The notes under the pieces: model-generated
Database searches by the model: none
The model's input: the letters and a program-made list of their open reading frames with translations, nothing else
Told to the model about the DNA's origin: nothing
Part shown: one piece after another, positions 1 to 64,000 of the stretch
Layout of the letters: every line of letters starts with the position of its first letter
How positions within the stretch are numbered: position 1 is the stretch's first letter
Translations under genes and position numbers: made by a program
Source of the DNA: Rhodoferax sp.
GTDB lineage: Bacteria; Pseudomonadota; Gammaproteobacteria; Burkholderiales; Burkholderiaceae_C
Direction of reading: 5' to 3'
DNA length: 64,000 bases
NCBI RefSeq assembly: GCF_023700745.1
Contig: NZ_JAMPYG010000003.1
Coordinates: forward strand, 62,001-126,000

Positions 1-333
1 CAACAAGACCGGAAACAGGATCGCTACCAGGACCACCGGTGACCAAAGCAGCCAGCGTGGTGGCCGCCGACGCTGAAACTGGCACACACCTTCGGTAAAG
101 AGTGCAAAGACACACGAGAGCAGCACATTGCCCAGCACGACGGAGAGCCAGTCGCTGACCTGCCCGCGCATCGTGAAGAGCAGATAGGTGACGGTGTGCG
201 CAAGCAGGCCCAGCGCCCAGTAACCCATGCCCTCGCGCAACTGCCTGCGGGCGGCAATGCCCAACACCATGGCCAGCGTGGCGCTCAAGGCCATGATGAC
301 CATGAAGAGAGTAGGAACGTGGGCGACCACCAT
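1..333 (-). CDS. Partial membrane sensor protein, N-terminal half (probable GGDEF-type)
   Basis: A 111-codon frame starts at ATG 333 (MVVAHVPTLF...) and runs off the left edge without a stop. It is almost entirely hydrophobic, with about four membrane segments separated by short charged turns (AARRQLREG, QRRRPPR). This organisation, including the YWALGLLAHTVTYLL segment, resembles the membrane sensory half of Burkholderiales diguanylate cyclases. That identity is inferred, because the catalytic domain would lie outside the window. It is transcribed away from the neighbouring membrane-protein gene's end. Confidence 0.5.
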   Translation of the reverse strand, partial: MVVAHVPTLFMVIMALSATLAMVLGIAARRQLREGMGYWALGLLAHTVTYLLFTMRGQVSDWLSVVLGNVLLSCVFALFTEGVCQFQRRRPPRWLLWSPVVLVAILFPVLL

Positions 334-360
334 GACGCCTCATGTTAGCCTATCGACAGC

Positions 361-1164
361 CTACAGCCAGCGCACAGAACCCCGATAAGCGTGCCAGGTG
401 GCGTGCCCGAGCAATGGCCCCACCAGCACCAGACCCAGCGCCCATGGCAGCAGCAAGGCGCCAGTCACCAGGACCACAATCAGCACGCCCCACAGCAGCA
501 TGACGCCGGGCTGCGTCACCACCACTTCGATGCTGCCGATGGCCGCCGTGATGGCATCGGTGTCGCGGTCCAGGATCATCGGGATCGACACCACGGTGAT
601 GGCAAACACCAGTGCGGCAAAGGCGCCACCCACCAATGTGTAGGCCAGCACAAAATCCCAGTTGTCAGGATTGAACACGGCCTGCACCACTCCCACCGAC
701 GACGACATACCGGTGTTGAAAAACACCGCAATTACCACCAGCGAGGCCCGGCCCCACAACAACTCCAGCACAATCAACACCCCCACCAGCAGTCCCATGC
801 TGCGCAGGTGGGCTTTCCAGCACGTCATGGAACTGGCAAAACCGGGCACCAGACCCAATTCACGGCGACGGCTCACTTCATAGAGTCCCATGGCCAGGAA
901 CGGGCCGACCAGCAGGCAACCCGAGGCAATCGTCATGGTGTACTCGGGACTGGCGCGGAACACAGCGCCCAGAATGAGCGCCATGCACCAGAACGACAGG
1001 CCGTAAAACAGGCTGATACCCGGATGTGCGGCCAGATCACGCCAGCCCTGCAGCAGCCAGCCAGGCGGTGCAGACCATGACAGTGCAATGACCTCCCTGG
1101 GCGGCGTCTCGGGCGGCGGCGGCACGTAAAGCGGAGGCGGAACTTCTGGCGGAAAATTACTCAT
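361..1164 (-). CDS. DUF2189-type integral membrane protein
   Basis: The gene encodes 267 residues: a proline-rich cytoplasmic N-terminus (about residues 1-25) and then five or six hydrophobic segments between residues 50 and 260. The layout (WRDLAAHPGISLFYG, then GPFLAMGLYEVSRRRELG) matches the DUF2189 family of proteobacterial inner-membrane proteins. The ending WHAYRGSVRW is typical of that family. The molecular function of the family is not established. The gene stands alone, divergent from the receiver-domain gene at 1352. Confidence 0.75.
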   Translation of the reverse strand: MSNFPPEVPPPLYVPPPPETPPREVIALSWSAPPGWLLQGWRDLAAHPGISLFYGLSFWCMALILGAVFRASPEYTMTIASGCLLVGPFLAMGLYEVSRRRELGLVPGFASSMTCWKAHLRSMGLLVGVLIVLELLWGRASLVVIAVFFNTGMSSSVGVVQAVFNPDNWDFVLAYTLVGGAFAALVFAITVVSIPMILDRDTDAITAAIGSIEVVVTQPGVMLLWGVLIVVLVTGALLLPWALGLVLVGPLLGHATWHAYRGSVRWL

Positions 1165-1226
1165 GAAGGAAGCATAACGGGCCAGTATCCTTCCAGCTAT
1201 TCAGGAAAACACCAGTGCTGCCGTGT

Positions 1227-1259
1227 TATTCCCGGCCACCCCTGCAATGGCAGGGAATA
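1227..1259. promoter_or_regulatory. Hairpin in the divergent intergenic region
   Basis: TATTCCC (1227-1233) pairs with GGGAATA (1253-1259), and GCCA pairs with TGGC inside it, with one mismatch. It lies between two divergent genes and has no T-tract on either side. It is followed by a strongly AT-rich stretch (1270-1335) that probably holds the promoter of the gene at 1352. Its role is unknown. Confidence 0.35.
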
Positions 1260-1351
1260 GCGAGAACCTCTCTCAATTCTCAATATTAGCTAAAATTAAT
1301 CAAAATTCAATAATTAATGTAGAACATTAAGCTCAACAGGGAGTCTTCCTT

Positions 1352-1990
1352 ATGCCATCCGTCACCATTGAAAAATCGTTTTGCACCACCCGGGAAGCCG
1401 CCAAGTTGCTGGGCGTGTCGGTGGGCACCGTGCAACTTTGGGTTGAAAGCGGCCTGCTGCGGGCCTGGAAGACTGCGGGTGGCCACCGCCGTGTGATGCG
1501 CGACTCGGTGGACCAATTGCTGCGCAAGGAACCGGCTCCCCCCCTGACGCCAGCGCTTGCCGAGCCCTTGCCCAACCAGCAACGTCCGCTCAAGATCATG
1601 GTGGTGGAAGACGATGCCGACCTGTTGCGCCTGTACCAGGCCAAACTGGCGCGCTGGCCCGTGGCGACCAAGGTCATCGGCATGTACAGCGCCATTGCCG
1701 CGCTGCTGGCCATCGGCCGGGGCGGCCCCGATTTGCTGATCACCGACCTGAACACCCCGGAAATAGATGGTTTCAGCATGCTGCGCATCCTGCACCACGC
1801 ACCCGAACTCGCCCACACCACCATCGTTGCAGTGACCGGGCTGGATGAGGCAACCATCGCCGCGCGCGGCGGCCTGCCGCCCGACATTCAGGTCCTGGCA
1901 AAACCCATTCCCTTCGAGCGACTGCAAGACATTGCCACCGGTATCGCCAAACAAGGGCGCTTTTTACTCAATGCCCATGCCCCCGCATAG
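1352..1990 (+). CDS. Excisionase/MerR-type HTH fused to a response-regulator receiver domain
   Basis: The 212-residue protein has an N-terminal excisionase-like winged helix (residues about 10-55, TTREAAKLLGVSVGTVQLWV and the AGGHRR wing). A short linker joins it to a CheY-like receiver (residues about 80-205). The receiver has acidic residues in VVEDDAD, a phospho-acceptor in LLITDLNTPEIDG, the T in VAVTG and the K in VLAKPIP. The usual order in response regulators is reversed, because the DNA-binding part comes first. ATG 1352 follows the ribosome site GGGAG. No histidine kinase is adjacent. It may belong to phage- or plasmid-like regulators fixed in Burkholderiales. Confidence 0.85.
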   Translation: MPSVTIEKSFCTTREAAKLLGVSVGTVQLWVESGLLRAWKTAGGHRRVMRDSVDQLLRKEPAPPLTPALAEPLPNQQRPLKIMVVEDDADLLRLYQAKLARWPVATKVIGMYSAIAALLAIGRGGPDLLITDLNTPEIDGFSMLRILHHAPELAHTTIVAVTGLDEATIAARGGLPPDIQVLAKPIPFERLQDIATGIAKQGRFLLNAHAPA

Positions 1991-2132
1991 TTTGCGTTGA
2001 CGACCAAGAAAAACTTGGCGCATAAGCACTCGGTAGGCGAACACACAGACAGGAATAAATTCTAAGTCGGGGCAGCGCGGCTTTTCGGCTTGCAGGACAA
2101 TCCGGCTTTTACCGCCATGGCCCAGCCCAAAC

Positions 2133-2789
2133 ATGACCACTACGCTCAACATCGATTTTGTCTCCGACATCTCCTGCCCCTGGTGCGCCATCGGTCTGGC
2201 CGCATTGGAGCAGGCCCTCACCCACCTGCAGGGCGAAGTGGACGTGCAGATGCACCTGCAGCCTTTTGAGCTCAACCCGCAGTTGCCCGCCGGCGGCCAG
2301 GACATCAGCGAGCACCTGACGCAAAAATACGGCTCGACCGCGCAGCAGCAGGCGCAGATCCGCGACACCATCCGCCAGCGCGGCGCCGAGGTGGGTTTTG
2401 CCTTCAACCCGTCCGGACGCGGCCGCATCTACAACACCTTTGCGGCGCACCGCTTGCTGCACTGGGCCGGGCTTGAAGCACCCGATCGGCAGCTGGCCCT
2501 GAAAAAAGCCTTGCTGGTGGCCTGCCACAGCAACAGCCAGGCCATGGACTCGCCCGAGGTGCTGCTGGCCGCCGTGACCCAAGCCGGACTGGACGTGACA
2601 CGCGCAAAGAACATTCTGGCCAGTGATGAATTCACGCAGGAGGTGCGTGCAGCCCAGGCGTTCTACGCCCGGCAAGGCATTCACTCGGTGCCGGCCGTCA
2701 TCATCAACGACCGTCATCTGATCTCGGGTGGCCAGCCGGTTGCCGTGTTCAAACAGGCGCTGCGCCAGATTGCGGCAACGCAGGTTTAG
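2133..2789 (+). CDS. frnE: DsbA-family thiol oxidoreductase, FrnE type
   Basis: 218 residues with a thioredoxin fold and a helical insertion. The redox motif CPWC lies at about residues 14-17 (DISCPWCAIG), and the cis-Pro loop is HSVPAVIIND near residue 185. No signal peptide is present, so the protein is probably cytoplasmic, as is usual for the FrnE branch of polyketide and oxidative-stress DsbA homologues. Its length matches the family. It is a single gene that ends in a clear terminator shared with the convergent bactofilin gene. Confidence 0.88.
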   Translation: MTTTLNIDFVSDISCPWCAIGLAALEQALTHLQGEVDVQMHLQPFELNPQLPAGGQDISEHLTQKYGSTAQQQAQIRDTIRQRGAEVGFAFNPSGRGRIYNTFAAHRLLHWAGLEAPDRQLALKKALLVACHSNSQAMDSPEVLLAAVTQAGLDVTRAKNILASDEFTQEVRAAQAFYARQGIHSVPAVIINDRHLISGGQPVAVFKQALRQIAATQV

Positions 2790-2798
2790 GCCTATGAC

Positions 2799-2826
2799 CG
2801 GGTGACGTTCACCCGCGCCTTTTTTC
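2799..2826 (+). terminator. Rho-independent terminator of frnE
   Basis: CGGGTGA (2799-2805), loop CGT, TCACCCG (2809-2815), then CGCC and a run of six T. It lies ten bases after the frnE stop and next to the convergent bactofilin stop codon. Confidence 0.8.
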
Positions 2827-3387
2827 TTATCTGCCCGCCACGGTCAGGGTCGGCTTTTCCGCGTTGCCGGCGCGCGGGCCGGGCGTGGCGCCAAACTGAA
2901 TATCGCCAGACAGTTGGCCACCCTCTTCAATGACCACTTTGCCATAACGGATCTTGCCCGTCACCTTGCCAGTCGCATAGATCACCAGCTTCTGGCGGAC
3001 CGTCAAATTGCCGTCAAACTGGCCGTGAATCTCGGCAATGTCGATCTCGGCTGAGCCCTTGAAAGAACCTTGCTCCGCAATTTCCATCAAGCGCGAATCC
3101 ATGGTGGCCTCGACCAGCCCCTCGACCACCAACGTGTCGCAGTCCGTGATCTCCACGCCTTTGAGCTTGATGTTGGGCCCGACGATGAGCTTGCTGCCGC
3201 CAACCGGTGCCGTCGCAGACGCAGCTGCAACTGTGCTGGCAGCCACGTTGGCAGGACTCGTCCCCTGCTGGGTCGCCGTGCCGCTGGATGCGCCATAACC
3301 GGCGCCTTGCGCCGGCAGGGGAACCACATGCCTGGCCGCAGCAAGCTCGGTTTCGCGTTTATTGAAGAAGTTCGGTGACATTGCCAT
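2827..3387 (-). CDS. Bactofilin (polymer-forming cytoskeletal protein)
   Basis: The 186-residue protein has a flexible Ala/Thr-rich N-terminus. A bactofilin beta-helix domain follows from about residue 65 to 165: LIVGPNIKLKGVEITDCDTLVVEGLVEAT, then repeats such as GSAEIDIAEIHGQFDGNLTV and GKVTGKIRYGKVVIEEGGQLSGDI. Bactofilins self-assemble into filaments at the inner membrane and organise cell-shape or envelope machinery. It stands alone, so no specific partner can be named. ATG 3381 is an alternative start two codons downstream. Confidence 0.92.
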   Translation of the reverse strand: MAMSPNFFNKRETELAAARHVVPLPAQGAGYGASSGTATQQGTSPANVAASTVAAASATAPVGGSKLIVGPNIKLKGVEITDCDTLVVEGLVEATMDSRLMEIAEQGSFKGSAEIDIAEIHGQFDGNLTVRQKLVIYATGKVTGKIRYGKVVIEEGGQLSGDIQFGATPGPRAGNAEKPTLTVAGR

Positions 3388-3530
3388 TGGTTTCCTTTAA
3401 AAAAACATCATGCTATGCGCCATGACGCTCAAAGTCGCCACTGAAAATGCAAGTTCTGTAACAGGATGCGCGCCCTTTTCGCCTGGCAACCGGCTTCTTC
3501 GCGCTGCTGGAATTTGCACCTGTCGTTCTT

Positions 3531-3546
3531 GTAATCGCGTGGTCAT
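3531..3546 (+). promoter_or_regulatory. Candidate CopR box of copK1
   Basis: GTAAT-cgcgtg-GTCAT, a direct repeat of GTnAT spaced 11 bp, ending 112 bp upstream of the copK1 start. The same arrangement precedes the other copper operons in this window. OmpR-family regulators such as CopR and CusR commonly bind direct repeats of this spacing. Assignment to CopR is inferred. Confidence 0.6.
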
Positions 3547-3581
3547 GTGAGTGACGCCTTATGGTTTCTACATTAACACCA

Positions 3582-3602
3582 GTGACGCAGCAGTTGTGTC
3601 AC
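3582..3602 (+). promoter_or_regulatory. Conserved dyad in the copK1 promoter
   Basis: GTGACGCA-gcagt-TGTGTCAC, a dyad with seven of eight matching pairs, ends 56 bp before copK1. It lies within the block starting ACATTAACACCA that is conserved in all three copK promoters. It could be a second regulator site or part of the core promoter. Confidence 0.5.
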
Positions 3603-3657
3603 CAGACTCCCAGGGAAATACCCGTCGGAGCTGTTATCTACACCAAGGAGTTTTATC

Positions 3658-3939
3658 ATGTCCATTCGCCAATCCCTGATCGCTTTGAGTCTCGTTGCCA
3701 CCGCGCTGTCCGCAGTCGCCGCCGGAGACGCCGACAAAGTGCAATCCATCCAGTTGAAAGACGGCACCACCGTGCACCAATACAAAGACGGCAAGATGGC
3801 CATGGAAGGCAAATACGGCAATGCCGTCTATATGCAAGAAGGCGTGAAAATGGAAACCACTGACGGCAAAACCATCACCATGTCGGGCAACGAGGTTGCG
3901 CGCTTGTTCCTGGAAAAGTACCAAGCCAACAGGCCCTGA
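3658..3939 (+). CDS. copK: CopK-family periplasmic copper-binding protein (copy 1)
   Basis: 93 residues with a cleavable signal peptide (about 1-21, ending AVAA). The mature protein carries the CopK core: LKDGTTVHQYKDGKMAMEGK, then VYMQEG, KMETTDG and ITMSGNEVARL. The spaced methionines (KM, AM, YM, KM, TM) correspond to the thioether ligands known from Cupriavidus metallidurans CopK, which binds Cu(I) with Met side chains and Cu(II) at a second site. It probably buffers periplasmic copper. Differences from copy 2 cluster in the metal loop. A strong ribosome site, AAGGAG, precedes ATG 3658. Confidence 0.9.
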   Translation: MSIRQSLIALSLVATALSAVAAGDADKVQSIQLKDGTTVHQYKDGKMAMEGKYGNAVYMQEGVKMETTDGKTITMSGNEVARLFLEKYQANRP

Positions 3940-3989
3940 CCCTCTCGATGGGTGGCCTACGTCAGCATGTAATCACAAGTCACTTGGCT

Positions 3990-4020
3990 GACAGCGTCAA
4001 TCGCCCAAACTGACGCTGTC
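3990..4020. promoter_or_regulatory. Strong hairpin downstream of copK1
   Basis: GACAGCGTCA (3990-3999) and TGACGCTGTC (4011-4020) form a perfect 10-bp stem with an 11-base loop. Outer arms AATCACA (3971-3977) and TGTGATT (4024-4030) can extend it. No T-tract follows. It sits just past the copK duplication boundary and just before the next gene, so it may be a transcription attenuator, an mRNA end or a rearrangement scar. Confidence 0.4.
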
Positions 4021-4069
4021 CATGTGATTCTGACTTTGCAGATTCCCTCAAAACCCAGAAGCCAAGATC

Positions 4070-4315
4070 ATGAAAATCTCTTCACTTATCGCTGCCGTAC
4101 TATTTGCTGGTGCCGCACTGAGCGGTGCCACTTATGCTGACGACAAGATGGCAGCCCCGAAGGCTGCCGAAGCGCAGGCTGACAAGGCCAAGTCGCACTT
4201 CCATGTGCAGGAGAAAACCGGTGTGCCGCAAAGCATGCCGGCGGAGGCGAAGACGGACAAGCCGAATGCAGCCAAGGATAAGAGCAAGCATTTCCATCCG
4301 AGAGATGGGAAATAA
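4070..4315 (+). CDS. Small periplasmic His-motif protein of the copper island
   Basis: 81 residues with a signal peptide (about 1-23, ending TYA). The mature part is Lys/Ala-rich and very hydrophilic. It carries two HFH motifs (residues 43-45, SHFHVQEK, and 74-76, KHFHPRDG), each preceded by a Lys-Ser context. This looks like a duplicated metal-binding element on a disordered chain, comparable in style, but not visibly in sequence, to SilE/PcoE-type periplasmic copper or silver sponges. No known family was recognised. Location and motif suggest copper or silver buffering. Confidence 0.65.
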   Translation: MKISSLIAAVLFAGAALSGATYADDKMAAPKAAEAQADKAKSHFHVQEKTGVPQSMPAEAKTDKPNAAKDKSKHFHPRDGK

Positions 4316-4736
4316 ACTTTGGGAAATGGGGCCCTGGTAACGGGGCCTTGTCACTTCCACATGGATATCCGAAAACCGGCAGAGCATGGCGATCGCTGCG
4401 TTTGTCAAACGCTGGCGCTAGCAGTTGGCTGCGACCCGAAGCGGTTGAGCTATAGCTTTTGCCTGAATGTGCTCCAGAAGCGCTGGGTTGTCGAATGCAA
4501 CCATGGTTGCCAAGCAGAGTTGTCTGTGACGGACAGCGAATTGAAATGGCATGAGATCGGCCAGATTGACCCTGTGAAGGCTATTCTGATCATGAACGAA
4601 TAGTTGGAAGCCGTGGCCGGCGCCTCGTCAGTCCCGCCCGCAGTGAACAGTTCTCCGCCTCCGGTACAAGGGGGGCACGAAGGGCATGGCACGCCATCTG
4701 GCAATGCCAATAATGCGTCATTTTCGGATGCACTGA
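4316..4736 (+). other. Region without a recognisable intact gene
   Basis: A 94-codon frame (4319-4603) with several Cys residues and then a Gly/Asn/His-rich frame (from 4604, after an in-frame TAG) run through here. Neither has a recognisable family, a good ribosome site or a signal peptide. The segment SFSDALNQAIAQ (about 4718-4755) faintly recalls flagellar rod or FliE-type N-termini. Together with the flgB-like remnant that follows in another frame, this is more likely decayed coding sequence than a gene. Confidence 0.35.
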
Positions 4737-4958
4737 ATCAGGCGATCGCACAGCAAGTCGGGAATGCCGGGGCCGGACATGGTGCTCACGGAGGTCCGGG
4801 TGCAAGAACTGCGGGGCAAGGCGGCGGATGGCAATACGTTGGAAATGGATGCCGAGCGCCAGAAATTTTCCGAGAATTCGTTGATGTACCAGTTTTCACT
4901 GGATCGCGTCAGCGGACACTTCAAGCACTTCTTGGAACTCCTGCAGAACCTCAAATGA
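4737..4958 (+). pseudogene. FlgB-like C-terminal remnant, overlapping the HD-GYP start
   Basis: From ATG 4764 the frame encodes 64 residues that end in DGNTLEMDAER, then FSENSLMYQ and HFKHFLELLQNLK. This matches the C-terminal signature of the flagellar rod protein FlgB (DGNTVDMDxER...FAxNSxxYxxSL...IKxML). The N-terminal three quarters are missing in this frame, and part may survive in the +2 frame from 4604. Its TGA overlaps the HD-GYP start codon as ATGA. It could be a decayed flgB-like gene or a short coupled leader peptide. Confidence 0.45.
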
Positions 4959-6250
4959 ATCACTTTGCACTGCCTGATACTCCTTGCCGGTTACGTCTTG
5001 CTTTGGCCCTTCGGCTCGGTGTTGGTGCCGTGGTAATCGGGATATTGGCCGGTGGTATTGCCTACTGGGCGGCATCCTACGAAGCCGAGATACGCGTCAA
5101 GGAACTGGCGATTGCCGGCGTGCGTCACTTCGAGTCGCCAGCGATGCGATTGGCGGGGGAGCAGGACCTGGCCGATCATCAGGAACTTGTCCGGATCCTG
5201 CGTGACGAACTGGCAGGTATGCGGGTTTTTGGGGCTGACAGGCGCCTGCTTTTCGAGACCTGGAGCGCGCTCCCCGAGGCTGCACTCGCCTCGCTCCGGA
5301 GCGTCGTGCCTCTCTGGCCCAAACAAGGGGAAAGCCACACGCAGAGTTTTCTAATCGGATCAGACGAGTTGATTCAGGTCTTGCTACCCATGACCATCGA
5401 AAATGGCCGCCTGATTGGTTATATTGAAGGAATTAGCCGAATATCGGAAAAGGAGATCGAGGCGAGACGACGATCAATACGGCATGTGGCACTGGCAGCA
5501 AGTTTGTCGGTGCCGGTAGCGGCATTATTGTTGTACCCGCTTATGCTGGCCATGCTGCGGCGTTCCAATTTCCTGTCGCGGCAGCTGCTTGATGCCAACT
5601 TGTCGCTGATTCGTTCGCTGGGGAATGCAATTGCCAAGCGTGATGCCGACACCGACGCGCACAATTATCGGGTCACCCTGTTTTCGGTGGCTGTTGCTGA
5701 GGCCTTGAACGTTCCGACGGAGACGATTTCCAACTTGGTGTTGGGCGCTTTTTTACATGATGTCGGCAAGATTGGGATTCCCGATCGAATCCTGCGCAAA
5801 CCGGGTAAATTGGATCAGGATGAGTTCAAGGTCATGCAGACCCACGCTGTGCTTGGTGTGGAGATCGTTGCCGGCAATCCTTGGCTGATCGGTGCCGAAC
5901 AAACGATCCGCCACCACCATGAGCATTTTGATGGCAGCGGCTACCCGGATGGACTATCCGGGACAAATATTCCGTTGACAGCCAGAATTTTTGCACTGGC
6001 CGACGTATTCGATGCGCTGACTTCGGTACGCCCTTACAAAAAAGCAATCTCACTGGAAGAAACACTGCTCATCATGGAGCGTGAAAGCGGTACTCATTTC
6101 GACCCAGCAATATTTGCAACATTCTTTGAGCTTGCGCCTGGCCTATATGCAATGAGCCGTACTTGGGAAAGCGATCAGTGGGCGGCCGAATTGAACTCAG
6201 TCGTCAAACGGTACTTCAAAACGGAAACGGCTCCCGAAGGAGCCGCCTGA
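4955..6250 (+). CDS. Membrane-anchored HD-GYP phosphodiesterase
   Basis: Taken from ATG 4955 this is 431 residues: a membrane segment (about 14-40), a periplasmic sensor region (about 41-175), a second membrane segment (about 177-201) and a cytoplasmic HD-GYP domain (about 215-400). Catalytic features are intact: HDVGKIGIPDR (HD at about 268-269), HHHEHFDGSGYPDG (GYP at about 329-331) and ALADVFDALTS. HD-GYP enzymes hydrolyse cyclic di-GMP. An in-frame upstream extension to 4604 is low-complexity and was not used. The sensor-region sequence recurs at 14794-15065. Its position suggests a c-di-GMP output linked to copper or silver stress, which is inferred. Confidence 0.85.
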   Translation: MNHFALPDTPCRLRLALALRLGVGAVVIGILAGGIAYWAASYEAEIRVKELAIAGVRHFESPAMRLAGEQDLADHQELVRILRDELAGMRVFGADRRLLFETWSALPEAALASLRSVVPLWPKQGESHTQSFLIGSDELIQVLLPMTIENGRLIGYIEGISRISEKEIEARRRSIRHVALAASLSVPVAALLLYPLMLAMLRRSNFLSRQLLDANLSLIRSLGNAIAKRDADTDAHNYRVTLFSVAVAEALNVPTETISNLVLGAFLHDVGKIGIPDRILRKPGKLDQDEFKVMQTHAVLGVEIVAGNPWLIGAEQTIRHHHEHFDGSGYPDGLSGTNIPLTARIFALADVFDALTSVRPYKKAISLEETLLIMERESGTHFDPAIFATFFELAPGLYAMSRTWESDQWAAELNSVVKRYFKTETAPEGAA

Positions 6251-6268
6251 ACATTGGGTGCAATGATA
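6251..6268. other. Short spacer between the HD-GYP stop and the copK remnant
   Basis: The HD-GYP gene and the copK remnant are convergent here. No terminator hairpin with a T-tract is visible. Confidence 0.3.
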
Positions 6269-6524
6269 TCAACCGCGATGGCCTTGATGCAGAAGGTTAT
6301 CGAGGCGCATCACTTCATCACCATGCATGATGATCTTCTGACCGTCCTTGGTTTCCATCACAGTGTCTTTTTCCATCCTTGAAGATGTAAACCGTCGAGT
6401 CATCCTTCAATTCGATGACCTGCTGACGGCGGTTGTCAAGGTAGTTGTCGCGTAAAGGTGATGGAGCAAATTTTTTGAGGTGTTCAAGGTCCTTGGTCCT
6501 TGGTTTGTCGGGATTGAGTTCCAC
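6269..6524 (-). pseudogene. Deleted and frameshifted copK-like gene
   Basis: On the minus strand one frame reads VIELKDDSTVYIFKDGK, the first half of a CopK core. The adjacent frame continues DTVMETKDGQKIIMHGDE and VMRLDNLLHQGHRG, stopping at 6269. This second half is closer to C. metallidurans CopK (which ends in an LDEALRKGH-type tail) than the intact copies here. About 15 residues between the KDGK and VMET motifs are missing, and the frame changes at that point. The upstream in-frame part, from about 6640 (KNDRCKFQQREEA...), has no start codon or signal peptide. Confidence 0.75.
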
Positions 6525-6629
6525 GCGCTCGACATGGCGCCAATCGCGGGTCAGTCTGGACCAGCGGCGCGCCGTTTCCGCCTGGTAAATGGCTTCTTCG
6601 CGCTGCTGGAATTTGCACCTGTCATTCTT

Positions 6630-6645
6630 GTAATCGCGTGGTCAT
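6630..6645 (+). promoter_or_regulatory. Candidate CopR box of copK2
   Basis: GTAAT-cgcgtg-GTCAT, ending 112 bp before the copK2 start, the same spacing as in copK1. Confidence 0.6.
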
Positions 6646-6680
6646 GTGAGTGACGCCTTGTGGTTTTTACATTAACACCA

Positions 6681-6701
6681 GTGACGCAGCATTTGTGTCA
6701 C
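6681..6701 (+). promoter_or_regulatory. Conserved dyad in the copK2 promoter
   Basis: GTGACGCA-gcatt-TGTGTCAC, 56 bp before the copK2 start. It is equivalent to 3582-3602 in copK1 and 19333-19353 in copK3. Confidence 0.5.
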
Positions 6702-6756
6702 CGGCCCCCAGGGGAAATGCCCGTCGGAGCTGTTATCCACACATAGGAGTTTTATC

Positions 6757-7044
6757 ATGTCTATTCGCAAATCGCTGATCGCCTTGGGTCTTGTTGCCAC
6801 CGCGCTGTCCGCAGTCGCCGCTGGAGCCGGAGACGCCGACAGAGTGCAATCCATCCAGTTGAAGGACGGCACCACCATGCACCACTACAAAGACGGCAAG
6901 ATGGCCATGGAAGACAAAAACGGCAAGATTGTCTACATGAAAGAGGGTGTGAAAATGGAAACCACTGACGGCAAAACCATCACCATGACGGGCAACGAGG
7001 TCGCGCGCTTGTACATGGAAAAGTACCAAGCCAACAGGCCCTGA
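6757..7044 (+). CDS. copK: CopK-family periplasmic copper-binding protein (copy 2)
   Basis: 95 residues with a signal peptide (about 1-21). The CopK core follows (LKDGTTMHHYKDGKMAMEDK, VYMKEG, KMETTDG, ITMTGNEVARLYMEK). It has two more potential ligands than copy 1: Met-His-His in place of Val-His-Gln, and an extra Met near the C-terminus. Two additional residues (AG) follow the signal peptide. It lies tail to tail with copS, only 17 bp from its stop codon, and no terminator is visible between them. Confidence 0.9.
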   Translation: MSIRKSLIALGLVATALSAVAAGAGDADRVQSIQLKDGTTMHHYKDGKMAMEDKNGKIVYMKEGVKMETTDGKTITMTGNEVARLYMEKYQANRP

Positions 7045-7061
7045 CCCTCTCGATGGGTGAA

Positions 7062-8471
7062 CTACGTCAGCATGGGGGTAGCGGGCAGTTTGATGGTGAA
7101 TGTTGTGACCGCACCAGCAGAAGTTGCCGCGATGGTGCCCCCATGCCCCAGGATGATGGACTTGGCAATGGCCAGGCCCAAGCCCGTGCCGTCACCGTGT
7201 TGGCGTGCCGGGTCAACCCGGAAGAAGCGGTCAAAAATGCGCTCCAGAAATTCGGGCGCAATGGTGTCGCCCACATTTTCCACCATCACCGTTAGCGCGT
7301 CGGAGGCCTGGCCCAACGTCACCCGGACACAGCTGTCCGGGTTGGCGTGGCGTATGGCATTGGACAGCAGGTTGCCCAGCGCCCGGCGCAGCATCAGACG
7401 ATCGGCCAGCACCGACACAGCGCCCGTGGCGCTCAGACTGAGCTGCAAATTTTTCTCGTCGGCCACGGCTTCGTAATAATCAAACAAGGCACGCACTTCC
7501 TTGGCCAGGTCAACGGTCTCCCGGCTCGGCACCACCAGACCATTCTCGGCCTTGGCCAGCAGCAACATGTCAGAAATCATGCGCGCCATGCGATCCAGTT
7601 CTTCCGCATTTGATTCGAGCACACTGCAGTATTCGGCGACATCACGCGGGCGCGACAAGACCACCTGGGTTTGCGTCATCAGATTGCTCACCGGGGTGCG
7701 CAGCTCGTGCGCGATGTCGCTTGAAAAATCAGACAGGCGCGTGAAGGCTTCATCGAGTCGCGCCAGCATGTCATTGAGCGACTGCGCCAACTCAGCCAAC
7801 TCCACCGGCATATGCTGCACTGGCAGACGATGACTGAGTTGCTGCGCCGTCACCACCTGGGCCTGCTCGCGCATCGTGCGCAAGGGCATCAGCCCCCGGC
7901 GCACCGCAGCCCAGCCCAGCACACCAGTCACCGCGACGGCCGCTGCCACAAACAACCACAGTGTTTTAAGGAACGCGCTCAAGTAAGCCGTGTGCTGCGC
8001 AATGTCAGTTGCCACCGCAACGTACACATTGACCGCAAGGCCGTTGCGGTCCAGCATGGCCGTCGGAATTTGCGCCGCCAACCCACGGTACGTCTGGCTG
8101 CCCTGCTCCCATAAGTCGGGCCGACCATGTGCCAGCCTGGCCAGGGAGACCACCACTTCGGGACTGAAGTTGGCGTTGCCAGTCGCAAAAACAACCGAAT
8201 GATCCGCATCAATCACCATCACTTCCAGCCCTGGATGACCCACCAATGACTGTGCCAATTGGTGCGTGAACTGCGTTAAGCCCTCGTGTGAAGTCACGGT
8301 ATGGAGGGCCTGCCGGGTCAACTCCATCTTGCCGGAGAGCACCTCCATGTCAAGGTCTTCAAAGTGTTGCTCAACCGAGGCGGCGATGACAAAACCAAGC
8401 ACCAGCAGCACCGACGATGCCGCTGAGACAAACATCAGCGTCAAGCGCTGCGTCAAGGAGATCCGGTTCAT
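7062..8471 (-). CDS. copS: Heavy-metal sensor histidine kinase
   Basis: 469 residues from ATG 8471, whose start overlaps the copR stop as ATGA (translational coupling). An N-terminal membrane segment is followed by a periplasmic sensor (about residues 35-165), a second membrane segment, a HAMP domain, the H-box [15 protein letters not shown] and the ATPase boxes ([36 protein letters not shown]). This is the CusS/CopS subfamily that senses periplasmic Cu(I)/Ag(I). An upstream in-frame TTG at 8480 is less likely as the start. Confidence 0.93.
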
Positions 8472-9154
8472 GTTGCGCAAGTGGGATCCTCCAGCACGTA
8501 GCCCATGCCGCGCACAGTCCGAATCAGTTTGGGCTCGAACATGTCGTCTACCTTGGCGCGCAGCCGGCGCATGGCGACTTCAATAACGTTGGTGTCGGAA
8601 TCAAAGTTCATGTCCCACACCTGCGAGGCAATCAGTGAACGCGGCAGCACCTCGCCCTGGCGCCGCAGCAGCAGCTCCAGCAGGGCAAATTCCTTGGCGG
8701 TCAGGTCGATGCGCTGGCCGGCGCGGCTGACACGCCGGCGCAGCAAGTCCAGCTCCAGATTGGCCGCGCGCAAAAAGGGGTCGGTCGGCGCTTTGCCACC
8801 CCGGCGCAACAGCGTGCGCACGCGTGCCAGCAGCTCGGAAAAGGCAAAGGGTTTGAGCAAATAGTCATCGGCACCCAGTTCCAGTCCCTTGACGCGGTCG
8901 TCCACCGCATCGCGGGCGGTCAAAAACATGACGGGTAGGTCTTTGCCGGAGCGGCGAATGCCGGCCAGCACCCCCCAGCCATCGATGCCGGGCAGCATCA
9001 CATCCAGAATGGCCAGATCGTAGTTTTCAGTCAAGGCAAAATGGAGTCCGTCGACACCATCACGGGCCAGATCGACCATGAACCCGGCCTCGGTCAGACC
9101 TTGTTTCAGGTAGTCACCGGTTTTGAGTTCGTCCTCGACGATGAGGATTTTCAT
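8468..9154 (-). CDS. copR: Copper response regulator, OmpR family
   Basis: 228 residues: a receiver (1-120) with D51 in [16 protein letters not shown] in FLTAR and K in [13 protein letters not shown]. An OmpR/PhoB winged helix follows (about 130-222, [22 protein letters not shown], then RLRAKVDD and [12 protein letters not shown]). It belongs to the CusR/CopR heavy-metal branch. It is the probable reader of the GTAAT-N6-GTCAT boxes in this window, by inference. No such box lies directly upstream of copR itself, which may be transcribed with the ATPase operon. Confidence 0.94.
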
Positions 9155-9178
9155 GACAGTTTTTCTTTCTGGATCAAG

Positions 9179-9218
9179 CTTTGCTTATTCTGCCCGGATG
9201 CAGGCCAAATAAGCAAAG
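9179..9218. promoter_or_regulatory. Inverted repeat between the copper ATPase gene and copR
   Basis: CTTTGCTTATT (9179-9189) and AATAAGCAAAG (9208-9218), 11 perfect pairs around an 18-base loop, 25 bp upstream of copR. Neither side has a T-tract typical of a terminator. It could be an operator, an attenuator that lowers read-through into copRS, or an mRNA processing site. Confidence 0.45.
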
Positions 9219-9265
9219 AGGGAAAAAATAAGCGGCGGCAGGATCAGCATTTTCAGCACGGCCAT

Positions 9266-11578
9266 TCAGCGCAGCCGCAGCGCGTTGCCAATCACCGAAG
9301 CTGAGCTGAAACTCATAGCCAGCGCCGCAATCAACGGGGACAGCAGCCAGCCCGTGAGCGGGTACAACACGCCGGCGGCAATCGGAATCCCCAGAGCGTT
9401 GTACAAAAAGGCAAAGACCAGGTTTTGCTTCATGTTCCTGACCGTCGCGTGCGACAGCAGGATCGCCGCGCTGATGCCACGCAAATCACCCTTGATCAGC
9501 GTCACCTGGGCGCTGTTCATGGCCACATCGGTGCCGGTACCCATGGCAATACCGACATTGGCTTTGGCCAGCGCCGGGGCATCGTTGATGCCATCGCCTG
9601 CCATGGCGACAACGCGACCCTCATTTTGCAGCCGCGTGACCAGCGCCAGTTTGTCGGCGGGTTTGACTTCACCGCGCACTTCGTTAATGCCCAATTGCTT
9701 CGCCACCGCTTTGGCGGTGGTCAGGCCATCGCCGGTTGCCATGATGATGCGCATGCCGGCTTTTTTGAGTGCCGCCAACGCCTCCGGCGTGCTCGCTTTG
9801 ACCGGATCAGAAACGGTCACCAGTCCCAGCAGTTGCCCTGCGCTTGCCAGATACATCACGCTGGCACCTTCGGCGCGCAAGGCTTCTGCCCTGGCGACCA
9901 ACGGGGCCAACACGACGCCTTCTTGTTGCATCAACGTGGTGTTGCCCAGTGCCAGCGGCATACCGCCAATGTGACCGCGCACGCCGATGCCTGAACCCGA
10001 CTCGAAAGCTTCGGCTTTTTCCAGGGTCAGCCCGCGTTCCCGGGCGGCACGCACCAGAGCCTCGGCCAGCGGGTGTTCGCTGCCCTGGTCCAGGCTGGCA
10101 GCCAGGCGCAGCACCTCGTCGGCATCGCCGCCGGGCGCAGGAACGGCGCAGTTAAAGGCTGGTTTGCCTTCCGTCAGCGTGCCGGTCTTGTCCACAATCA
10201 GCGTGTCCACCTTGCGCAGATTCTCAATCGCGGCGGCATCGCGAAACAGCACCCCTTGCGCGGCGCCCTTGCCGGTGGCCACCATGATCGACATGGGTGT
10301 CGCCAGCCCAAGGGCGCAGGGGCAGGCAATGATCAGCACCGCCACGGCATTGATCAGGCCAAAAACCCAGGAGGGCTCCGGACCCCACCAACCCCAGGCG
10401 AAAAAGGTCAGCACCGCGATGGCCACCACGGTGACGACAAAGTAGCCTGCCACCACGTCGGCCATGCGCTGCATGGGCGCGCGGGAGCGCTGCGCCTGCG
10501 CCACCATTTGCACGATTTGCGACAACATGGTGGCCGCGCCCACGCGCTCCGAGCGCATCACCAGGGCGCCGCTGGTGTTCATGGTGGCCCCAATCACCTT
10601 GTCGCCGACGCGCTTGGTCACAGGCATCGGCTCACCCGTGAGCATGGACTCGTCCACGGCACTGCTGCCTTCGATGACCTCGCCGTCCACCGGCACCTTT
10701 TCACCCGGGCGCACGCGCAAACTGTCGCCCACATGCACACTGGACAAGGGCACATCCTCTTCGCCGCCGTCGGCGCGGATGCGCCGGGCGGTCTTGGGTG
10801 CTAGACCCAGCAAGGATTTGATCGCAGCCGAGGTTTGCGAGCGCGCCTTGAGTTCAAGCATCTGGCCCATCAGGGTCAGTGAAATGATCACGGCCGCCGC
10901 CTCGAAGTACACCGCGACGCGCCCCATCGAGATAAAAGAGTCCGGAAAGACCTGGGGTGCCAGCGCCGCCACCACGCTGTAGCCATAGGCGGCACCCGTG
11001 CCCAGCCCAATCAGGGTCCACATGTTGGGGCTGCGGTTCAGCACCGACTGCCAGCCACGCACAAAAAACGGCCACCCCGCCCATAACACGATGGGGCTTG
11101 CCAACACCAGTTCCAGCCAACTCTGTTGCGTCACGCTCAGCCATGACTGGCGGTGGCCAGCCATGGCCAGGACAAAAACCACCACGGTCAACGGAAGTGA
11201 GTACCAAAAACGGCGCTGGAAATCGCGCAATTCCGTGTTGTCGTCCTCATCCAGCGTCGGCAACACCGACTCCAGCGCCATGCCACATTTCGGACAATTC
11301 CCCGGGTGATTCTGCCGCACTTCGGGGTGCATCGGGCAGGTGTACACGGTGCCGGACGTACTGGCCAGCTGCGCTTCGGGCGCTACCGCAGGGGCTGCAG
11401 GAACCGCAGGCGCTGCAAGGGCCAGGTATTGCCCCGGATTGGCAGCAAATTTGTGCTGGCAGTTGGCACTGCAAAAATAATACGTTCGACCCTCATGCTG
11501 CAGCGTGTGTCCGGACGATTCGGTAACAGTCATGCCGCACACCGGATCAGTCAATGGCAGGGGCGTGGTGTGGTTCAT
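9266..11578 (-). CDS. copF: Copper-exporting P-type ATPase with YHS and HMBD domains (CopF/CopA type)
   Basis: About 770 residues from ATG 11578. The order is a YHS-type domain (DPVCGMTV, then [12 protein letters not shown]), a heavy-metal-binding HMBD ([22 protein letters not shown], split CPMH and CPKCGM), an eight-helix P1B core with the CPC ion motif ([13 protein letters not shown]), the phosphorylation site DKTGTLTEG, the HP motif SEHPLAEA and the hinge [11 protein letters not shown]. It pumps Cu(I) from cytoplasm to periplasm. The N-terminus lacks CXXC HMA domains and instead uses YHS plus HMBD, as in C. metallidurans CopF. It is the fourth gene of the 13084-to-9266 operon. Confidence 0.94.
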
Positions 11579-11591
11579 GGCATGCCCTGGA

Positions 11592-12245
11592 TCAATTCGG
11601 TGCCGCATCCGGACGCGACAAGCTGGGTATAAAACGGGGTGTCACGCTGGCATAACGCGCATACGTCTGGCCAAACAGGGCGCGCATGTCGGCTTCTTCA
11701 GTCCGTGCCAATCGGCCGTACATGACCAGCAGGACAGGGAACATGAGCAGCGTCAGCAGCGTAGGCCATTGCAGCAAGAAACCCAGCAGGATCATCACGA
11801 AAGCCACGTACTGCGGGTGGCGTATGCGCGCATACGGCCCGGTTGTGGCCAGCGTTTTGCTGCGTTGGGCGTGGTACAAAACCCGCCACGCGTTGGACAA
11901 CAAAATGAACCCGAAGGCCAGAAAGATGTAGCTGGCGATGTGCAAAATACCAAAGTGCGGGTCACCTTTTTCACCGAGCAGGGTGGACCACAAGTGTCCC
12001 GAGTCATGGCTCAGGATATCGAGTCCGGGATAGTTGGTTTGCAGCCATCCCGACAGCAGGTAAATGGTGAGGGGGAAACCGTACATCTCCACAAAAAGCG
12101 CCACGATGAAGGCGGAAAACGCCCCGAACGTTCGCCAGTCCCGCGCGGTGGCCGGTTTGAAAAAACTGTAGGCGAACATGATGAAAATGGCCGAGTTCAA
12201 CACCACCAGCACCCACAAGCCATAAGCAGACGGGTCCTGGTTCAT
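11592..12245 (-). CDS. Isoprenylcysteine methyltransferase-like membrane protein
   Basis: 217 residues with five or six membrane helices. The C-terminal half carries the ICMT/PEMT signature [20 protein letters not shown] and the EE motif in [13 protein letters not shown]. Proteins of this type are often found beside copper or cation ATPases, but their substrate is unknown. Prenylated proteins are not expected in this bacterium. The ATG overlaps the upstream DUF2933 stop as ATGA, so the two are coupled. Confidence 0.8.
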
Positions 12246-12523
12246 GGCGGCTCTCCTGGCTTGGCTGGCGGTGTTGGCGCTGCGCCATCACCCGGCGGGT
12301 GCTTATGTCCATCATGACCGTGGTGCATGAACAAATGCATCAGGGGGCAAGCGGCCAGCAGCAGATAAGGCAACGCACCCAAGGTGTGCACCAGGTGCTC
12401 GGTCAACAAAAAGTAGCTGGCAACGGCACCCATGACGACCACGCCTATGGCGTAGCGCGAACGCCAAAAACCAGGCTCCCTGGTGGGCTCCACAGGGGTC
12501 GTATTGGTGGAAGGAAATCTCAT
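12242..12523 (-). CDS. DUF2933 small membrane protein with His-rich tail
   Basis: 93 residues: a short cytoplasmic start, two membrane segments (about 24-42 and 46-63) and the family signature CPLMHLFMHHGHDGHKH, followed by a Pro-rich tail. The Met/His cluster at the membrane face is suitable for copper binding. It is the second gene of the copper ATPase operon, between DUF411 and the methyltransferase-like protein. Confidence 0.85.
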   Translation of the reverse strand: MRFPSTNTTPVEPTREPGFWRSRYAIGVVVMGAVASYFLLTEHLVHTLGALPYLLLAACPLMHLFMHHGHDGHKHPPGDGAAPTPPAKPGEPP

Positions 12524-12616
12524 TTTTCAATCGGGCCTGGCAGCCGGTCCATCATCATTTGCATTAAAGTGACGTGTTTGCATGATTAAATTCCTTTAAG
12601 AAATTTTGTAGGTCTG

Positions 12617-13084
12617 TCAGGCATATTTTTGATAGACGGAGGTGCTGCCATCGCGCCGGACCAGAAGCACTTGATAAGGATCTTTGCGGCCTTTGTAGAT
12701 CGGCCCATCCATGCCCGGCGAGCCCACTTTCATGCCCGGCACGGTCAAGCCAATGGCATCCGGTTTCTCCCGCAGCAAACGGTGTATCTCGCGGGCCGGT
12801 ACATGGCCTTCAACCACGTAACCGGCAACGCGGGCGGTGTGGCATGACCCGAGCTGGGTCGAGAGCCCCATTTGTGCCCGCATACCGTTATTGCCAGTTT
12901 CAAAAACCTGCACCGAAAACCCGGCCTTTTTCATCACGGCGATCCAGTCTTTGCAGCAGCCGCAACTGGGGTCTTTCCAGACCTCCATTTTTATGCCTTG
13001 CGGCGCGGCTGCCATGGCTGCGAGTGGCAGCATGAGGGCGCCCATGAGCCAAAAGCGGCGGGTTGTGGTGGTGACCGTATCCAT
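12617..13084 (-). CDS. copG: DUF411 periplasmic copper protein (CopG type)
   Basis: 155 residues with a signal peptide that includes paired arginines (TTTRRFWLMG, cleavage near AMAAAP). A DUF411 thioredoxin-like domain follows, with the DPSCGCCKDW motif (Cys pair) and later HTARVAGYVVEGHVPA. DUF411 proteins such as CopG bind copper through the CxCC cysteines. It is the first gene of the leftward operon. A candidate CopR box lies 65 bp upstream. Confidence 0.88.
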   Translation of the reverse strand: MDTVTTTTRRFWLMGALMLPLAAMAAAPQGIKMEVWKDPSCGCCKDWIAVMKKAGFSVQVFETGNNGMRAQMGLSTQLGSCHTARVAGYVVEGHVPAREIHRLLREKPDAIGLTVPGMKVGSPGMDGPIYKGRKDPYQVLLVRRDGSTSVYQKYA

Positions 13085-13148
13085 TTTTGAATCCTAGCTA
13101 ATTGCTGTGAAGGTGTATGAAGTGTCGAGCCAGGTCGTCGTCCATGAC

Positions 13149-13164
13149 ATGACGGCCACATTAC
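13149..13164 (-). promoter_or_regulatory. Candidate CopR box of the DUF411/ATPase operon
   Basis: Read on the minus strand: GTAAT-gtggcc-GTCAT, 65 bp upstream of the DUF411 start. A further TGACA lies on its upstream side. The surrounding 65 bp (13117-13185) resemble 15067-15130, where a similar box is now orphaned. Confidence 0.6.
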
Positions 13165-13269
13165 TTTCTTGTCATTTGGTGCGAGAACGTGGACGCGGCC
13201 AGGCTTTGCGGTTCGCCACATGGGGCATTCCCAAGGGGCGCCAGGTGCCATATGTCGCGTTGACATGGT

Positions 13270-13485
13270 GGGGTGCATGTCGGGATGCAGTTCATTGCAC
13301 ATCACATCTTGCTTTCCGACCGGATAGGTGCCAGATCGGATGGCCTCGGCCAGTTCTGACGCAACCTGCGCGCGCGTCTTGGCGGCGCGGACTCCTGTTG
13401 CAGGGAATTGCGCAGGATAGAGATCGCGCATGTTGCGTCCCTGATCGCCCACAACAGGCGTCGTGCCTGTACGAGTGTCCAAAAA
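13270..13485 (-). pseudogene. DUF4148 protein remnant
   Basis: The minus-strand frame reads VVGDQGRNMRDLYPAQFP, then KTRAQVASELAEAIRSGTYP and NELHPDMHP. These are the tandem motifs of Burkholderiales DUF4148 periplasmic proteins (KTRAQVxAELxEAxRTG...NELYPxxYP). There is no start codon with a signal peptide: the upstream frame runs through the porin terminator and into the porin gene. The C-terminal side dissolves into the DUF411 promoter. It is a decayed fragment. Confidence 0.6.
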
Positions 13486-13517
13486 AAACCCTGCACCGGC
13501 GGACAGCCTGGCAGGGT
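13481..13517 (-). terminator. Rho-independent terminator of the porin gene
   Basis: On the minus strand ACCCTGC (13517-13511) and GCAGGGT (13494-13488) form the stem, followed by eight T. It lies about 35 bp beyond the porin stop at 13550 and inside the upstream part of the DUF4148 remnant. Confidence 0.8.
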
Positions 13518-13549
13518 CTAAAACGCTTAACCTTGGAGCCAGCGGAAAA

Positions 13550-14590
13550 TCAGAACAGGTGAACAACACCCGCAATAAGCCTGTTTGCCACATCGGTGCT
13601 GATCGCGCCAACGACACCCTTTTCGATCGATGTCCGGTCATAGGATGTGTACAGGTAAGTACGTTTGGACAGGTCGTAAGTGGCGAGCAAGTTGTACCCA
13701 CTGCCATTCAAATCGAAGCCTGCAGCGCTGGTGTTGGAATCAGCGTAGCCAAAATAGACTTTGACGGCAGAACCCACCGGCACAGTGACACCCAGGTTGT
13801 ATTCCTTGTCATCGCGACCGGTATCGTTGGACACTTTTTGGTAACCGGCATTGACCCTGGCCATACCAAAGTCATAGGTGCCGCCAATCATGTTGTATTT
13901 GTTTTTGTCTTGAGGTGCGCCAACCGTATTTTGAGCCAGTTTTTCCTCATGGTAGCCATAGCCCAGCAAAACTGGACCCGCTTTGTAGATCACATTCAAG
14001 CTGTAGGTGTTGGTTGCACTGCCGCCAAGGTTACCGGGTGCTTGATCATTTTCACCCAGCCCAGCTAAAGCCGAAACGGAGACCCCGCTGAACTCGGGCG
14101 AGGTATACCGAATTGAATTGCTGATATAGGTAATGCCTTGTTTGATACCAAGCCCATATACTTTTTCAGAGGGCGAAGTGTTGCCGTTGTTGATGCTTTC
14201 AACTACCCCAAACAAATCGTAATAAGGCGTGTATTGACGACCCAAAATCACGTTTCCGAAGCCGCCCGACAGGCCAACGGATGCCGTGCGTGCAAATAGG
14301 CCGGCTGTGGCACCTGCACCGCTGTCAAGGTCAAAGGCGGACATGAGGTTGAAATTGGCCTTCAACCCGCCGCCCAGGTCTTCCGTGCCCTTCAAGCCCC
14401 AGTAAGTGGTTCTGAAAGTCGAAGAGTTCACCACGGTTTTTGATTGGGATGCCACAGGTGCGGCGCCAGTCGTCTCAGTGGTGGTGCGACCAAAGCCAGC
14501 GTCAAGACGACCATACAAGGTCACCGACGATTGAGCCATGGCAGTGCCAGACGCGGCCAGGACGGCCAAAGTAAGGAGAGATTTTTTCAT
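13550..14590 (-). CDS. Trimeric porin, Omp32/OmpC-like betaproteobacterial family
   Basis: 346 residues from ATG 14590, which gives a proper signal peptide (MKKSLLTLAVLAASGTAMAQ). The mature start SSVTLYGRLDAGFG and the C-terminal ...VANRLIAGVVHLF (terminal Phe) are typical of beta-barrel porins. The FGRTTTE, GTEDLGGGLKANFNLMSAFDLDSG and VGLSGGFGNVILGRQYTPYYD segments match the Gram-neg_porin family. The promoter resembles those of copK, so copper-responsive expression is expected. That is unusual for a general porin, though a role in reduced permeability or copper passage is only inference. Confidence 0.92.
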   Translation of the reverse strand: MKKSLLTLAVLAASGTAMAQSSVTLYGRLDAGFGRTTTETTGAAPVASQSKTVVNSSTFRTTYWGLKGTEDLGGGLKANFNLMSAFDLDSGAGATAGLFARTASVGLSGGFGNVILGRQYTPYYDLFGVVESINNGNTSPSEKVYGLGIKQGITYISNSIRYTSPEFSGVSVSALAGLGENDQAPGNLGGSATNTYSLNVIYKAGPVLLGYGYHEEKLAQNTVGAPQDKNKYNMIGGTYDFGMARVNAGYQKVSNDTGRDDKEYNLGVTVPVGSAVKVYFGYADSNTSAAGFDLNGSGYNLLATYDLSKRTYLYTSYDRTSIEKGVVGAISTDVANRLIAGVVHLF

Positions 14591-14639
14591 TTCAATGTTT
14601 CTGTAGGTTATAGAGAAGGGGTTCATTCACCGAATTGAC

Positions 14640-14770
14640 TTCTAATCAGCTTGGAGATCGGTGACGCAACTGGCAACAGCGACATCACTGAGGACAATGT
14701 AGAAATCAAAGCTTGACAAACGCATGACCGGAAAATTACAAGAAAGTCTGCATTTCGACAGCTTTAACAG
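14640..14770 (-). promoter_or_regulatory. copK-type promoter module of the porin
   Basis: On the minus strand this stretch aligns with the copK3 promoter (19310-19425). Shared elements are the GTAAT-tttccg-GTCAT box (14724-14739), CTACATT, the half-dyad TTGCGTCAC and the flanking GATCTCCAAGCT-like end. A 7-bp insertion breaks the dyad (GTGATG...TTGCGTCAC). The box ends 134 bp before the porin start. Confidence 0.6.
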
Positions 14771-14793
14771 GCTGCTGAAATACCTTCCAGAAT

Positions 14794-15065
14794 GGGCTGA
14801 CAGACGCCTGCTTTTCGAGACCTGGAGCGCGCTCCCCGAGGCTGCACTCGCCTCGCTCCGGAGCGTCGTGCCTCTCTGGCCCAAACAAGGGGAAAGCCAC
14901 ACGCAGAGTTTTCGGATCGGATCAGACGAGTTGATTCAGGTCTTGCTACCCATGACCATCGAAAATGGCCGCCTGATTGGTTATGTTGAAGGGATTAGCC
15001 GAATATCGGAAAAGGAGATCGAGGCGAGACGACGATCAATACGGCATGTGGCACTGGCAGCAAGT
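14794..15065 (+). pseudogene. Duplicated fragment of the HD-GYP gene (sensor region only)
   Basis: 272 bp nearly identical to 5232-5503, with only a handful of substitutions seen by eye. It encodes the periplasmic sensor part of the HD-GYP protein (about residues 93-183), from ADRRLLFETW to RSIRHVALAAS. Both ends are abrupt. The left side joins the porin/copK-type promoter module and the right side joins an orphan copper promoter at 15066. No HD or GYP residues are present, so it cannot be an enzyme. Confidence 0.85.
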
Positions 15066-15095
15066 GAAGTGTGCGACCGGGGTGTCGACTGCGAC

Positions 15096-15111
15096 ATGAT
15101 CGCTACATTAC
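15096..15111 (-). promoter_or_regulatory. Orphan CopR-like box
   Basis: Read leftward: GTAAT-gtagcg-ATCAT, within a 65-bp stretch similar to the DUF411 promoter. In that promoter the gene begins 65 bp downstream, but here that position is occupied by the HD-GYP fragment. It is probably the promoter of a gene lost in a rearrangement. Confidence 0.4.
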
Positions 15112-15268
15112 TTTTTGTCACTTGATTTCGACCGAACCAATGGACTCGATCTTTTCATAGCGCCGTCGCGGTGAGGACAGGTGTGGCTCGCGCTACTTTG
15201 AAACGTTCGACGGCTACGTTTACAGATCAATTTCGGCGTTTGCCGCACTTTTAAAAGATGACAGTTTT

Positions 15269-15284
15269 GTAATTTACGAGACAT
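15269..15284 (+). promoter_or_regulatory. Candidate CopR box of the TolC / multicopper oxidase operon
   Basis: GTAAT-ttacga-GACAT, ending 66 bp before the GTG start at 15350 and preceded by ATGACAGTTTT. It matches the spacing of the DUF411 operon box (65 bp). Confidence 0.55.
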
Positions 15285-15349
15285 CCGGCTGATACCGATA
15301 CACCGGCACAATAAAACTTGTTTGATCTAAATCAAAAGGAAGTTAAATA

Positions 15350-16456
15350 GTGCCTCTCAAACTTAAACCAAAACCCGTGTGGCCGGTCATTTTATTTGGC
15401 CTCGTGTCGATCCCATTGGCATGGTCTGCCCAAACCATCCCGCCCGGCGCAGAGGAAGACTGGCGAAAGGCAAACGAGGCAGTTGGACAGCTCAAACGAG
15501 GTCATGCGGACGCGCTCAAATGGGAGCAGGCAAACGTGTCGCCCCCAGTAATCCAAAGCCAGGTGCCAGTCGGACTGAAACTGCTGACGATTGAAGATGT
15601 GACTCGTCAGGCTTGGCGGGCTCACCGCGATATGGTTCATCCGTTGTCCCGCCTCGGCACGGCCAATGTGACATTGATGGCAACAGGTCGCTGGACGGAA
15701 ATTGATCCCCGTCTGCAGCGCCGGGTGGATGGCATGGACGAGATGCTGGAAGTGGCCGCGCAAGCGCGCAAAGCATGGTTGCAAGCGGTTGCCTCACGCC
15801 AGGCGCTGACGCAGTACCGCGCAGCTTTGGACGCGGCCGAAGCTGCGAGCGAGTTGGGTCGGCGTATGGTGAACGTGGGCAATTGGAGCAAACTGAAGCA
15901 AACCCAGGTGCAACTGGTGCAATCAGCTGCCCAAATGAACTTGTTGCGCGCGCAGTACGCGGCAGACCAGGCGCAGGCCAGCTTAATCAAGACTCTTGGT
16001 TTAAGAGGTCAATATACCCACGTGACGCTACCCGATGCGCTGCCCGATGTACCCCGACAGCTTGTCCCCATCGGGGAATGGCAGCAACAAGCATTGGCCA
16101 TACAGGCCCAACTGCCAGATGTTGAAAGTATGCGCTATCAAGCCAATTTCGACCTGGCGCTGGCGGCTTATCAAACCAGCCACGCGCTGGTCAAGGGCAC
16201 GCGGGATGAGGTGCTCAAGGTGCGCGAATTCATCAGCGAAGAAACGGTCCTGCACTACAACGGGATGCTCAGCAGTGTTTGGGATCTGCTGGATGAGTCT
16301 CGCAATCAGTCACAGGCCGTGATTGATGCCATAGCTTCCCAGCGTGACTTCTGGATCGCCGAGACCGACTTGCAATGGGTGCTGCAAGGTGGCGAACCCG
16401 ACAGTTTTGTATCTCTGGGCGGTGGCAGTGAAGCTGCCGCGGCGGCTGCGCACTAA
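15350..16456 (+). CDS. TolC-family outer-membrane channel-like protein
   Basis: 368 residues from a GTG start (ribosome site AAGGAAG upstream). A signal-anchor-like N-terminus (PVWPVILFGLVSIPLAWSAQ) is followed by long amphipathic helices: about 110-220 (AARKAWLQAVASRQALTQYRAALDAAEAA) and 255-345. This is the helical half-barrel of outer-membrane factors. It is shorter than CusC and has a weak second beta part. It opens an operon with multicopper oxidase, cupredoxin and CusF-like genes but no RND pump, so it may serve as a periplasmic partner rather than a full channel. Confidence 0.75.
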   Translation: MPLKLKPKPVWPVILFGLVSIPLAWSAQTIPPGAEEDWRKANEAVGQLKRGHADALKWEQANVSPPVIQSQVPVGLKLLTIEDVTRQAWRAHRDMVHPLSRLGTANVTLMATGRWTEIDPRLQRRVDGMDEMLEVAAQARKAWLQAVASRQALTQYRAALDAAEAASELGRRMVNVGNWSKLKQTQVQLVQSAAQMNLLRAQYAADQAQASLIKTLGLRGQYTHVTLPDALPDVPRQLVPIGEWQQQALAIQAQLPDVESMRYQANFDLALAAYQTSHALVKGTRDEVLKVREFISEETVLHYNGMLSSVWDLLDESRNQSQAVIDAIASQRDFWIAETDLQWVLQGGEPDSFVSLGGGSEAAAAAAH

Positions 16457-16465
16457 CAGGAACGC

Positions 16466-17860
16466 ATGAACATGAATCTCAACTCACGCAGACAATTTTT
16501 TGCCGGAGCTGCCGCCTCAGTGGCTGGCCTGGTCGTGGCGCGCTCGGCGCTGGCCGGCCTGCCCGAGGCGGTCATCCAGACCTCGGTGGCAACGGCACCG
16601 CCGCTGGTCCCGACCACGGGCCGACTCTATAACCCGGTCGTCACGCTCAACGGCTGGACCTTGCCCTGGCGCATGAACAACGGCGTCAAGGAATTCCACC
16701 TGGTGGCCGAACCGGTGGTGCGCGAAGTGTCACCGGGCTTCAAGGTCAACATGTGGGGCTACAACGGGCAAAGCCCGGGACCCACGATCGAGGTCGTTGA
16801 AGGCGATCGCGTTCGCATCTTCGTCACCAACAAGCTGCCCGAGCACACCACCATTCATTGGCATGGCCAGCGCCTGCCCAACGGCATGGACGGTGTTGGC
16901 GGCCTGAACCAACCCGCCATTCCTGTGGGCAAGACCTTTGTCTATGAGTTCGAGGCGCGCCGCCCAGGCACCTTCATGTACCACCCGCATGCCGACGAAA
17001 TGGTGCAAATGGCCATGGGCATGATGGGCATGTGGGTGACCCACCCCAAGGCCAGGCACCCCCACATCAGCGAGGTGGACCGGGATTTCTGCTTTTTGCT
17101 CAACGCGTTTGACGTGGAACCTGGCAGCAAAACGCCCAAGATCAACACCATGACCGACTTCAACATCTGGTGCTGGAACAGCCGCGTTTTCCCGGCCATC
17201 GACACCCTGAATGTGCGGCTGAACGACCGTGTGCGCATCCGGGTCGGCAACCTCACCATGACCAACCACCCGATCCACCTGCACGGGCACGAGTTTCTGG
17301 TCACCGGCACCGACGGTGGCCCGACACCGCCCAACACCCGCTGGTATGAGGTCACGACCGACGTGGCGGTGGGGCAGATGCGGCAAATTGAACTGGTTGC
17401 CGACGAAGAGGGTGACTGGGCCATGCATTGCCACAAGAGCCACCACACCATGAACGCCATGGGCCATGATGTACCGACCATGATCGGCGTGGATCACCGC
17501 GGCCTGGTCGGGAAAATCCAGAAGGTCGCGCCCGACTACATGCTGATGGGCGAACGCGGCATGGCCGACATGGGCGACATGCAGATGCCCATCCCTGACA
17601 ACACGGCGCCCATGATGACCGGCACTGGCCAATTTGGCCCACTGGAAATGGGCGGCATGTTCACCGTGTTCAAGGTGCGCAAAGACCAGAAACCGGGGGA
17701 TTACAGCGACCCCGGACCCTACAAGTTTCCAGCCGGCACCGTGGCTTATGAATGGCATGGCGCCCTACCCCAGACCACGCGTCCAACGGGCAGCACCGGG
17801 ACTGCGCCTGTCGCAGCAAGCGCCATCAAGCCCAGTGGCAAAGGAGGCATGTCACACTGA
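16466..17860 (+). CDS. Periplasmic multicopper oxidase (CopA/CueO-like)
   Basis: 464 residues with a Tat-type leader (SRRQFFAGAAASVAGLVVARSALA). All four copper-ligand motifs are visible: HWHGQRLP, HPHADEM, HPIHLHGHEF and HCHKSHHTMNAMGH. The last has His rather than the usual pattern after the Cys and gives an unusually His/Met-rich T1/T2-T3 region. The C-terminal part is Met-rich (MADMGDMQMP, MGGMFTV). It should oxidise Cu(I) to less toxic Cu(II). Ten bp separate it from the preceding TolC-like gene. Confidence 0.93.
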   Translation: MNMNLNSRRQFFAGAAASVAGLVVARSALAGLPEAVIQTSVATAPPLVPTTGRLYNPVVTLNGWTLPWRMNNGVKEFHLVAEPVVREVSPGFKVNMWGYNGQSPGPTIEVVEGDRVRIFVTNKLPEHTTIHWHGQRLPNGMDGVGGLNQPAIPVGKTFVYEFEARRPGTFMYHPHADEMVQMAMGMMGMWVTHPKARHPHISEVDRDFCFLLNAFDVEPGSKTPKINTMTDFNIWCWNSRVFPAIDTLNVRLNDRVRIRVGNLTMTNHPIHLHGHEFLVTGTDGGPTPPNTRWYEVTTDVAVGQMRQIELVADEEGDWAMHCHKSHHTMNAMGHDVPTMIGVDHRGLVGKIQKVAPDYMLMGERGMADMGDMQMPIPDNTAPMMTGTGQFGPLEMGGMFTVFKVRKDQKPGDYSDPGPYKFPAGTVAYEWHGALPQTTRPTGSTGTAPVAASAIKPSGKGGMSH

Positions 17861-17933
17861 CTGAAAAACACTGTTGTAGCCTTCTTGAACCCCATCCCGT
17901 TAGCGTGATCCACGCTTCAATCGAAAAGTAAAC

Positions 17934-18425
17934 ATGAAATTTTCAAAACTCATTCCGTCCAATTCTCCAGCACTGATTTTTATCGCATTGCTTACCGCAG
18001 CTTCTGCCGCATCGGCCGCAGGCGTTCATGGTGGAGGACATGGTGGCTCGCCCATTGGCAAGCCCGGCGTTGCTGCCAAGGTCAGTCGCACGATCAACGT
18101 GGAGATGGCCAACGGCATGCGCTTCAAGCCCTCTGACATTCAGGTCAAAAAGGGGGAAACGATCCGCTTTGTCCTGAAAAACACCGATGGCGTCAAACAT
18201 GAATTCAGCCTGGGGACACAACAGGAATTGCTGGAACACTATGAAGCCATGAAGAAGTTCCCCGACATGGAGCACGACGAGCCCAACAAGATCAGTCTGG
18301 CGCCGGGCAAGCGGGGAGAAGTGATCTGGCAATTCACAAAAGCAACCGCTGTCGACTTTGCCTGCCTGCACCCAGGTCACTTCGAGGCCGGTATGAAGGG
18401 CCGGGTCATCGTGGCCGCCAAGTAG
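17934..18425 (+). CDS. Cupredoxin-domain periplasmic protein
   Basis: 163 residues with a signal peptide (cleavage near ASAAG), a GVHGGGHGG His/Gly linker and a plastocyanin-like domain. Type 1 copper ligands are apparent: H in TDGVKHEFSL, then the C and H in FACLHPGHFEAGMKG, with the terminal Met. It probably carries copper or electrons for the adjacent multicopper oxidase. Confidence 0.88.
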   Translation: MKFSKLIPSNSPALIFIALLTAASAASAAGVHGGGHGGSPIGKPGVAAKVSRTINVEMANGMRFKPSDIQVKKGETIRFVLKNTDGVKHEFSLGTQQELLEHYEAMKKFPDMEHDEPNKISLAPGKRGEVIWQFTKATAVDFACLHPGHFEAGMKGRVIVAAK

Positions 18426-18476
18426 GTTCGGCCCGCTACAGATTCCGTGGCTATCACTTTTTTCAAGGCATACATC

Positions 18477-18821
18477 ATGAAACAACAAGCCAAACGCTTG
18501 CTGGCGGCAACAGCCATCACCCTGTCGTCTCTCTTTTCAGGGTCAGTGCTCGCGCAAACGCCCCCAAATCAAAACACCATGGAGATGCCTGCCAAGCCCA
18601 GCTTGACGGACGGCGAAGTTCGGAAAATCGACAAGGAAACGGGCAAACTCACCATCCGGCATGGCGAGATCAAGCACCTGGAAATGCCGCCAATGACCAT
18701 GGTTTTTGTGGCCAGGGACAAAGCCATGCTCGACCAGGTCAAGGTTGGCGACAAGGTACGCTTCATGGTCGTTCACGAGAATGGCCAGATGGTCGTCACA
18801 GACATCCAACCCATCAAGTAA
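18477..18821 (+). CDS. CusF-like periplasmic copper chaperone (first copy)
   Basis: 114 residues from ATG 18477 with a signal peptide (ending SVLAQ). An OB-fold CusF domain follows: GEVRKIDKETGKLTIRHGEI, then LEMPPMTMVFVARD and VGDKVRFMV. The ligands H, M and M with the nearby aromatic or Phe position match the CusF MxM pattern. It is the last gene of the oxidase operon, and a strong hairpin at 18923 follows. Confidence 0.9.
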   Translation: MKQQAKRLLAATAITLSSLFSGSVLAQTPPNQNTMEMPAKPSLTDGEVRKIDKETGKLTIRHGEIKHLEMPPMTMVFVARDKAMLDQVKVGDKVRFMVVHENGQMVVTDIQPIK

Positions 18822-18922
18822 TCGCTCGCCGGTTTTGACATGCGCCCGTGCTGCTTGCACTGGGCGCAAGAGCGTACACACTACCTCAACACGCCTCTTT
18901 GCAAGCCAACCGCAAATACAAA

Positions 18923-18955
18923 CGCGGTGGCTGTGCTTGCACCACAGCCACCGCG
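18923..18955. terminator. Strong hairpin between convergent cusF-like and copK3 genes
   Basis: CGCGGTGGCTGTG (18923-18935) and CACAGCCACCGCG (18943-18955) form a perfect 13-bp stem with a 7-base loop. There is no T-run on either side, so termination would be atypical or Rho-assisted. The convergent position supports a bidirectional transcript end. Confidence 0.5.
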
Positions 18956-18998
18956 TCAGCGGATTAATTAAACAATCAAACCTATACCGATGCGCTCC

Positions 18999-19280
18999 TT
19001 ATGGGCGGTTGTCTAAATAGATGTATCCAGACAGCCTGGCAACCTCGTTTCCCTTCATTGTGATCGATTCACCACTTGCTGTTTCCATGACTGTACCTTC
19101 TTGCATGACCACGGCTATACCAAACTTGCTTTCCATCGCCATCTTGCCATCCTTGAACTGATAGACGGTGGAGCCGTCCTTGAGTTGGGTGGATTTCACG
19201 ATATCTGTGTTGTCCAATGCAAATGCAGACAGGGCAGGAAAAACAAGACTCAGAACCAAAATGGATTTACGAATTGACAT
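18999..19280 (-). CDS. copK: CopK-family periplasmic copper-binding protein (copy 3, diverged)
   Basis: 93 residues with a signal peptide (about 1-20, ending SAFA). The core is KDGSTVYQFKDGKMAMESK, then VVMQEG, VMETASG and ITMKGNEVARL. It keeps the Met ligands but differs from copies 1 and 2 at many other residues. Its promoter is conserved with theirs, although the gene points the other way. It stands alone between two copper operons. Confidence 0.9.
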   Translation of the reverse strand: MSIRKSILVLSLVFPALSAFALDNTDIVKSTQLKDGSTVYQFKDGKMAMESKFGIAVVMQEGTVMETASGESITMKGNEVARLSGYIYLDNRP

Positions 19281-19332
19281 GATAAAACTCCTTAGGATGA
19301 CTGCAGTTTTCCCCGAATAAGCTCGGGGTCTG

Positions 19333-19353
19333 GTGACGCAACTGCTGCATCAC
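19333..19353 (-). promoter_or_regulatory. Conserved dyad in the copK3 promoter
   Basis: In sense orientation GTGATGCA-gcagt-TGCGTCAC, 53 bp before copK3. It is the counterpart of the dyads in copK1 and copK2. Confidence 0.5.
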
Positions 19354-19388
19354 TGGTGTTAATGTAGTAACTCAATCCCCGCAAGGAA

Positions 19389-19404
19389 ATGACAGTTCAA
19401 TTAC
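19389..19404 (-). promoter_or_regulatory. Candidate CopR box of copK3
   Basis: Read on the minus strand: GTAAT-tgaact-GTCAT, 109 bp upstream of the copK3 start. Confidence 0.6.
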
Positions 19405-19526
19405 AAAAGTGACAGCATTAGACGGCTTTTGAACCAGCACATGTTTCGCTCAAAAGCTGCCAGAAAAAACTCAAACCGGGCAATTTCGAGGTGGTTTAAA
19501 CGCCAAATCGTTTAGATAACAAAAAA

Positions 19527-19542
19527 GTAATCTGAACGTCAG
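19527..19542 (+). promoter_or_regulatory. Candidate CopR box of the CusF-Dsb-CusCBA operon
   Basis: GTAAT-ctgaac-GTCAG, 70 bp upstream of the GTG start at 19612. It has one mismatch to the consensus, at the last base. Confidence 0.5.
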
Positions 19543-19611
19543 CTGGCAGTGATGCCCCTTCGGCATACTGGCGCCATTCGTTTTTATCTACTTTTCGCTA
19601 AAGGAACTCCC

Positions 19612-19962
19612 GTGAAAATTTTGCTTGCCCCCACCTTCATGGCGCTTGGTTTGGCTTTTTCAGCCTCTGCCATGGCACAAATGGATCACAACATGCACAC
19701 GGCCCAGGCCACCAAACCTGTCGCTGCATCCGTGGATGCCAACGCCCTGGGTGATGCCCTGGTGAAAAAAGTGGATAAAACCAAGAGCACGGTCACCCTG
19801 CAACACGGCGCTTTACCCAATGGCATGCCGCCCATGACCATGGCCTACAAGGTAAAAGACACCGCCTGGCTGGACCAATTGAAAACCGGCCAGAAGATTC
19901 GCTTCGCCACCGATCCCGCCGACGGCGGCATGACGGTGCTGCGTTATGAGCTGGTGGAGTAA
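19612..19962 (+). CDS. cusF: CusF-like periplasmic copper/silver chaperone (second copy)
   Basis: 116 residues from GTG 19612, which follows AAGGAAC and gives a proper signal peptide (VKILLAPTFMALGLAFSASAMAQ). A Met/His-rich start (MDHNMHTAQ) is followed by a CusF OB fold: VDKTKSTVTLQHGALPNGMPPMTMAYKV and LKTGQKIRFATD. The ligand set H, M, M is present. As the first gene of the Cus operon it should deliver Cu(I)/Ag(I) to CusB and CusA. Confidence 0.9.
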   Translation: MKILLAPTFMALGLAFSASAMAQMDHNMHTAQATKPVAASVDANALGDALVKKVDKTKSTVTLQHGALPNGMPPMTMAYKVKDTAWLDQLKTGQKIRFATDPADGGMTVLRYELVE

Positions 19963-19968
19963 AGCGCC

Positions 19969-20003
19969 TGGATTGCTGCGTTGCTGACGCTCCTCGCAAT
20001 GAC
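19969..20003. repeat. Interspersed palindromic repeat (CATTGCGAGGAGC type) at the dsbB start
   Basis: TGGATTGCTGCG, then TTGCTGACGC and TCCTCGCAATGAC form an imperfect dyad (GATTGC...GCAAT). It is the element whose minus-strand translation reads CHCEER, seen in many unrelated bacterial genomes. It fills the whole gap between cusF and dsbB. Confidence 0.6.
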
Positions 20004-20427
20004 AAATAAAAACAACACCCCCTGGACGCTGGTTTTTGGCGCCTGGCTGATCGCCGCCATGGCCACACTGGGCGCCTTGTTCATGAGCGAGATCATGGGC
20101 TTTGCACCTTGTGTGCTGTGCTGGTACCAGCGCATCTTCATGTTCCCGCTGGTGTTCGTGCTGGCGGCCGGGCTGTTTCCGCTCGACCCAAAAGTGCTGC
20201 GCTACGCCTTGCCGCTGGCCGTCGTTGGCCTGCTGGTTGCCGGCTTTCATGTCTTGCTCACGATGGGCATCATTCCTGAAACCATGGCGCCCTGTCGCCA
20301 GGGCATTCCCTGCAAAACCATCCAGGTTGAATGGTTTGGTTTTGTGACGATTCCCCTGCTCTCATTTTTGGCTTTTCTAACCATCACCGGCTTGCTGCTG
20401 GCAAGCACTATCAGGTCTTCCAAATGA
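19999..20427 (+). CDS. dsbB: DsbB-family disulfide bond formation protein
   Basis: 142 residues, four membrane helices, with the first periplasmic Cys pair in APCVLCWYQR and the second in APCRQGIPCKT. It re-oxidises a DsbA-like partner using quinone. The only plausible start, ATG 19999, lies inside the interspersed repeat and lacks a clear ribosome site. A TTG at 19981 is an alternative. Its stop overlaps the next gene's ATG as ATGA. It forms a dedicated pair with the thioredoxin-fold protein downstream. Confidence 0.9.
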   Translation: MTNKNNTPWTLVFGAWLIAAMATLGALFMSEIMGFAPCVLCWYQRIFMFPLVFVLAAGLFPLDPKVLRYALPLAVVGLLVAGFHVLLTMGIIPETMAPCRQGIPCKTIQVEWFGFVTIPLLSFLAFLTITGLLLASTIRSSK

Positions 20428-21074
20428 AACAAAAAAGTATTTTCATCGCCGTTGCCGCGTTGTTGATCCTGGCCTTTGCCGCTGGCACGTACTTCTACCA
20501 AAAGCAGCAAGCCGAGCAGGCAGCGCAGCTTGCTGCGCAAAACATGGCGTCGCTGGCACGCGCCGATGCACCGAGTTTTGGCGACGCCAATGCGCCGGTG
20601 CACATCGTCGAGTTTTTTGACCCGGCCTGTGGCACCTGCCGCGAGTTTTACCCCCTGGTCAAGGCCTTGATGGATACACACCCGGGCAAAATCCGGTTGA
20701 CCCTGCGCTACGCACCGTTCCACCCCGGCTCTGACGCGGTGGTCAAGGTGCTGGAAGCTTCGCGCAAGCAAGGCAAGTTCGAGGCCACGCTCGAAGCCCT
20801 GTTCACCCGCCAGGACACTTGGGTGCAAAACCATACCGCCAACGTCCAGTTGATCGGCCCGTTGCTGGCGCCGCTGGGAATGGACCTGGTGCAACTGCAA
20901 AACGATGCCAATGCGCCTCAGGTCGCCACCATGATTGCACGTGATCTGGCGGACGCCAAAACCCTCAACGTGACCATGACACCTGAGTACTTTGTCAATG
21001 GCAAGCCGCTGCCCCAGTTCGGCTTTGCCGAGCTGAAGCAACTGGTGGACGACGCGCTCGTCAACGCCAAGTAG
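20424..21074 (+). CDS. DsbA-like periplasmic thioredoxin-fold protein
   Basis: 216 residues: an N-terminal membrane anchor (KSIFIAVAALLILAFAAGTYFY), a helical spacer and a DsbA-type thioredoxin domain with the motif CGTC (DPACGTCREF). The cis-Pro loop is NVTMTPEYFVNG. It is the probable partner of DsbB and may protect or fold the Cus proteins and other thiols against copper-catalysed mis-oxidation. The combination of dsbB and dsbA inside a Cus operon is a notable arrangement. Confidence 0.88.
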   Translation: MKQKSIFIAVAALLILAFAAGTYFYQKQQAEQAAQLAAQNMASLARADAPSFGDANAPVHIVEFFDPACGTCREFYPLVKALMDTHPGKIRLTLRYAPFHPGSDAVVKVLEASRKQGKFEATLEALFTRQDTWVQNHTANVQLIGPLLAPLGMDLVQLQNDANAPQVATMIARDLADAKTLNVTMTPEYFVNGKPLPQFGFAELKQLVDDALVNAK

Positions 21075-21081
21075 GCACACC

Positions 21082-22353
21082 ATGAAATACGCTTTGCAAA
21101 CCACAGCGCTGGCCACGCTGTTGATTTTGGCTGCGCCTGTGCGCGCTTTGGCTGATGACGCCTTGCCCGGCGCCAGTGTCGAGAGTCTGCTGTCACTGGC
21201 CAAGGAACACAACCCCGACTACGCCAGCATGCGCTTCGAAGCGCAGGCGGCCACCGAGCGGATCGCGCCGGCGGGAGCGCTGATGGACCCCAAATTCCGC
21301 ATTGAGTGGATGGACATCACCAAGGCTGGCTCGCAAAGCGCCACCCTGTGGCCCAGCGAGGTGGGCAGCACCCAATACACGCTGATGCAAGACCTGCCCT
21401 GGTTTGGCAAACGTGACCTGAAGAAAAACATCGCTGCCCAGGAAGCACAGGCCAGCCAGGGCAAGGCGCAGGGGACCTGGGCTGAACTGGCAGCCAAAGT
21501 CAAAATCACGCATGCGCAACGCTACTACCTTTACCACACGCAAAAGCTCACGCTGGAATTGCTCGACCTGAGCACACAGCTGGCCAAGGTGGCGCAAGTA
21601 CGTTATGCCGGCGGCCTGGCGATGCAGCAGGACGCCATTCGCGCGCAGCTGGAGCAGACCACCATGCAGACCGAGCTGGTGGCGTTGCAAGGCGAGTCGC
21701 GCCAGGCCGATGCCAGACTCAACGCCATACTGGCAAGGCCAGGCAACGCAGCGCTGGCGGTGCCCGAGCGCCTGCGCCCCGTGCCAGTGGCCGCCAGGCT
21801 TGACGCGGACGCACTGATGGCGCGTGTACAACAAGGCAACCCCCAGTTATTTGCCGAAGATTCCCGCATCAAGTCAGCCGAACTGGGGCGTGAGCTGAGC
21901 CTGAAGAACCGCTACCCGGACTTCACGCTGTCGATCACGCCGACCCAAATGCAGAGCCGCATCAGCGAATGGAGCCTGATGCTGGAGGTCAATATCCCGC
22001 TACAACAGGCGTCACGCCGCGCTGAAGAACGCGAGGCACAGGCCATGCTGTCGGCAGCCCAATCGCGCCGCGCCGCCACCGCCAATCAGGTGGCATCCGA
22101 CCTGGCTGAAAACCTGGCCGGGCTCGACGCGGCGCAACGCACCGAACAACTCGCCACCAGCAGCCAGCTGCCGCAAGCCGAGCTGACGTTCCAGGCGGCG
22201 CTCGCGGGTTATGAAAACGGCAAGCTCGACTTTGCCACCTTGCTCGACGCCCAGCGCCAGGTGCGCCAGGCCAGGCAAGCCCAGCTCAAGGCGCAACTGG
22301 AAGCACAAATGAGACTGGCTGAAATTGAGAAATTAATTGGGGAAGAGTTATGA
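21082..22353 (+). CDS. cusC: CusC-like outer-membrane factor (TolC family)
   Basis: 423 residues with a signal peptide (ending RALADD). The two repeated helical-hairpin units are visible: residues about 60-230 (ERIAPAGALMDPKFRIEWMD, QDLPWFGKRDLKK) and 250-420 (LGRELSLKNRYPDFTLSITP, YENGKLDFATLLDAQRQVRQ). It forms the outer-membrane exit of the CusCBA pump. Its stop overlaps the cusB ATG by four bases. Confidence 0.93.
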   Translation: MKYALQTTALATLLILAAPVRALADDALPGASVESLLSLAKEHNPDYASMRFEAQAATERIAPAGALMDPKFRIEWMDITKAGSQSATLWPSEVGSTQYTLMQDLPWFGKRDLKKNIAAQEAQASQGKAQGTWAELAAKVKITHAQRYYLYHTQKLTLELLDLSTQLAKVAQVRYAGGLAMQQDAIRAQLEQTTMQTELVALQGESRQADARLNAILARPGNAALAVPERLRPVPVAARLDADALMARVQQGNPQLFAEDSRIKSAELGRELSLKNRYPDFTLSITPTQMQSRISEWSLMLEVNIPLQQASRRAEEREAQAMLSAAQSRRAATANQVASDLAENLAGLDAAQRTEQLATSSQLPQAELTFQAALAGYENGKLDFATLLDAQRQVRQARQAQLKAQLEAQMRLAEIEKLIGEEL

Positions 22354-23912
22354 AATCAGGTACCGGATGGATGATTGGCGCGCTGCTTGCCGCGCTGGCT
22401 GGCGCAGGCGGATATTACGCGGGCACACGTGGCCATGCCGGCAGTAGCGCGGACGCGGCGGGTGCGCCAACGGCGGCACCCGCCAGCGCAGGCGATACAA
22501 CGGCCAAGCCCGAGAAAAAGCTCCTTTACTACCGCAACCCGATGGGCTTGCCCGATACCTCGCCCACCCCCAAGAAAGATCCGATGGGCATGGACTACAT
22601 CGCGGTTTATGCCGGTGGCGCGGATGAAGAAGAAGCCCCTGCCAACCAAGTGAAGATCAGTACCGAAAAGGTGCAGAAACTCGGGGTTCGTACCGAGGCG
22701 GCGCAACTGCGCACGCTCGACAAGCTGGTGCGCGCCTCGGGCCGCATTGAGCCCGACGAGCGCCGCCTGTACACCATCGCACCCAAGTTTGAAGGTTATG
22801 TGGAGCGCCTGCATGTCAACGTCACGGGCCAGGCCGTGGGCAGGGGCCAGGCGCTGTTTGAAGTCTACAGCCCGGAACTGGTCTCGGCCCAGCGTGAATA
22901 CGCCATTGCGGCGCAGGGCGTGAACAGCCTCAAGGACGCCGGCAGCCAGGCGCAGTTGGGTATGCAGCAACTCGCCGGCGCCAGTTTGGCGCGGCTGCGC
23001 AACTGGGACATTTCCGAGGCGCAAATCAAGGCGCTGACCGATTCGGGCGCCACCACCCGCACACTCACCTTCCGTTCACCCGTGAGCGGCATCGTGATGG
23101 ACAAGAAAGCGCTGCAAGGCATGCGCTTCATGCCCGGCGAGATGCTGTACCAGATCGCCGATTTATCCAGTGTGTGGGTCATTGCCGATGTCTTTGAGCA
23201 AGACATCGGGCTGGTCAAAAACGGCACTAAAGCCACGGTCCGCATCAACGCCTATCCGGACAAAACTTTCAGCGGTCGGGTGACTTATGTTTACCCCACC
23301 CTCAGCGCCGAAACCCGTACCGTGCCGGTGCGCGTCGAGCTAGCCAACCCCGGCGGACTGCTCAAACCCGGCATGTTTGCCCAGGTGGAGCTGCCGGTAG
23401 CGGCCAAGGGTCAGGTGGTCACCGTCCCGGTGTCTGCGGTGATTGACAGTGGCACCCGCCAGATTGTCCTGGTCGAACAAGGCGCTGGCCGATATGCGTC
23501 GCGTGAAGTCAAGTTGGGCGCACGCAGCGACACCCATGTGGAAGTGCTCGACGGCGTGGCCGAAGGCGAACCGGTGGTGGTGGCCGCCAACTTTTTGATC
23601 GACGCCGAAAGCAATCTGAAAGCGGCACTGGGCGGCCTGGGCAGCGCAGCACCGGCCATGACTCCGGCGGCATCGGCAGCCAAGATTGTGGGCCACCAGG
23701 CCAGCGGCACGGTGGAGGGCGTTGATCTGAAAGACGGCACCGTCAGCTTGAATCACGGCCCGGTGGCCAGCCTCAAATGGCCGGCCATGACGATGGAATT
23801 CAAAGCCGCCAACGCAACGTTGTTGCAATCGCTTAAACCCGGTTCAAAAGTCACCGTCGAGTTCATCGAGCGCCAGCCCGGTGAATGGGTCATCACCAAC
23901 GTCAAGCCCTGA
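22350..23912 (+). CDS. cusB: CusB-like adaptor with N-terminal HMBD and C-terminal CusF domain
   Basis: 520 residues. An N-terminal signal anchor is followed by an HMBD (YYRNPMGLPDTSPTPKKDPMGMDY, PMG and PMGMDY ligands), the lipoyl/barrel-sandwich and helical hairpin (VKISTEKVQKLGVRTEAA, then LFEVYSPELVSAQREYA) and membrane-proximal domains. Residues about 455-520 form a CusF-like OB fold (VEGVDLKDGTVSLNHGPV, LKWPAMTMEF). It therefore carries its own chaperone domain in addition to the free CusF. Confidence 0.93.
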   Translation: MKSGTGWMIGALLAALAGAGGYYAGTRGHAGSSADAAGAPTAAPASAGDTTAKPEKKLLYYRNPMGLPDTSPTPKKDPMGMDYIAVYAGGADEEEAPANQVKISTEKVQKLGVRTEAAQLRTLDKLVRASGRIEPDERRLYTIAPKFEGYVERLHVNVTGQAVGRGQALFEVYSPELVSAQREYAIAAQGVNSLKDAGSQAQLGMQQLAGASLARLRNWDISEAQIKALTDSGATTRTLTFRSPVSGIVMDKKALQGMRFMPGEMLYQIADLSSVWVIADVFEQDIGLVKNGTKATVRINAYPDKTFSGRVTYVYPTLSAETRTVPVRVELANPGGLLKPGMFAQVELPVAAKGQVVTVPVSAVIDSGTRQIVLVEQGAGRYASREVKLGARSDTHVEVLDGVAEGEPVVVAANFLIDAESNLKAALGGLGSAAPAMTPAASAAKIVGHQASGTVEGVDLKDGTVSLNHGPVASLKWPAMTMEFKAANATLLQSLKPGSKVTVEFIERQPGEWVITNVKP

Positions 23913-23914
23913 TC

Positions 23915-26900
23915 ATGCTTTCAAAAATCATCGACTGGTCAGGCCGCAACCGTTTTCTGGTGCTGCTGGCCACCCTGTTCATCGTGCTGGGCGGCATTTT
24001 TGCCGTGTTGCGCACGCCCATCGACGCGCTGCCCGACCTGTCGGACGTGCAGGTCATCGTTTACACCGAGGTCCCCGGCCAGGCACCGCAGGTGGTGGAA
24101 GACCAGGTCACCTACCCGCTCACTACCGCCATGCTGTCGGTACCCAAATCAAAAGTGGTACGCGGTTTCTCGTTCTTTGGCGCGTCCTTCGTTTACATCA
24201 TTTTTGAAGACGGCACCGACATCTACTGGGCCCGCTCGCGCGTGCTGGAGTACCTGAACTTTGCCTCCGGGCGCATGCCCAAAGGCATCTCACCGCAGAT
24301 CGGCCCCGATGCCACGGGCGTCGGCTGGGTCTACCAGTACGCACTGCTGGCCAAAGACAAAACGCTGGCCGAGCTGCGCAGCATCCAGGACTGGTATGTG
24401 CGCTACCAGTTGACCAAGGCCCACGGTGTGGCCGAAGTGGCTTCGGTGGGCGGTTTTGTGCAAACCTACCAAGTCACGGTGGACCCGGTGAAGCTGCGCG
24501 CCTACAACATCCCGCTGATGAAAGTGGCCCAGGTGATCCGCGACTCGAACCGTGACGTCGGCGGTCGCGCGGTGGAAATGGCCGAGACCGAGTACATGGT
24601 GCGCGGCAAGGGCTACCTGCGTGGCAAAAGCGACATCGAAATGCTGGTGGTCAAGGCCGACAAGGGCACGCCGGTGCTGATCCGCGACATCGCCCGGGTC
24701 GAACTGACCCCCGATGAACGCCGCGGCGTCACCGAACTCAACGGCGAAGGCGAAGTGGTCTCAGGCATCGCCATGGCCCGCTATGGGGAAAACGCGCTGG
24801 AAGTGATCTCCAACCTGAAAGAAAAAATCGCAGAAATCGGCCCCGGCCTGCCTGAAGGCGTGACCGTACAAACGGTGTACGACCGCTCCGAGCTCATCAA
24901 GCGCGCCATCGACACGCTCAAGCGCACGCTGATCGAAGAGTCGCTCATCGTCGCACTGGTCTGCGTTGTTTTCCTGATGCATGTGCGCAGCGCGCTGGTC
25001 GCCATCCTGATGCTGCCGGTCGGCATTTTGATGGCCTTCATTGCCATGCGTCTGCTCGGCATGAGCTCCAACATCATGAGCCTGGGCGGTATTGCCATTG
25101 CCATCGGCGCCATGATCGACGCGGCGATCGTGATGATCGAGAACGCCCATAAACACCTGGAGCGCCTGCCCGAAAAACACAGCACCAGCCAGCGTTTTGA
25201 GGCAATGCTGGAAGCCTGCAAAGAGGTCGGCCCGGCGCTGTTTTTCTCACTGCTGATCATCACGGTGTCGTTCCTGCCGGTGTTCGCGCTGGAAGGCCAG
25301 GAGGGCCGGCTGTTCTCGCCACTGGCCTACACCAAGACCTTTTCGATGGCCGGTGCGGCGCTGTTGTCGATCACGCTGGTGCCGGTGCTGATGCTGCTGT
25401 TCATCCGCGGCAAGATCATGCCGGAGGCCAAAAACCCGGTCAACCGGTTCCTGATCTGGGTCTACCGGCCCATCATCGCCGGGGTGATGCGCTGGAAAAA
25501 AGTGACGGTCTTGCTGGCGCTGCTGGCCTTGGGCGCATCCTACTACCCGGCCTCCAAACTGGGCTCCGAATTCATGCCCACGCTCAACGAAGGCTCGCTG
25601 CTCTACATGCCCGCCTCGCTGCCTGGCATGTCGATCACCAAGGCGGCCGAGCTGTTGCAGACGCAGGACAAGATCATCAAGAGCTTCCCCGAAGTGGCCT
25701 CGGTCTACGGCAAGGCGGGAAGAGCCAACACCGCCACCGACCCGGCACCGACCGAGATGTTCGAGACCGTCATCAACCTCAAGCCCGAATCCGAATGGCG
25801 CGCCGGCCTCACCACCGACAAGCTGATTGCCGAAATGGACAAGGCGCTGCAATTCCCCGGCGTGGCCAACTCCTGGACCATGCCGATCAAGGCCCGCATC
25901 GACATGCTGTCCACCGGCATCCGCACGCCGATCGGCATCAAGGTCTTTGGCAAGAATCTTGATGAAATGGAAAAGCTGGCCCGGCAAATCGAGTCGGTGG
26001 TGAAAACGGTGCCCGGCACCAGCAGCGCCTTTGCCGAGCGCCTCACCGGCGGTTTTTACCTCAACATCGAACCCGACCGCGCGCAACTGGCGCGCTACGG
26101 CCTGGCGGTGGGTGACCTACTCGACGTGGTGGGCACCGCCCTGGGCGGCGAAATGGTCACCACCACGGTGGAGGGCCGCGAGCGTTATGGCGTGACGGTG
26201 CGCTACCCGCGTGAACTGCGCAGCGACCCGCAGCAGATCGCCACCCAGGTGCTGGTGCCGACCATGGAAGGCGCCATGGTCCCGCTGGGCCAGTTGGCCA
26301 AGGTGGTGGTGGCCAAGGGTGCGCCCGGCATCCGCACCGAGAACGCGCTGCTGTCAGCCTACATTTATGTGGACATTCGCGACCGCGACATCGGCAGCTA
26401 TGTGCGGGACGCGAAGAAAGCCGTGGCAGAGCAAGTCACTTTCCCGAGTGGTTATTACGTCACCTGGAGCGGCCAGTTTGAAAACATGGAGCGCGCCATC
26501 GAGAAAATGAAGGTGGTGATTCCGGTCACGCTGCTGTCGATCTTTTTGCTGCTGTACCTGAACTTCCGCCGCATCACCGAAACCCTGATCGTGATGCTGT
26601 CGGTTCCGTTTGCCCTGGTGGGCGGGGTCTGGCTGATGTGGTGGCTGGGCTACAACCTGTCGGTGGCCGTGGCGGTCGGTTTCATTGCCCTGGCCGGTGT
26701 GGCGGCGGAAACCGGCGTCATCATGCTGATCTACCTCGACCATGCCTGGCAGGAGATCAAGGACGAATGCCGGCTGGCCGGGCGTGCCCCCACCGTGGCC
26801 GACCTGTATGCGGCCGTGATGGAAGGCGCGGTGGAGCGTGTGCGGCCCAAGATGATGACCGTGGTGGCCATCATGGCCGGCCTGCTGCCCATCATGTGGG

Positions 26901-27049
26901 GCACCGGCACGGGCTCAGAGGTGATGAGTCGCATCGCCGCGCCGATGGTGGGCGGCATGATCTCCAGCACGGTGTTGACGCTGGCGGTGATTCCGGCGAT
27001 CTATGCGCTGGTGAAGCAGTGGCGGCTGAAGCGGGGGCTGGAGGGGTAA
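23915..27049 (+). CDS. cusA: CusA-type heavy-metal RND efflux pump
   Basis: 1044 residues from ATG 23915. Twelve membrane helices, two large periplasmic loops and the HME-RND signatures are present: RTPIDALPDLSDVQVIVYTE, the GAMIDAAIVMIENAHKHLE helix (TM4, D and E residues) and the C-terminal half SVPFALVGGVWLMWWLGYNLSVAVAVGFIALAGVAAETGVI. Met residues in MPTLNEGSLLYMPASLPGMS resemble the substrate path of CusA. It exports Cu(I)/Ag(I) from the periplasm and inner membrane through CusC. The divalent-cation CzcA motif DFGMIVDGAVVM is absent in TM4, which supports monovalent specificity. Confidence 0.95.
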   Translation: MLSKIIDWSGRNRFLVLLATLFIVLGGIFAVLRTPIDALPDLSDVQVIVYTEVPGQAPQVVEDQVTYPLTTAMLSVPKSKVVRGFSFFGASFVYIIFEDGTDIYWARSRVLEYLNFASGRMPKGISPQIGPDATGVGWVYQYALLAKDKTLAELRSIQDWYVRYQLTKAHGVAEVASVGGFVQTYQVTVDPVKLRAYNIPLMKVAQVIRDSNRDVGGRAVEMAETEYMVRGKGYLRGKSDIEMLVVKADKGTPVLIRDIARVELTPDERRGVTELNGEGEVVSGIAMARYGENALEVISNLKEKIAEIGPGLPEGVTVQTVYDRSELIKRAIDTLKRTLIEESLIVALVCVVFLMHVRSALVAILMLPVGILMAFIAMRLLGMSSNIMSLGGIAIAIGAMIDAAIVMIENAHKHLERLPEKHSTSQRFEAMLEACKEVGPALFFSLLIITVSFLPVFALEGQEGRLFSPLAYTKTFSMAGAALLSITLVPVLMLLFIRGKIMPEAKNPVNRFLIWVYRPIIAGVMRWKKVTVLLALLALGASYYPASKLGSEFMPTLNEGSLLYMPASLPGMSITKAAELLQTQDKIIKSFPEVASVYGKAGRANTATDPAPTEMFETVINLKPESEWRAGLTTDKLIAEMDKALQFPGVANSWTMPIKARIDMLSTGIRTPIGIKVFGKNLDEMEKLARQIESVVKTVPGTSSAFAERLTGGFYLNIEPDRAQLARYGLAVGDLLDVVGTALGGEMVTTTVEGRERYGVTVRYPRELRSDPQQIATQVLVPTMEGAMVPLGQLAKVVVAKGAPGIRTENALLSAYIYVDIRDRDIGSYVRDAKKAVAEQVTFPSGYYVTWSGQFENMERAIEKMKVVIPVTLLSIFLLLYLNFRRITETLIVMLSVPFALVGGVWLMWWLGYNLSVAVAVGFIALAGVAAETGVIMLIYLDHAWQEIKDECRLAGRAPTVADLYAAVMEGAVERVRPKMMTVVAIMAGLLPIMWGTGTGSEVMSRIAAPMVGGMISSTVLTLAVIPAIYALVKQWRLKRGLEG

Positions 27050-27127
27050 TTCAAGCTGCGAGACGCGAGATGTTGCGATACATCAACGCATAACGTCATG
27101 CAGGGATTGCATCATCGATACAATGGC

Positions 27128-27150
27128 AAATGCACTACTCAGGTGCATTT
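27128..27150. promoter_or_regulatory. Palindromic operator 1 upstream of gdhA
   Basis: AAATGCA-N9-TGCATTT, with eight pairs counting the inner C/G. The same half-sites and the same N9 spacing recur 71 bp downstream (27198-27222). A shorter dyad, ATGCA-N5-TGCAT, sits at 27098-27112. Confidence 0.55.
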
Positions 27151-27197
27151 AACATAGCCGCGCTCATTAACCACGCCAAAAACGTGCGCAATTCGCT

Positions 27198-27222
27198 GAA
27201 ATGCATCTAATTAATGCATTTC
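27198..27222. promoter_or_regulatory. Palindromic operator 2 upstream of gdhA
   Basis: GAAATGCA-N9-TGCATTTC, a perfect dyad, centred about 71 bp (near seven helical turns) from operator 1. The regulator is not known from this window. A dimeric repressor or activator with DNA looping is a reasonable guess. Confidence 0.55.
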
Positions 27223-27233
27223 AACTCATCTTG

Positions 27234-27260
27234 ATGCTCCTTTCTGGAGCATTTGGTTTT
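27234..27260 (+). terminator. Hairpin with T-rich tail between cusA and gdhA
   Basis: ATGCTCC (27234-27240), loop TTTCT, GGAGCAT (27246-27252), then TTGGTTTT. It could end the Cus operon transcript, but it lies 185 bp past the cusA stop and only about 70 bp before gdhA. A role in the gdhA leader is also possible. Confidence 0.45.
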
Positions 27261-27332
27261 GCTGCGTTCATCGCGTGTGGCATGGCAAGCGACCCCCTAT
27301 TGATCACCCCCCACCCTCTTAAAGGAATGTAA

Positions 27333-28676
27333 GTGAAGTACAAAAATCTGTCGGATTTCATGGACTATGTCAAAGCCCGCGACCCGCACCAGCCCGAGTT
27401 CCATCAGGCCGTGCAGGAAGTGATGGCGAGTTTGTGGGACTTCATCAAAGCCAACCCGCGTTATGCCGACTCGGCCATTCTGGATCGCCTGGTGGAATCC
27501 GAGCGCGTCATCCAGTTCCGCGTGTCCTGGGTTGATGACCACAACAAGATTCAAACCAACCGCGCCTTTCGCATTCAGCACAGCTCGGCGATTGGCCCTT
27601 TCAAGGGTGGCATGCGCTTTCACCCCTCCGTCAACCTGTCGATTCTGAAATTTCTGGCTTTCGAGCAAACCTTCAAAAATGCCCTGACCACCTTGCCCAT
27701 GGGCGGCGGCAAGGGCGGTTCTGACTTTGATCCCAAAGGCAAGAGCCGCAACGAAGTGATGCGTTTCTGTCAGGCACTGATGGTGGAGCTGTACCGTCAT
27801 CTGGGGCCCGATACCGACGTGCCAGCCGGTGACATCGGCGTGGGCGGTCGTGAAGTGGGCTTCATGACCGGCATGATGAAAAAACTGTCCAACAACGCAG
27901 CTTGTGTTTTCACCGGCAAAGGCATGTCATTTGGCGGCAGTCTGATTCGCCCGGAGGCCACCGGTTATGGGCTGGTTTATTTTGTGCAGGACATGCTGGC
28001 TCACAACAAGCTGAGCATGGAAGGCATGCGCGTGTCGGTGTCGGGCTCGGGCAATGTGTCGCAATACACCATCGAAAAGGCCATGGAACTGGGCGCCAAA
28101 GTGGTCACCGCCTCTGACTCCGGGGGCACCGTGATTGATGACGACGGCTTTACCGCCGAAAAGCTGGCCGCCCTGATGGAACTCAAGAACGTCCAGTATG
28201 GTCGCATCGAAGAATATGCCCATCAGTTTGGCCTGCGCTATGAAGCCGGCAAGAAGCCCTGGAGCGTGCCGGTGGACATCGCCCTGCCCTGCGCCACACA
28301 AAACGAGATTGATGGCGCCGATGCCCGCGAACTGGTCAAAAATGGCGTCAAGTGCGTGGCCGAAGGAGCCAACATGCCCTCCAACCTGGACGCGGTGGAA
28401 GTCTTCCTGGCTGGCAAGATCATGTACGGCCCCGGCAAGGCAGCCAATGCGGGCGGTGTGGCGACATCGGGCCTGGAAATGACCCAGAACGCCATGCGTC
28501 TGCCCTGGACGCGCGACGAAGTCGATGCCCGTTTGCGCATCATCATGACCGACATTCACAACAACTGCGTGCGTTACGGCACACGCGAAGATGGTTTTGT
28601 CAACTACGTCGATGGCGCCAACATTGCGGCCTTCGTCAAGGTGTCTGATGCCATGGCGGCGCAAGGCGTGTATTGA
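27333..28676 (+). CDS. gdhA: NADP-specific glutamate dehydrogenase
   Basis: 447 residues from a GTG start after AAAGGA. Family I hexameric GDH motifs are present: GPFKGGMRFHPSVNLSILKFLAFEQ, the catalytic Lys in PMGGGKGGSDFDPKGKSR, the nucleotide-binding VSVSGSGNVSQYTIEKA and GGVATSGLEMTQNA. It converts 2-oxoglutarate and ammonia into glutamate. It stands alone with its own elaborate palindromic promoter region. Confidence 0.96.
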   Translation: MKYKNLSDFMDYVKARDPHQPEFHQAVQEVMASLWDFIKANPRYADSAILDRLVESERVIQFRVSWVDDHNKIQTNRAFRIQHSSAIGPFKGGMRFHPSVNLSILKFLAFEQTFKNALTTLPMGGGKGGSDFDPKGKSRNEVMRFCQALMVELYRHLGPDTDVPAGDIGVGGREVGFMTGMMKKLSNNAACVFTGKGMSFGGSLIRPEATGYGLVYFVQDMLAHNKLSMEGMRVSVSGSGNVSQYTIEKAMELGAKVVTASDSGGTVIDDDGFTAEKLAALMELKNVQYGRIEEYAHQFGLRYEAGKKPWSVPVDIALPCATQNEIDGADARELVKNGVKCVAEGANMPSNLDAVEVFLAGKIMYGPGKAANAGGVATSGLEMTQNAMRLPWTRDEVDARLRIIMTDIHNNCVRYGTREDGFVNYVDGANIAAFVKVSDAMAAQGVY

Positions 28677-28703
28677 GACTGTGGTTCAAGTGCGAAGACA
28701 GGG

Positions 28704-29213
28704 TCAAACCAGCCCCGCCTTCGCCACCAGCTCCCGCCAGGCCGACAGCTTGCGCTCAAAAGACCAACTGGCATTGGCCGGACTGGTCGAAGGCAGGCGG
28801 TAAACCGGCAGGCCCAGCGCACGCGTCACGCGCGCGTGCCTGAAACTCTCGCCACCGTTGTGCGCAATCAGCCGCAGATCGGGGCAATGACGCAGCAGGC
28901 CAGCCAGATCATTGACTTGCGGCTGGCGGATGGCGGTGTCCAGACTGCCGTCGCGCTCACAGGACGCATACACATCCCACAGACCCAGACCCTTATCCAG
29001 CAGCCAGGCAACACGCTGTTGGTAATGATCAGCGCCAGGCATCGGGCTCGCCGGCCAAATGGCTTGCAACAGCCGCCAGAAGGCATTTTGCGGATGGGCG
29101 TAATACTGCTGGCGCGCCAGCGACGTGACGCTGGGGAAGCTGCCCAGCACCAGCATCCGGGTATGCGCTGTCACCAGCGGCGGCAAGCCATGGAGACGGG
29201 TGGATTCATTCAC
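28704..29213 (-). CDS. Hypoxanthine-DNA glycosylase (DNA-deoxyinosine glycosylase)
   Basis: 169 residues of the uracil-DNA glycosylase superfamily, family 6. Motif 1 is LVLGSFPSVTSLARQQYYAHPQNAFWRLL, and the late motif is LPSTSPANASWSFERKLSAW. The central RDGSLDTAIRQPQVND loop fits as well. It removes hypoxanthine (deaminated adenine) from DNA. It is convergent with gdhA. Confidence 0.88.
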   Translation of the reverse strand: MNESTRLHGLPPLVTAHTRMLVLGSFPSVTSLARQQYYAHPQNAFWRLLQAIWPASPMPGADHYQQRVAWLLDKGLGLWDVYASCERDGSLDTAIRQPQVNDLAGLLRHCPDLRLIAHNGGESFRHARVTRALGLPVYRLPSTSPANASWSFERKLSAWRELVAKAGLV

Positions 29214-29329
29214 TGCAAACTCCGTTATTGAAGGCTGGGCATGTCAAGAAAACTGTTGCGCCAGATTTCTCCTGCCATCAAGGCACTATATTTCATGCTG
29301 TTGCACTTCCACTCAAGCATGACGCACCC

Positions 29330-29554
29330 GTGAACTGGCTCAAAAAACTCTTGCCCCGTCGCCAGGCCCTGACACCCGAGCAGCGCGCCAAAGCGCTGAT
29401 CGCCGCCATCGACGCTGGCGGTCTTCCGCTGAACGCGGCTGTGGTCAACGACATTGCCCGCAAGCTGGGGCTGGAGGTGTCGGCCCAGGCGCGCATGGAA
29501 GACACCATTCTCCGCATTCGCATGGCGCTCAAGCGCCTGGAAAGCCATCGATGA
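29330..29554 (+). CDS. Small conserved-looking hypothetical protein
   Basis: From GTG 29330 this gives 74 residues (starting NWLKKLLPRRQALTPEQRAKALI), helical throughout. It ends in LEVSAQARMEDTILRIRMALKRLE, a possible coiled coil. The longer upstream frame overlaps the glycosylase promoter and is less plausible. No family was recognised. Codon use is like the neighbours', which supports coding. Confidence 0.5.
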   Translation: MNWLKKLLPRRQALTPEQRAKALIAAIDAGGLPLNAAVVNDIARKLGLEVSAQARMEDTILRIRMALKRLESHR

Positions 29555-30012
29555 CCAGCTCGATCAAATTCAAGATGACACATCGGTTTCCGCTGCAGGT
29601 TCATACATGCCTGTGTTTTTTACTTCGGCAACTCTTACCGTTCAAAAACTGCCGTTGCTAAAAACCCTGGGAGCAACCCTCTCCCTGAAAAAGAACCGCC
29701 AGCATTTTCAGGATGTGGCAGTTGTGGCGGGAATCCCATGTCAGTTCGTCAGGCTGGCACGGCCCTGACTTTATGCGCCGGGTTGTACTCAACAGGCCTT
29801 CTTGAACGTCAAATGTGGCCTTCATGTAACAAATTGTAGGGAGTGATGCGAATTCTCAATTCCACGTTCTCACCAAGTCAGAAAAATGGCCCTGCGAGTT
29901 CGAAACAAGTGCAAATCCTGATGAGAGATTTTCAATAAGGGTGCAGCGGACTCTCAAAGTGATGGGTCGCTCATGGTGGGTGACCAATATTCAACTTAAC
30001 AGGAGTGTCATC
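29555..30012 (+). other. 458-bp leader of the Tad locus
   Basis: No convincing gene is present. It should hold the main promoter of the pilin genes. A ribosome site AGGAG (30001-30005) precedes flp1. A GGCAC...TTATGC stretch near 29755 superficially recalls a sigma-54 site but has the wrong spacing. Confidence 0.4.
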
Positions 30013-30231
30013 ATGGAAAAATTTGTTCTTGCCACCCGCCGCTTCATGCGTGACGAGGAAGGCGTAACGGCGATTGAATATGGGCTGATTGCATCGCTGA
30101 TTGCGGTGGCGATTATTATTGCTGCCGGGCTCGTGGGCACAAATTTAAGTAACCTCTTTAACGATATTGCTGGCTGCCTTACCACGCCTCCAACCGGCGC
30201 CATTTGCGCCGCCGCCGCTCCCGGTGGTTGA
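30013..30231 (+). CDS. flp: Flp/Fap-type major pilin
   Basis: 72 residues with a basic N-terminus (MEKFVLATRRFMRDEE), the prepilin cleavage site G|VTAIEYGLIASLIAV and the hydrophobic helix of type IVb pilins. The tail contains a Cys pair (GCLTTPP...GAICAA), which may form a disulfide. It is the first gene of the Tad locus, and its strong ribosome site fits high expression. Confidence 0.93.
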   Translation: MEKFVLATRRFMRDEEGVTAIEYGLIASLIAVAIIIAAGLVGTNLSNLFNDIAGCLTTPPTGAICAAAAPGG

Positions 30232-30360
30232 TTTGACTCGCTTCCCCGTGGGGGGAGTAGTTCAACCACATGCGCCTCAGGCTACGGGGTTGCGAATCGC
30301 AGACCTGTCTGCAAGCACTTGGAACTGGCCCGCCATGTCTTCTCATCTCAAGAGTCGGCC

Positions 30361-30528
30361 ATGAAATACCAACGCGGTGTCACGTCCATTGAATATGCCC
30401 TGATGGCCACCTTGATTGCAATAGCCATCATCGTGGGGGTCGGGGCCACAGGGGAGGCGAATGCACTGAGCTGGTCCATCTGGACAGGCAAGGTCATCCC
30501 TGCAATGAAAGGGGCGCTGGGTCCTTGA
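30361..30528 (+). CDS. Second Flp-type pilin
   Basis: 55 residues: MKYQRG|VTSIEYALMATLIAIAIIVGVG has the same cleavage motif and hydrophobic helix, with a very short leader. The C-terminal part (WTGKVIPAMKGALGP) differs from the first pilin. It could be a minor pilin. No ribosome site as good as that of flp1 is seen. Confidence 0.85.
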   Translation: MKYQRGVTSIEYALMATLIAIAIIVGVGATGEANALSWSIWTGKVIPAMKGALGP

Positions 30529-30594
30529 GTTGATTATTGAATGATGCCGGCTTGACCGGTGGCTAAACAACATAAGAAAACAGAAGGGCACCAA

Positions 30595-31200
30595 ATGCAG
30601 TTCAATATCGTTCCAGAAGCATGGCAGGCCATCAGCCTGACCACTCTGGCGCTGCTGGTGCTCACCGCGCTGGTGTTTGACCTGCGGCAGCGGCGCATTC
30701 CTAACAAACTTGTGCTGGTGGCGCTGGTTACTGGCCTGTTCATCAACCTGATTGGCCCGCAGGTCTCGCAGAGCGGCGCCGGTTTGTTCACCGTCTATCC
30801 CGGCGCATTGGGTGCCAAGGGTGCGCTGCTGGGCGCGCTCACCGGGCTGACCATCTTTTTACCGCTCTACCTGCTGCGCGCCATGGGCGCGGGCGATGTC
30901 AAGCTGATGGCTGGCATCGGCAGTTTTGTCGGCCCGGCCACGGCCATCGATGTGGCGCTGTTCATTCTGGTGACCGGTGGCGTGCTGGCCGTGGTGCGCA
31001 TGGTCTGGGTGCGCAAAACACAGCTGGTCCTGTTCAATGTGGTGACCGCGCTGGGCCAATGGGTTCCCGGCTCGGTGGCCCGTTTTGATCCGGCCACCCA
31101 ATCTGCCGATCGCATGCCCTATGGCGTGGCCATGGCCGTTGGCCTGCTGGCCTATGGCGCGTGGATTTTCAGCGGTCACAACCCGATCGTCAATTTTTGA
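30595..31200 (+). CDS. cpaA: Prepilin peptidase CpaA/TadV
   Basis: 201 residues from ATG 30595, six membrane helices. The aspartate motifs of type IV prepilin peptidases are present: FDLRQRRIPNKL (first Asp) and GAGDVKLMAGIG (GxGD). It processes the Flp and TadE/F pseudopilins. A start at 30559 would add 12 residues before the ribosome site. Confidence 0.92.
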   Translation: MQFNIVPEAWQAISLTTLALLVLTALVFDLRQRRIPNKLVLVALVTGLFINLIGPQVSQSGAGLFTVYPGALGAKGALLGALTGLTIFLPLYLLRAMGAGDVKLMAGIGSFVGPATAIDVALFILVTGGVLAVVRMVWVRKTQLVLFNVVTALGQWVPGSVARFDPATQSADRMPYGVAMAVGLLAYGAWIFSGHNPIVNF

Positions 31201-31211
31201 AGGCAAGCATC

Positions 31212-32570
31212 ATGGAAGCGCTATCACACACCACTTCGCCGCTGCTGAAGGCCGAACCACCCGACCCGACCGAGGTGCCGGTGGCCGAAGCAGCCAGCCT
31301 GCCAGCCGCTTTTCTGACCGACTTGGCACTGCGCCACTTTGCACGGCTGGGCGAGCTCAAGCTGGTCCAGATCGCGCACCATCTTGGCATGGCCGTGCCC
31401 TTGGTTGATGGCTTATTGTCGAACATGCGCAAACTGGGTCTGCTGGAAGTGCCGCGCCGCGGCGATCTGGAGGGCGACGTGAGCTATGCCTTGACAGACA
31501 CCGGCCAGCGGCTGGCACGGCTGGCGCATGAGAAATGCAATTATGTGGGGCCGGCGCCGGTCACCTTGCCCGAGTATGTGGCCCGCGTAGGCGAACAAAG
31601 CCAGCACATCGCACCGGTGCGCGTCGCGCGCCTGCAGCAGGCCATGGACGATCTGGTGATCGACCCCGCCATGCTGCCCACGCTGGGCAGTGCGCTCAAT
31701 TCCGGCAAGACCATTTACCTTTACGGCGCCAGCGGCAGCGGCAAGACCTATCTGGCCGAGCACCTGGTCAAGACACTGGAGGGTCACATCCAGGTGCCGC
31801 ATGCCGTGTATGTGGACGGCGAGGTGATTCTGGTCTATGACCCTGTCGTGCATCACCCGGTGCCACTGGCCGCAACCCCAGCACTTGGCCTGACGCGCGA
31901 GGTGCCGATGGACGGTCGCTGGGTGCTTATCGAGCGGCCCGTGGTCATTGCCGGCGGCGAGCTCACGCTGGACATGCTTGATCTGGCCTACGACCCGCAC
32001 ACCCGCCTGCATATCGCACCGCCGCAAATGAAGGCCAACAACGGCATCTTCGTGGTCGACGATTTTGGCCGCCAGCGGGTGAGCCCGCACGAGTTGATGA
32101 ACCGCTGGATCGTGCCGCTGGACCGCCGCGTCGATTTCCTGGCGCTCAACACCGGCACCAAGTTCACCGTGCCGTTTGACGTGCGCGTGGTGTTTTCGTC
32201 CAACCTGGCGCCTGAAGAACTGGTGGACCCGGCCTTTGCCCGGCGCCTGGGCTACAAGATCCATCTTTTGCCGATGAACGCGGACAGCTACCGCACCGTG
32301 GTGGCGCAGGCTTGCGCGCGCAGCGGCGTACCGCCCGACCAGGCCGGCATCGACTACCTTGTCAACACGCTGCACATGCGCAATCTCATGCCCTTCCTGC
32401 CGAGCCTGCCGTTTGATGTGATCAGCAAGATTGCAGACCGCGCCCAATACCTGGAAGAACCCCCGCGCATGACGCCCGAATTGCTGGACTGGGCGTGGGC
32501 CAATTATTTTGGTGGCAATGACCCATTAGCGCAGGCCAAAGCCAGCCCGACCTTCAATCAAGGAGAGTGA
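31212..32570 (+). CDS. AAA+ ATPase with N-terminal winged helix, Tad-linked
   Basis: 452 residues. A winged-helix-like region (about 35-110, LGELKLVQIAHHLGMAVPLVDGLLSNMRKLGLLEV) precedes an AAA+ module with Walker A GASGSGKTYLAEHL and Walker B GIFVVDDFGR. A sensor-like RVVFSSNL and an arginine-containing second region (FARRLGYKIHL) follow. It lies between cpaA and cpaB, is 2 bp from the next gene, and is clearly part of the operon although it is not a standard Tad component. Its role may be regulatory, coupling pilus assembly to transcription. This is inferred. Confidence 0.8.
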   Translation: MEALSHTTSPLLKAEPPDPTEVPVAEAASLPAAFLTDLALRHFARLGELKLVQIAHHLGMAVPLVDGLLSNMRKLGLLEVPRRGDLEGDVSYALTDTGQRLARLAHEKCNYVGPAPVTLPEYVARVGEQSQHIAPVRVARLQQAMDDLVIDPAMLPTLGSALNSGKTIYLYGASGSGKTYLAEHLVKTLEGHIQVPHAVYVDGEVILVYDPVVHHPVPLAATPALGLTREVPMDGRWVLIERPVVIAGGELTLDMLDLAYDPHTRLHIAPPQMKANNGIFVVDDFGRQRVSPHELMNRWIVPLDRRVDFLALNTGTKFTVPFDVRVVFSSNLAPEELVDPAFARRLGYKIHLLPMNADSYRTVVAQACARSGVPPDQAGIDYLVNTLHMRNLMPFLPSLPFDVISKIADRAQYLEEPPRMTPELLDWAWANYFGGNDPLAQAKASPTFNQGE

Positions 32571-32571
32571 A

Positions 32572-33414
32572 ATGAAGAGCAAACGCGCAATCATCATGCT
32601 GACCCTGTCGGTGCTGCTTGGCATCGCCGCGGTCATGCTGGCGGCCCGCTGGATGGGCCAGCAGGCCGCAAGCGACAAAACCACGGTGCTGGTCGCGTCC
32701 AGCGACATGGAATTGGGCCAGGCCATCACCCCCACCATGGTGCAGTCCGTACCGTGGCCCGCCGGCGCGGTGCCAGCGGGGGCATTCGACGACCCCAAGA
32801 AGCTGGAGGGCCGCGTGGTGCGCATCAGCATTTTCAAGGGCGAACCGGTGCTGGCACCCAAGCTGGCACCCGAAGGCACCAAGGCCGGGCTTGATTCTGT
32901 GATCAAGGAAGGGCACCGCGCCATCACCGTCAAGGTCAACGAGGTGGTGGGTGTGGCCGGTTTCCTGGCGCCTGGCAGCTATGTGGACCTGCTGGTCAAC
33001 TTCAGGGATGAGCGCGACAAACCGATGTCGCGCGTGGTGCTGGAGCGCATCATGGTGCTCGCCATTGCGCAGGAGGCCCAGCGGCCTGATGAGAGCAAAC
33101 CCCGGGTAGTCAATGCCGTCACGCTGGAGGTGACGCCCGAGCAGGCCGAAAAGATCGACTTGGCGCGCAACATCGGCACGCTGTCGCTGATCCTGCGCAA
33201 CCAGATTGACACCCAGGATGCCGCCACCGATGGCGTGCGTCAGCAAAACCTGTTTGCAGCAGAAACGCCGGCTCCGGTAGCCTCTGCGCCGGTCCCCGTC
33301 AAGAAGGTGGTGCGGCGCGCCAAACCCAAGCCTGTGGCCGCCAAACCAGTCGAAGACTCCAGTAGCCGCGTGGAGGTGATCCGTGGCCTGCAAAAAGCAA
33401 CCGCTGATTTTTAA
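32572..33414 (+). CDS. cpaB: Tad pilus assembly protein CpaB (RcpC)
   Basis: 280 residues: an N-terminal membrane anchor, a SAF/beta-clip domain (TVLVASSDMELGQAITPTMV), then an RcpC domain (GHRAITVKVNEVVGVAGFLAPGSYVDLLVN). The C-terminus is basic and Pro/Ala-rich (KKVVRRAKPKP). It sits with the secretin and is thought to assist its assembly at the outer membrane. Confidence 0.93.
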   Translation: MKSKRAIIMLTLSVLLGIAAVMLAARWMGQQAASDKTTVLVASSDMELGQAITPTMVQSVPWPAGAVPAGAFDDPKKLEGRVVRISIFKGEPVLAPKLAPEGTKAGLDSVIKEGHRAITVKVNEVVGVAGFLAPGSYVDLLVNFRDERDKPMSRVVLERIMVLAIAQEAQRPDESKPRVVNAVTLEVTPEQAEKIDLARNIGTLSLILRNQIDTQDAATDGVRQQNLFAAETPAPVASAPVPVKKVVRRAKPKPVAAKPVEDSSSRVEVIRGLQKATADF

Positions 33415-33424
33415 GGAAAAGACC

Positions 33425-34984
33425 ATGAAAACCCTTTTACGCAATCCCTTGTCGGCTTCTCTTTGGGTGGCCATGGCTGCCTCGCTGGTCGCAACCACGG
33501 CGCTGGCGCAAGCCCCTGCTGTGATCAAGGGCACGACAGCGATCAAAAGCGCCACTGTTGCCGCTGCGCCCATGTCAGCCAACGTCGGCACCGACCTGTC
33601 CACGGTCGGGCCGGCGCTGAACCTGACCATTGGCAAGTCCACCATGATGCGGGTGCCCTCGGCCATCACGCGCATTTCGGTCGGCAACCCGACCATCGCC
33701 GACGTCACCCTGATCAGCACCACCGAGCTCTACCTGCTGGGCAAAACCTATGGATCGACCAACCTCATCGTCTGGCGCAAGGGCGCCGGCCCCACGGCCA
33801 TTGACGTGAATGTGAACATTGACGTGGCACGCATGGAAGCCAAAATCGATGAACTGCTGCCCGGGGAAAAGGGCATTACCGTGCGCCCGGCTGCCGACTC
33901 GGTCATCCTGACCGGCGTGGTCTCCAGCGCCGTCAAGGCCAAGGCGGCCGAAGACATTGCCAATGCCTTTGTGCGTGATGTCAACAAAAGCCTGGTGCTG
34001 CCCGTCGTCGCCGGCGAGGACAAGGTGGCCTCCGGCACCAAACTGCAGGTGAGCAGTGTCGGCGTTGCCGGAGCCAAAGTGGTCAATTTGCTGCAAATTG
34101 CCGAGGGTCAGCAGGTCATGCTGGAGGTGACGGTGGCCGAAGTTTCGAAGACACTCATGGACAAGGTGGGCGCAAAATTCAATGCCACCCGGACCAATGG
34201 CGACTGGATGTATGGCATCGGCTCCAATCTGTTGAGCGGTGGCGCCGGGCTGCTCAGTGCCATCAAGAACGGCACGAACGGCTTTCAAATAGATCTTGAA
34301 AAGAACGACGGCCTGATCAAAATCCTGGCCGAGCCCAACCTGGTCGCCATCAGTGGCCAGGAGGCCAGCTTCCTGGCGGGCGGCAAGATCTTTATTCCGG
34401 TGGCACGCGCCAACGAAACCACCGGCGGTTCAACCATCACGCTGGAAGAAAAAGAGTACGGTGTGGGCATCAAATTCACCCCGACCGTGCTGGAGGGCGG
34501 GCGCATTCACCTGAAAGTGGCGCCCGAGGTGTCCGAGCTGTCGCAGACTGGTTCACCCTTCACCACGCTGGGAGGCGAAACGGCGATTTTGCCGAGCTTC
34601 ACCACCCGGCGTGCGCAAACCTCGGTGCAGTTGATGGACGGGCAAAGCCTGGCCATTGCCGGCCTGATCAAAAACAACGTCAAGCAGGCGGTGGACCGGG
34701 TGCCCGGCCTGGGTGAAGTGCCGGTGCTGGGTGCGCTGTTTCGCAGCAACGAATTTCAGGGCGACCGCAGCGAGCTGATGTTCGTCATCACGCCACGCCT
34801 GATCAAGCCGCTCGACCCCAACTACATCCTGCCGACCGACAGCTACACGCCGCCGAACCGGGGCGAGTTCTATTTTGGCAACAAGCTCGAAGGCTCGGGT
34901 CATGAAGACATTCCGGCCGACCCACGCACCGCCCCGGCCACCACGGCCCCGACCAATGCCACCGGTGGCATGGAAGTCAAGTAA
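33425..34984 (+). CDS. cpaC: Tad secretin CpaC (RcpA)
   Basis: 519 residues with a signal peptide (ending TALAQ). A BON/N-terminal pilus domain follows (LNLTIGKSTMMRVPSAITRISVGNP), then a secretin domain from about residue 225 (EGQQVMLEVTVAEVSKTLMDKVG, VPGLGEVPVLGALFRSNEF, ELMFVITPRLIKPLD). It forms the outer-membrane pore for the pilus. Two overlapping starts are possible, and ATG 33425 gives the signal peptide. Confidence 0.95.
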   Translation: MKTLLRNPLSASLWVAMAASLVATTALAQAPAVIKGTTAIKSATVAAAPMSANVGTDLSTVGPALNLTIGKSTMMRVPSAITRISVGNPTIADVTLISTTELYLLGKTYGSTNLIVWRKGAGPTAIDVNVNIDVARMEAKIDELLPGEKGITVRPAADSVILTGVVSSAVKAKAAEDIANAFVRDVNKSLVLPVVAGEDKVASGTKLQVSSVGVAGAKVVNLLQIAEGQQVMLEVTVAEVSKTLMDKVGAKFNATRTNGDWMYGIGSNLLSGGAGLLSAIKNGTNGFQIDLEKNDGLIKILAEPNLVAISGQEASFLAGGKIFIPVARANETTGGSTITLEEKEYGVGIKFTPTVLEGGRIHLKVAPEVSELSQTGSPFTTLGGETAILPSFTTRRAQTSVQLMDGQSLAIAGLIKNNVKQAVDRVPGLGEVPVLGALFRSNEFQGDRSELMFVITPRLIKPLDPNYILPTDSYTPPNRGEFYFGNKLEGSGHEDIPADPRTAPATTAPTNATGGMEVK

Positions 34985-34995
34985 GGAGATTCATC

Positions 34996-35295
34996 ATGAC
35001 GACCACCCTTTATTCCGCCCGCTTGATCGGCAAACTCACCGCTGCTTCTTGTGCGGCGCTGCTGACGGCCTGCGCCAGCACCACCCCGGTGCTTGACGCC
35101 AACTTTGGCAACGCCGTGCGCCAGGCGCGCACCAGTCAAACGCTCAACCCCAACGCCTCGGCCAACCGCGACCCGGTGCTCGGCATCGACGGCCAGGCCG
35201 GCGCTGCCGCGCAGGAGCGCTACCAGGAGTCGTTCAAGGCACCGCCCAAGACGTTTGAAATCATCAATATTGGCGGCACGCTGACGGGCGATTGA
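34996..35295 (+). CDS. Small Tad-locus lipoprotein
   Basis: 99 residues with lipobox LLTACAS (Cys at about residue 26). The rest is short and hydrophilic (VRQARTSQTLNPNASANRDPVLGIDGQAGAAAQERY). The position after the secretin is that of CpaD/RcpB or a secretin pilotin, but the size is much smaller than CpaD. It may be the pilot lipoprotein. Confidence 0.8.
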   Translation: MTTTLYSARLIGKLTAASCAALLTACASTTPVLDANFGNAVRQARTSQTLNPNASANRDPVLGIDGQAGAAAQERYQESFKAPPKTFEIINIGGTLTGD

Positions 35296-35324
35296 ACGCC
35301 GGGCGCAGCCGCAGGAGCCACACC

Positions 35325-36815
35325 ATGAAAACTGTCCGCTTGAAAGCCATGCGCAGCCGGTGCCAACGCGGCGCGGTGGCCATCACATTTGCTTTTTCCC
35401 TGCTGGTGCTCTTTGGCTTTATGGCTCTGGTGTTCGACCTGGGGCGCACCTACGTGGTACGTACCGAGTTGCAAAATGCGGCGGATGCGGCGGCGTTGGC
35501 GGGCGCCAAGGATCTCAATCAAAAGTTGTCTGGCGTCACAACAGCAATTGCCACAGTGAAGGCTATAGGGCTGCAAAACAATACAAAGTTCTCGTTCAAC
35601 GGGAATGTTGGCATCGTGATCACAGATGCCATGATCAGCGTCAGCAGTTGCCCGGATGATGGATGTACGTGGACGCAGGCCAGCGTCATTGCCTCTGATG
35701 CGCAGGCTGCCGATAAGACTTTTCTCAAGGTCTATATTCCATCAGGCAGTCTCGCTACGTTTTTTGCGCGCGTGCCAACCACCCAGGGTGGCACTGGCAT
35801 CCAGGAGACAAACACTTTTGGGCGTGCAGTGGCGGGGTTTTATGTGAGAGAGATCACGCCCATTGGCATTTGTGCGATTGATCTAATAAAGGGCGGAACC
35901 CGCACCTCTGCGGCAGGAACGGAGTTAACCGAATTCGGATTTCGGCGAGGTGTGGCCTATAACATCATGGAGCTTGGGCCGTTGGGCGGGAGCGGTCAGC
36001 CCTATTTGCTCAACCCGGTCGACTCGTGGGGAAGTCCCGCGTGCGACCCGTCGCATTCATCTGCGACCTATACAGCTCCTTTTGTATGTACCGGAACCTC
36101 GGCTGCCATCGGTACAGTGCCGGGCAATGTTTTTGGTAATACCGGCATTTCGGCCGGGCCGATACAGGCAGCGCTCAATTCCCGATTTAAGGAGAACGCT
36201 TGCGCGCCACAGGATGTAAATGTTAAGGAATATACCGTCCCGAAGACGGCAGGGACCGGTCCGCTAGGGAATCCCCGCGATTGGACGCAAGAAGGCGCTG
36301 ACGACTACCCCTCACAACAATCCATCACGATTGATTCGAGTACACGCAAACCCGTTCCCAATCCAACGATCGGCCAATATGGCGCACTCTGGTCCTACAA
36401 CTGGGCGGTGAAGGCAGTTGGCACATCACCCAACGCTACCGCAGGCACCGCCTTCACACTGGATGACTGGCCAGATTTGTACGCTGGCAACACGGCAGAC
36501 CAGACAGCTTCAGGTTATCCCGCAAGTTCGTCTTTCCCCGGTACTCTGGCAGCGCCATACAACACTTCGATTGGAAGTAAATATTTCGCTTTGCCACCTG
36601 TTACGCCAGGAAAGCGGGACCGGCGCGTGCTGAATCTCGCGATTGTGAATTGTCCGGCATCAACGGGAACCGGCTGCAACTCTACGATACCTATTGTCGG
36701 CATCGGAAGATTTTTTATGCAAGTCGAGGCCGATTTACCCAAAGCAATTGAAGCTGAGTTTGCCGGCTTGATCGATCCTCTTCCTCCACCTACTGAAATC
36801 AGGTTGTACAAGTGA
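35325..36815 (+). CDS. tadG: TadG-type pilus assembly protein
   Basis: 496 residues from ATG 35325. A short basic leader with a type IVb-like helix (QRGAVAITFAFSLLVLFGFMALVFDLGRTYV, followed by AADAAALAGAKDLN) is typical of the TadG N-terminal domain. The long remainder is periplasmic with several Cys pairs. Codon use in its centre (35840-36780) is less GC-rich than in the neighbours. This part may evolve fast, as TadG domains commonly do. Confidence 0.85.
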   Translation: MKTVRLKAMRSRCQRGAVAITFAFSLLVLFGFMALVFDLGRTYVVRTELQNAADAAALAGAKDLNQKLSGVTTAIATVKAIGLQNNTKFSFNGNVGIVITDAMISVSSCPDDGCTWTQASVIASDAQAADKTFLKVYIPSGSLATFFARVPTTQGGTGIQETNTFGRAVAGFYVREITPIGICAIDLIKGGTRTSAAGTELTEFGFRRGVAYNIMELGPLGGSGQPYLLNPVDSWGSPACDPSHSSATYTAPFVCTGTSAAIGTVPGNVFGNTGISAGPIQAALNSRFKENACAPQDVNVKEYTVPKTAGTGPLGNPRDWTQEGADDYPSQQSITIDSSTRKPVPNPTIGQYGALWSYNWAVKAVGTSPNATAGTAFTLDDWPDLYAGNTADQTASGYPASSSFPGTLAAPYNTSIGSKYFALPPVTPGKRDRRVLNLAIVNCPASTGTGCNSTIPIVGIGRFFMQVEADLPKAIEAEFAGLIDPLPPPTEIRLYK

Positions 36816-37327
36816 ACACCCAACCTACAAAAAAATATCCAAAGCGATCGATCATGCGAACGCAGCAAGTCGGCGTTGCCGCCGTCGAATTTGCGTTCGT
36901 GCTGGTGATCTTGCTGCTTATCATGGCCGGCGTGGTCGAGTTTGGCCGCACCTTCTGGTATGCCGATGCACTGACCAAGGCCACACGGGATGGAGCGCGA
37001 ATGATGTCCATGTGGGAAGCCTCGGACATCAGCAACGGCGTAACCAAGGTGCAAGACAGGGTCATTGCCGTTGCGGCAGCGGCCAATGTATCGCCCGCTT
37101 TGGTTGGTGCCAATGTGACCGTTCAATGCGACAACTCCCCCCCTGCCAGCCCCACTTTCAGTTTTGGTGCCTGCTCTCCTGGCACCGCACCAGCCAACGT
37201 CAGGGTCAGCATTACCGGCTTTACCGTTAATCTGGGCGCATGGTTTCCCTTCATTGGACCAGATGGGCTGATTAGCCTCAGCAACATTAGCTTGTCGCCG
37301 CACACCACCATGCGCTACATGAATTGA
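36812..37327 (+). CDS. tadE: TadE-like pseudopilin
   Basis: 171 residues with a basic N-terminus and the TadE motif QQVGVAAVEFAFVLVILLLIMAGVVEFGR. A C-terminal extracytoplasmic region follows. The start overlaps tadG by four bases (ATGA-type overlap at 36812). It is probably processed by CpaA. Confidence 0.9.
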   Translation: MNTQPTKKYPKRSIMRTQQVGVAAVEFAFVLVILLLIMAGVVEFGRTFWYADALTKATRDGARMMSMWEASDISNGVTKVQDRVIAVAAAANVSPALVGANVTVQCDNSPPASPTFSFGACSPGTAPANVRVSITGFTVNLGAWFPFIGPDGLISLSNISLSPHTTMRYMN

Positions 37328-37335
37328 GGTGTGCC

Positions 37336-37947
37336 ATGAAAAACTCACCGCTTGCCAACGTCAAATCAAAAGTGCTGCAGCGCGGCGTCGCTGCCGTCGA
37401 ATTTGCCCTGATCGCCATTCCGTTTCTTTTGTTGGTGCTGGGTGCGATGGAGTTTGGACGCTTGCTTTACCTCTGGAATACTGCGCAGGAAGTTACACGT
37501 AACGCTGCGCGGCAGGTGGTGGTGACAGATTTCACCGATAGCGCTGCCATTACGGCCATCAAGCGTTCTGCGGTATTTCGCGTCACAGATGGCACGCTGC
37601 CTGCCTCGTCTGAAATCTCTAACACGAATGTCGTCATCCGGTACCTGGCCGTAAAAGCCAATGGCGATGTGGCGTTTGTAACCAAAATGCCAAGCAGCCC
37701 CGGCGACAACATTGCGGCCTGCCTGGATTCCAATCGTGTCTACGACGAGTGCATCCGCTTTGTCGAAGTCTGTTTGAGTACGGGAACGACATGCAACCCC
37801 AATCAATCTATCCCGTTCAAGCCAATGATTGGTCTATTTTCAACCAGTGGGCCCAATTCCACTGATTTAACCGGCTTACGTATTCCTTTATCTACCGTCC
37901 GAATGCCAGCAGAAAGCCTCGGCTTCAACCCGATTCCTGAAAGTTGA
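37336..37947 (+). CDS. tadF: TadE/TadF-like pseudopilin
   Basis: 203 residues with a TadE domain (LQRGVAAVEFALIAIPFLLLVLGAMEFGRLLYLWN). The extracytoplasmic part has a Cys pair (IAACLDSNRVYDECI). ATG 37336 lies eight bases after the tadE stop, with the TTG at 37324 as a less likely start. Confidence 0.9.
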   Translation: MKNSPLANVKSKVLQRGVAAVEFALIAIPFLLLVLGAMEFGRLLYLWNTAQEVTRNAARQVVVTDFTDSAAITAIKRSAVFRVTDGTLPASSEISNTNVVIRYLAVKANGDVAFVTKMPSSPGDNIAACLDSNRVYDECIRFVEVCLSTGTTCNPNQSIPFKPMIGLFSTSGPNSTDLTGLRIPLSTVRMPAESLGFNPIPES

Positions 37948-37952
37948 ATGCT

Positions 37953-39125
37953 ATGAACCTCAAAGCCTCACTGATCTGCACCAGCGCCCAAGAGCGCGAA
38001 GCGCTGCTCACCGCACTGGCCACGCCAGCGGGTGTGGAGATCAATGTGCATGTGGGTGACGCCAGGCGGCTGTTGGCCGTGATGCAAAAGGACCGGCCCG
38101 ATGTAGTGCTGCTCGATTTCCCGACGCCTGACAATGAGGCTTTTGAGCAGATCGAAGCGGCCACCCTGCGGGTGCCCGGCGTGATGGTGCTGCTGGTCAG
38201 CCCCGACCCTTCCATTGACCTGCTCAAGCGTGCCATGCAGGCCGGTGTGCGTCATATATTGCCAGCCCCATTGAACCAGTCCACGGTCCAGAGCGCCGTG
38301 GACTACCTGCACAAAACAGCGTCGTTGAGCTCGCGCCTGGTGGACAACGAGGGCGAGTTACTGGCTTTCCTGAACGCAAAAGGGGGCTCGGGCAGCACCT
38401 TTCTGGCCAGCAACCTGGGCTATACGCTGGCCGCAACCGGCAAAAAGGTGCTGCTGGTGGACTTGAACCTATTTTTTGGCGACCTGGCGGCGAACGTGAC
38501 CGACCGCAAGCCAGGCTCCAGCATTCTGGACATTGCCCGCCAAAACGAACGCATTGACGCGGCCTTGCTGGAGTCCAGCGTGTTGGCCGCGCGTGAGCAT
38601 CTGTATGTGCTGGCCGCGCCGCTGCTGCCCTACCGTATCGAAGTACTGACGCCGGCTATATTGGAAAAAATCATTGAACTGGCGCTCAGCCAGTATGACT
38701 TTGTCATCCTGGATGTGGGTCGCACCCTGGACCCGACCACCATCAAGGCGCTGGACCTGTCTGCCCGCATTTACCTGATTCTGCAACTGGCCTTGCCGGC
38801 GATCCAGAACGTCAAGCGCATCGAGACCGTGTTCGAGGGTTTGGGCTATCCACCGGGCAAGTTGAATGTGGTGGTGAACCGTTATGAAAAGAACGGTGCC
38901 ATCGGGCTCGACGAGCTGGAGCGTGCCACACAAACCAAAGTAGCGCGAACGGTGCCAGCCAGTTATGAAGCAGTCATGGCCTCGATCAATGAGGGGGTCC
39001 CGCTGCCGATGCTGTCGCCGCGCGATGCTGTCACACACGTTTTGCAGGCGTGGGCCAATGATTTGTCGCCGGTCACGCTCAGGCCGAAGAAACACTGGTT
39101 TTCGGCACTGACAGGTGGCAATTGA
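37953..39125 (+). CDS. cpaE: Tad pilus localisation ATPase CpaE (TadZ)
   Basis: 390 residues: an atypical receiver-like N-terminus (about 1-120, DVVLLDFPTPDNEAFEQIE) and a ParA/MinD-type ATPase with deviant Walker A (FLNAKGGSGSTFLASNLG, in which the GK[ST] of classical P-loops is GST). Further ATPase motifs are DLNLFFGDLA and VILDVGRTLDP. It positions the Tad machine at the pole. Confidence 0.92.
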   Translation: MNLKASLICTSAQEREALLTALATPAGVEINVHVGDARRLLAVMQKDRPDVVLLDFPTPDNEAFEQIEAATLRVPGVMVLLVSPDPSIDLLKRAMQAGVRHILPAPLNQSTVQSAVDYLHKTASLSSRLVDNEGELLAFLNAKGGSGSTFLASNLGYTLAATGKKVLLVDLNLFFGDLAANVTDRKPGSSILDIARQNERIDAALLESSVLAAREHLYVLAAPLLPYRIEVLTPAILEKIIELALSQYDFVILDVGRTLDPTTIKALDLSARIYLILQLALPAIQNVKRIETVFEGLGYPPGKLNVVVNRYEKNGAIGLDELERATQTKVARTVPASYEAVMASINEGVPLPMLSPRDAVTHVLQAWANDLSPVTLRPKKHWFSALTGGN

Positions 39126-39173
39126 ACCTGAAGCTGCCGTCTGCAACCCAATGATTATCAAGCGAGAAGCATC

Positions 39174-40535
39174 ATGGACCTTAAAACACAAGCACAGGAA
39201 CTCCGGCTGAAGTCAGCCCCTAACGAATCGAACGAGTTGCATCCTGCCGCCACCTACACGCATTCGGAATATCACACGCTCAAGGACAGCTTGCACAGCC
39301 AGTTGTTGAGCCGGATTGATTTGAATGTGATGGGCTCCATGAAGCCGGAGCGGCTGCGCGAGGAGCTCGGCCTGCTGGTGGAAAGGCTGCTGCAGGAGAC
39401 CGGGGTGGCACTGAATGCGCCAGGACGCAAACAACTGGTGCAGGACATCCTGGACGAAATCATGGGCCTGGGACCGCTCGAGCCGCTGCTGGCCGATGCT
39501 TCTATTTCCGACATTCTGGTCAATGGCCCGCATCAGGTGTACGTGGAGCGCAACGGCAGATTGGTCAAGACCGATGTCAACTTTTCTGACGATGATCACC
39601 TGATGAAGATCATTGACAAGATCGTGTCACGCGTGGGCCGGCGCATTGATGAATCAAGCCCGATGGTGGACGCGCGCCTGCCCGATGGCTCACGCGTCAA
39701 CGCGATCATTCCACCCCTGGCGCTGGACGGCCCGCTGTTGTCGATCCGCCGCTTTGCCGTGGTGCCATTCACCATGCACGACCTGCTGGACAAGCGCACG
39801 CTGACGCCGGTGCTGAGCCAGCTGCTTTCAGCGATGGTCCGGGCCAAGATGAACCTCCTGATTTCGGGCGGCACGGGTACCGGTAAGACGACGCTTCTGA
39901 ACGTGCTGTCGGCCTCGATACCGCACAACGAGCGCATCGTCACCATTGAAGATGCCGCCGAGCTGCAGCTTCAGCAACCGCATGTGGTACGGCTGGAAAC
40001 CCGCCCCCCCAATATCGAGGGCAAAGGCGAAGTGAGCCAGCGGGCGCTGGTGCGTAACAGCCTGCGCATGCGCCCGGACCGCATCATCGTGGGCGAGGTC
40101 CGTGGCGCCGAGGTGCTGGACATGATGCAGGCCATGAACACCGGCCACGAAGGCTCGATGGCCACGGTACACGCCAACTCGCCGCGCGACGCGCTGTCAC
40201 GGCTGGAAAACATGGCCGGTTATGGCGGGGTTGCCATGCCGCAGGAGGCCATGCGCCAGCAGATCAGCTCAGCCATCATGGCGGTGATCCAGATTGCCCG
40301 TCTGAACGACGGGCGCCGCAAGATCATCAGCCTGCAGGAGATCACCGGCATGGAAGGCGACATCATCACCATGCAGGAAATCTACGGATTCAAGCAGACG
40401 GGCATTGCCACAGACGGCTCGGTGCAGGGGCATTTCAGGGCCACCGGCGTGCGGCCCACGTTCATGGACCGCTTGAAGTCCTACGGTCTGGAAGTGCCGG
40501 AAGAAACCTTTGATCCAACCCTTATTTACGAGTGA
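39174..40535 (+). CDS. cpaF: Tad pilus assembly ATPase CpaF (TadA)
   Basis: 453 residues of the type II/IV secretion ATPase family. The N-terminus is followed by the Walker [20 protein letters not shown], the Asp box in [12 protein letters not shown], Walker [15 protein letters not shown] and the His box [23 protein letters not shown]. It powers pilus extension (and possibly retraction). Confidence 0.96.
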
Positions 40536-40539
40536 CATC

Positions 40540-41514
40540 ATGGACTACAGTTTTTCACTGTTATTGATCCTCGGCTTTGTCGCGGTGGTGCTGCTGTTCG
40601 AAGGACTCTACGCTTACTGGAACGACACCCGCAGCCCGGAAGTGCGCCGGGTGGCACAACGGCTGCGCGCCATTTCCGCCGGTGGTCACGCCGAGAGCGA
40701 GGCAAAATTGTTCAAGGAACGGGTGCTGAGCCACACCCCGTCTGTGCAACGCCTGCTGTTGCTGCTGCCACGGGTGCACCAGTTGGACCGGCTGCTGCTG
40801 CAGGCAGGCAGTACCTTCACGGTGTCGCACCAGCTGACGGTGTCTGCCTTGCTGGCGCTGATCGGGCTGGTGGCGGGCTTGTTTTTGCGTTGGCCCATGT
40901 TTTTGATTCTGCTGTTGGTGGTGGTTCTGGCGCTGCTGCCCTTGTTACGGCTGGTGTGGATGCGCAATCATCGGCTGCACAAGATCGAGGCACAGTTGCC
41001 TGACGCGATGGACCTGATCGCGCGGGCGTTGCGCGCCGGTCACGCGTTTCCGTCGGCGCTGGCCATGGTCGGCGCAGAGGCACAGGAACCGATTGCGGGC
41101 GAGTTCAAGATCACCTCCGACGAAATCGGTTATGGCATCTCGGTGGACAACGCGCTCAACAATCTGGCCAGCCGCGTTCCGAGTCCGGATATGCGCTACT
41201 TCGTGATGGCGGTAATTATTCAGCGCGAAACGGGTGGCAATCTGGCCGAGTTGCTGGGCAAACTGGCAGAGTTGGTGCGCGAGCGCTTCAAGCTATTTGC
41301 CAAGGTGCGGGTGCTGGCGGCCGAAGGCAAACTGTCAGCCTGGATTCTGGTAGGACTGCCGTTTTGCGTGGCTGGCGCAGTTCAGATATTGAACCCGAAA
41401 TACCTGTCAGTTTTGTTTACCGATGTGATGGGCCTCAAACTGGTGATTGGCGCGCTGGTGCTGATGGTCATCGGCATTTTTGCCATGTGGCGGATCATTG
41501 ATATCCGGGTCTGA
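40540..41514 (+). CDS. tadB: Tad inner-membrane protein TadB
   Basis: 324 residues from ATG 40540. An N-terminal membrane helix is followed by a cytoplasmic part, two central helices, then the T2SSF domain (LPDAMDLIARALRAGHAFPSALAMVG, IQRETGGNLAELLGKLAELVRERF) and two C-terminal helices. It pairs with TadC as platform. Confidence 0.93.
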   Translation: MDYSFSLLLILGFVAVVLLFEGLYAYWNDTRSPEVRRVAQRLRAISAGGHAESEAKLFKERVLSHTPSVQRLLLLLPRVHQLDRLLLQAGSTFTVSHQLTVSALLALIGLVAGLFLRWPMFLILLLVVVLALLPLLRLVWMRNHRLHKIEAQLPDAMDLIARALRAGHAFPSALAMVGAEAQEPIAGEFKITSDEIGYGISVDNALNNLASRVPSPDMRYFVMAVIIQRETGGNLAELLGKLAELVRERFKLFAKVRVLAAEGKLSAWILVGLPFCVAGAVQILNPKYLSVLFTDVMGLKLVIGALVLMVIGIFAMWRIIDIRV

Positions 41515-41523
41515 GGGGGCATC

Positions 41524-42474
41524 ATGAACATGCAAATTCTTATTCTGATCCTGGTCTTTCTGGCCGTGACGGGGCTGGCTTGGGGCGCGACGCTTTGGTT
41601 CGGCCGCGACCCGGCCCTGCGGCAGCGATTAAGCCAGCTGGTCAATCCTGAAGGCAGCGGGGAAAAGAGCCTGATTGCTGGCAGTGAGTGGCAAGCCAAG
41701 GTGATCAAGGCAGTAGGCCCCATGGCCAAGCTGTCCATGCCCAAGGCGGGTTGGGACGAATCCAGCCTGCGCGTGCGTTTCATGCAGGCCGGCCTGCGCG
41801 AGGCGTCCTGGCCGGCCCTGTACTTTGCCACCAAGACCGTGCTGGCCCTGCTGTTGCCAGGCCTGTTTGTGCTGTACCAGGGTGTGAGTTCAATACAAAT
41901 GACGGTCAACACCACGGTGCTGGTGCTGCTGCTGACGGCCGCGATGGGCTACTACCTGCCCAATGGGCTGCTCGCCAATGCCATCCAGCGTCGCAAGCAG
42001 GAACTTGAAGACGCCCTGCCTGATGCGCTGGACATGATGCTGGTCTGCGTGGAAGCAGGCCTGGGGCTGGATGCTGCCATGAACCGCGCCGCCAAAGAGA
42101 TCGGGTTGCGCAGCAAGGCCCTGTCGGAAGAACTCAACCTGGTAGCGCTGGAACTGCGCATGGGTGTGAACCGCGATCAGGCCTTGCGCAACCTGGCCTT
42201 GCGCACGGGAGTGGACGACATTGCGTCGTTCGTGGCCATGCTGGTGCAGTCGGACCGCTTTGGCACCAACGTGGCCGATGCGCTGCGCATTGAGGCAGAA
42301 ACCATGCGCACGCACCGCCGACTGAGAGCCGAGGAGCGGGCGGCCAAGATTCCGCTGAAGCTGTTGTTTCCGCTGATTTTCTTTATTTTTCCGTCATTGT
42401 TGCTGGTGCTCATGGGACCGGCCATGATCAGCATCTACCGCGTCCTGCTGCCCACCATGGCCGGTAATGGCTGA
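41524..42474 (+). CDS. tadC: Tad inner-membrane protein TadC
   Basis: 316 residues with the same T2SSF architecture (QELEDALPDALDMMLVCVEAGLGLDAAMNR, then VAMLVQSDRFGTNVADALRIEAETMR) and four membrane helices. It is shorter in the N-terminal membrane part than TadB. It is the second half of the Tad platform. Confidence 0.93.
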   Translation: MNMQILILILVFLAVTGLAWGATLWFGRDPALRQRLSQLVNPEGSGEKSLIAGSEWQAKVIKAVGPMAKLSMPKAGWDESSLRVRFMQAGLREASWPALYFATKTVLALLLPGLFVLYQGVSSIQMTVNTTVLVLLLTAAMGYYLPNGLLANAIQRRKQELEDALPDALDMMLVCVEAGLGLDAAMNRAAKEIGLRSKALSEELNLVALELRMGVNRDQALRNLALRTGVDDIASFVAMLVQSDRFGTNVADALRIEAETMRTHRRLRAEERAAKIPLKLLFPLIFFIFPSLLLVLMGPAMISIYRVLLPTMAGNG

Positions 42475-42502
42475 TCACTGTCAACTTGTCAAGGAGCCTG
42501 TC

Positions 42503-43576
42503 ATGACATTCAAACTCAACGCTGTTGCCTCCGTGACCCTGCTGGGTACGCTGCTGGGTTGTGCCCCGCTCATGCCAGGCGCGCCGCTGGCAGGCGCCAC
42601 CATGGCGCCTTCACGCAGCCAGGCCAGCGTCGTGCCGGTCAAGGTGGCGCAGGCGAGCGCCGTCACGCCGGCAATGCCCTCAAGTGACGCCCTCTACGCC
42701 CAGGGGCTCACAGCGCATGGCGCCGGCCAACTCGCGCTGGCCAGCCAGCACTATGCGCAAGCTCTGCAACTGGCCCCGGATCATGTGGGTGCGCTGAATG
42801 CGCTGGCGGTCATTTATGCCCAGTCAAATCGTATCGATGAAGCTCTCAGGCTCTTTGCCCGAGCCAGCGAGCTGGCACCTGGTGGCGCGCATATCCGCAA
42901 CAACGCCGGCTACGCCCTGCTGCGCGCAGGCCGGCTTGACGAGGCTGAAAGCGCATTAAACAAGGCGCGCGAACTGGACCCGTCCAATACACAGACGCAG
43001 CAGAACCTGGCACTGCTGGCCAATGCCAAGACCAATCACCAATCTACGGGTTTGGCGGTACCGTCAGACACCGCAGACCAGAACGGGCCGCGCCTTGTGG
43101 TGGTGGCACCCAATGTGTTTGAGTTGCAGGCGCCGACAAATACGGCAGCCGAAGCGGCCGGTCCTGTTCAGGGAACGACCGAACCTTCTGGCAAAGACCT
43201 GTCCAACGGTGCCGAACTGCGTGGTGTCCGTCTGGAAGTGTCCAACGGTGTGGGTATCAGAAGGCTGGCGCGCCGCACGGCAGATCGCCTGGCGTCAGAG
43301 GGCGTATTGACCGCCCGGTTGACCAATGCCCGACCCTATCGGCAGGCCAAAACCGAGATCCAGTATGTGCCAGGCCAATCACTGGCAGCGCAGGCGCTGC
43401 AGTCTCGTATGCCGGTTGCGACGCAAACAGTGCCCGCAAGCCGTTTGAATGCGGGTGTCCAATTGCGTCTGGTGCTCGGTCATGACATGGCAGGCAGGGC
43501 GATTACCGCATGGCTTGATGCCAAAGAGAAGCAGCAAGTAGCGACCAGCATACAGGGCGGCTGGCGCTGGAGCTGA
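42503..43576 (+). CDS. tadD: TadD-like TPR lipoprotein fused to a LytR_C domain
   Basis: 357 residues. A lipobox GTLLGCAP is followed by a low-complexity linker, two or three TPR units (about 75-175, QGLTAHGAGQLALASQHYAQALQLAPDH, DEALRLFARASELAPGGAH) and a C-terminal LytR/CpsA C-terminal-like domain (about 255-345, VRLEVSNGVGIRRLARRTADRLASEG, TEIQYVPGQ). TadD proteins in other loci usually end after the TPRs, so the fusion with a peptidoglycan-associated fold is a distinguishing trait. Confidence 0.85.
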   Translation: MTFKLNAVASVTLLGTLLGCAPLMPGAPLAGATMAPSRSQASVVPVKVAQASAVTPAMPSSDALYAQGLTAHGAGQLALASQHYAQALQLAPDHVGALNALAVIYAQSNRIDEALRLFARASELAPGGAHIRNNAGYALLRAGRLDEAESALNKARELDPSNTQTQQNLALLANAKTNHQSTGLAVPSDTADQNGPRLVVVAPNVFELQAPTNTAAEAAGPVQGTTEPSGKDLSNGAELRGVRLEVSNGVGIRRLARRTADRLASEGVLTARLTNARPYRQAKTEIQYVPGQSLAAQALQSRMPVATQTVPASRLNAGVQLRLVLGHDMAGRAITAWLDAKEKQQVATSIQGGWRWS

Positions 43577-43583
43577 CGCTGCG

Positions 43584-44537
43584 TCAGGGCTCCTCGGTCC
43601 TGGCTTCTTCCAGCAGCCACTGGCGAAAGGCCTGCACCATCGGCCGCCCGGAAATGGACTCCTGGACCACCAGAAAGTAGGCATAGTTCTGGCCCACGGC
43701 AATGTCAAAAGGGGCCAGCAGCCGGCCTTGCGCAATGGCGTTGGCCACCAGCGGTCTGGAGGCCAGGGCCACACCCAGACCGTCCAGTGCAGCCACATAA
43801 GCCATGCCGGAGTCGCCAAAATGCGTTCCGGCCTTGGTGTCTACGCCACTCACACCGGCCAGGCGAAACCAGTCTTCCCAGCGCGGGCCCGAGCGCTCGT
43901 TGGCGGTGGCATCGTCATGCAACAACACCTGATGACGCATGTCAGATGGCACACGCAGGGGCGGGCCTGTCTCAAGCAGCTTCGGACTGCACACGGCAAT
44001 ATAGTCGGAACCAAACATGCGGTCCACGTGGTAGCCAGGATACGCACCGTTGCCAAAACGGATCGCCACCAGCGAGTCCTCCTGGCGCAGGTCCACCGGC
44101 TCAAGTGCGGCGGCGCCCACCACCTGGTTGCCGTCGATGGCGTTCAGCGAACGAATCACCTGCAGGCTCAGTGACGGCTGCGCCAGGGCAAAGCGGCGCA
44201 AGCGCGGCACCAGCCAGCGGGTAGCAAAAGACGGCGGCAACACCACGATCAGACGGCCATGGTCAACACGCTGATGGGCACTTTCCACCGCCGCGGCAAA
44301 ACATTCGAGCCCCTCGCGCACCTTGGGCAACATGGCCTCGCCCTGGGGCGTGAGCGCCAGCGCGCGTGTCAAGCGGTCAAACAGGGGCCAGCCCAGCGAC
44401 GTCTCCAGCAGCTTGATCTGATGGCTGACCGCGGTCGGCGTGACCGACAACTCCAGCGCTGCATTTTTAAAACTGAGGTGGCGCGCCGCGGCTTCAAAAG
44501 CACGCAGCGCATTCAAAGGGGGCAAACGGTAAGGCAT
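43584..44537 (-). CDS. LysR-type regulator, GcvA-like
   Basis: 317 residues from ATG 44537: an HTH (PLNALRAFEAAARHLSFKNAALELSVTPTAVSHQIKLLE), the recognition linker TPQGEAMLP and a two-subdomain effector region. The style of the N-terminus (PYRLPPLNALRAFEAAAR) is that of the GcvA subgroup. No divergent target gene is adjacent except a small orphan at 44655. The 3' end is eight bases from the tadD stop. Confidence 0.9.
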   Translation of the reverse strand: MPYRLPPLNALRAFEAAARHLSFKNAALELSVTPTAVSHQIKLLETSLGWPLFDRLTRALALTPQGEAMLPKVREGLECFAAAVESAHQRVDHGRLIVVLPPSFATRWLVPRLRRFALAQPSLSLQVIRSLNAIDGNQVVGAAALEPVDLRQEDSLVAIRFGNGAYPGYHVDRMFGSDYIAVCSPKLLETGPPLRVPSDMRHQVLLHDDATANERSGPRWEDWFRLAGVSGVDTKAGTHFGDSGMAYVAALDGLGVALASRPLVANAIAQGRLLAPFDIAVGQNYAYFLVVQESISGRPMVQAFRQWLLEEARTEEP

Positions 44538-44654
44538 GGATGAGTTTAAGTCATGTGTTGCATGAGAATTGATCGTTTGCTGCGTTGCAACACCGGAGCT
44601 ATCGTAGCACCGTGTCCTCAAGAGGGACATTTATCTAGCCAAAGGATCCGTATC

Positions 44655-44840
44655 ATGGAATACAGTTACATCGACATCGAAGCCAACATTCGTCTCGCAA
44701 GGGAATTGCGTGCTCAGGCTATGGCTGACTTTCTTGCTGCCATCTACAAAAAAAGTGCGCAATGGTTAAAGGGCCTGACCCAGCACCAACTGCACAAACA
44801 CAGCGTTCCAGGCAGCGCTCACACCAAGGCCGTTTATTAA
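44655..44840 (+). CDS. Small DUF1127/RSP_7527-like protein
   Basis: 61 residues, MEYSYIDIEANIRLARELRAQAMADFLAAIYKK, with the IEANIRLARELRAQ helix typical of the RSP_7527/DUF1127-like small proteins of proteobacteria. The tail is His- and Lys-rich. AAAGGA precedes ATG 44655. Some members of these families bind RNA or regulate phosphate and stress responses. Here the function is unknown. Confidence 0.65.
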   Translation: MEYSYIDIEANIRLARELRAQAMADFLAAIYKKSAQWLKGLTQHQLHKHSVPGSAHTKAVY

Positions 44841-44867
44841 GTTCAGTTTCACTGTGGGGGCGCTTGC

Positions 44868-45056
44868 ATGAAAACCTTTTTTAGCCTGGTGAACTTCGTG
44901 GTCGGCATCCTGTCACTGCTGATTGGGGTTGGCAACTTCCTGTTCCTGACCAACAACCCGTCGGGTATCGTGGCAGGCGGGGTGGCCGTGGTGGTTGGCA
45001 CGAGCTTCCTCTGGTTGGCCACGACAGCCCTGTTCAGCAGTCCCCGAAAAAGCTGA
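44868..45056 (+). CDS. Small two-helix membrane protein
   Basis: 62 residues (MKTFFSLVNFVVGILSLLIG..., ending FSSPRKS) with two membrane segments (about 4-28 and 33-55). No known family is visible. ATG at 44868 follows GGGGGC, 28 bp after the preceding small gene, so the two may be co-transcribed. Confidence 0.6.
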   Translation: MKTFFSLVNFVVGILSLLIGVGNFLFLTNNPSGIVAGGVAVVVGTSFLWLATTALFSSPRKS

Positions 45057-45320
45057 TCGCCCCGGGTTCACCGCATTGCGGCGTTCACGGTGTACTCGCG
45101 GCAGGGGCGGTACAGCCGGCCATGACAAGGGAACAGACCGAACCGAGAATGAAACGAATAGGTAAATACCTGCTGCAGTCTTTATGAAGTCGGCTTCAGT
45201 CCAGAAATTTGACGTCCCGAGGAGTTGATAACTCTCAATTCCGGGTACGGTTTGGGCCACGCGATCAACTCGCATTTGTGCTGGCACATGAAACACGGGC
45301 TGGACCCGCATGGCAGCGCG
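45057..45320. other. Intergenic stretch
   Basis: No gene is supported here. It ends at the gap terminator. Confidence 0.4.
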
Positions 45321-45323
45321 CCC

Positions 45324-45352
45324 AAAAAAAAAGCGCCCGGATGGGCGCTTTT
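45324..45352 (-). terminator. Terminator of the tkt-gap operon
   Basis: On the minus strand AAAAGCGCCC (45352-45343) and GGGCGCTTTT (45338-45329) form a 10-bp stem with loop ATCC, followed by T-rich sequence. It is 24 bp beyond the gap stop. Confidence 0.85.
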
Positions 45353-45375
45353 CAGGAGTTCGAAGCCGCTTGGGC

Positions 45376-46389
<1,014 letters not shown>

Positions 46390-46413
46390 TTAAAAAATCG
46401 ATGTCCGAAAAGC

Positions 46414-48474
46414 TTACTTGCGCAGCACTTTTTCCACCGTATCCGCCACATTTTCAGGCGTAAAGCCAAAGTGCTTGAACAGCATCGGGGCTGGCGCCGA
46501 CTCACCAAAGCGGTCCAGGCCGACCACGGCCGCACAACCATATTGCCACCAGCCGCCGCTGACGCCCATTTCCACCGCGACACGCGGCAGCCCGGCCGGC
46601 AGCACGGCCGTTTTGTAAGCCACATCCTGCTGGTCGAAGGTGGTAGTGCTCGGCATGGACACCACGCGCACGGCAATTTTCCGGGCGGCCAGCAGTTCTT
46701 GCGCCTTCAGCGCCAAGGGCACCTCGGAGCCGGTGGCGATGATCACCACCTGGGCCTTTTTCTTCAGGCCCACTTCAGTGGGTTCAGCCAGCACGTAGGC
46801 ACCCTTGCTGATGTGGCCCAGGCTCGCCTTGGGGGCGTAATGGATGTTCTGGCGCGACAGCAGCAAAGCGGTCGGCTTGGTCCTGTTTTGCAGGGCCACG
46901 GCCCAGGCCACCGCAGTTTCAGCGGTGTCACCGGGACGCCAGACGTCCAGGTTCGGGATCAGGCGCAAGCTGGCGGCGTGTTCGATCGACTGGTGCGTCG
47001 GGCCGTCTTCGCCCAGGCCGATGCTGTCGTGGGTAAACACATGGACCACGCGCAGTTTCATGAGCGCAGCCATGCGGATGGCGTTGCGGCTGTAGTCGCT
47101 GAAGGTGAGGAAGGTGCCACCGTAGGGAATAAAGCCACCGTGCAGCGCGACCCCGTTCATGATGGCGGCCATGCCGAATTCACGCACACCGTAGTTGATG
47201 TGACGGCCGCCATTGGCCGCGCCAGTGGCGGCGTCAAAGCGCAGGCTGGGGGTGCTCTTGGTGTTGGTCAGGTTGGAGCCGGTCAGGTCAGCCGAACCAC
47301 CCAGCAGCTCGGGCAGGGCGGCGGTGAAGGCTTCGAGCGCGAGCTGACTGGCCTTGCGGCTGGCCACGGTCTCGGCCTTGGTGTGGGCAGCCACCGCAGT
47401 ATCGACCGCCACCTGGGCAAAGTTTTTGGGCAGTTCGCCCTTCATGCGGCGCACCAGCTCTTTGGCCAGCGCCGGGTGGGCGGCCTTGTAGGCGGCGAAC
47501 TTGTCGTTCCAGGCTTTCTCGGCAGCGCTGCCTGCGGCTTTGGCGTCCCAGGCGGCATAGATGTCCTTGGGGATCACAAAAGGCGCATGGGGCCAGCCAA
47601 TGGCTTCACGGGTGAGCTTGATCTCTTCAGCGCCCAGGGGCTCGCCATGCGCCTTGGAGGTGTTGGCGCGGTTCGGGCTACCCTGGCCGATGGCGGTCTT
47701 GCAGATGATCAGCGTGGGCTTGTCGCTGGATTGTTTGGCTTCGGCGATGGTGTCGGCCACCAGCTCGGCGTCGTGCCCGCTGATGGGGCCGAGCACGTTC
47801 CAGCCATAGGCGGCAAAACGCTGCGCCGTGTTGTCAATGAACCAGGGCGCGACCTGACCGTCGATCGAGATGCCGTTGTCGTCGTAAAGCGCAATCAGCT
47901 TGTTGAGCTTCCAGGCACCGGCGAGCGCGCAGGCTTCGTGGCTGATGCCTTCCATCAGGCAACCGTCACCCATGAAAGCGTAGGTGTGGTGGTTGACCAC
48001 CTCATGGCCGTCGCGGTTGAATTCCTGGGCCAGCAGCTTTTCAGCCAGCGCCATGCCGACCGCGTTGGTGATGCCCTGGCCCAGCGGGCCGGTGGTGGTT
48101 TCGACGCCGGGGGTCACGTCCACTTCGGGGTGGCCCGGAGTCTTGCTGTGCAATTGGCGGAAGTTTTTCAGTTCCTTGACAGCCAGCTTGTAGCCAGTCA
48201 GGTGCAGCACCGAGTACAACAGCATGGAGCCGTGGCCATTGGAGAGCACAAAACGGTCGCGGTCCAGCCAGTTGGGATTGGCCGGGTTGTGTTTGAGGTG
48301 GCTGCCCCACAAGGCCACCGCCATGTCGGCCATGCCCATGGGCGCACCGGGGTGACCGGAGTTGGCAGCCTGCACCGCGTCCATGCTCAGGGCGCGGATG
48401 GCATTGGCCATATCGACCAGGTTCACGGCAGCGGTGCTCTGGGTTGCTGGAGGGATTGGGATGGATTCAGCCAT
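46414..48474 (-). CDS. tkt: Transketolase
   Basis: 686 residues from ATG 48474 ([12 protein letters not shown]...). The thiamine-diphosphate motif is [32 protein letters not shown], and the substrate-site histidines are in [14 protein letters not shown] and in [17 protein letters not shown]. It interconverts sugar phosphates in the pentose-phosphate or Calvin cycle. A start at 48495 would add seven residues. Confidence 0.97.
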
Positions 48475-48557
48475 GGGGGGAAAAGCCTTGAACAATGGGT
48501 CGGAAAGAAGACGCCTGCAGGAGCCGGAATCGATTTGAATTCAATCACGGCCGATCT

Positions 48558-48752
48558 TCAGGTGCGCGCCAGGTAGGGATTGTAGACAACCTGGTCTGTC
48601 ACCCCTGCATTTTGGACCGGGCTGGCAGGTCCCAGGACACCGTCAATCAACAGCAGGGGCTTCTGCACCAGATGCAAAGTACCACCACAGGGCAGGCGCA
48701 ACATCACCGGTCGCGGCGCACTGCCCCAGGTTTGCAGCACGGTGACCAGCAT
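48558..48752 (-). pseudogene. XdhC-like remnant with internal deletion
   Basis: The frame begins MLVTVLQTWGSAPRPV, the strongly conserved opening of XdhC/CoxI proteins. It then jumps to LRLPCGGTLHLVQKPL, which in the family lies more than 60 residues later. The tail is unrelated. It therefore looks like a deleted XdhC-type molybdenum-cofactor maturation gene. No molybdenum hydroxylase gene is nearby. Confidence 0.5.
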
Positions 48753-48774
48753 GGCCGCTGATACTGAAGAAATT

Positions 48775-49227
48775 TCAGCAATGAACGAGATCCGTATGCC
48801 CGAAGCCCTTGGTGTAATCGAGGATGGAAATGACCAAGGGCGTGACGCGGAACAGGCGAACCTCGTCCGGTGTCGGCATTTTTATCGGCAGGGGCGGCGT
48901 GTCAGGATATTTCAGGGGCAGCATGCGCAAAACCTTCTCGGCTTCGACCCGATCTTCCACTGCGCACGCGCGTGCTGCCATCGACAGGCCGGTGATCGCC
49001 ATCAGGTCTGCCGTGTCGTGATCAATCGTCAGCGAGAGCCGATCATCCCGCGCCAGGTTTCTTGCCTTCTGGCTGTCCAGTCCGCAAAGAAAATACAGCG
49101 TCAAACCCTCGTTCACGTAGCCGACCGTCGTGGCCTGCGGCCAGCCATCCGGCCGCAAGGTCGCAACCGTCATGATGCGATGCCGATCCAGCAACGCCAA
49201 GATTTTTCGTCTGATTTGATCGTCCAT
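48775..49227 (-). CDS. Pyridoxamine 5'-phosphate oxidase-family protein
   Basis: 150 residues: the split-barrel flavin fold is recognisable from LLDRHRIMTVATLRPDGWPQATTVGYV, the central FLCGLDSQKARNLARDDRLSLTIDHD and the C-terminal VRLFRVTPLVISILDYTKGFG. Such proteins bind FMN or F420, or act as small stress-related oxidases. The exact substrate is unknown. Confidence 0.8.
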   Translation of the reverse strand: MDDQIRRKILALLDRHRIMTVATLRPDGWPQATTVGYVNEGLTLYFLCGLDSQKARNLARDDRLSLTIDHDTADLMAITGLSMAARACAVEDRVEAEKVLRMLPLKYPDTPPLPIKMPTPDEVRLFRVTPLVISILDYTKGFGHTDLVHC

Positions 49228-49473
49228 GAGACACCTCCACCATCGTCAACAGGTAAATTCCCGCGTTATTCTGGGCTTGTCTGGCCGCCAGGACTTGAGA
49301 GTTGTCAACGCTCGATGGCCTCGGGTCGAGACCGCGCCCATTCTTCCAGAGGCGGCAAACGAATATTTATTTTTTCTATTCTTGACGCACCTTAATTCCG
49401 CAACTGATCCCGAGCATCTTTACAAAATAGACACAATAGAATCTCTCGGACTTATTCAAATTATGGAGAAATC
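49228..49473 (+). other. Promoter region of the octaheme cytochrome gene
   Basis: 246 bp, AT-rich toward its right end (49370-49460), with ribosome site GGAG at 49464. No clear regulator site was recognised. Confidence 0.35.
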
Positions 49474-50985
49474 ATGGAGCGAAGCCTTCGATTCGGAGTA
49501 CACCTTTTGTGGGCATGGGTGTGCGCGATGTTGATGTTGACCAGCCCGGCCTTTGCCGCCAATCCGGTAGCCAAGAAAGTGGCTGCCGAGCGCACTTACA
49601 AAAAGTCGCCAGCCGATGCGGCCATCGGCAAGAAGTGCCTGACTTGCCACAACAAAGAAGACGACCCAGGTATTTACGGCGAGTGGAAACGAAGCACCCA
49701 TGCGGCCAAAAATGTGGATTGCTATGACTGCCATAAAGCCAAAGAAGGTGACAAGGCAGCTTTCAAGCATGAGGGCGCCTTTATCCACGTGGTGGTGACG
49801 CCTAAAACCTGTGCCAATTGCCATGAGGCAGAAGTGGCGCAACAACAGCGATCGCACCATGCCAAGGCAGGCAATATTCTGGCTTCCATTGACAACTTGC
49901 TGGGTGAAGTAATTGGCGGGCCGGCTGCGGTCACCGTGGGCTGCGTGCAGTGCCACGGCAGCACAGTGGAAGTCGATGCCAACGGACGGCCCACACCGCA
50001 AACCTGGCCCAACACCGGTATTGGCCGGATCAATCCGGATGGTTCCCTGGGGTCATGCTCGTCATGCCACGCCCGCCACAATTTCTCGGCAGCGCAAGCA
50101 CGCACACCAGACACCTGCGGCAAGTGCCATCTGGGCCCGGATCATCCGCAGCTCGAGATTTACAACGAATCCAAACACGGCATTCTTTACCGCGCCAACA
50201 TCAAGGAAATGAACCTGAATGCCAAGAAATGGGTGGTCGGTGATGATTACACGGCTGCCCCAACCTGCGCGACCTGCCACATGAGCGCCACGCGGGAACA
50301 AAAGGTCACCCATGACGTGGGTGAGCGGATTTCCTGGACCTTGCGGCCAGCCATTTCCACCAAGCTCAACATGGTTCGCCTGAGCAATGGTGATGAGTTC
50401 GATCAGCCCGAAGGCAAGCCTCTGCCAGCGGTAGGTGATGACGTCAAAGGTGCAAAAGTCACCCAGATCCTGACCTGGAAACAGCGCCGCGACAAAATGA
50501 AAAATGTCTGCGTTACCTGTCACAGTGCCAATACCGTCGCGGGCCATTACAAACAATTCGACGACCTGGTGGACCTGTACAACGACAAGTACGCCAAGCC
50601 GATTGCCGCGGTCATGAAAGAGCTGGAAGACAAGGGCTATCTGACCCGTGAGCCGATGGATGCCAAGATCAAGTGGACCTGGTTCGAGATCTGGCATCAC
50701 GAAGGTCGCCGGGCGCGGCACGGTGCGGCCATGATGGGACCTGACTACGCCTGGTGGCATGGCATCTACGAAGTGAGCCAGCACACTTACTTCAAATGGA
50801 TTCCAGAGCTGAAGGAAGTCGTTCGCAAAAAGGACGGCAACGAAGACTTTGCCAATGCGCTGCTTGACAAGCATTTCAAGCCCATCAGCGGGCATGACTG
50901 GTTCTTCAACGGCATGGGCAAGGACGCCATTGAAAAGGTCCGTAAGGGTTATGAAGACCGTTATGGCAAGGGTGCCCTGAAATAA
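49474..50985 (+). CDS. Octaheme c-type cytochrome, HAO-like
   Basis: 503 residues with a signal peptide (ending AFAAN). Eight CxxCH motifs occur in order: CLTCH, CYDCH, CANCH, CVQCH, CSSCH, CGKCH, CATCH and CVTCH. The C-terminal helical region (TWFEIWHHEGRRARHG, then MGPDYAWWHGIYEVSQHTY) is characteristic of the hydroxylamine-oxidoreductase family. Whether the heme-crosslinking tyrosine is conserved cannot be decided by eye. It may oxidise hydroxylamine or reduce nitrite, NO or hydroxylamine. No NrfH-, cyt c552- or HaoB-like partner is adjacent. Confidence 0.85.
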   Translation: MERSLRFGVHLLWAWVCAMLMLTSPAFAANPVAKKVAAERTYKKSPADAAIGKKCLTCHNKEDDPGIYGEWKRSTHAAKNVDCYDCHKAKEGDKAAFKHEGAFIHVVVTPKTCANCHEAEVAQQQRSHHAKAGNILASIDNLLGEVIGGPAAVTVGCVQCHGSTVEVDANGRPTPQTWPNTGIGRINPDGSLGSCSSCHARHNFSAAQARTPDTCGKCHLGPDHPQLEIYNESKHGILYRANIKEMNLNAKKWVVGDDYTAAPTCATCHMSATREQKVTHDVGERISWTLRPAISTKLNMVRLSNGDEFDQPEGKPLPAVGDDVKGAKVTQILTWKQRRDKMKNVCVTCHSANTVAGHYKQFDDLVDLYNDKYAKPIAAVMKELEDKGYLTREPMDAKIKWTWFEIWHHEGRRARHGAAMMGPDYAWWHGIYEVSQHTYFKWIPELKEVVRKKDGNEDFANALLDKHFKPISGHDWFFNGMGKDAIEKVRKGYEDRYGKGALK

Positions 50986-51009
50986 GCTCACTGTTCATCA
51001 ATTTATCAA

Positions 51010-51037
51010 CGGCTCTTGGACCAAGAGCCGTTTTTTT
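51010..51037 (+). terminator. Terminator downstream of the octaheme cytochrome
   Basis: CGGCTCTTG (51010-51018), loop GAC, CAAGAGCCG (51022-51030), then seven T. It separates the cytochrome gene from the TPR gene, so the latter needs read-through or its own promoter. Confidence 0.9.
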
Positions 51038-51057
51038 CGACTTGGATGGATAAAAGC

Positions 51058-51498
51058 ATGATGCGCAAAATTTACCGTTACTTTGTTGGCGTGATGTGCG
51101 TGGCACTGCTGGCGTTTGGCAGTTCCGCCTGGGCGCAGGCGTCTGCGCTTGCCCCGCTGTTGAACCAAGGCGACGAACAATGGGCGACGGGAAAAATCGA
51201 CCTGGCTCAAAAAACTTTCGAGCAAGCCGTCACCCTGCACCCCAGGTCTGTTGCCGCACGCATGAAACTGGGCGGGCTGCAGCTTTCCCGGCAAAACTTC
51301 AAAGCCGCCACGGAGACCTACAAGGAGGCGATCAGCCTGGACGCTCACAATGCCAAGGCCTGGTTGGGTCTGGGGTTCTCGTACCTGCATATGGACAGAA
51401 ATGATTTGTCTCTGGCCGTCTTCAACGAGGCCATTCGTGTGGAGCCGAGCTACAAGGAACGGCTGGCGCCAGTCATGGCCAAGCTGGCTTTGCCTTGA
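51058..51498 (+). CDS. Periplasmic TPR protein
   Basis: 146 residues from ATG 51058 with a signal peptide (ending SSAWAQ). About three TPR units follow (NQGDEQWATGKIDLAQKTFEQAVTLHP, LGGLQLSRQNFKAATETYKEAISLDA, LGFSYLHMDRNDLSLAVFNEAIRVEP). As the downstream neighbour of a multiheme cytochrome it may assist cytochrome assembly. That is inferred. Confidence 0.8.
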   Translation: MMRKIYRYFVGVMCVALLAFGSSAWAQASALAPLLNQGDEQWATGKIDLAQKTFEQAVTLHPRSVAARMKLGGLQLSRQNFKAATETYKEAISLDAHNAKAWLGLGFSYLHMDRNDLSLAVFNEAIRVEPSYKERLAPVMAKLALP

Positions 51499-51624
51499 AC
51501 CGTCCAGAGCAGGGCATTAATGGCGCGCAAGCGCGCCATCTGAACCACCCGGGATAACTGACCGACGCCAATCAGCAGCGGGTGCCACGTGCAGCGCATG
51601 GTCCGTGCGCATAATCGGCAAGTG

Positions 51625-52665
51625 ATGAATCGAAACGTCCTTTATGCGCTTGCGGCAGCGGCACTCTTTGGTGCCAGCACGCCCTTTGCCAAGCGCCTCA
51701 CCGGGGATCTGCCGCCGGTCATGCTGGCAGGACTGCTGTACCTGGGAAGCGGGCTGGGTCTGGCCATGGCTCGCCTCATCCGGGATCGCCGCTTCAAGCC
51801 ATCCGGACTCTCCCGGGCAGAATGGCCTTGGCTGCTGGGTGCCGTGTTTTTTGGCGGCGTGCTGGGGCCGCTTGCCTTGATGTTCGGCCTGGTTTCGACC
51901 CCCGGCGCCAGCGCATCGCTGCTGCTGAACCTTGAGGCTGTACTGACTGCCGTGATTGCCTGGGTGGTGTTCAAGGAAAACGCCGACCGTCGCATTGTGC
52001 TGGGCATGGTGGCCATTGTTGCAGGCGGTATTGCGCTGGCATGGCAACCAGGCGCTGATGCGGTGGCAGGTTTTGCCGGGCCTGTCCTTGTTGGTATCGC
52101 CTGCCTGTGCTGGGCCATTGACAACAACCTGACGCGCAAGATATCCGCCTCCGACGCCCTTTTTATTGCCAGCGCCAAAGGCCTCATTGCCGGCACCGTC
52201 AACACCCTGCTCGCCTTCAGCCTGGGGGTGGCCTTGCCCAACCTGCAGACCCTGCTGTCAACCATGGGAGTGGGGCTGGCCGGTTATGGCATCAGTCTGG
52301 TACTTTTTGTGCTGGCACTGCGAGGCCTGGGGACCGCGCGCACGGGCGCCTACTTCTCAACGGCGCCATTCATGGGGGCCGCCGTGGCCTTGTTTGTTTT
52401 CTCGGAAACAAGCACACCGGCCTTCTGGGCGGCAGCCTGCCTGATGGGGCTGGGGGTCTGGCTCCATTTGACAGAACAGCACGGGCACGAACATGTCCAT
52501 GAAGCGATGGCGCATGAGCATCTGCATAGCCACGATGCGCACCATCAGCATAACCATGAATTTGAATGGCGCGGCGCCGGTCAGCACAGCCACCTGCACC
52601 AGCACCCGGTGATACGGCACAGTCATCCGCATTACCCCGACATCCACCACCGACACAGCCACTGA
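51625..52665 (+). CDS. DMT/EamA-family exporter with long His-rich tail
   Basis: 346 residues from ATG 51625: ten membrane helices in two EamA repeats (AAAALFGASTPFAKRL; second half ISASDALFIASAKGLIAG) with the family's typical GxxA motifs. The last 65 residues are extremely His-rich (HEHVHEAMAHEHLHSHDAHHQHNHE and HSHLHQHPVIRHSHPHYP). Such tails occur in a subgroup of EamA proteins and suggest a metal-related substrate or metal sensing. Confidence 0.85.
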   Translation: MNRNVLYALAAAALFGASTPFAKRLTGDLPPVMLAGLLYLGSGLGLAMARLIRDRRFKPSGLSRAEWPWLLGAVFFGGVLGPLALMFGLVSTPGASASLLLNLEAVLTAVIAWVVFKENADRRIVLGMVAIVAGGIALAWQPGADAVAGFAGPVLVGIACLCWAIDNNLTRKISASDALFIASAKGLIAGTVNTLLAFSLGVALPNLQTLLSTMGVGLAGYGISLVLFVLALRGLGTARTGAYFSTAPFMGAAVALFVFSETSTPAFWAAACLMGLGVWLHLTEQHGHEHVHEAMAHEHLHSHDAHHQHNHEFEWRGAGQHSHLHQHPVIRHSHPHYPDIHHRHSH

Positions 52666-52972
52666 AGCGTCGGGTTGACGCATTTGCCGCAAGGTCATCG
52701 GCGAACGTGAACAATAGCCCGATTTGGAGGACGAGCAATCTGCTTGTTAACGACATGGACAACCGACATTTTGTTGCCAAGACCCGCTGGCTGAGACCCT
52801 TTACGCAATGGGCCACCCGCTTTGCACTGAATTCGCCGCAATGGCTGCCTGCAATGGTCCGTAACGCACCCTTGAAAATCTCATCGCTCGTGCTGCGTTG
52901 TTATCACCTGGCATTGCGGTGATTGCATCCTTGGAGTTCAGGCCGACCACCAGGACAGCAGGATGGCCAGCG
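52666..52972 (+). other. Mostly non-coding gap with one doubtful short frame
   Basis: From ATG 52755 a 55-codon frame (MDNRHFVAKTRWLRPFTQWA...) reaches 52922. It has basic and aromatic residues but no recognised family. A coding assignment is weak. The rest shows nothing. Confidence 0.3.
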
Positions 52973-54385
52973 TCATGGTGTGGTCATAGTGGCCATTGAT
53001 TGACCAAAGAAACACGCGTCCTGCTGGCGCCGCAGAGCGAGTAATGTGGAGCCGGGGCCAATCTCGATGTCTTCCAACGTGATCAGTGATCCCGCTTCGA
53101 CATTCCGTACAAGTTGCCGGTTGGCGGCAAGATAAAACGGCACCGGATTGCCGCTGCCAAGCGGTTTGGCCGGATGCAGTTCACCTGCCGTACCATCGAT
53201 GGTGTGGTGGTGGCCGCCCATGGCCATGACGGTCCCGGCCGACAGCTTCCGCGTCGCACGGGCAACAAGATCCAGTCGGGGGAACGGTGCCTGCGCACCG
53301 CTCGAACGGCCGTGAATGGCCGCCTCGAGCACGCTGGTCGCCGCCTCAAGCCCGAGAAGGTGACGCGGCAAATAGACCATCGCTCGCTGACCGTCGCGGG
53401 AAACGACATGGCCCTTGGCGGCCAACAGATCCCAGGTCACGCGATCATCGCAGCGGACAATCACGAACACGCCGCCGGCAAAGCTCGCTTCATCTGGTCG
53501 GCGCAGGCAGTGGAAAACGTCAAGCACCTGACCGCCAGCCAGAAGCCCGCCCTCTGCCCTCGCTCCCAGGAAGCTCGGCACCTCGGAAACATGCGCAATC
53601 GGCGCATGCAAATCGGGGCGATCCGGCATGAATCCTGTGACATTGGCGACGACGAGCAGTTCGCACAAGTCCGGTACGCAGCGCTGCGGCAGCGCAGCGC
53701 AGGCTTGCGCCCGCGCTTGAGCAATTTCCATGACCGGGCGCGTACCCAACGCCCAATGCGGTGCAAAACCAGGGACCGAGACCGTCTGGCCATTGCTCGT
53801 CATGTTGCCTGCGGCCTGGTCGTGGACAAAGTCGTATTCACTGGATTTGCCGGCAGCAATGATGTCGAAACCCAGCAGTTGGGCCCAAGTGATCAGTCCG
53901 ATCAGCAGACTCGGCTGGTCCCCGTCGACAGGAGTTACCACCTTGCCGCGCTGCCGGGCGAGGTGTGCGAGATAGGGACCGACGACACTGTCCACCTCCT
54001 TCGAGACAAGAACAAGGTGATGACCGGCTTCGATGGCCATGCGGCCGTGCCGCGCGCCCGCCTCGGGGTTTCCTGTCGCTTCGACCACGACATCAATGGC
54101 CAAGCCGACCACGGCGGAAAAGTCACCCGCCGCAATGTACTTGCCCTGGTCCCAGGCCCGGCGAGCTTCGTCTGCGTTAAAGCAAAGCGCAACGTCAGCA
54201 GCCGGCACACCCAGAGCAGCAAATGCCGCTGCGGCGATATTGGCATCAATATCAACCGCAATGCGGGCACGCATCAACGGTACTCGCATGCCTTGGGCCA
54301 GAAAGCTGCGGCCAAAGCCCCCGCTACCTAACACACAGGTTTCGACCGGTCGCTTTGCGCTGGCGTAGTAATCCAGATGGTTCAT
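52973..54385 (-). CDS. NAD(P)-dependent dehydrogenase with C-terminal SAF domain
   Basis: 470 residues. An N-terminal Rossmann fold (VLGSGGFGRSFLAQG; DVVVEATGNPEAGARHGRMAIEAGHHLVLVSKE) of the homoserine-dehydrogenase-like type is followed by a middle catalytic region (GKSSEYDFVHDQ) and a C-terminal SAF-like domain (NRQLVRNVEAGSLITLEDIEI). The same architecture occurs in sugar-acid catabolic enzymes. Lying 156 bp downstream of a GntR gene and opposite a PdxA homologue and TTT transporter, it probably oxidises a carboxylated sugar or hydroxy-acid. The substrate is not known. Confidence 0.75.
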   Translation of the reverse strand: MNHLDYYASAKRPVETCVLGSGGFGRSFLAQGMRVPLMRARIAVDIDANIAAAAFAALGVPAADVALCFNADEARRAWDQGKYIAAGDFSAVVGLAIDVVVEATGNPEAGARHGRMAIEAGHHLVLVSKEVDSVVGPYLAHLARQRGKVVTPVDGDQPSLLIGLITWAQLLGFDIIAAGKSSEYDFVHDQAAGNMTSNGQTVSVPGFAPHWALGTRPVMEIAQARAQACAALPQRCVPDLCELLVVANVTGFMPDRPDLHAPIAHVSEVPSFLGARAEGGLLAGGQVLDVFHCLRRPDEASFAGGVFVIVRCDDRVTWDLLAAKGHVVSRDGQRAMVYLPRHLLGLEAATSVLEAAIHGRSSGAQAPFPRLDLVARATRKLSAGTVMAMGGHHHTIDGTAGELHPAKPLGSGNPVPFYLAANRQLVRNVEAGSLITLEDIEIGPGSTLLALRRQQDACFFGQSMATMTTP

Positions 54386-54541
54386 GTCGTTTCCAGTACC
54401 AGGTTAGTGTTCATGGTGAACGCAACAAGCCAGGCCGGCGATCGCAATTTTCATCTTGTACCTGCCTTTCTTGAATACCATTTCGTTCAGGGGGAAACGT
54501 GCATTACCTGGTGACCGGCGAGGCCGCAGCGCAAGCAGTTT

Positions 54542-55246
54542 TCAGACGACGTTCTTGACGCGGTCCCAAGTTCGCGCAAGGTGGTTGACCATCGCGGCCG
54601 ACAAACGCTGGCCGTCACGCGCCTCAAGCGCACCAATCATGTCTTCGTGGTCGGCCACCGCGGCCGCCCATTGATCGTCGGCCCTGTGGCCCAGATAGCG
54701 AATTTGCTTCATGCGCGACTGCAGGATGTCGTGCACCATCGCGAGCGAGTCATTGCCTGAAAGCGAGATCAACGCCGAGTGGATTTGCTGGTTTCGCTTG
54801 AAATACTCCAGTCGGTTACGCGCCGAGTAAAACTTCAACATCTCGTCATGGAGTCGTCGAACGTCCTGGATCTGAGCGTCAGAGGCGTTCTGGCAAGTCA
54901 ATGATCCGGCCATTTCTTCCAGCGTAGCAAGCACGTCAAGCATGTCCCTGACTTCTTTGGCCGTCAGTTTGCGTACTGTCGCGCCACGGTTGGGAATCAA
55001 CTCAACCAGACCCTCGTTGGCCAGCACCTTCAGCGCTTCCCGCAGTGGCGTGCGCGAGACGCCGAGTTGTTCGCCGACCCGGCCTTCGTGGATACGCACG
55101 CCTGAAGGCAGTTGCCCCTCAATGATCATGTCACGCAAACGCGACACCACGACGTTATGCAACGTCGGGCGCTCGATGCGCACCACTTCGGACTCGGGAT
55201 GTGGGACAAGGTCCGGGTCGCCCATTGTGTTTGATTCAAGGTTCAT
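54542..55246 (-). CDS. GntR-family regulator, FCD type
   Basis: 234 residues from ATG 55246: a winged helix (IIEGQLPSGVRIHEGRVGEQLGVSRTPLREALKVLANEGLVELIPNRGATV) and an FCD ligand domain with the usual His/Asp positions (LHDEMLKFY, DHEDMIGALEARDGQRLSAAMVNHL). It is likely a repressor of the divergent pdxA-tctCBA genes and of its own operon. Overlapping palindromes lie in the shared promoter region. Confidence 0.92.
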   Translation of the reverse strand: MNLESNTMGDPDLVPHPESEVVRIERPTLHNVVVSRLRDMIIEGQLPSGVRIHEGRVGEQLGVSRTPLREALKVLANEGLVELIPNRGATVRKLTAKEVRDMLDVLATLEEMAGSLTCQNASDAQIQDVRRLHDEMLKFYSARNRLEYFKRNQQIHSALISLSGNDSLAMVHDILQSRMKQIRYLGHRADDQWAAAVADHEDMIGALEARDGQRLSAAMVNHLARTWDRVKNVV

Positions 55247-55341
55247 CGCCGTCAATCCATATCGTTCAAGCAAGACCGGGTATTGAAGCACACGCATCGA
55301 CAACGCATGTGCGTTGCACGTTCAACCAAACTGTAATCCAA

Positions 55342-55371
55342 ATTCTGCATTCAGAATTCAGAATACTGAAT
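55342..55371. promoter_or_regulatory. Overlapping GntR operator candidates
   Basis: ATTCTG-CATT-CAGAAT (55342-55357) and ATTCAG-AATA-CTGAAT (55356-55371) are two perfect 6-bp dyads that share two bases. They lie midway between the divergent gntR and pdxA genes. A GntR-FCD dimer pair is the obvious reader. Confidence 0.6.
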
Positions 55372-55432
55372 TTAATTGTTGACAAGACTACTTCTTCGGT
55401 TGCATCATTAAAAAAAGACAAAGGAGACATAA

Positions 55433-56476
55433 ATGTCGGCCAATCCATTCGCCGCTAACGCAACACGCCCCACCATTGCTCTCGCCATGGGCGATCCCGC
55501 AGGGGTGGGCTCGGAGTTAACCGCCAAACTGCTATCCCTCGACGAGGTTCGGGCGGCAGCCAAGATCGTCGTTTTCGGCGACCGGCGAATCCTCGAGGAA
55601 GGTGCCAAGATTGCCGGGGTGGCGCTCGATGTCAGCTACGTGGCGCCCGATTCTGAATTTGACGCAACAAGTCGCCCGGTCTTTGTCGACCTGGGGCATC
55701 TCTCCCCGTCGGATGTCATGCGCGGTGAAGCCACTGCCGTGGGCGGTGCCTATGCGCTCGAGAACTTCCGTCGTGCGCTCACGATGGCGCACAACGGAAA
55801 GGCCGACGCAGTTTGTTTTACGCCGTTCAACAAAAAAGCCATGCGCTATGTTTATCCCGGCTATGACGACGAGATACGGTTTATCTCCGAGGTCATCGGG
55901 TTTAGTGGCCACGCGCGCGAATTCAACGTTCTGGAGAATCTGTGGAATGCACGGGTCACCTCCCACATCCCGCTCTCCGAAGTCGCCGCGGCGCTCACCA
56001 CCGAGGGCATCCTTAGCGAGTTGGCGCTGACCGATCGCACCATGCGCAACGCGGGTTTTGACAATCCGCGCATTGCCATCGCGGCGCTCAATCCGCATGC
56101 TGGCGATGGTGGCAATTTCGGCATGGAAGAAATTGATGTGATCGAGCCAGCCGTGCAAGCAGGCATAGAGCGCGGCTTCAATGTCTCGGGGCCGTATCCG
56201 GCGGACACCGTCTTCGTGCGCGCCAAGAACGGCGCTTTTGACGCGGTCCTGACCATGTACCACGATCAGGGACAAATCGCGATGAAGCTGATGGGCTTTG
56301 ATCGCGGCGTGACCTTGATGGGCGGCTTGCCTTTCCCGGTGTGCACACCGGCGCATGGCACCGCCTATGACATCGCAGGGCGCGGTATCGCCAATATCGG
56401 CGCCAGCCGCGAGGCAGTTCTCCTGGCTGCGCGCATGGCCTTGAAAAAGCTGGCTGACAGCCGTGTCCATCCATAA
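55433..56476 (+). CDS. PdxA-family dehydrogenase (PdxA2-like)
   Basis: 347 residues. PdxA motifs are present: IALAMGDPAGVGSELTAKLL, FVDLG, CFTPFNKKAMRYVYPG (a variant of the metal/substrate region), GDGGNFGMEE and the metal His in LTMYHDQGQIAMKLMGFDRGVT, then GLPFPVCTPAHGTAYDIAG. True PdxA makes pyridoxal phosphate. Homologues beside transporters instead act on other hydroxylated acids (for example D-threonate phosphates or dihydroxy-dicarboxylates). No kinase of the DUF1537 type is nearby, so the assignment remains open. Confidence 0.88.
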   Translation: MSANPFAANATRPTIALAMGDPAGVGSELTAKLLSLDEVRAAAKIVVFGDRRILEEGAKIAGVALDVSYVAPDSEFDATSRPVFVDLGHLSPSDVMRGEATAVGGAYALENFRRALTMAHNGKADAVCFTPFNKKAMRYVYPGYDDEIRFISEVIGFSGHAREFNVLENLWNARVTSHIPLSEVAAALTTEGILSELALTDRTMRNAGFDNPRIAIAALNPHAGDGGNFGMEEIDVIEPAVQAGIERGFNVSGPYPADTVFVRAKNGAFDAVLTMYHDQGQIAMKLMGFDRGVTLMGGLPFPVCTPAHGTAYDIAGRGIANIGASREAVLLAARMALKKLADSRVHP

Positions 56477-56499
56477 CCAATTGGTGTTTCAACGAAGTT

Positions 56500-56601
56500 T
56501 TTTTCCACCGAACCTCAACAACACAGAAAGGGTTGCACGACGTCAATGACTGCTTGAAAAATGTTTTTCCACCGAGCTTCAACAATACAGAAAGGGTTAC
56601 A
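56500..56601 (+). repeat. Duplicated 38-bp leader before the tctC-like gene
   Basis: TTTTTCCACCGA...AGAAAGGGTT occurs at 56500-56537 and again at 56564-56601, with about five substitutions and a 64-bp period. The second copy supplies the ribosome site and start codon of the next gene. The first is followed by CGACG instead of TGATG and makes no product. Confidence 0.75.
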
Positions 56602-57593
56602 TGATGTTTAATGCCAAGTTGATCACCACGCTGCTGGCAAGCGTCTTGTATGCAACAGCGGCTAGCGCGGCCTGGGTACCGGAAAAACCGGTTGAGTTTG
56701 TCGTCGCTTCCGGACCCGGCGGCGGAACCGACATTTTTGCCCGCACGATCCAGTCGATCATCGTCAAGTACAAACTGATGAACGCGCCGATTGTGGTCGT
56801 CAACAAAGGCGGTGGTTCCGGCAGCGAGGGCTTTGTTTATGGCTCGGCCAGCCCGGATGATTCGTACAAGCTGACCTTCGGCACCAACAACCAGTACCTG
56901 CTGCCACTCGTCGCCAAGATGGGGTATACAGCCGACAGCCTGATCCCGGTCACGGCACTGGCGCTCGACGAATTCCTGATCTGGGTCAACGCCGAATCGC
57001 CCTACAAGGACGCCAAGAGCTTCATCGAGGCGGCCAAGAAGCCCGAGGGACTGAAAATGGGTGGCTCACAGTCCAAGGACACCGACCAGACGTTGGCCAG
57101 CATGATCAGCGAAGCGACCGGCGCCAAGTTCACCTACATCCCGTTCAAGAGCGGTGGCGAAGCGGCAGTTCAACTGGCGGGCGGTCACATCGACGCCAAC
57201 CTCAACAACCCAAATGAAAACCTCGGCCAATGGAAAGCCGGCATGGTTCGACCGCTCTGCGTTTTCAGTTCGCAGCGCATGACCGCCGGCCCCAAGGTCA
57301 CCAAGGACATGGCCTGGTCAGACATTCCACTGTGCAAAGACTCGGGCATACCGATCGCCAACTATCAAATGCCGCGCACCGTCTGGCTGGCAGCCAAAGT
57401 GTCGCCCGATGCGGTCGCGTTCTATACGACGATGCTCAAAAAAGTCAGCGAAACGCCTGAGTGGAAAACGTACATCGAGCGCACCTCGCAAAGCGATCGC
57501 TTTTTGACCGGCGACGAATTGCGCGCCTACACCAAGCAGGACGCCGAAAAGGCCACCGAGGTCTTCAAGCGCGAGAAGTGGATCGTTCAATAA
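56601..57593 (+). CDS. TctC-like tripartite tricarboxylate transporter binding protein
   Basis: 330 residues with a signal peptide (ending SAAW). The Bug/TctC signature is VPEKPVEFVVASGPGGGTDIFAR, followed by IVVVNKGGGSGSEGFVYG and the second lobe (GGEAAVQLAGGHIDANLNNPNE). It binds an anionic substrate in the periplasm for the TctAB membrane unit downstream. Confidence 0.93.
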   Translation: MMFNAKLITTLLASVLYATAASAAWVPEKPVEFVVASGPGGGTDIFARTIQSIIVKYKLMNAPIVVVNKGGGSGSEGFVYGSASPDDSYKLTFGTNNQYLLPLVAKMGYTADSLIPVTALALDEFLIWVNAESPYKDAKSFIEAAKKPEGLKMGGSQSKDTDQTLASMISEATGAKFTYIPFKSGGEAAVQLAGGHIDANLNNPNENLGQWKAGMVRPLCVFSSQRMTAGPKVTKDMAWSDIPLCKDSGIPIANYQMPRTVWLAAKVSPDAVAFYTTMLKKVSETPEWKTYIERTSQSDRFLTGDELRAYTKQDAEKATEVFKREKWIVQ

Positions 57594-57670
57594 AGCTGTA
57601 ACCGGAGGCCCGGAGCTTTTCGGGGCAGGCCATGCCTGCCCCGTTGTCTAATTAATGCGGAGTGTGTCTT

Positions 57671-58171
57671 ATGCGTAACCCGTCCGGGGCCTTGATGACC
57701 CGTTTGACGATGGAAATTGCTGTGGCCTGTGCGGCGGCCTTGGCCGGCGCCATTGTCAGCTACGGATCGCTCGAAATCGGAACCGGCTGGGGCGATGCCG
57801 GGCCACAACCGGGCTACTTTCCCTTTTACATCGGCCTGTTCATTGTTATCGCCAGTTGCGGCGCACTGATTGAGGCAGTGATTGCACAACGTCACCGCAA
57901 GGAAGTTTTCCTGACACGGGAACAAGGCCATCGGATATTGACATTTTTTCTGCCCATGCTCGGTTTCGTCGCGGTGTCGATGGTGCTTGGACTTTATGTC
58001 GGTCTTGCCCTCTATCTGTTCGGTGTCATGACGATCCAGGGGGGATACCGAATCGGTAAGGCGCTCACCGTATGTTTGAGCACGATTGTGATTTTTTACG
58101 TCGTTTTTGAAAAATGGTTCCAGGTTCCCCTGCTCAAGGGGCCGATTGAAGCCCTGCTGAACATTCACTGA
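57671..58171 (+). CDS. TctB-like small membrane subunit
   Basis: 166 residues, four membrane helices (SGALMTRLTMEIAVACAAALAGAI; FPFYIGLFIVIASCGALIEAV; FLPMLGFVAVSMVLGLYVGLALYLFG; TIVIFYVVFEKWFQVPL). The profile fits TctB. The ribosome site region GCGGAGTG precedes ATG 57671. Confidence 0.88.
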   Translation: MRNPSGALMTRLTMEIAVACAAALAGAIVSYGSLEIGTGWGDAGPQPGYFPFYIGLFIVIASCGALIEAVIAQRHRKEVFLTREQGHRILTFFLPMLGFVAVSMVLGLYVGLALYLFGVMTIQGGYRIGKALTVCLSTIVIFYVVFEKWFQVPLLKGPIEALLNIH

Positions 58172-58223
58172 CCCTGGCTCGACAAGAAAACTTTCCGCGA
58201 CAGCGAAATTCTGGAGAAACACT

Positions 58224-59723
58224 TTGGCGAATTTTGACAACCTGATGGACGGCTTCGTCATCGTTTTCTCCGCCTACCATCTTGGACTCATGGCGGTTGG
58301 GGTGCTGCTGGGTATTCTGGTCGGCGTCCTGCCGGGGCTGGGTGCACCGAACGGTGTATCGCTGCTGATACCGCTGACCTTCACCATGGATCCGATATCC
58401 GCCATCATCCTGCTCACCAGCATGTACTGGGGCGCACTGTTCGGCGGCTCGACCACATCGATCCTGTTCAACATTCCGGGCGAGCCCTCATCGGTCGCGA
58501 CGACTTTCGACGGCTACCCGATGGCACAGCAGGGGCATGCCACCAAGGCGCTGACCCTGGCCTTCATATCCGCCGGTATCGGCGCACTCATTGGCGTGAC
58601 CGTCATTACCATCTTGTCCGGCTGGGTCACCCAATTCGCGCTGAAATTCAGCTCACCGGAGTTTTTTGCTGTCTATTTTCTGACCTTCTGCAGCTTTATC
58701 GGCATGGGAGGCGGATCGCCGTTCAAGGCGGTCGTCTCGATGATGCTCGGCTTTGCCTTTGCCACCATCGGCATGGACGGAATGTCCGGCAACATGCGGC
58801 TGACATTCGGAATCACCGAACTCATCAAGGGAATCAGCTTCCTGGTCGCCGTGATCGGGCTGTTTGGCCTCGGTGAACTGATGCAGACAATGGAACAAGG
58901 CTTGCGCTTCAACGGCATACACGCCCGCATCAAAATCCGCGATGTCTTTCAGGCGATCATCTCGCTGCCGAAATACTGGGTCACGCTGTTGCGCAGCGCA
59001 CTGGTCGGTTGCTGGATGGGCATCACGCCAGGCGGGCCGACCGCCGCGTCGTTCATGAGCTATGGACTGGCCAAGCGTTTTGCGCGCAACAAGAGCGCCT
59101 TCGGCAAGGGCGAACCGGCCGGCGTCATCGCGCCAGAAACGGCAGACCACTCCGCCGGGACCTGTGCCATTTTGCCGATGCTGGCGCTGGGTATTCCCGG
59201 ATCGGCCACCGCAGCAGTCATGATGGGTGGCTTGATGATCTGGGGTCTGACGCCCGGTCCGATGTTGTTTATCGAACGCCCGGATTTTGTCTGGGGCACC
59301 ATTGCCAGCATGTATCTGGGCAATGTGATGGCCGTGATCCTGGTGCTCGCCACGGTGCCCCTGTTTGCCGCCATCCTGAGAATTCCGTTTTCGATCATCG
59401 GCCCGATGATCGTCGTCGTGTGTTTCATAGGCGCCTACCAGATCAGCGGTGCACGCCTTGATCTCTGGCTGGCGCTGGGTTTCGGCATCGTCGGCTACCT
59501 GCTCAAGAAACTCGACTACCCCATCGCACCCATGGTTCTGGCGATGGTGCTCGGTGACAAGACCGAGGATGCCTTCCGCCAGTCGATGATCTTCTCCAAG
59601 GGGTCGCTGGGGATCTTCTGGACGAATTCGACGCTGGTCGCGGTGATCATGACACTCGCCCTGCTCTTGCTGATGTGGCCATTCATCGGCAGACTCATCG
59701 GCCGTATGCGCAAAACGGTTTGA
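58224..59723 (+). CDS. TctA-like large membrane subunit
   Basis: 499 residues from a TTG start (CTGGAG ribosome site, 58211-58216). Twelve helices and the TctA signature GVLPGLGAPNGVSLLIPLTF and the SMYWGALFGGSTTSILFNIPGEPSSVAT segment are present. The second repeat is GLTPGPMLFIERPDFVWG. It completes the TTT permease, taking up the substrate recognised by the TctC-like protein. The preferred substrate is not deducible by eye. Confidence 0.93.
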   Translation: MANFDNLMDGFVIVFSAYHLGLMAVGVLLGILVGVLPGLGAPNGVSLLIPLTFTMDPISAIILLTSMYWGALFGGSTTSILFNIPGEPSSVATTFDGYPMAQQGHATKALTLAFISAGIGALIGVTVITILSGWVTQFALKFSSPEFFAVYFLTFCSFIGMGGGSPFKAVVSMMLGFAFATIGMDGMSGNMRLTFGITELIKGISFLVAVIGLFGLGELMQTMEQGLRFNGIHARIKIRDVFQAIISLPKYWVTLLRSALVGCWMGITPGGPTAASFMSYGLAKRFARNKSAFGKGEPAGVIAPETADHSAGTCAILPMLALGIPGSATAAVMMGGLMIWGLTPGPMLFIERPDFVWGTIASMYLGNVMAVILVLATVPLFAAILRIPFSIIGPMIVVVCFIGAYQISGARLDLWLALGFGIVGYLLKKLDYPIAPMVLAMVLGDKTEDAFRQSMIFSKGSLGIFWTNSTLVAVIMTLALLLLMWPFIGRLIGRMRKTV

Positions 59724-59910
59724 AATTCCGGAAGTTGATCGCCGACGTCAACACATGTAGGCGTCAGCAAAGTATTGCCGGTACCTGCTGATGCTGCCAA
59801 TCAACAAGCCAAAGCAAACCAGAATTTTTTTCATCAATGTACTTTCAGCCTGGGCAAGATCACCCGGTCGAAGTCCAGGAAAAATCACACCTGGTCGCAG
59901 ACCCAAAGGC
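59724..59910 (+). other. Convergent gap after tctA
   Basis: 187 bp with no gene recognised and no clear terminator hairpin. Confidence 0.3.
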
Positions 59911-60303
59911 TTAGACCGCCTTCACCGCCAACACGGGGCATGAAACAGAGAGCAGGATATCTTGTGCCACGCTGCCCATGATGAGTTTACCTACCGCAGA
60001 GCGTTTTCTGAGGCCAATGATCAACAAGGAAACGGGCAGTGAGTCAACCATCGCCTCAATTTCGGCGACCGCACTTTGACCTCGGACAAATTGCTTGAAT
60101 TCGGCATCGAGCCCAGTCGCCGCCAACAATTTCTCGACCCGCTCAACGTCCAGGGTGTCGGCCAGTGCCGCATCGTCCTTGCCGTTGCCTGAACTTGCAT
60201 TCACAACCATCAGTCGTTCGCCGCGGCTGGTCGCAATTTCAATTCCCTTTTGCAGTGCTGCCTGTCCTTCCGGGCGGGGCGCATAAGCCACAAGTATCGT
60301 CAT
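59911..60303 (-). CDS. UspA-family universal stress protein
   Basis: 130 residues from ATG 60303 (MTILVAYAPRPEGQ). The ATP-binding loop is in the C-terminal half (IIGLRKRSAVGKLIMGSVAQDILLSVSCPVLAVK), the usual GxxGx9GS motif with KLIMGS. It is shorter than typical (about 140-150), with a compact N-terminus. It may belong to the acid-uptake locus, since UspA genes often follow TTT transporters in this group. Confidence 0.9.
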   Translation of the reverse strand: MTILVAYAPRPEGQAALQKGIEIATSRGERLMVVNASSGNGKDDAALADTLDVERVEKLLAATGLDAEFKQFVRGQSAVAEIEAMVDSLPVSLLIIGLRKRSAVGKLIMGSVAQDILLSVSCPVLAVKAV

Positions 60304-60492
60304 GATCTTCTCACTTCCTGTTAGATGAACACAAAAATGCAGCAGCAGCCAAATTCTTCTCAAAATACCGAATGAAGAGGCGCTGTAGCCAGCGCAACGG
60401 ATGGTACCCGAACCGACGCCGCTCTGGTCCGTTCGCAAGCGACTCAAAACGTCAATGCCCTGGCCTCACTGGCCGGCCTGAGAAACGGCTGC
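60304..60492 (-). other. Short intergenic stretch
   Basis: No gene or hairpin of note. Confidence 0.3.
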
Positions 60493-61164
60493 TTACTGCG
60501 GTGCCGCCTTCAGTACCTCGTCCCAATGGTGTTTCGGGATGTGGCCAGCAAAGCGCTCGGTTACCAGGTCCATCACTTCAGCATTGATCTCATGACCAAG
60601 AAAAGGGATGACATCTGCGGTCACATCAGCCCTCAGGGCGACCAGTCGCTCGGCTGCCGCCACGCAGTGCGCGTAGTGAATCACGGGGTCTGACTTGCCA
60701 TGGATGAAGTGCAGTGTTGTTTTCTCTGGCGCGTGGGCAGGTAGCTGGGCATAGCGCCCGGACAGGGCAACCACGCGCGCTGCCAACCCGGCTTGCGCCT
60801 GCGCGGCCTCCAGGGCCATGATGGCGCCTTGCGAAAACCCCAGCACGGCGGTGGCACTGGCGGAGACACCGCTGGTTTCCTGCCAATAGCGCAGGTTGTG
60901 GATGAAGGCAGGCATCGCGGCAGCCACCCGCTCGGGGCGGTTCTCGTCGGTAATGCCCTGCACCGAGAACCATTGAGCGCCGCCCTGGCTGATGTCGCTT
61001 GCATAGGGTGCGTGCACGCTGACGATGAAGGCGTTGGGGAATTGCGCCGCCAGATGCCGCCCCAACGGGACCATGTTCTGCGCGCTTGCACCCACACCAT
61101 GGTGCAAGACCAGGAGTTGTTGTGCTGTTTGGGTGGGTTGCTGGATGATGATGGCGTCTGACAC
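60493..61164 (-). CDS. Alpha/beta-hydrolase, carboxylesterase/phospholipase type
   Basis: 223 residues from a GTG start. The nucleophile elbow GFSQGA (VLGFSQGAIMALEAAQ), the oxyanion region LHHGVGASAQNMVPLGRHLA and the catalytic Asp and His (HGKSDPVIHYAHC, PFLGHEINAEV) match the YpfH/carboxylesterase-2 family. Its substrate is unknown. Confidence 0.88.
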   Translation of the reverse strand: MSDAIIIQQPTQTAQQLLVLHHGVGASAQNMVPLGRHLAAQFPNAFIVSVHAPYASDISQGGAQWFSVQGITDENRPERVAAAMPAFIHNLRYWQETSGVSASATAVLGFSQGAIMALEAAQAQAGLAARVVALSGRYAQLPAHAPEKTTLHFIHGKSDPVIHYAHCVAAAERLVALRADVTADVIPFLGHEINAEVMDLVTERFAGHIPKHHWDEVLKAAPQ

Positions 61165-61282
61165 GGTGGGACCTCGCGAGGTAGAAAAAGTGACACTTTA
61201 AGACCAAATAAGGTTCCTGCGGGCGAATAGTTCGCCGCCGATTGCTTTCAATTTGACGGATGACTCCCGCGCGTATTAGCGC

Positions 61283-61765
61283 TCAGTGCACCTCAACCGG
61301 AATGATGGTCCTGTCCACCACCCGACGCAGCACAAAACTGGAGTGCACGCCGGTGACCCCTTCGATACGGGTGATTTTTTTCAGCAGCAAGTCCTGGTAG
61401 GCGTCCATGTCGCGCACCATGACCTTGAGTTGGTAGTCGGCAGCCTGACCCGTGATCAACAGACACTCCAGAACCTCTGGAATGTCGCACACCAGGCTCT
61501 CGAAGTTTTCGAAGCGCTCGGGCGTGTGCTTGTCCATCGAGATGTGAATCAGCGCCATCAGCGACAGCCCGACCTTTTTGGCATCGACCTGTGCGTGGTA
61601 GCCAGAAATCAGGCCACTTTCTTCCAAGACACGCACGCGCCGCAAGCACGGCGACGCCGATAAGCCAATGCGCTCAGCCAAATCCTGGTTGGAAAGACGC
61701 CCGTCAAGCTGCAGTTGCTTCAGGATTTCTCTGTCATAACGGTCCAGTGTCAGGGCGGTGTTCAT
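61283..61765 (-). CDS. Lrp/AsnC-family transcriptional regulator
   Basis: 160 residues: an N-terminal HTH (LDRYDREILKQLQLDGRLSNQDLAERIGLSASPCLRRVRVLEESGLI) and a RAM ligand domain (ECLLITGQAADYQLKVMVRDMDAYQDLLL). The extension after residue 130 (VTGVHSSFVLRRVVDRT) is normal for Lrp itself. The gene is alone, and its target is not evident. Confidence 0.92.
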   Translation of the reverse strand: MNTALTLDRYDREILKQLQLDGRLSNQDLAERIGLSASPCLRRVRVLEESGLISGYHAQVDAKKVGLSLMALIHISMDKHTPERFENFESLVCDIPEVLECLLITGQAADYQLKVMVRDMDAYQDLLLKKITRIEGVTGVHSSFVLRRVVDRTIIPVEVH

Positions 61766-61959
61766 GGCGCGTCGAAAGCTTGTTTTCAGTCAAAAAATAA
61801 GAATATTGCGCAAATATACTTTATTTCAGCAGATATCACCTATCAAGGCAACTAATTAGAGAAGAACGCAATCAAATTGTTTGCCGAAAGACATAAGATA
61901 CCTTCATCGCTCAAACAAAACGAGCGGTTTAGGTTACAGCAACAGCTTCCAGTCTGACC
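61766..61959. other. Intergenic region upstream of the Lrp gene
   Basis: AT-rich around 61795-61880, which probably includes the lrp promoter. No gene. Confidence 0.35.
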
Positions 61960-62116
61960 AGCTATCCCCCAGGTCAGATTCCGTGTCAACGGACCTCTTC
62001 TACTTCTACCAGGAGTTCAGATTGAGGGGGGTTCTGCCCACAAGGTAGACGGAGCAAAGCACATGGAAGTCCGAAGAAAAAAGGCTTGCGAGGTGATCCC
62101 TGGCAAGCCTTTTTTG
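61960..62116 (+). ncRNA. Candidate small RNA ending in a strong terminator
   Basis: No reading frame is convincing. Complementary stretches suggest a folded RNA: CGGAC (62000-62004) with GTCCG, TCTACC with GGTAGA, and a GGG-TTCT-GCCC hairpin. It ends in the 13-bp stem AAAAAAGGCTTGC (62077-62089) / GCAAGCCTTTTTT (62103-62115). The stem is symmetric, so a leftward transcript is also possible. The identity is unknown, and neither a 6S nor a tmRNA signature was recognised. Confidence 0.35.
62077..62115. terminator. Bidirectional-looking rho-independent terminator
   Basis: The perfect 13-bp stem described for the RNA candidate. A-tract and T-tract on either side allow termination in both directions. 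No protein gene ends nearby, so it terminates something not annotated. Confidence 0.75.
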
Positions 62117-62559
62117 CGTTTGTGAAGCGTGAACAACGGCAACGTAAGCACAATGCTCTCAAGTGATTTAGAAACAACATAATCACTACGGAAGACACCT
62201 GGAATTGATGGTCACCTGGCTCTGGAGACACGAGTCCTGGATCACGCAGTTCGTTAGCCGATTGAACGCGGTGATTTACCTTTGGTGGCTCAGAAAGCCC
62301 GGTGTTATGACTCTTTAGACGATTCAGACAATGGCTGTCTAATATGGCTACAAGATGCTGGTTTGCGTCTCAAAGTGACCGTTGTGGCGATACATTTCGG
62401 TCTTCTGATAAGAGAAGTCTCATCCCACCTAGAATGACTCCAAGGGAGATAAATTATGTCAATAGCGCCCGTCAAGCGCGAAGTCAAAAAGGTGCCAGTT
62501 CATAGGGGTCATCAAACCATTTTGCAGAGCCACTGGCTGGCCAAAAAAGCATTACTGGT
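62117..62559. other. Gap before the restriction gene
   Basis: 443 bp without a recognisable gene. Many short frames exist on both strands, but none has a good start context. The right half probably carries the hsdR promoter, and the region may be a junction of the type I restriction island. Confidence 0.4.
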
Positions 62560-64000
62560 ATGAGCAAACCTAACTTCAGCGAAGACGACACCAGCGCCAA
62601 ATTCATCACCCCGGCGTTGTACCAGGCCGGCTGGACTGAACCCGCGATTCGCCGCCAGGTGGCGTTCACGGCGGGTCGCATCATTGTGCGGGGCAAACTG
62701 GTCACGCGCGGCAAGGCCAAGCGGGCCGACTATGTGCTGTACATCGGGCACTTTCCCATTGCCTTGATTGAGGCCAAGCACAACTTCAAGGCCGTGGGTG
62801 ACGGCATGCAGCAGGCGCTGGACTACGCCACCACACTTGACATTCCTTTCGTTTTTTCCAGCAATGGCCACGGCTTTGTGTTGCATGACCGCACTGGCAC
62901 ATCGGTGCAACTGGAAACCACCTTGAAACTGGACGACTTTCCCAGTCCAGCTGCGCTTTGGAACCGTTATCTGGCCTGGAAGGGCCTGACCCCGGCACAG
63001 GAACAAGTGGTCAAACAACCGTATTTTGACGATGGCAGCGGCAAAGAGCCACGTTATTACCAGCGCAACGCCGTCAACGCCGCGGTCGAATCCATCGCCA
63101 AGGGCCAAAACCGCATCCTGCTGGTGATGGCTACCGGCACTGGCAAGACTTTCACCGCGTTTCAGATCATCTGGCGGCTGTGGAAGGCGGGGCAAAAGAA
63201 GCGCATCTTGTATCTTGCCGACCGCAACATCCTCATTGACCAAACCATGGTCAACGACTTTCGCCCTTTTGGCGGTGCCATGGCCAAGCTCAGTGTCAAC
63301 GCCAAAACCATCGAGCGTGCCGACGGGAGCGATATTGACTTGCCCCTGGCCATGGACCGTGGCCCCGACAATAAACGCCGCATCAACGCCGCTTATGAAA
63401 TTTACCTGGGGCTGTACCAGGCCATCACCGGCCCCGAAGAGCACCAGAAAATTTTCAAGGAATTCAGTCCTGGTTTCTTCGATTTGATCGTGATTGACGA
63501 ATGCCACCGTGGTAGCGCTGCCGAAGACTCGGCCTGGCGCGAAATCCTGGAGTATTTCAGCGCCGCCACCCAAATCGGAATGACCGCCACGCCCAAGGAA
63601 ACCGAGTACGTTTCCAACAGCGAGTATTTTGGCGCCCCGGTGTTCACTTACAGCCTGAAACAAGGCATACGCGATGGCTTTTTGGCCCCCTACAAGGTCA
63701 TCAAGGTTCATCTGGATGTCGACGTGGAAGGCTACCGCCCCATGCCCGGCGAGGTGGACCAATACGGCCACGAGATTGAAGACCGCCTGTATAACCAGAA
63801 AGACTTTGATCACACCCTCATCATTGACAACCGAACCGCCCGCGTCGCCAAGTGGGTCAGTGACTACCTCAAGGCCAGCGGCGACCGGTTCCAGAAGACC
63901 ATCGTTTTTTGCGTGGACACGCCCCATGCCGCTCGCATGCGCCAGGCCTTCATCAATGAAAACGCCGATCTGGTCAAACAGTTTCCGCGCTATGTGATGC
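62560..64000 (+). CDS. hsdR: Type I restriction enzyme R subunit, N-terminal part (cut by window edge)
   Basis: 480 codons from ATG 62560 remain open at the right edge. The N-terminal nuclease domain holds the PD-(D/E)xK motif ([20 protein letters not shown]). The helicase core follows: Walker [19 protein letters not shown]-box variant [14 protein letters not shown] and motif [14 protein letters not shown]. The latter part ([16 protein letters not shown]) enters helicase domain 2. HsdR cuts DNA after ATP-driven translocation. hsdM and hsdS would be expected beyond the edge. No strong ribosome site is visible, and TAG precedes the frame 54 bases upstream. Confidence 0.93.

Follow-up and report, generated by a model that had tools for sequence, protein, structure and literature searches.

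What governs the copper genes crowded into one part of this Rhodoferax sp. genome, and why do their promoters stand at two distances from the start codons? The window analysed here is a stretch of 64,000 nucleotides, in which an initial annotation had pointed to a direct repeat, GTAAT-N6-GTCAT, ahead of seven copper transcription units. Operators of related regulators have been described. The CopR site of Pseudomonas aeruginosa is CTGACAn5GTAAT (PMC11195947), a CopR/CusR consensus of TGACA-N4-TGTCA is given elsewhere (PMC12428095), and footprints from P. putida contain several TGACA-like motifs. In Cupriavidus metallidurans, the AgrR box consists of ATKACANNNNTGTMAT and an in-phase direct repeat (PMC7380067), while in strain CH34 a 37-bp MEME motif upstream of the cop1 starts has been proposed as the CopR1 site (PMC7563307). 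Our results suggest, with a probability of about 85% for the full explanation including the leader stem-loops described below, that the boxes are operators of the cluster-encoded CopRS two-component system.

Boxes in the window and their chance level

All seven boxes reported by the initial annotation are present, in place and in orientation, five of them exact and two with one mismatch, and GTAAT and GTCAT stand 11 bp apart at every one (second repeat with one mismatch at two). With up to one mismatch, the motif occurs 14 times in the window against 1.61 expected, a count reached in none of 100 shuffles. The exact motif has eight matches in the organism's own genome (3.21 Mb searched, assembly 94.6% complete), of which five lie inside the copper cluster (binomial p 1.8e-10); it is not equally common elsewhere. 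The one-mismatch form has 91 matches (31 for the reversed pattern) and is unspecific because most of the genome excess falls outside the cluster.

This frequency might suggest a box that arose by chance or from a repeat, the more so as copK1 and copK2 share a recent duplication (268 and 249 nt at 90-92% identity) that takes in the promoter, so that their boxes count as one event. We give this reading almost no weight; it is contradicted by the excess over window shuffles and by the spacer specificity, the profile, the tripartite counts and the 17 of 24 further copK loci presented below.

The operator and its conservation

The box is real, as had been claimed, but the element is larger, the box being only part of a known inverted-plus-direct-repeat operator. 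A profile built from 25 non-redundant sites at copK loci outside Rhodoferax gives the full element as TGACA-N5-GTAAT-N6-GTCAT, often with a third 11-bp-spaced repeat, GTCAG, and followed, 22 bp beyond GTCAT, by a -10-like hexamer. The TGAC half-site was unseeded and emerged nonetheless (T in 24, A in 22 and C in 19 of the 25); the third repeat has G22 in 23 and G26 in 21, and the -10 has A39 and T43 in 24 each.

Over the window, the profile finds eight sites scoring 12.6-29.5 and nothing else above 5. Seven are the named boxes and the eighth, 15096(-), was overlooked, so the original site list was incomplete. The predicted operator-promoters are those of copK1 (3521..3574, plus strand, TGTCG-N5-GTAAT-N6-GTCAT, score 22.3, with -10 TACATT at 3569-3574), copK2 (6620..6673, plus strand, 20.8, a duplicate of the copK1 promoter), the porin (14696..14749, minus strand, box 14724-14739, 26.3) and copK3 (19361..19414, minus strand, box 19389-19404, 24.2), together with four others. 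The promoter at 13121..13174 (minus strand, 29.5) carries an exact TGACA-N5-GTAAT-N6-GTCAT (box 13149-13164) and serves genes for DUF411 and DUF2933 proteins, a methyltransferase and a P-type ATPase; that at 15259..15312 (plus strand, 29.1) serves OEP (TolC-like), multicopper oxidase, cupredoxin and CusF genes; and that at 19517..19570 (plus strand, 12.6) serves CusF, DsbB, thioredoxin-like and CusCBA genes. The predicted orphan promoter (15068..15121, minus strand, box 15096-15111, 17.5) resembles the DUF411 promoter and has the porin as the next gene downstream. A partial copy of the HD-GYP gene at 5232-5503 (14794..15065, plus strand, 272 nt, 98%) ends 2 bp past the orphan's -10, on its downstream side.

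The best of 30 shuffled windows reached 14.9 (one window), more than the 12.6 of site 19527; that site is supported instead by its operator-only score of 25.4, its full score being low because the -10-like hexamer stands one base nearer. At the other seven sites this hexamer (TACATT, GACACT, CACACT or CACAAT) keeps the same distance, and the sites lie just upstream of the predicted -10, the position of a type II activator. Window sites vary in the third repeat and in the outer half-site: TGACA 5 bp before GTMAT is exact at two of the eight (13149 and 15269), has one mismatch at 6630, 19389 and 19527 and two at 3531 and 14724, and is shifted by one base at 15096. The one-mismatch box matches at 1077, 8235, 28138, 32469, 38962 and 52972, none with a profile score above 5, were taken as chance.

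The fuller element is also the more specific. Within two mismatches, its 15 letters occur at 10 places in the genome, seven of them named sites; within three, at 37 places, the reversed pattern having 19. In its exact form, TGACA-N5-GTAAT has two occurrences in the genome, both at named boxes. Across 73 loci of relatives (730 kb), GTAAT-N6-GTCAT is found at 45 places (42 distinct) and TGACA-N5-GTAAT at 30, against 0-2 and 0-1, respectively, for other spacers. A site scoring above 12 lies within 350 bp upstream of copK at 46 of these 73 loci, many of which are training loci; such sites were also found at all seven Rhodoferax copK loci, which lay outside the training set, and at 17 of 24 further copK loci from genomes of the family (13 once near-duplicates are collapsed). 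No site above 12 was found within 350 bp at 27 of the 73 loci, among them copK of C. metallidurans (L138), and 7 of the 24 were likewise without one; at some of them, copK may lie downstream of another gene in its unit, or its start may have been misplaced.

These features support the window system as a further case of the known CopR/CusR/AgrR operator type. The half-sites and spacing of the Pseudomonas CopR/CusR sites equal the left and middle parts of the element, whereas the consensus sequences, as given in these reports, lack the GTCAT one turn downstream (PMC11195947, PMC12428095). The AgrR box is closer, with an inverted repeat of TGACA/TGTMAT-like half-sites and an in-phase direct repeat, and AgrR is, like CopR here, a heavy-metal regulator of the OmpR family, from the same order and with a probable type II activator position; compared with its box, however, the window sites have a weaker outer half-site and relatives often have a third downstream repeat, and the likely regulator in the window is the cluster's own CopR (PMC7380067). 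The CH34 motif is a shared element as here, lying some 50 bp ahead of most cop start sites, and its 37 bp equal the distance covered here by TGACA through the third repeat, a likeness of length and position (PMC7563307). In the 40 kb surrounding the cop genes of CH34, no more than five sites scored above 11 with the operator part of our profile.

The regulator

The cluster encodes a sensor kinase, CopS (7062..8480, minus strand; TIGR01386, 492 bits), and a response regulator, CopR (8468..9154, minus strand), which alone in the genome exceeds the curated TIGR01387 cut-off (346.9 versus 279.2 bits). Together with the independent profile, the spacing specificity and the published operators, this match gives good support, at the level of sequence, to the proposal of a shared operator for a CopR-type OmpR-family regulator, and CopR is its likely reader. 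In Pseudomonas, the targets of CopR, CusR, CzcR, IrlR and MmnR overlap, and the consensus sites of CopR, CusR and CzcR have GTAAT in common (PMC11195947). Hence, the boxes might be read by another OmpR-family regulator (CzcR-, IrlR- or AgrR-like), with CopR as one of several readers. We consider this improbable, as CopR alone passes the subfamily cut-off in this genome, the next best regulator scoring 188 bits against 279 (44% identity); a second one could be missing because the assembly is 94.6% complete. As copR lies downstream of the DUF411/ATPase genes, CopR may perhaps be autoregulated through read-through.

Two kinds of leader

The annotation had also described two distances from box to start codon, 109-134 and 65-70 bp. 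The two classes are real; the range of 109-134 needs correcting both for the porin and at its upper end. From the end of the box, the short distances are 64, 65 and 69 bp (start codons including 13084 for the DUF411 unit and a GTG taken as the CusF start at 19612) and the long ones 97, 108, 111 and 111 bp; counted from the G that opens GTAAT, the two classes span 80-85 and 113-127 bp.

Less expected is that the classes differ in more than spacing: within the window, a predicted 5' stem-loop is present in the leaders of one and absent from those of the other. The four long leaders, of the three copK genes and the porin, have a stem-loop just after the -10, and the three short ones do not. For copK1 (3658..3939, plus strand; NF033793, E 2.2e-28, under the curated cut-off) the stem-loop lies at 3582..3602 on the plus strand, with an 8-bp stem and a 5-nt loop (-10.7 kcal/mol, z -1.9, matched in stability by 11 of 200 shuffles). 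Those of copK2 (6681..6701, plus strand; -13.6, z -3.6, 2/200), the porin (14661..14688, minus strand; -13.7, z -3.3, 1/200) and copK3 (19333..19353, minus strand; GTGATGCA-gcagt-TGCGTCAC, -10.8, z -3.0, 1/200) are more unusual. The genes are at 6757..7044 (copK2, plus strand, by family search), 13550..14626 (porin, Porin_4, minus strand) and 18999..19280 (copK3, minus strand, by family search). In copK1 and copK3, the first base of the stem is the 8th nucleotide after the -10 hexamer, near the predicted transcript start. Given its composition, the short TolC-type leader is almost as exceptional as that of copK1 (13/200), but its energy is weak. A fourth match to the copK3 stem-loop in the own genome (C22, three mismatches) was set aside, no box being seen by eye.

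Among relatives, a first fold test, based on mononucleotide shuffles, compared copK with the remaining sites and gave p 0.04 only; the split by leader length was made after it and was prompted by the annotated distance classes. Genes were assigned by taking, within 220 bp, the first start that had a purine-rich site and opened an ORF of at least 60 aa, a rule that misplaced some starts (copK of L140 received 59 instead of 122) and left the window porin unassigned; copK2 was collapsed with copK1. Split both ways, mean z is -1.67 for long copK leaders (21 sites, 8 at p<=0.05), -0.44 for short copK (15, 3), -1.05 for other long (48, 15), +0.10 for other short (31, 2) and -0.37 where no gene was assigned (26, 3), so that leader length outweighs gene name. 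Some short copK leaders, such as those of Zoogloea (L126 and L129), nevertheless have the stem-loop.

It is possible, if unlikely, that the long leader is a neutral spacer whose hairpin was inherited with a duplicated promoter, the contrast with short leaders coming from a ribosome-binding site in these that has to remain open; the window copK promoters are indeed partly duplicates, and the tested 38 nt of short leaders extend to the ribosome-binding site. However, long leaders exceed their own dinucleotide shuffles in structure, 23 of 69 individually at p<=0.05 (values that are optimistic because sites share descent and were collapsed only at 85% identity), and this excess is confined to the start of the leader (of 60, 43% at offset 0 versus 0-17% more than 10 nt away), with stems that vary in sequence. 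A strong hairpin anywhere in the first 60 nt is frequent in shuffled leaders too (189 of 345, with 46 of 69 real ones); its start falls at index 0-9 in 25 of these 46 against 50 of the 189 (p 0.0007), a position enriched and not sharply fixed.

We give a similarly low probability to the palindrome acting at the DNA level, as an operator placed shortly after the start and read by a second regulator, and not as an RNA hairpin. Its sequence is fairly conserved in Comamonadaceae-type leaders (GTGATGCA...TGCGTCAC), paired changes would be expected of a DNA palindrome too, and RNAalifold keeps five pairs only, one with double changes. Against this, the stem-loops that other lineages have at this position are unrelated to it in sequence, and six of the eight stem pairs include G-U. 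In an alignment of 23 rows, paired cells (87.5 versus 85.8% shuffled, reached by 14/500) and the number of pair types (reached by 111/500) are weak measures; the stronger ones are a covariation score above all 500 shuffles and double-change cells at 1/500. Rfam covariance models gave no matches at gathering level in the window and none at E<=1 in 3400-20000.

The leader stem-loop is read here, most simply and by analogy, as an mRNA stabiliser like that of ompA. Stem-loops at the 5' terminus prolong mRNA life in ompA and papA, according to titles cited in PMC3997798, and in the long leaders, too, the predicted stem-loop would lie at or near the transcript start. In the literature searched, no link was found between such stabilising stem-loops and a copper regulon.

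A model of the regulon

We infer that activated, presumably phosphorylated, CopR would bind the inverted repeat (TGACA ... GTAAT) and the adjoining direct half-sites 11 bp apart (GTAAT, GTCAT and often GTCAG). Lying some 22 bp before the -10, the operator would overlap or replace the -35 region, and CopR would recruit RNA polymerase directly. Seven units would be driven in this way, perhaps with copR through read-through, the eighth promoter being an orphan. Short-leader promoters would serve the export and oxidase operons and long-leader promoters the copK genes and the porin, whose mRNA would begin with a stem-loop at about +1. Most likely, this would shield the 5' end and lengthen mRNA life, raising the yield of the small periplasmic copper-binding proteins.

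More tentatively, and at somewhat less than even odds, CopR promoters of Betaproteobacteria may have two built-in expression classes, with short plain leaders for export and oxidase genes and a start-fixed stem-loop for small copper binders of the periplasm (CopK, CzcE, DUF4148, His-rich peptides) and for a porin. The stem sequence would drift while place and pairing persist, and a second gain control, at the RNA level, would be coupled to the one operator and would set how much of the periplasmic binders is produced and how long their production goes on after copper falls. Should the stem-loop function as suggested here, it would contribute to explaining the different outputs that a single activator draws from similar boxes. 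This question has come up for the cop genes of C. metallidurans CH34, where similar motifs accompany considerable variation in expression (PMC7563307).

Extent of the regulon

The analysis yields a usable CopR-type operator profile for Comamonadaceae, Rhodocyclaceae and their kin, with the outer half-site and -10 placement, and it reveals a compact copper regulon. The broad regulon first envisaged did not emerge: the genome-wide search gave no convincing extra members, and the regulon looks local, essentially the cluster itself. Neither the whole-genome pattern searches nor the profile scan of 113 own-genome loci around matches (349 kb including overlaps, about a tenth of the genome) turned up a similarly strong site outside the cluster, the best such site in the scan scoring 10.7. 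Three matches to the tripartite box with up to two mismatches, C1:287403, C5:60041 and C14:19037, were rejected on profile scores of -2.8, 7.0 and -5.7, respectively. The first of them precedes an apparent universal-stress-protein gene, named by eye.

RESULTS

Comparison of copK loci in relatives indicates that the copper boxes of this cluster are the core of a larger promoter element. We collected 73 copK loci (67 from genomes and 6 plasmid regions, the latter out of 17 plasmid records with a match; 730 kb). GTAAT-N6-GTCAT was present 45 times (42 distinct) and any other spacer of 1 to 12 only 0 to 2 times, while TGACA-N5-GTAAT was present 30 times and its other spacers 0 to 1 times. Alignment of the 36 non-Rhodoferax sites by their seed, after reduction to 25, brought out conservation beyond the seeded letters. 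T-G-A-C occupies positions -10 to -7, GTCAG stands at +22 as a third repeat, and positions +38 to +43 hold a -10 hexamer. The predicted element is therefore TGACA-N5-GTAAT-N6-GTCAT-N6-GTCAG followed by the -10, with direct half-sites in 11-bp steps. The motif of the initial annotation, GTAAT-N6-GTCAT, captured the middle parts of this element but missed the outer half-site, the third repeat, which is weak at the window sites, and the -10.

All seven boxes proposed as a shared operator were found in place, five exact and two with one mismatch, confirming the observation of shared boxes: 3531 (copK1), 6630 (copK2), 13149(-) (DUF411/ATPase), 14724(-) (porin), 15269 (TolC-like/multicopper oxidase), 19389(-) (copK3) and 19527 (CusF/Dsb/CusCBA). 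The copK1 and copK2 boxes represent one event because both genes lie inside one duplication that takes in the promoter. At up to one mismatch the window held 14 matches versus 1.61 in shuffles. A position profile made without the window and without Rhodoferax loci recovered eight sites (scores 12.6 to 29.5; all else ≤5), the seven named and 15096(-); 30 shuffled windows gave a mean of 0.07 sites above the threshold of 12, with one maximum of 14.9. The weakest site, 19527, owes its score of 12.6 to a -10 lying one base closer; scored on the operator part alone, it reached 25.4. Among 24 evaluable copK loci of further family genomes (two loci lacking a usable start and two own-genome loci excluded), 17 had a site scoring over 12 in the 350 bp upstream, or 13 once near-duplicates were merged, one being 91% like a training site.

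Across the genome (3.21 Mb, 35 contigs), five of the eight exact boxes fall in the copper cluster (p = 1.8e-10). At one mismatch the ten-letter motif alone is unspecific, as it has 91 matches and the reversed pattern 31. The 15-letter box with up to two mismatches occurs at 10 places, seven of them in the cluster. A single broad regulon open to a genome-wide search had been envisaged; the search recovered the cluster sites, but the three outside places have profile scores of -2.8, 7.0 and -5.7. The first score belongs to a two-mismatch box at C1:287403 (locus L152), upstream of a gene that by eye is universal-stress-protein-like. When the profile was run over 113 own-genome loci (together 349 kb, overlaps included), all outside sites scored ≤10.7. 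Within the limits of these scans, the regulon looks local.

The eighth site, 15096(-), is an orphan CopR-type promoter resembling that of DUF411 (alignment score 28; maximum of 200 shuffles, 14). A partial copy of an HD-GYP gene (14794-15065, 272 nt, 98% identical to its source at 5232-5503) starts 2 bp past the orphan -10. To judge from this arrangement, the promoter seems bereft of its own gene and now directed at the porin.

CopR (8468-9154), proposed as the reader of the boxes, scored 346.9 bits against TIGR01387 (cut-off, 279.2). This proposal is supported, as no other protein above the cut-off was found in the genome. CopR is 63 to 72% identical to the CopR-type regulators of five relatives, and a 16-residue stretch, which we take to contain the recognition helix, is near-invariant across the six proteins. 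The 13149 box lies upstream of the ATPase gene, which copRS in turn follows, so autoregulation by read-through would be possible.

The two distance classes reported for these promoters were borne out. With the initial G of GTAAT as origin, the distance to the start codon is short for DUF411 (80), TolC-like (81) and CusF (85) and long for the porin (113), copK3 (124), copK1 (127) and copK2 (127). A stem-loop is predicted in each of the four long leaders, immediately downstream of the -10, with energies of -10.7 to -13.7 kcal/mol and z of -1.9 to -3.6, whereas the three short leaders and the orphan have no such structure (-0.9 to -4.9 kcal/mol; z, -1.5 to +1.3). The weakest long-leader fold was that of copK1 (11/200 shuffles equally stable), and the least plain short leader was TolC-like (13/200).

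Relatives show the same division. From 187 sites, 141 were non-redundant and 115 had an assigned gene. Mean z was -1.24 for 69 long leaders (p ≤ 0.05 in 23), -0.07 for 46 short leaders (5) and -0.37 for 26 sites without a gene (3); long and short leaders differed (Mann-Whitney p = 1.4e-5), and the profile that chose the sites excluded the leader. A sliding fold window over 60 long leaders (distance <145) placed the signal at the leader start, with 43% at offset 0, 22% at +10 and 0 to 17% elsewhere, versus 9% at offset 0 for short leaders. Stem sequences vary (GTGATGCA/TGCGTCAC, GGTCGCTCA/TGAGCGACC, GCAAGTCC/GGGCTTGC). In 23 Comamonadaceae-type leaders, double changes occurred at 3 of 8 pairs and the covariation score exceeded 500/500 shuffles, in an alignment where each of the two outermost pairs is absent in six rows and the innermost in seven; RNAalifold retained five pairs. 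The leader fold reached p ≤ 0.05 in 7 of 17 box-bearing copK loci of further family genomes. The exact stem-loop 19-mer occurs in 3 of 399 family genomes (own included), the other two having a box 51 to 52 bp upstream, as at copK; with up to three mismatches it has four places in the own genome, three at copK.

In relatives, short-leader promoters show palindromic structure over their operator too (mean z of -1.61 at offset -70), in agreement with TGACA-N5-GTCAT sites (28 places); operator symmetry may be a further difference between the two leader classes.

DISCUSSION

The CopR-operator interpretation is supported by these comparisons and is of a kind already known. AgrR of C. metallidurans binds the inverted repeat ATKACANNNNTGTMAT, substitutions in which nearly abolish activation; altering the in-phase direct repeat on the promoter-proximal side has a large effect on it (PMC7380067). 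Published work also describes a P. aeruginosa CopR site, CTGACAn5GTAAT (PMC11195947), several TGACA-like motifs inside CopR-protected regions of P. putida (PMC12428095) and, in CH34, a 37-bp motif upstream of most cop start sites, with copK an exception (PMC7563307). Judged by its motif, the predicted operator is a further example of the kind formed by these AgrR and CopR operators.

Of these results, the division into leader classes is the one that merits an experiment. CopR promoters may form two expression classes, the long one having a stem-loop fixed at the transcript start, a reading to which we give a probability of roughly 45%. We hold it at this level because short copK leaders with a stem-loop exist (that of Zoogloea has the stem GTGCAGG/CCTGCAC) and individual folds are weak. 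Long-leader genes of relatives include CopK, a CzcE-family protein and a DUF4148-family protein (one example scanned of each of the latter two), as well as small His-rich, secreted-looking peptides. The predicted stem-loop might shield the mRNA 5' end against 5'-end-dependent decay, as in ompA, a precedent for 5' stem-loops represented here by titles in a reference list (PMC3997798). No published connection of copper genes with a hairpin of this type was found in the literature searched, most subscription journals being outside its scope.

Other features of the cluster include a decayed-looking fourth copK fragment (6281-6379, minus strand; E = 2.9e-4) just upstream of copK2 on the opposite strand, and a 10-bp inverted repeat seen by eye behind copK1 (GACAGCGTCA ... 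TGACGCTGTC; 3990-4020), which resembles a terminator yet has no T run. The adaptor at 22350-23909 (plus strand) is of CusB type with a C-terminal CusF domain by domain scan. An 81-residue, secreted-looking protein with a His-rich HFHPRDGK tail (4070-4315, plus strand) had no match in NCBIfam or Pfam; in several relatives, similar genes lie directly behind their own CopR box.
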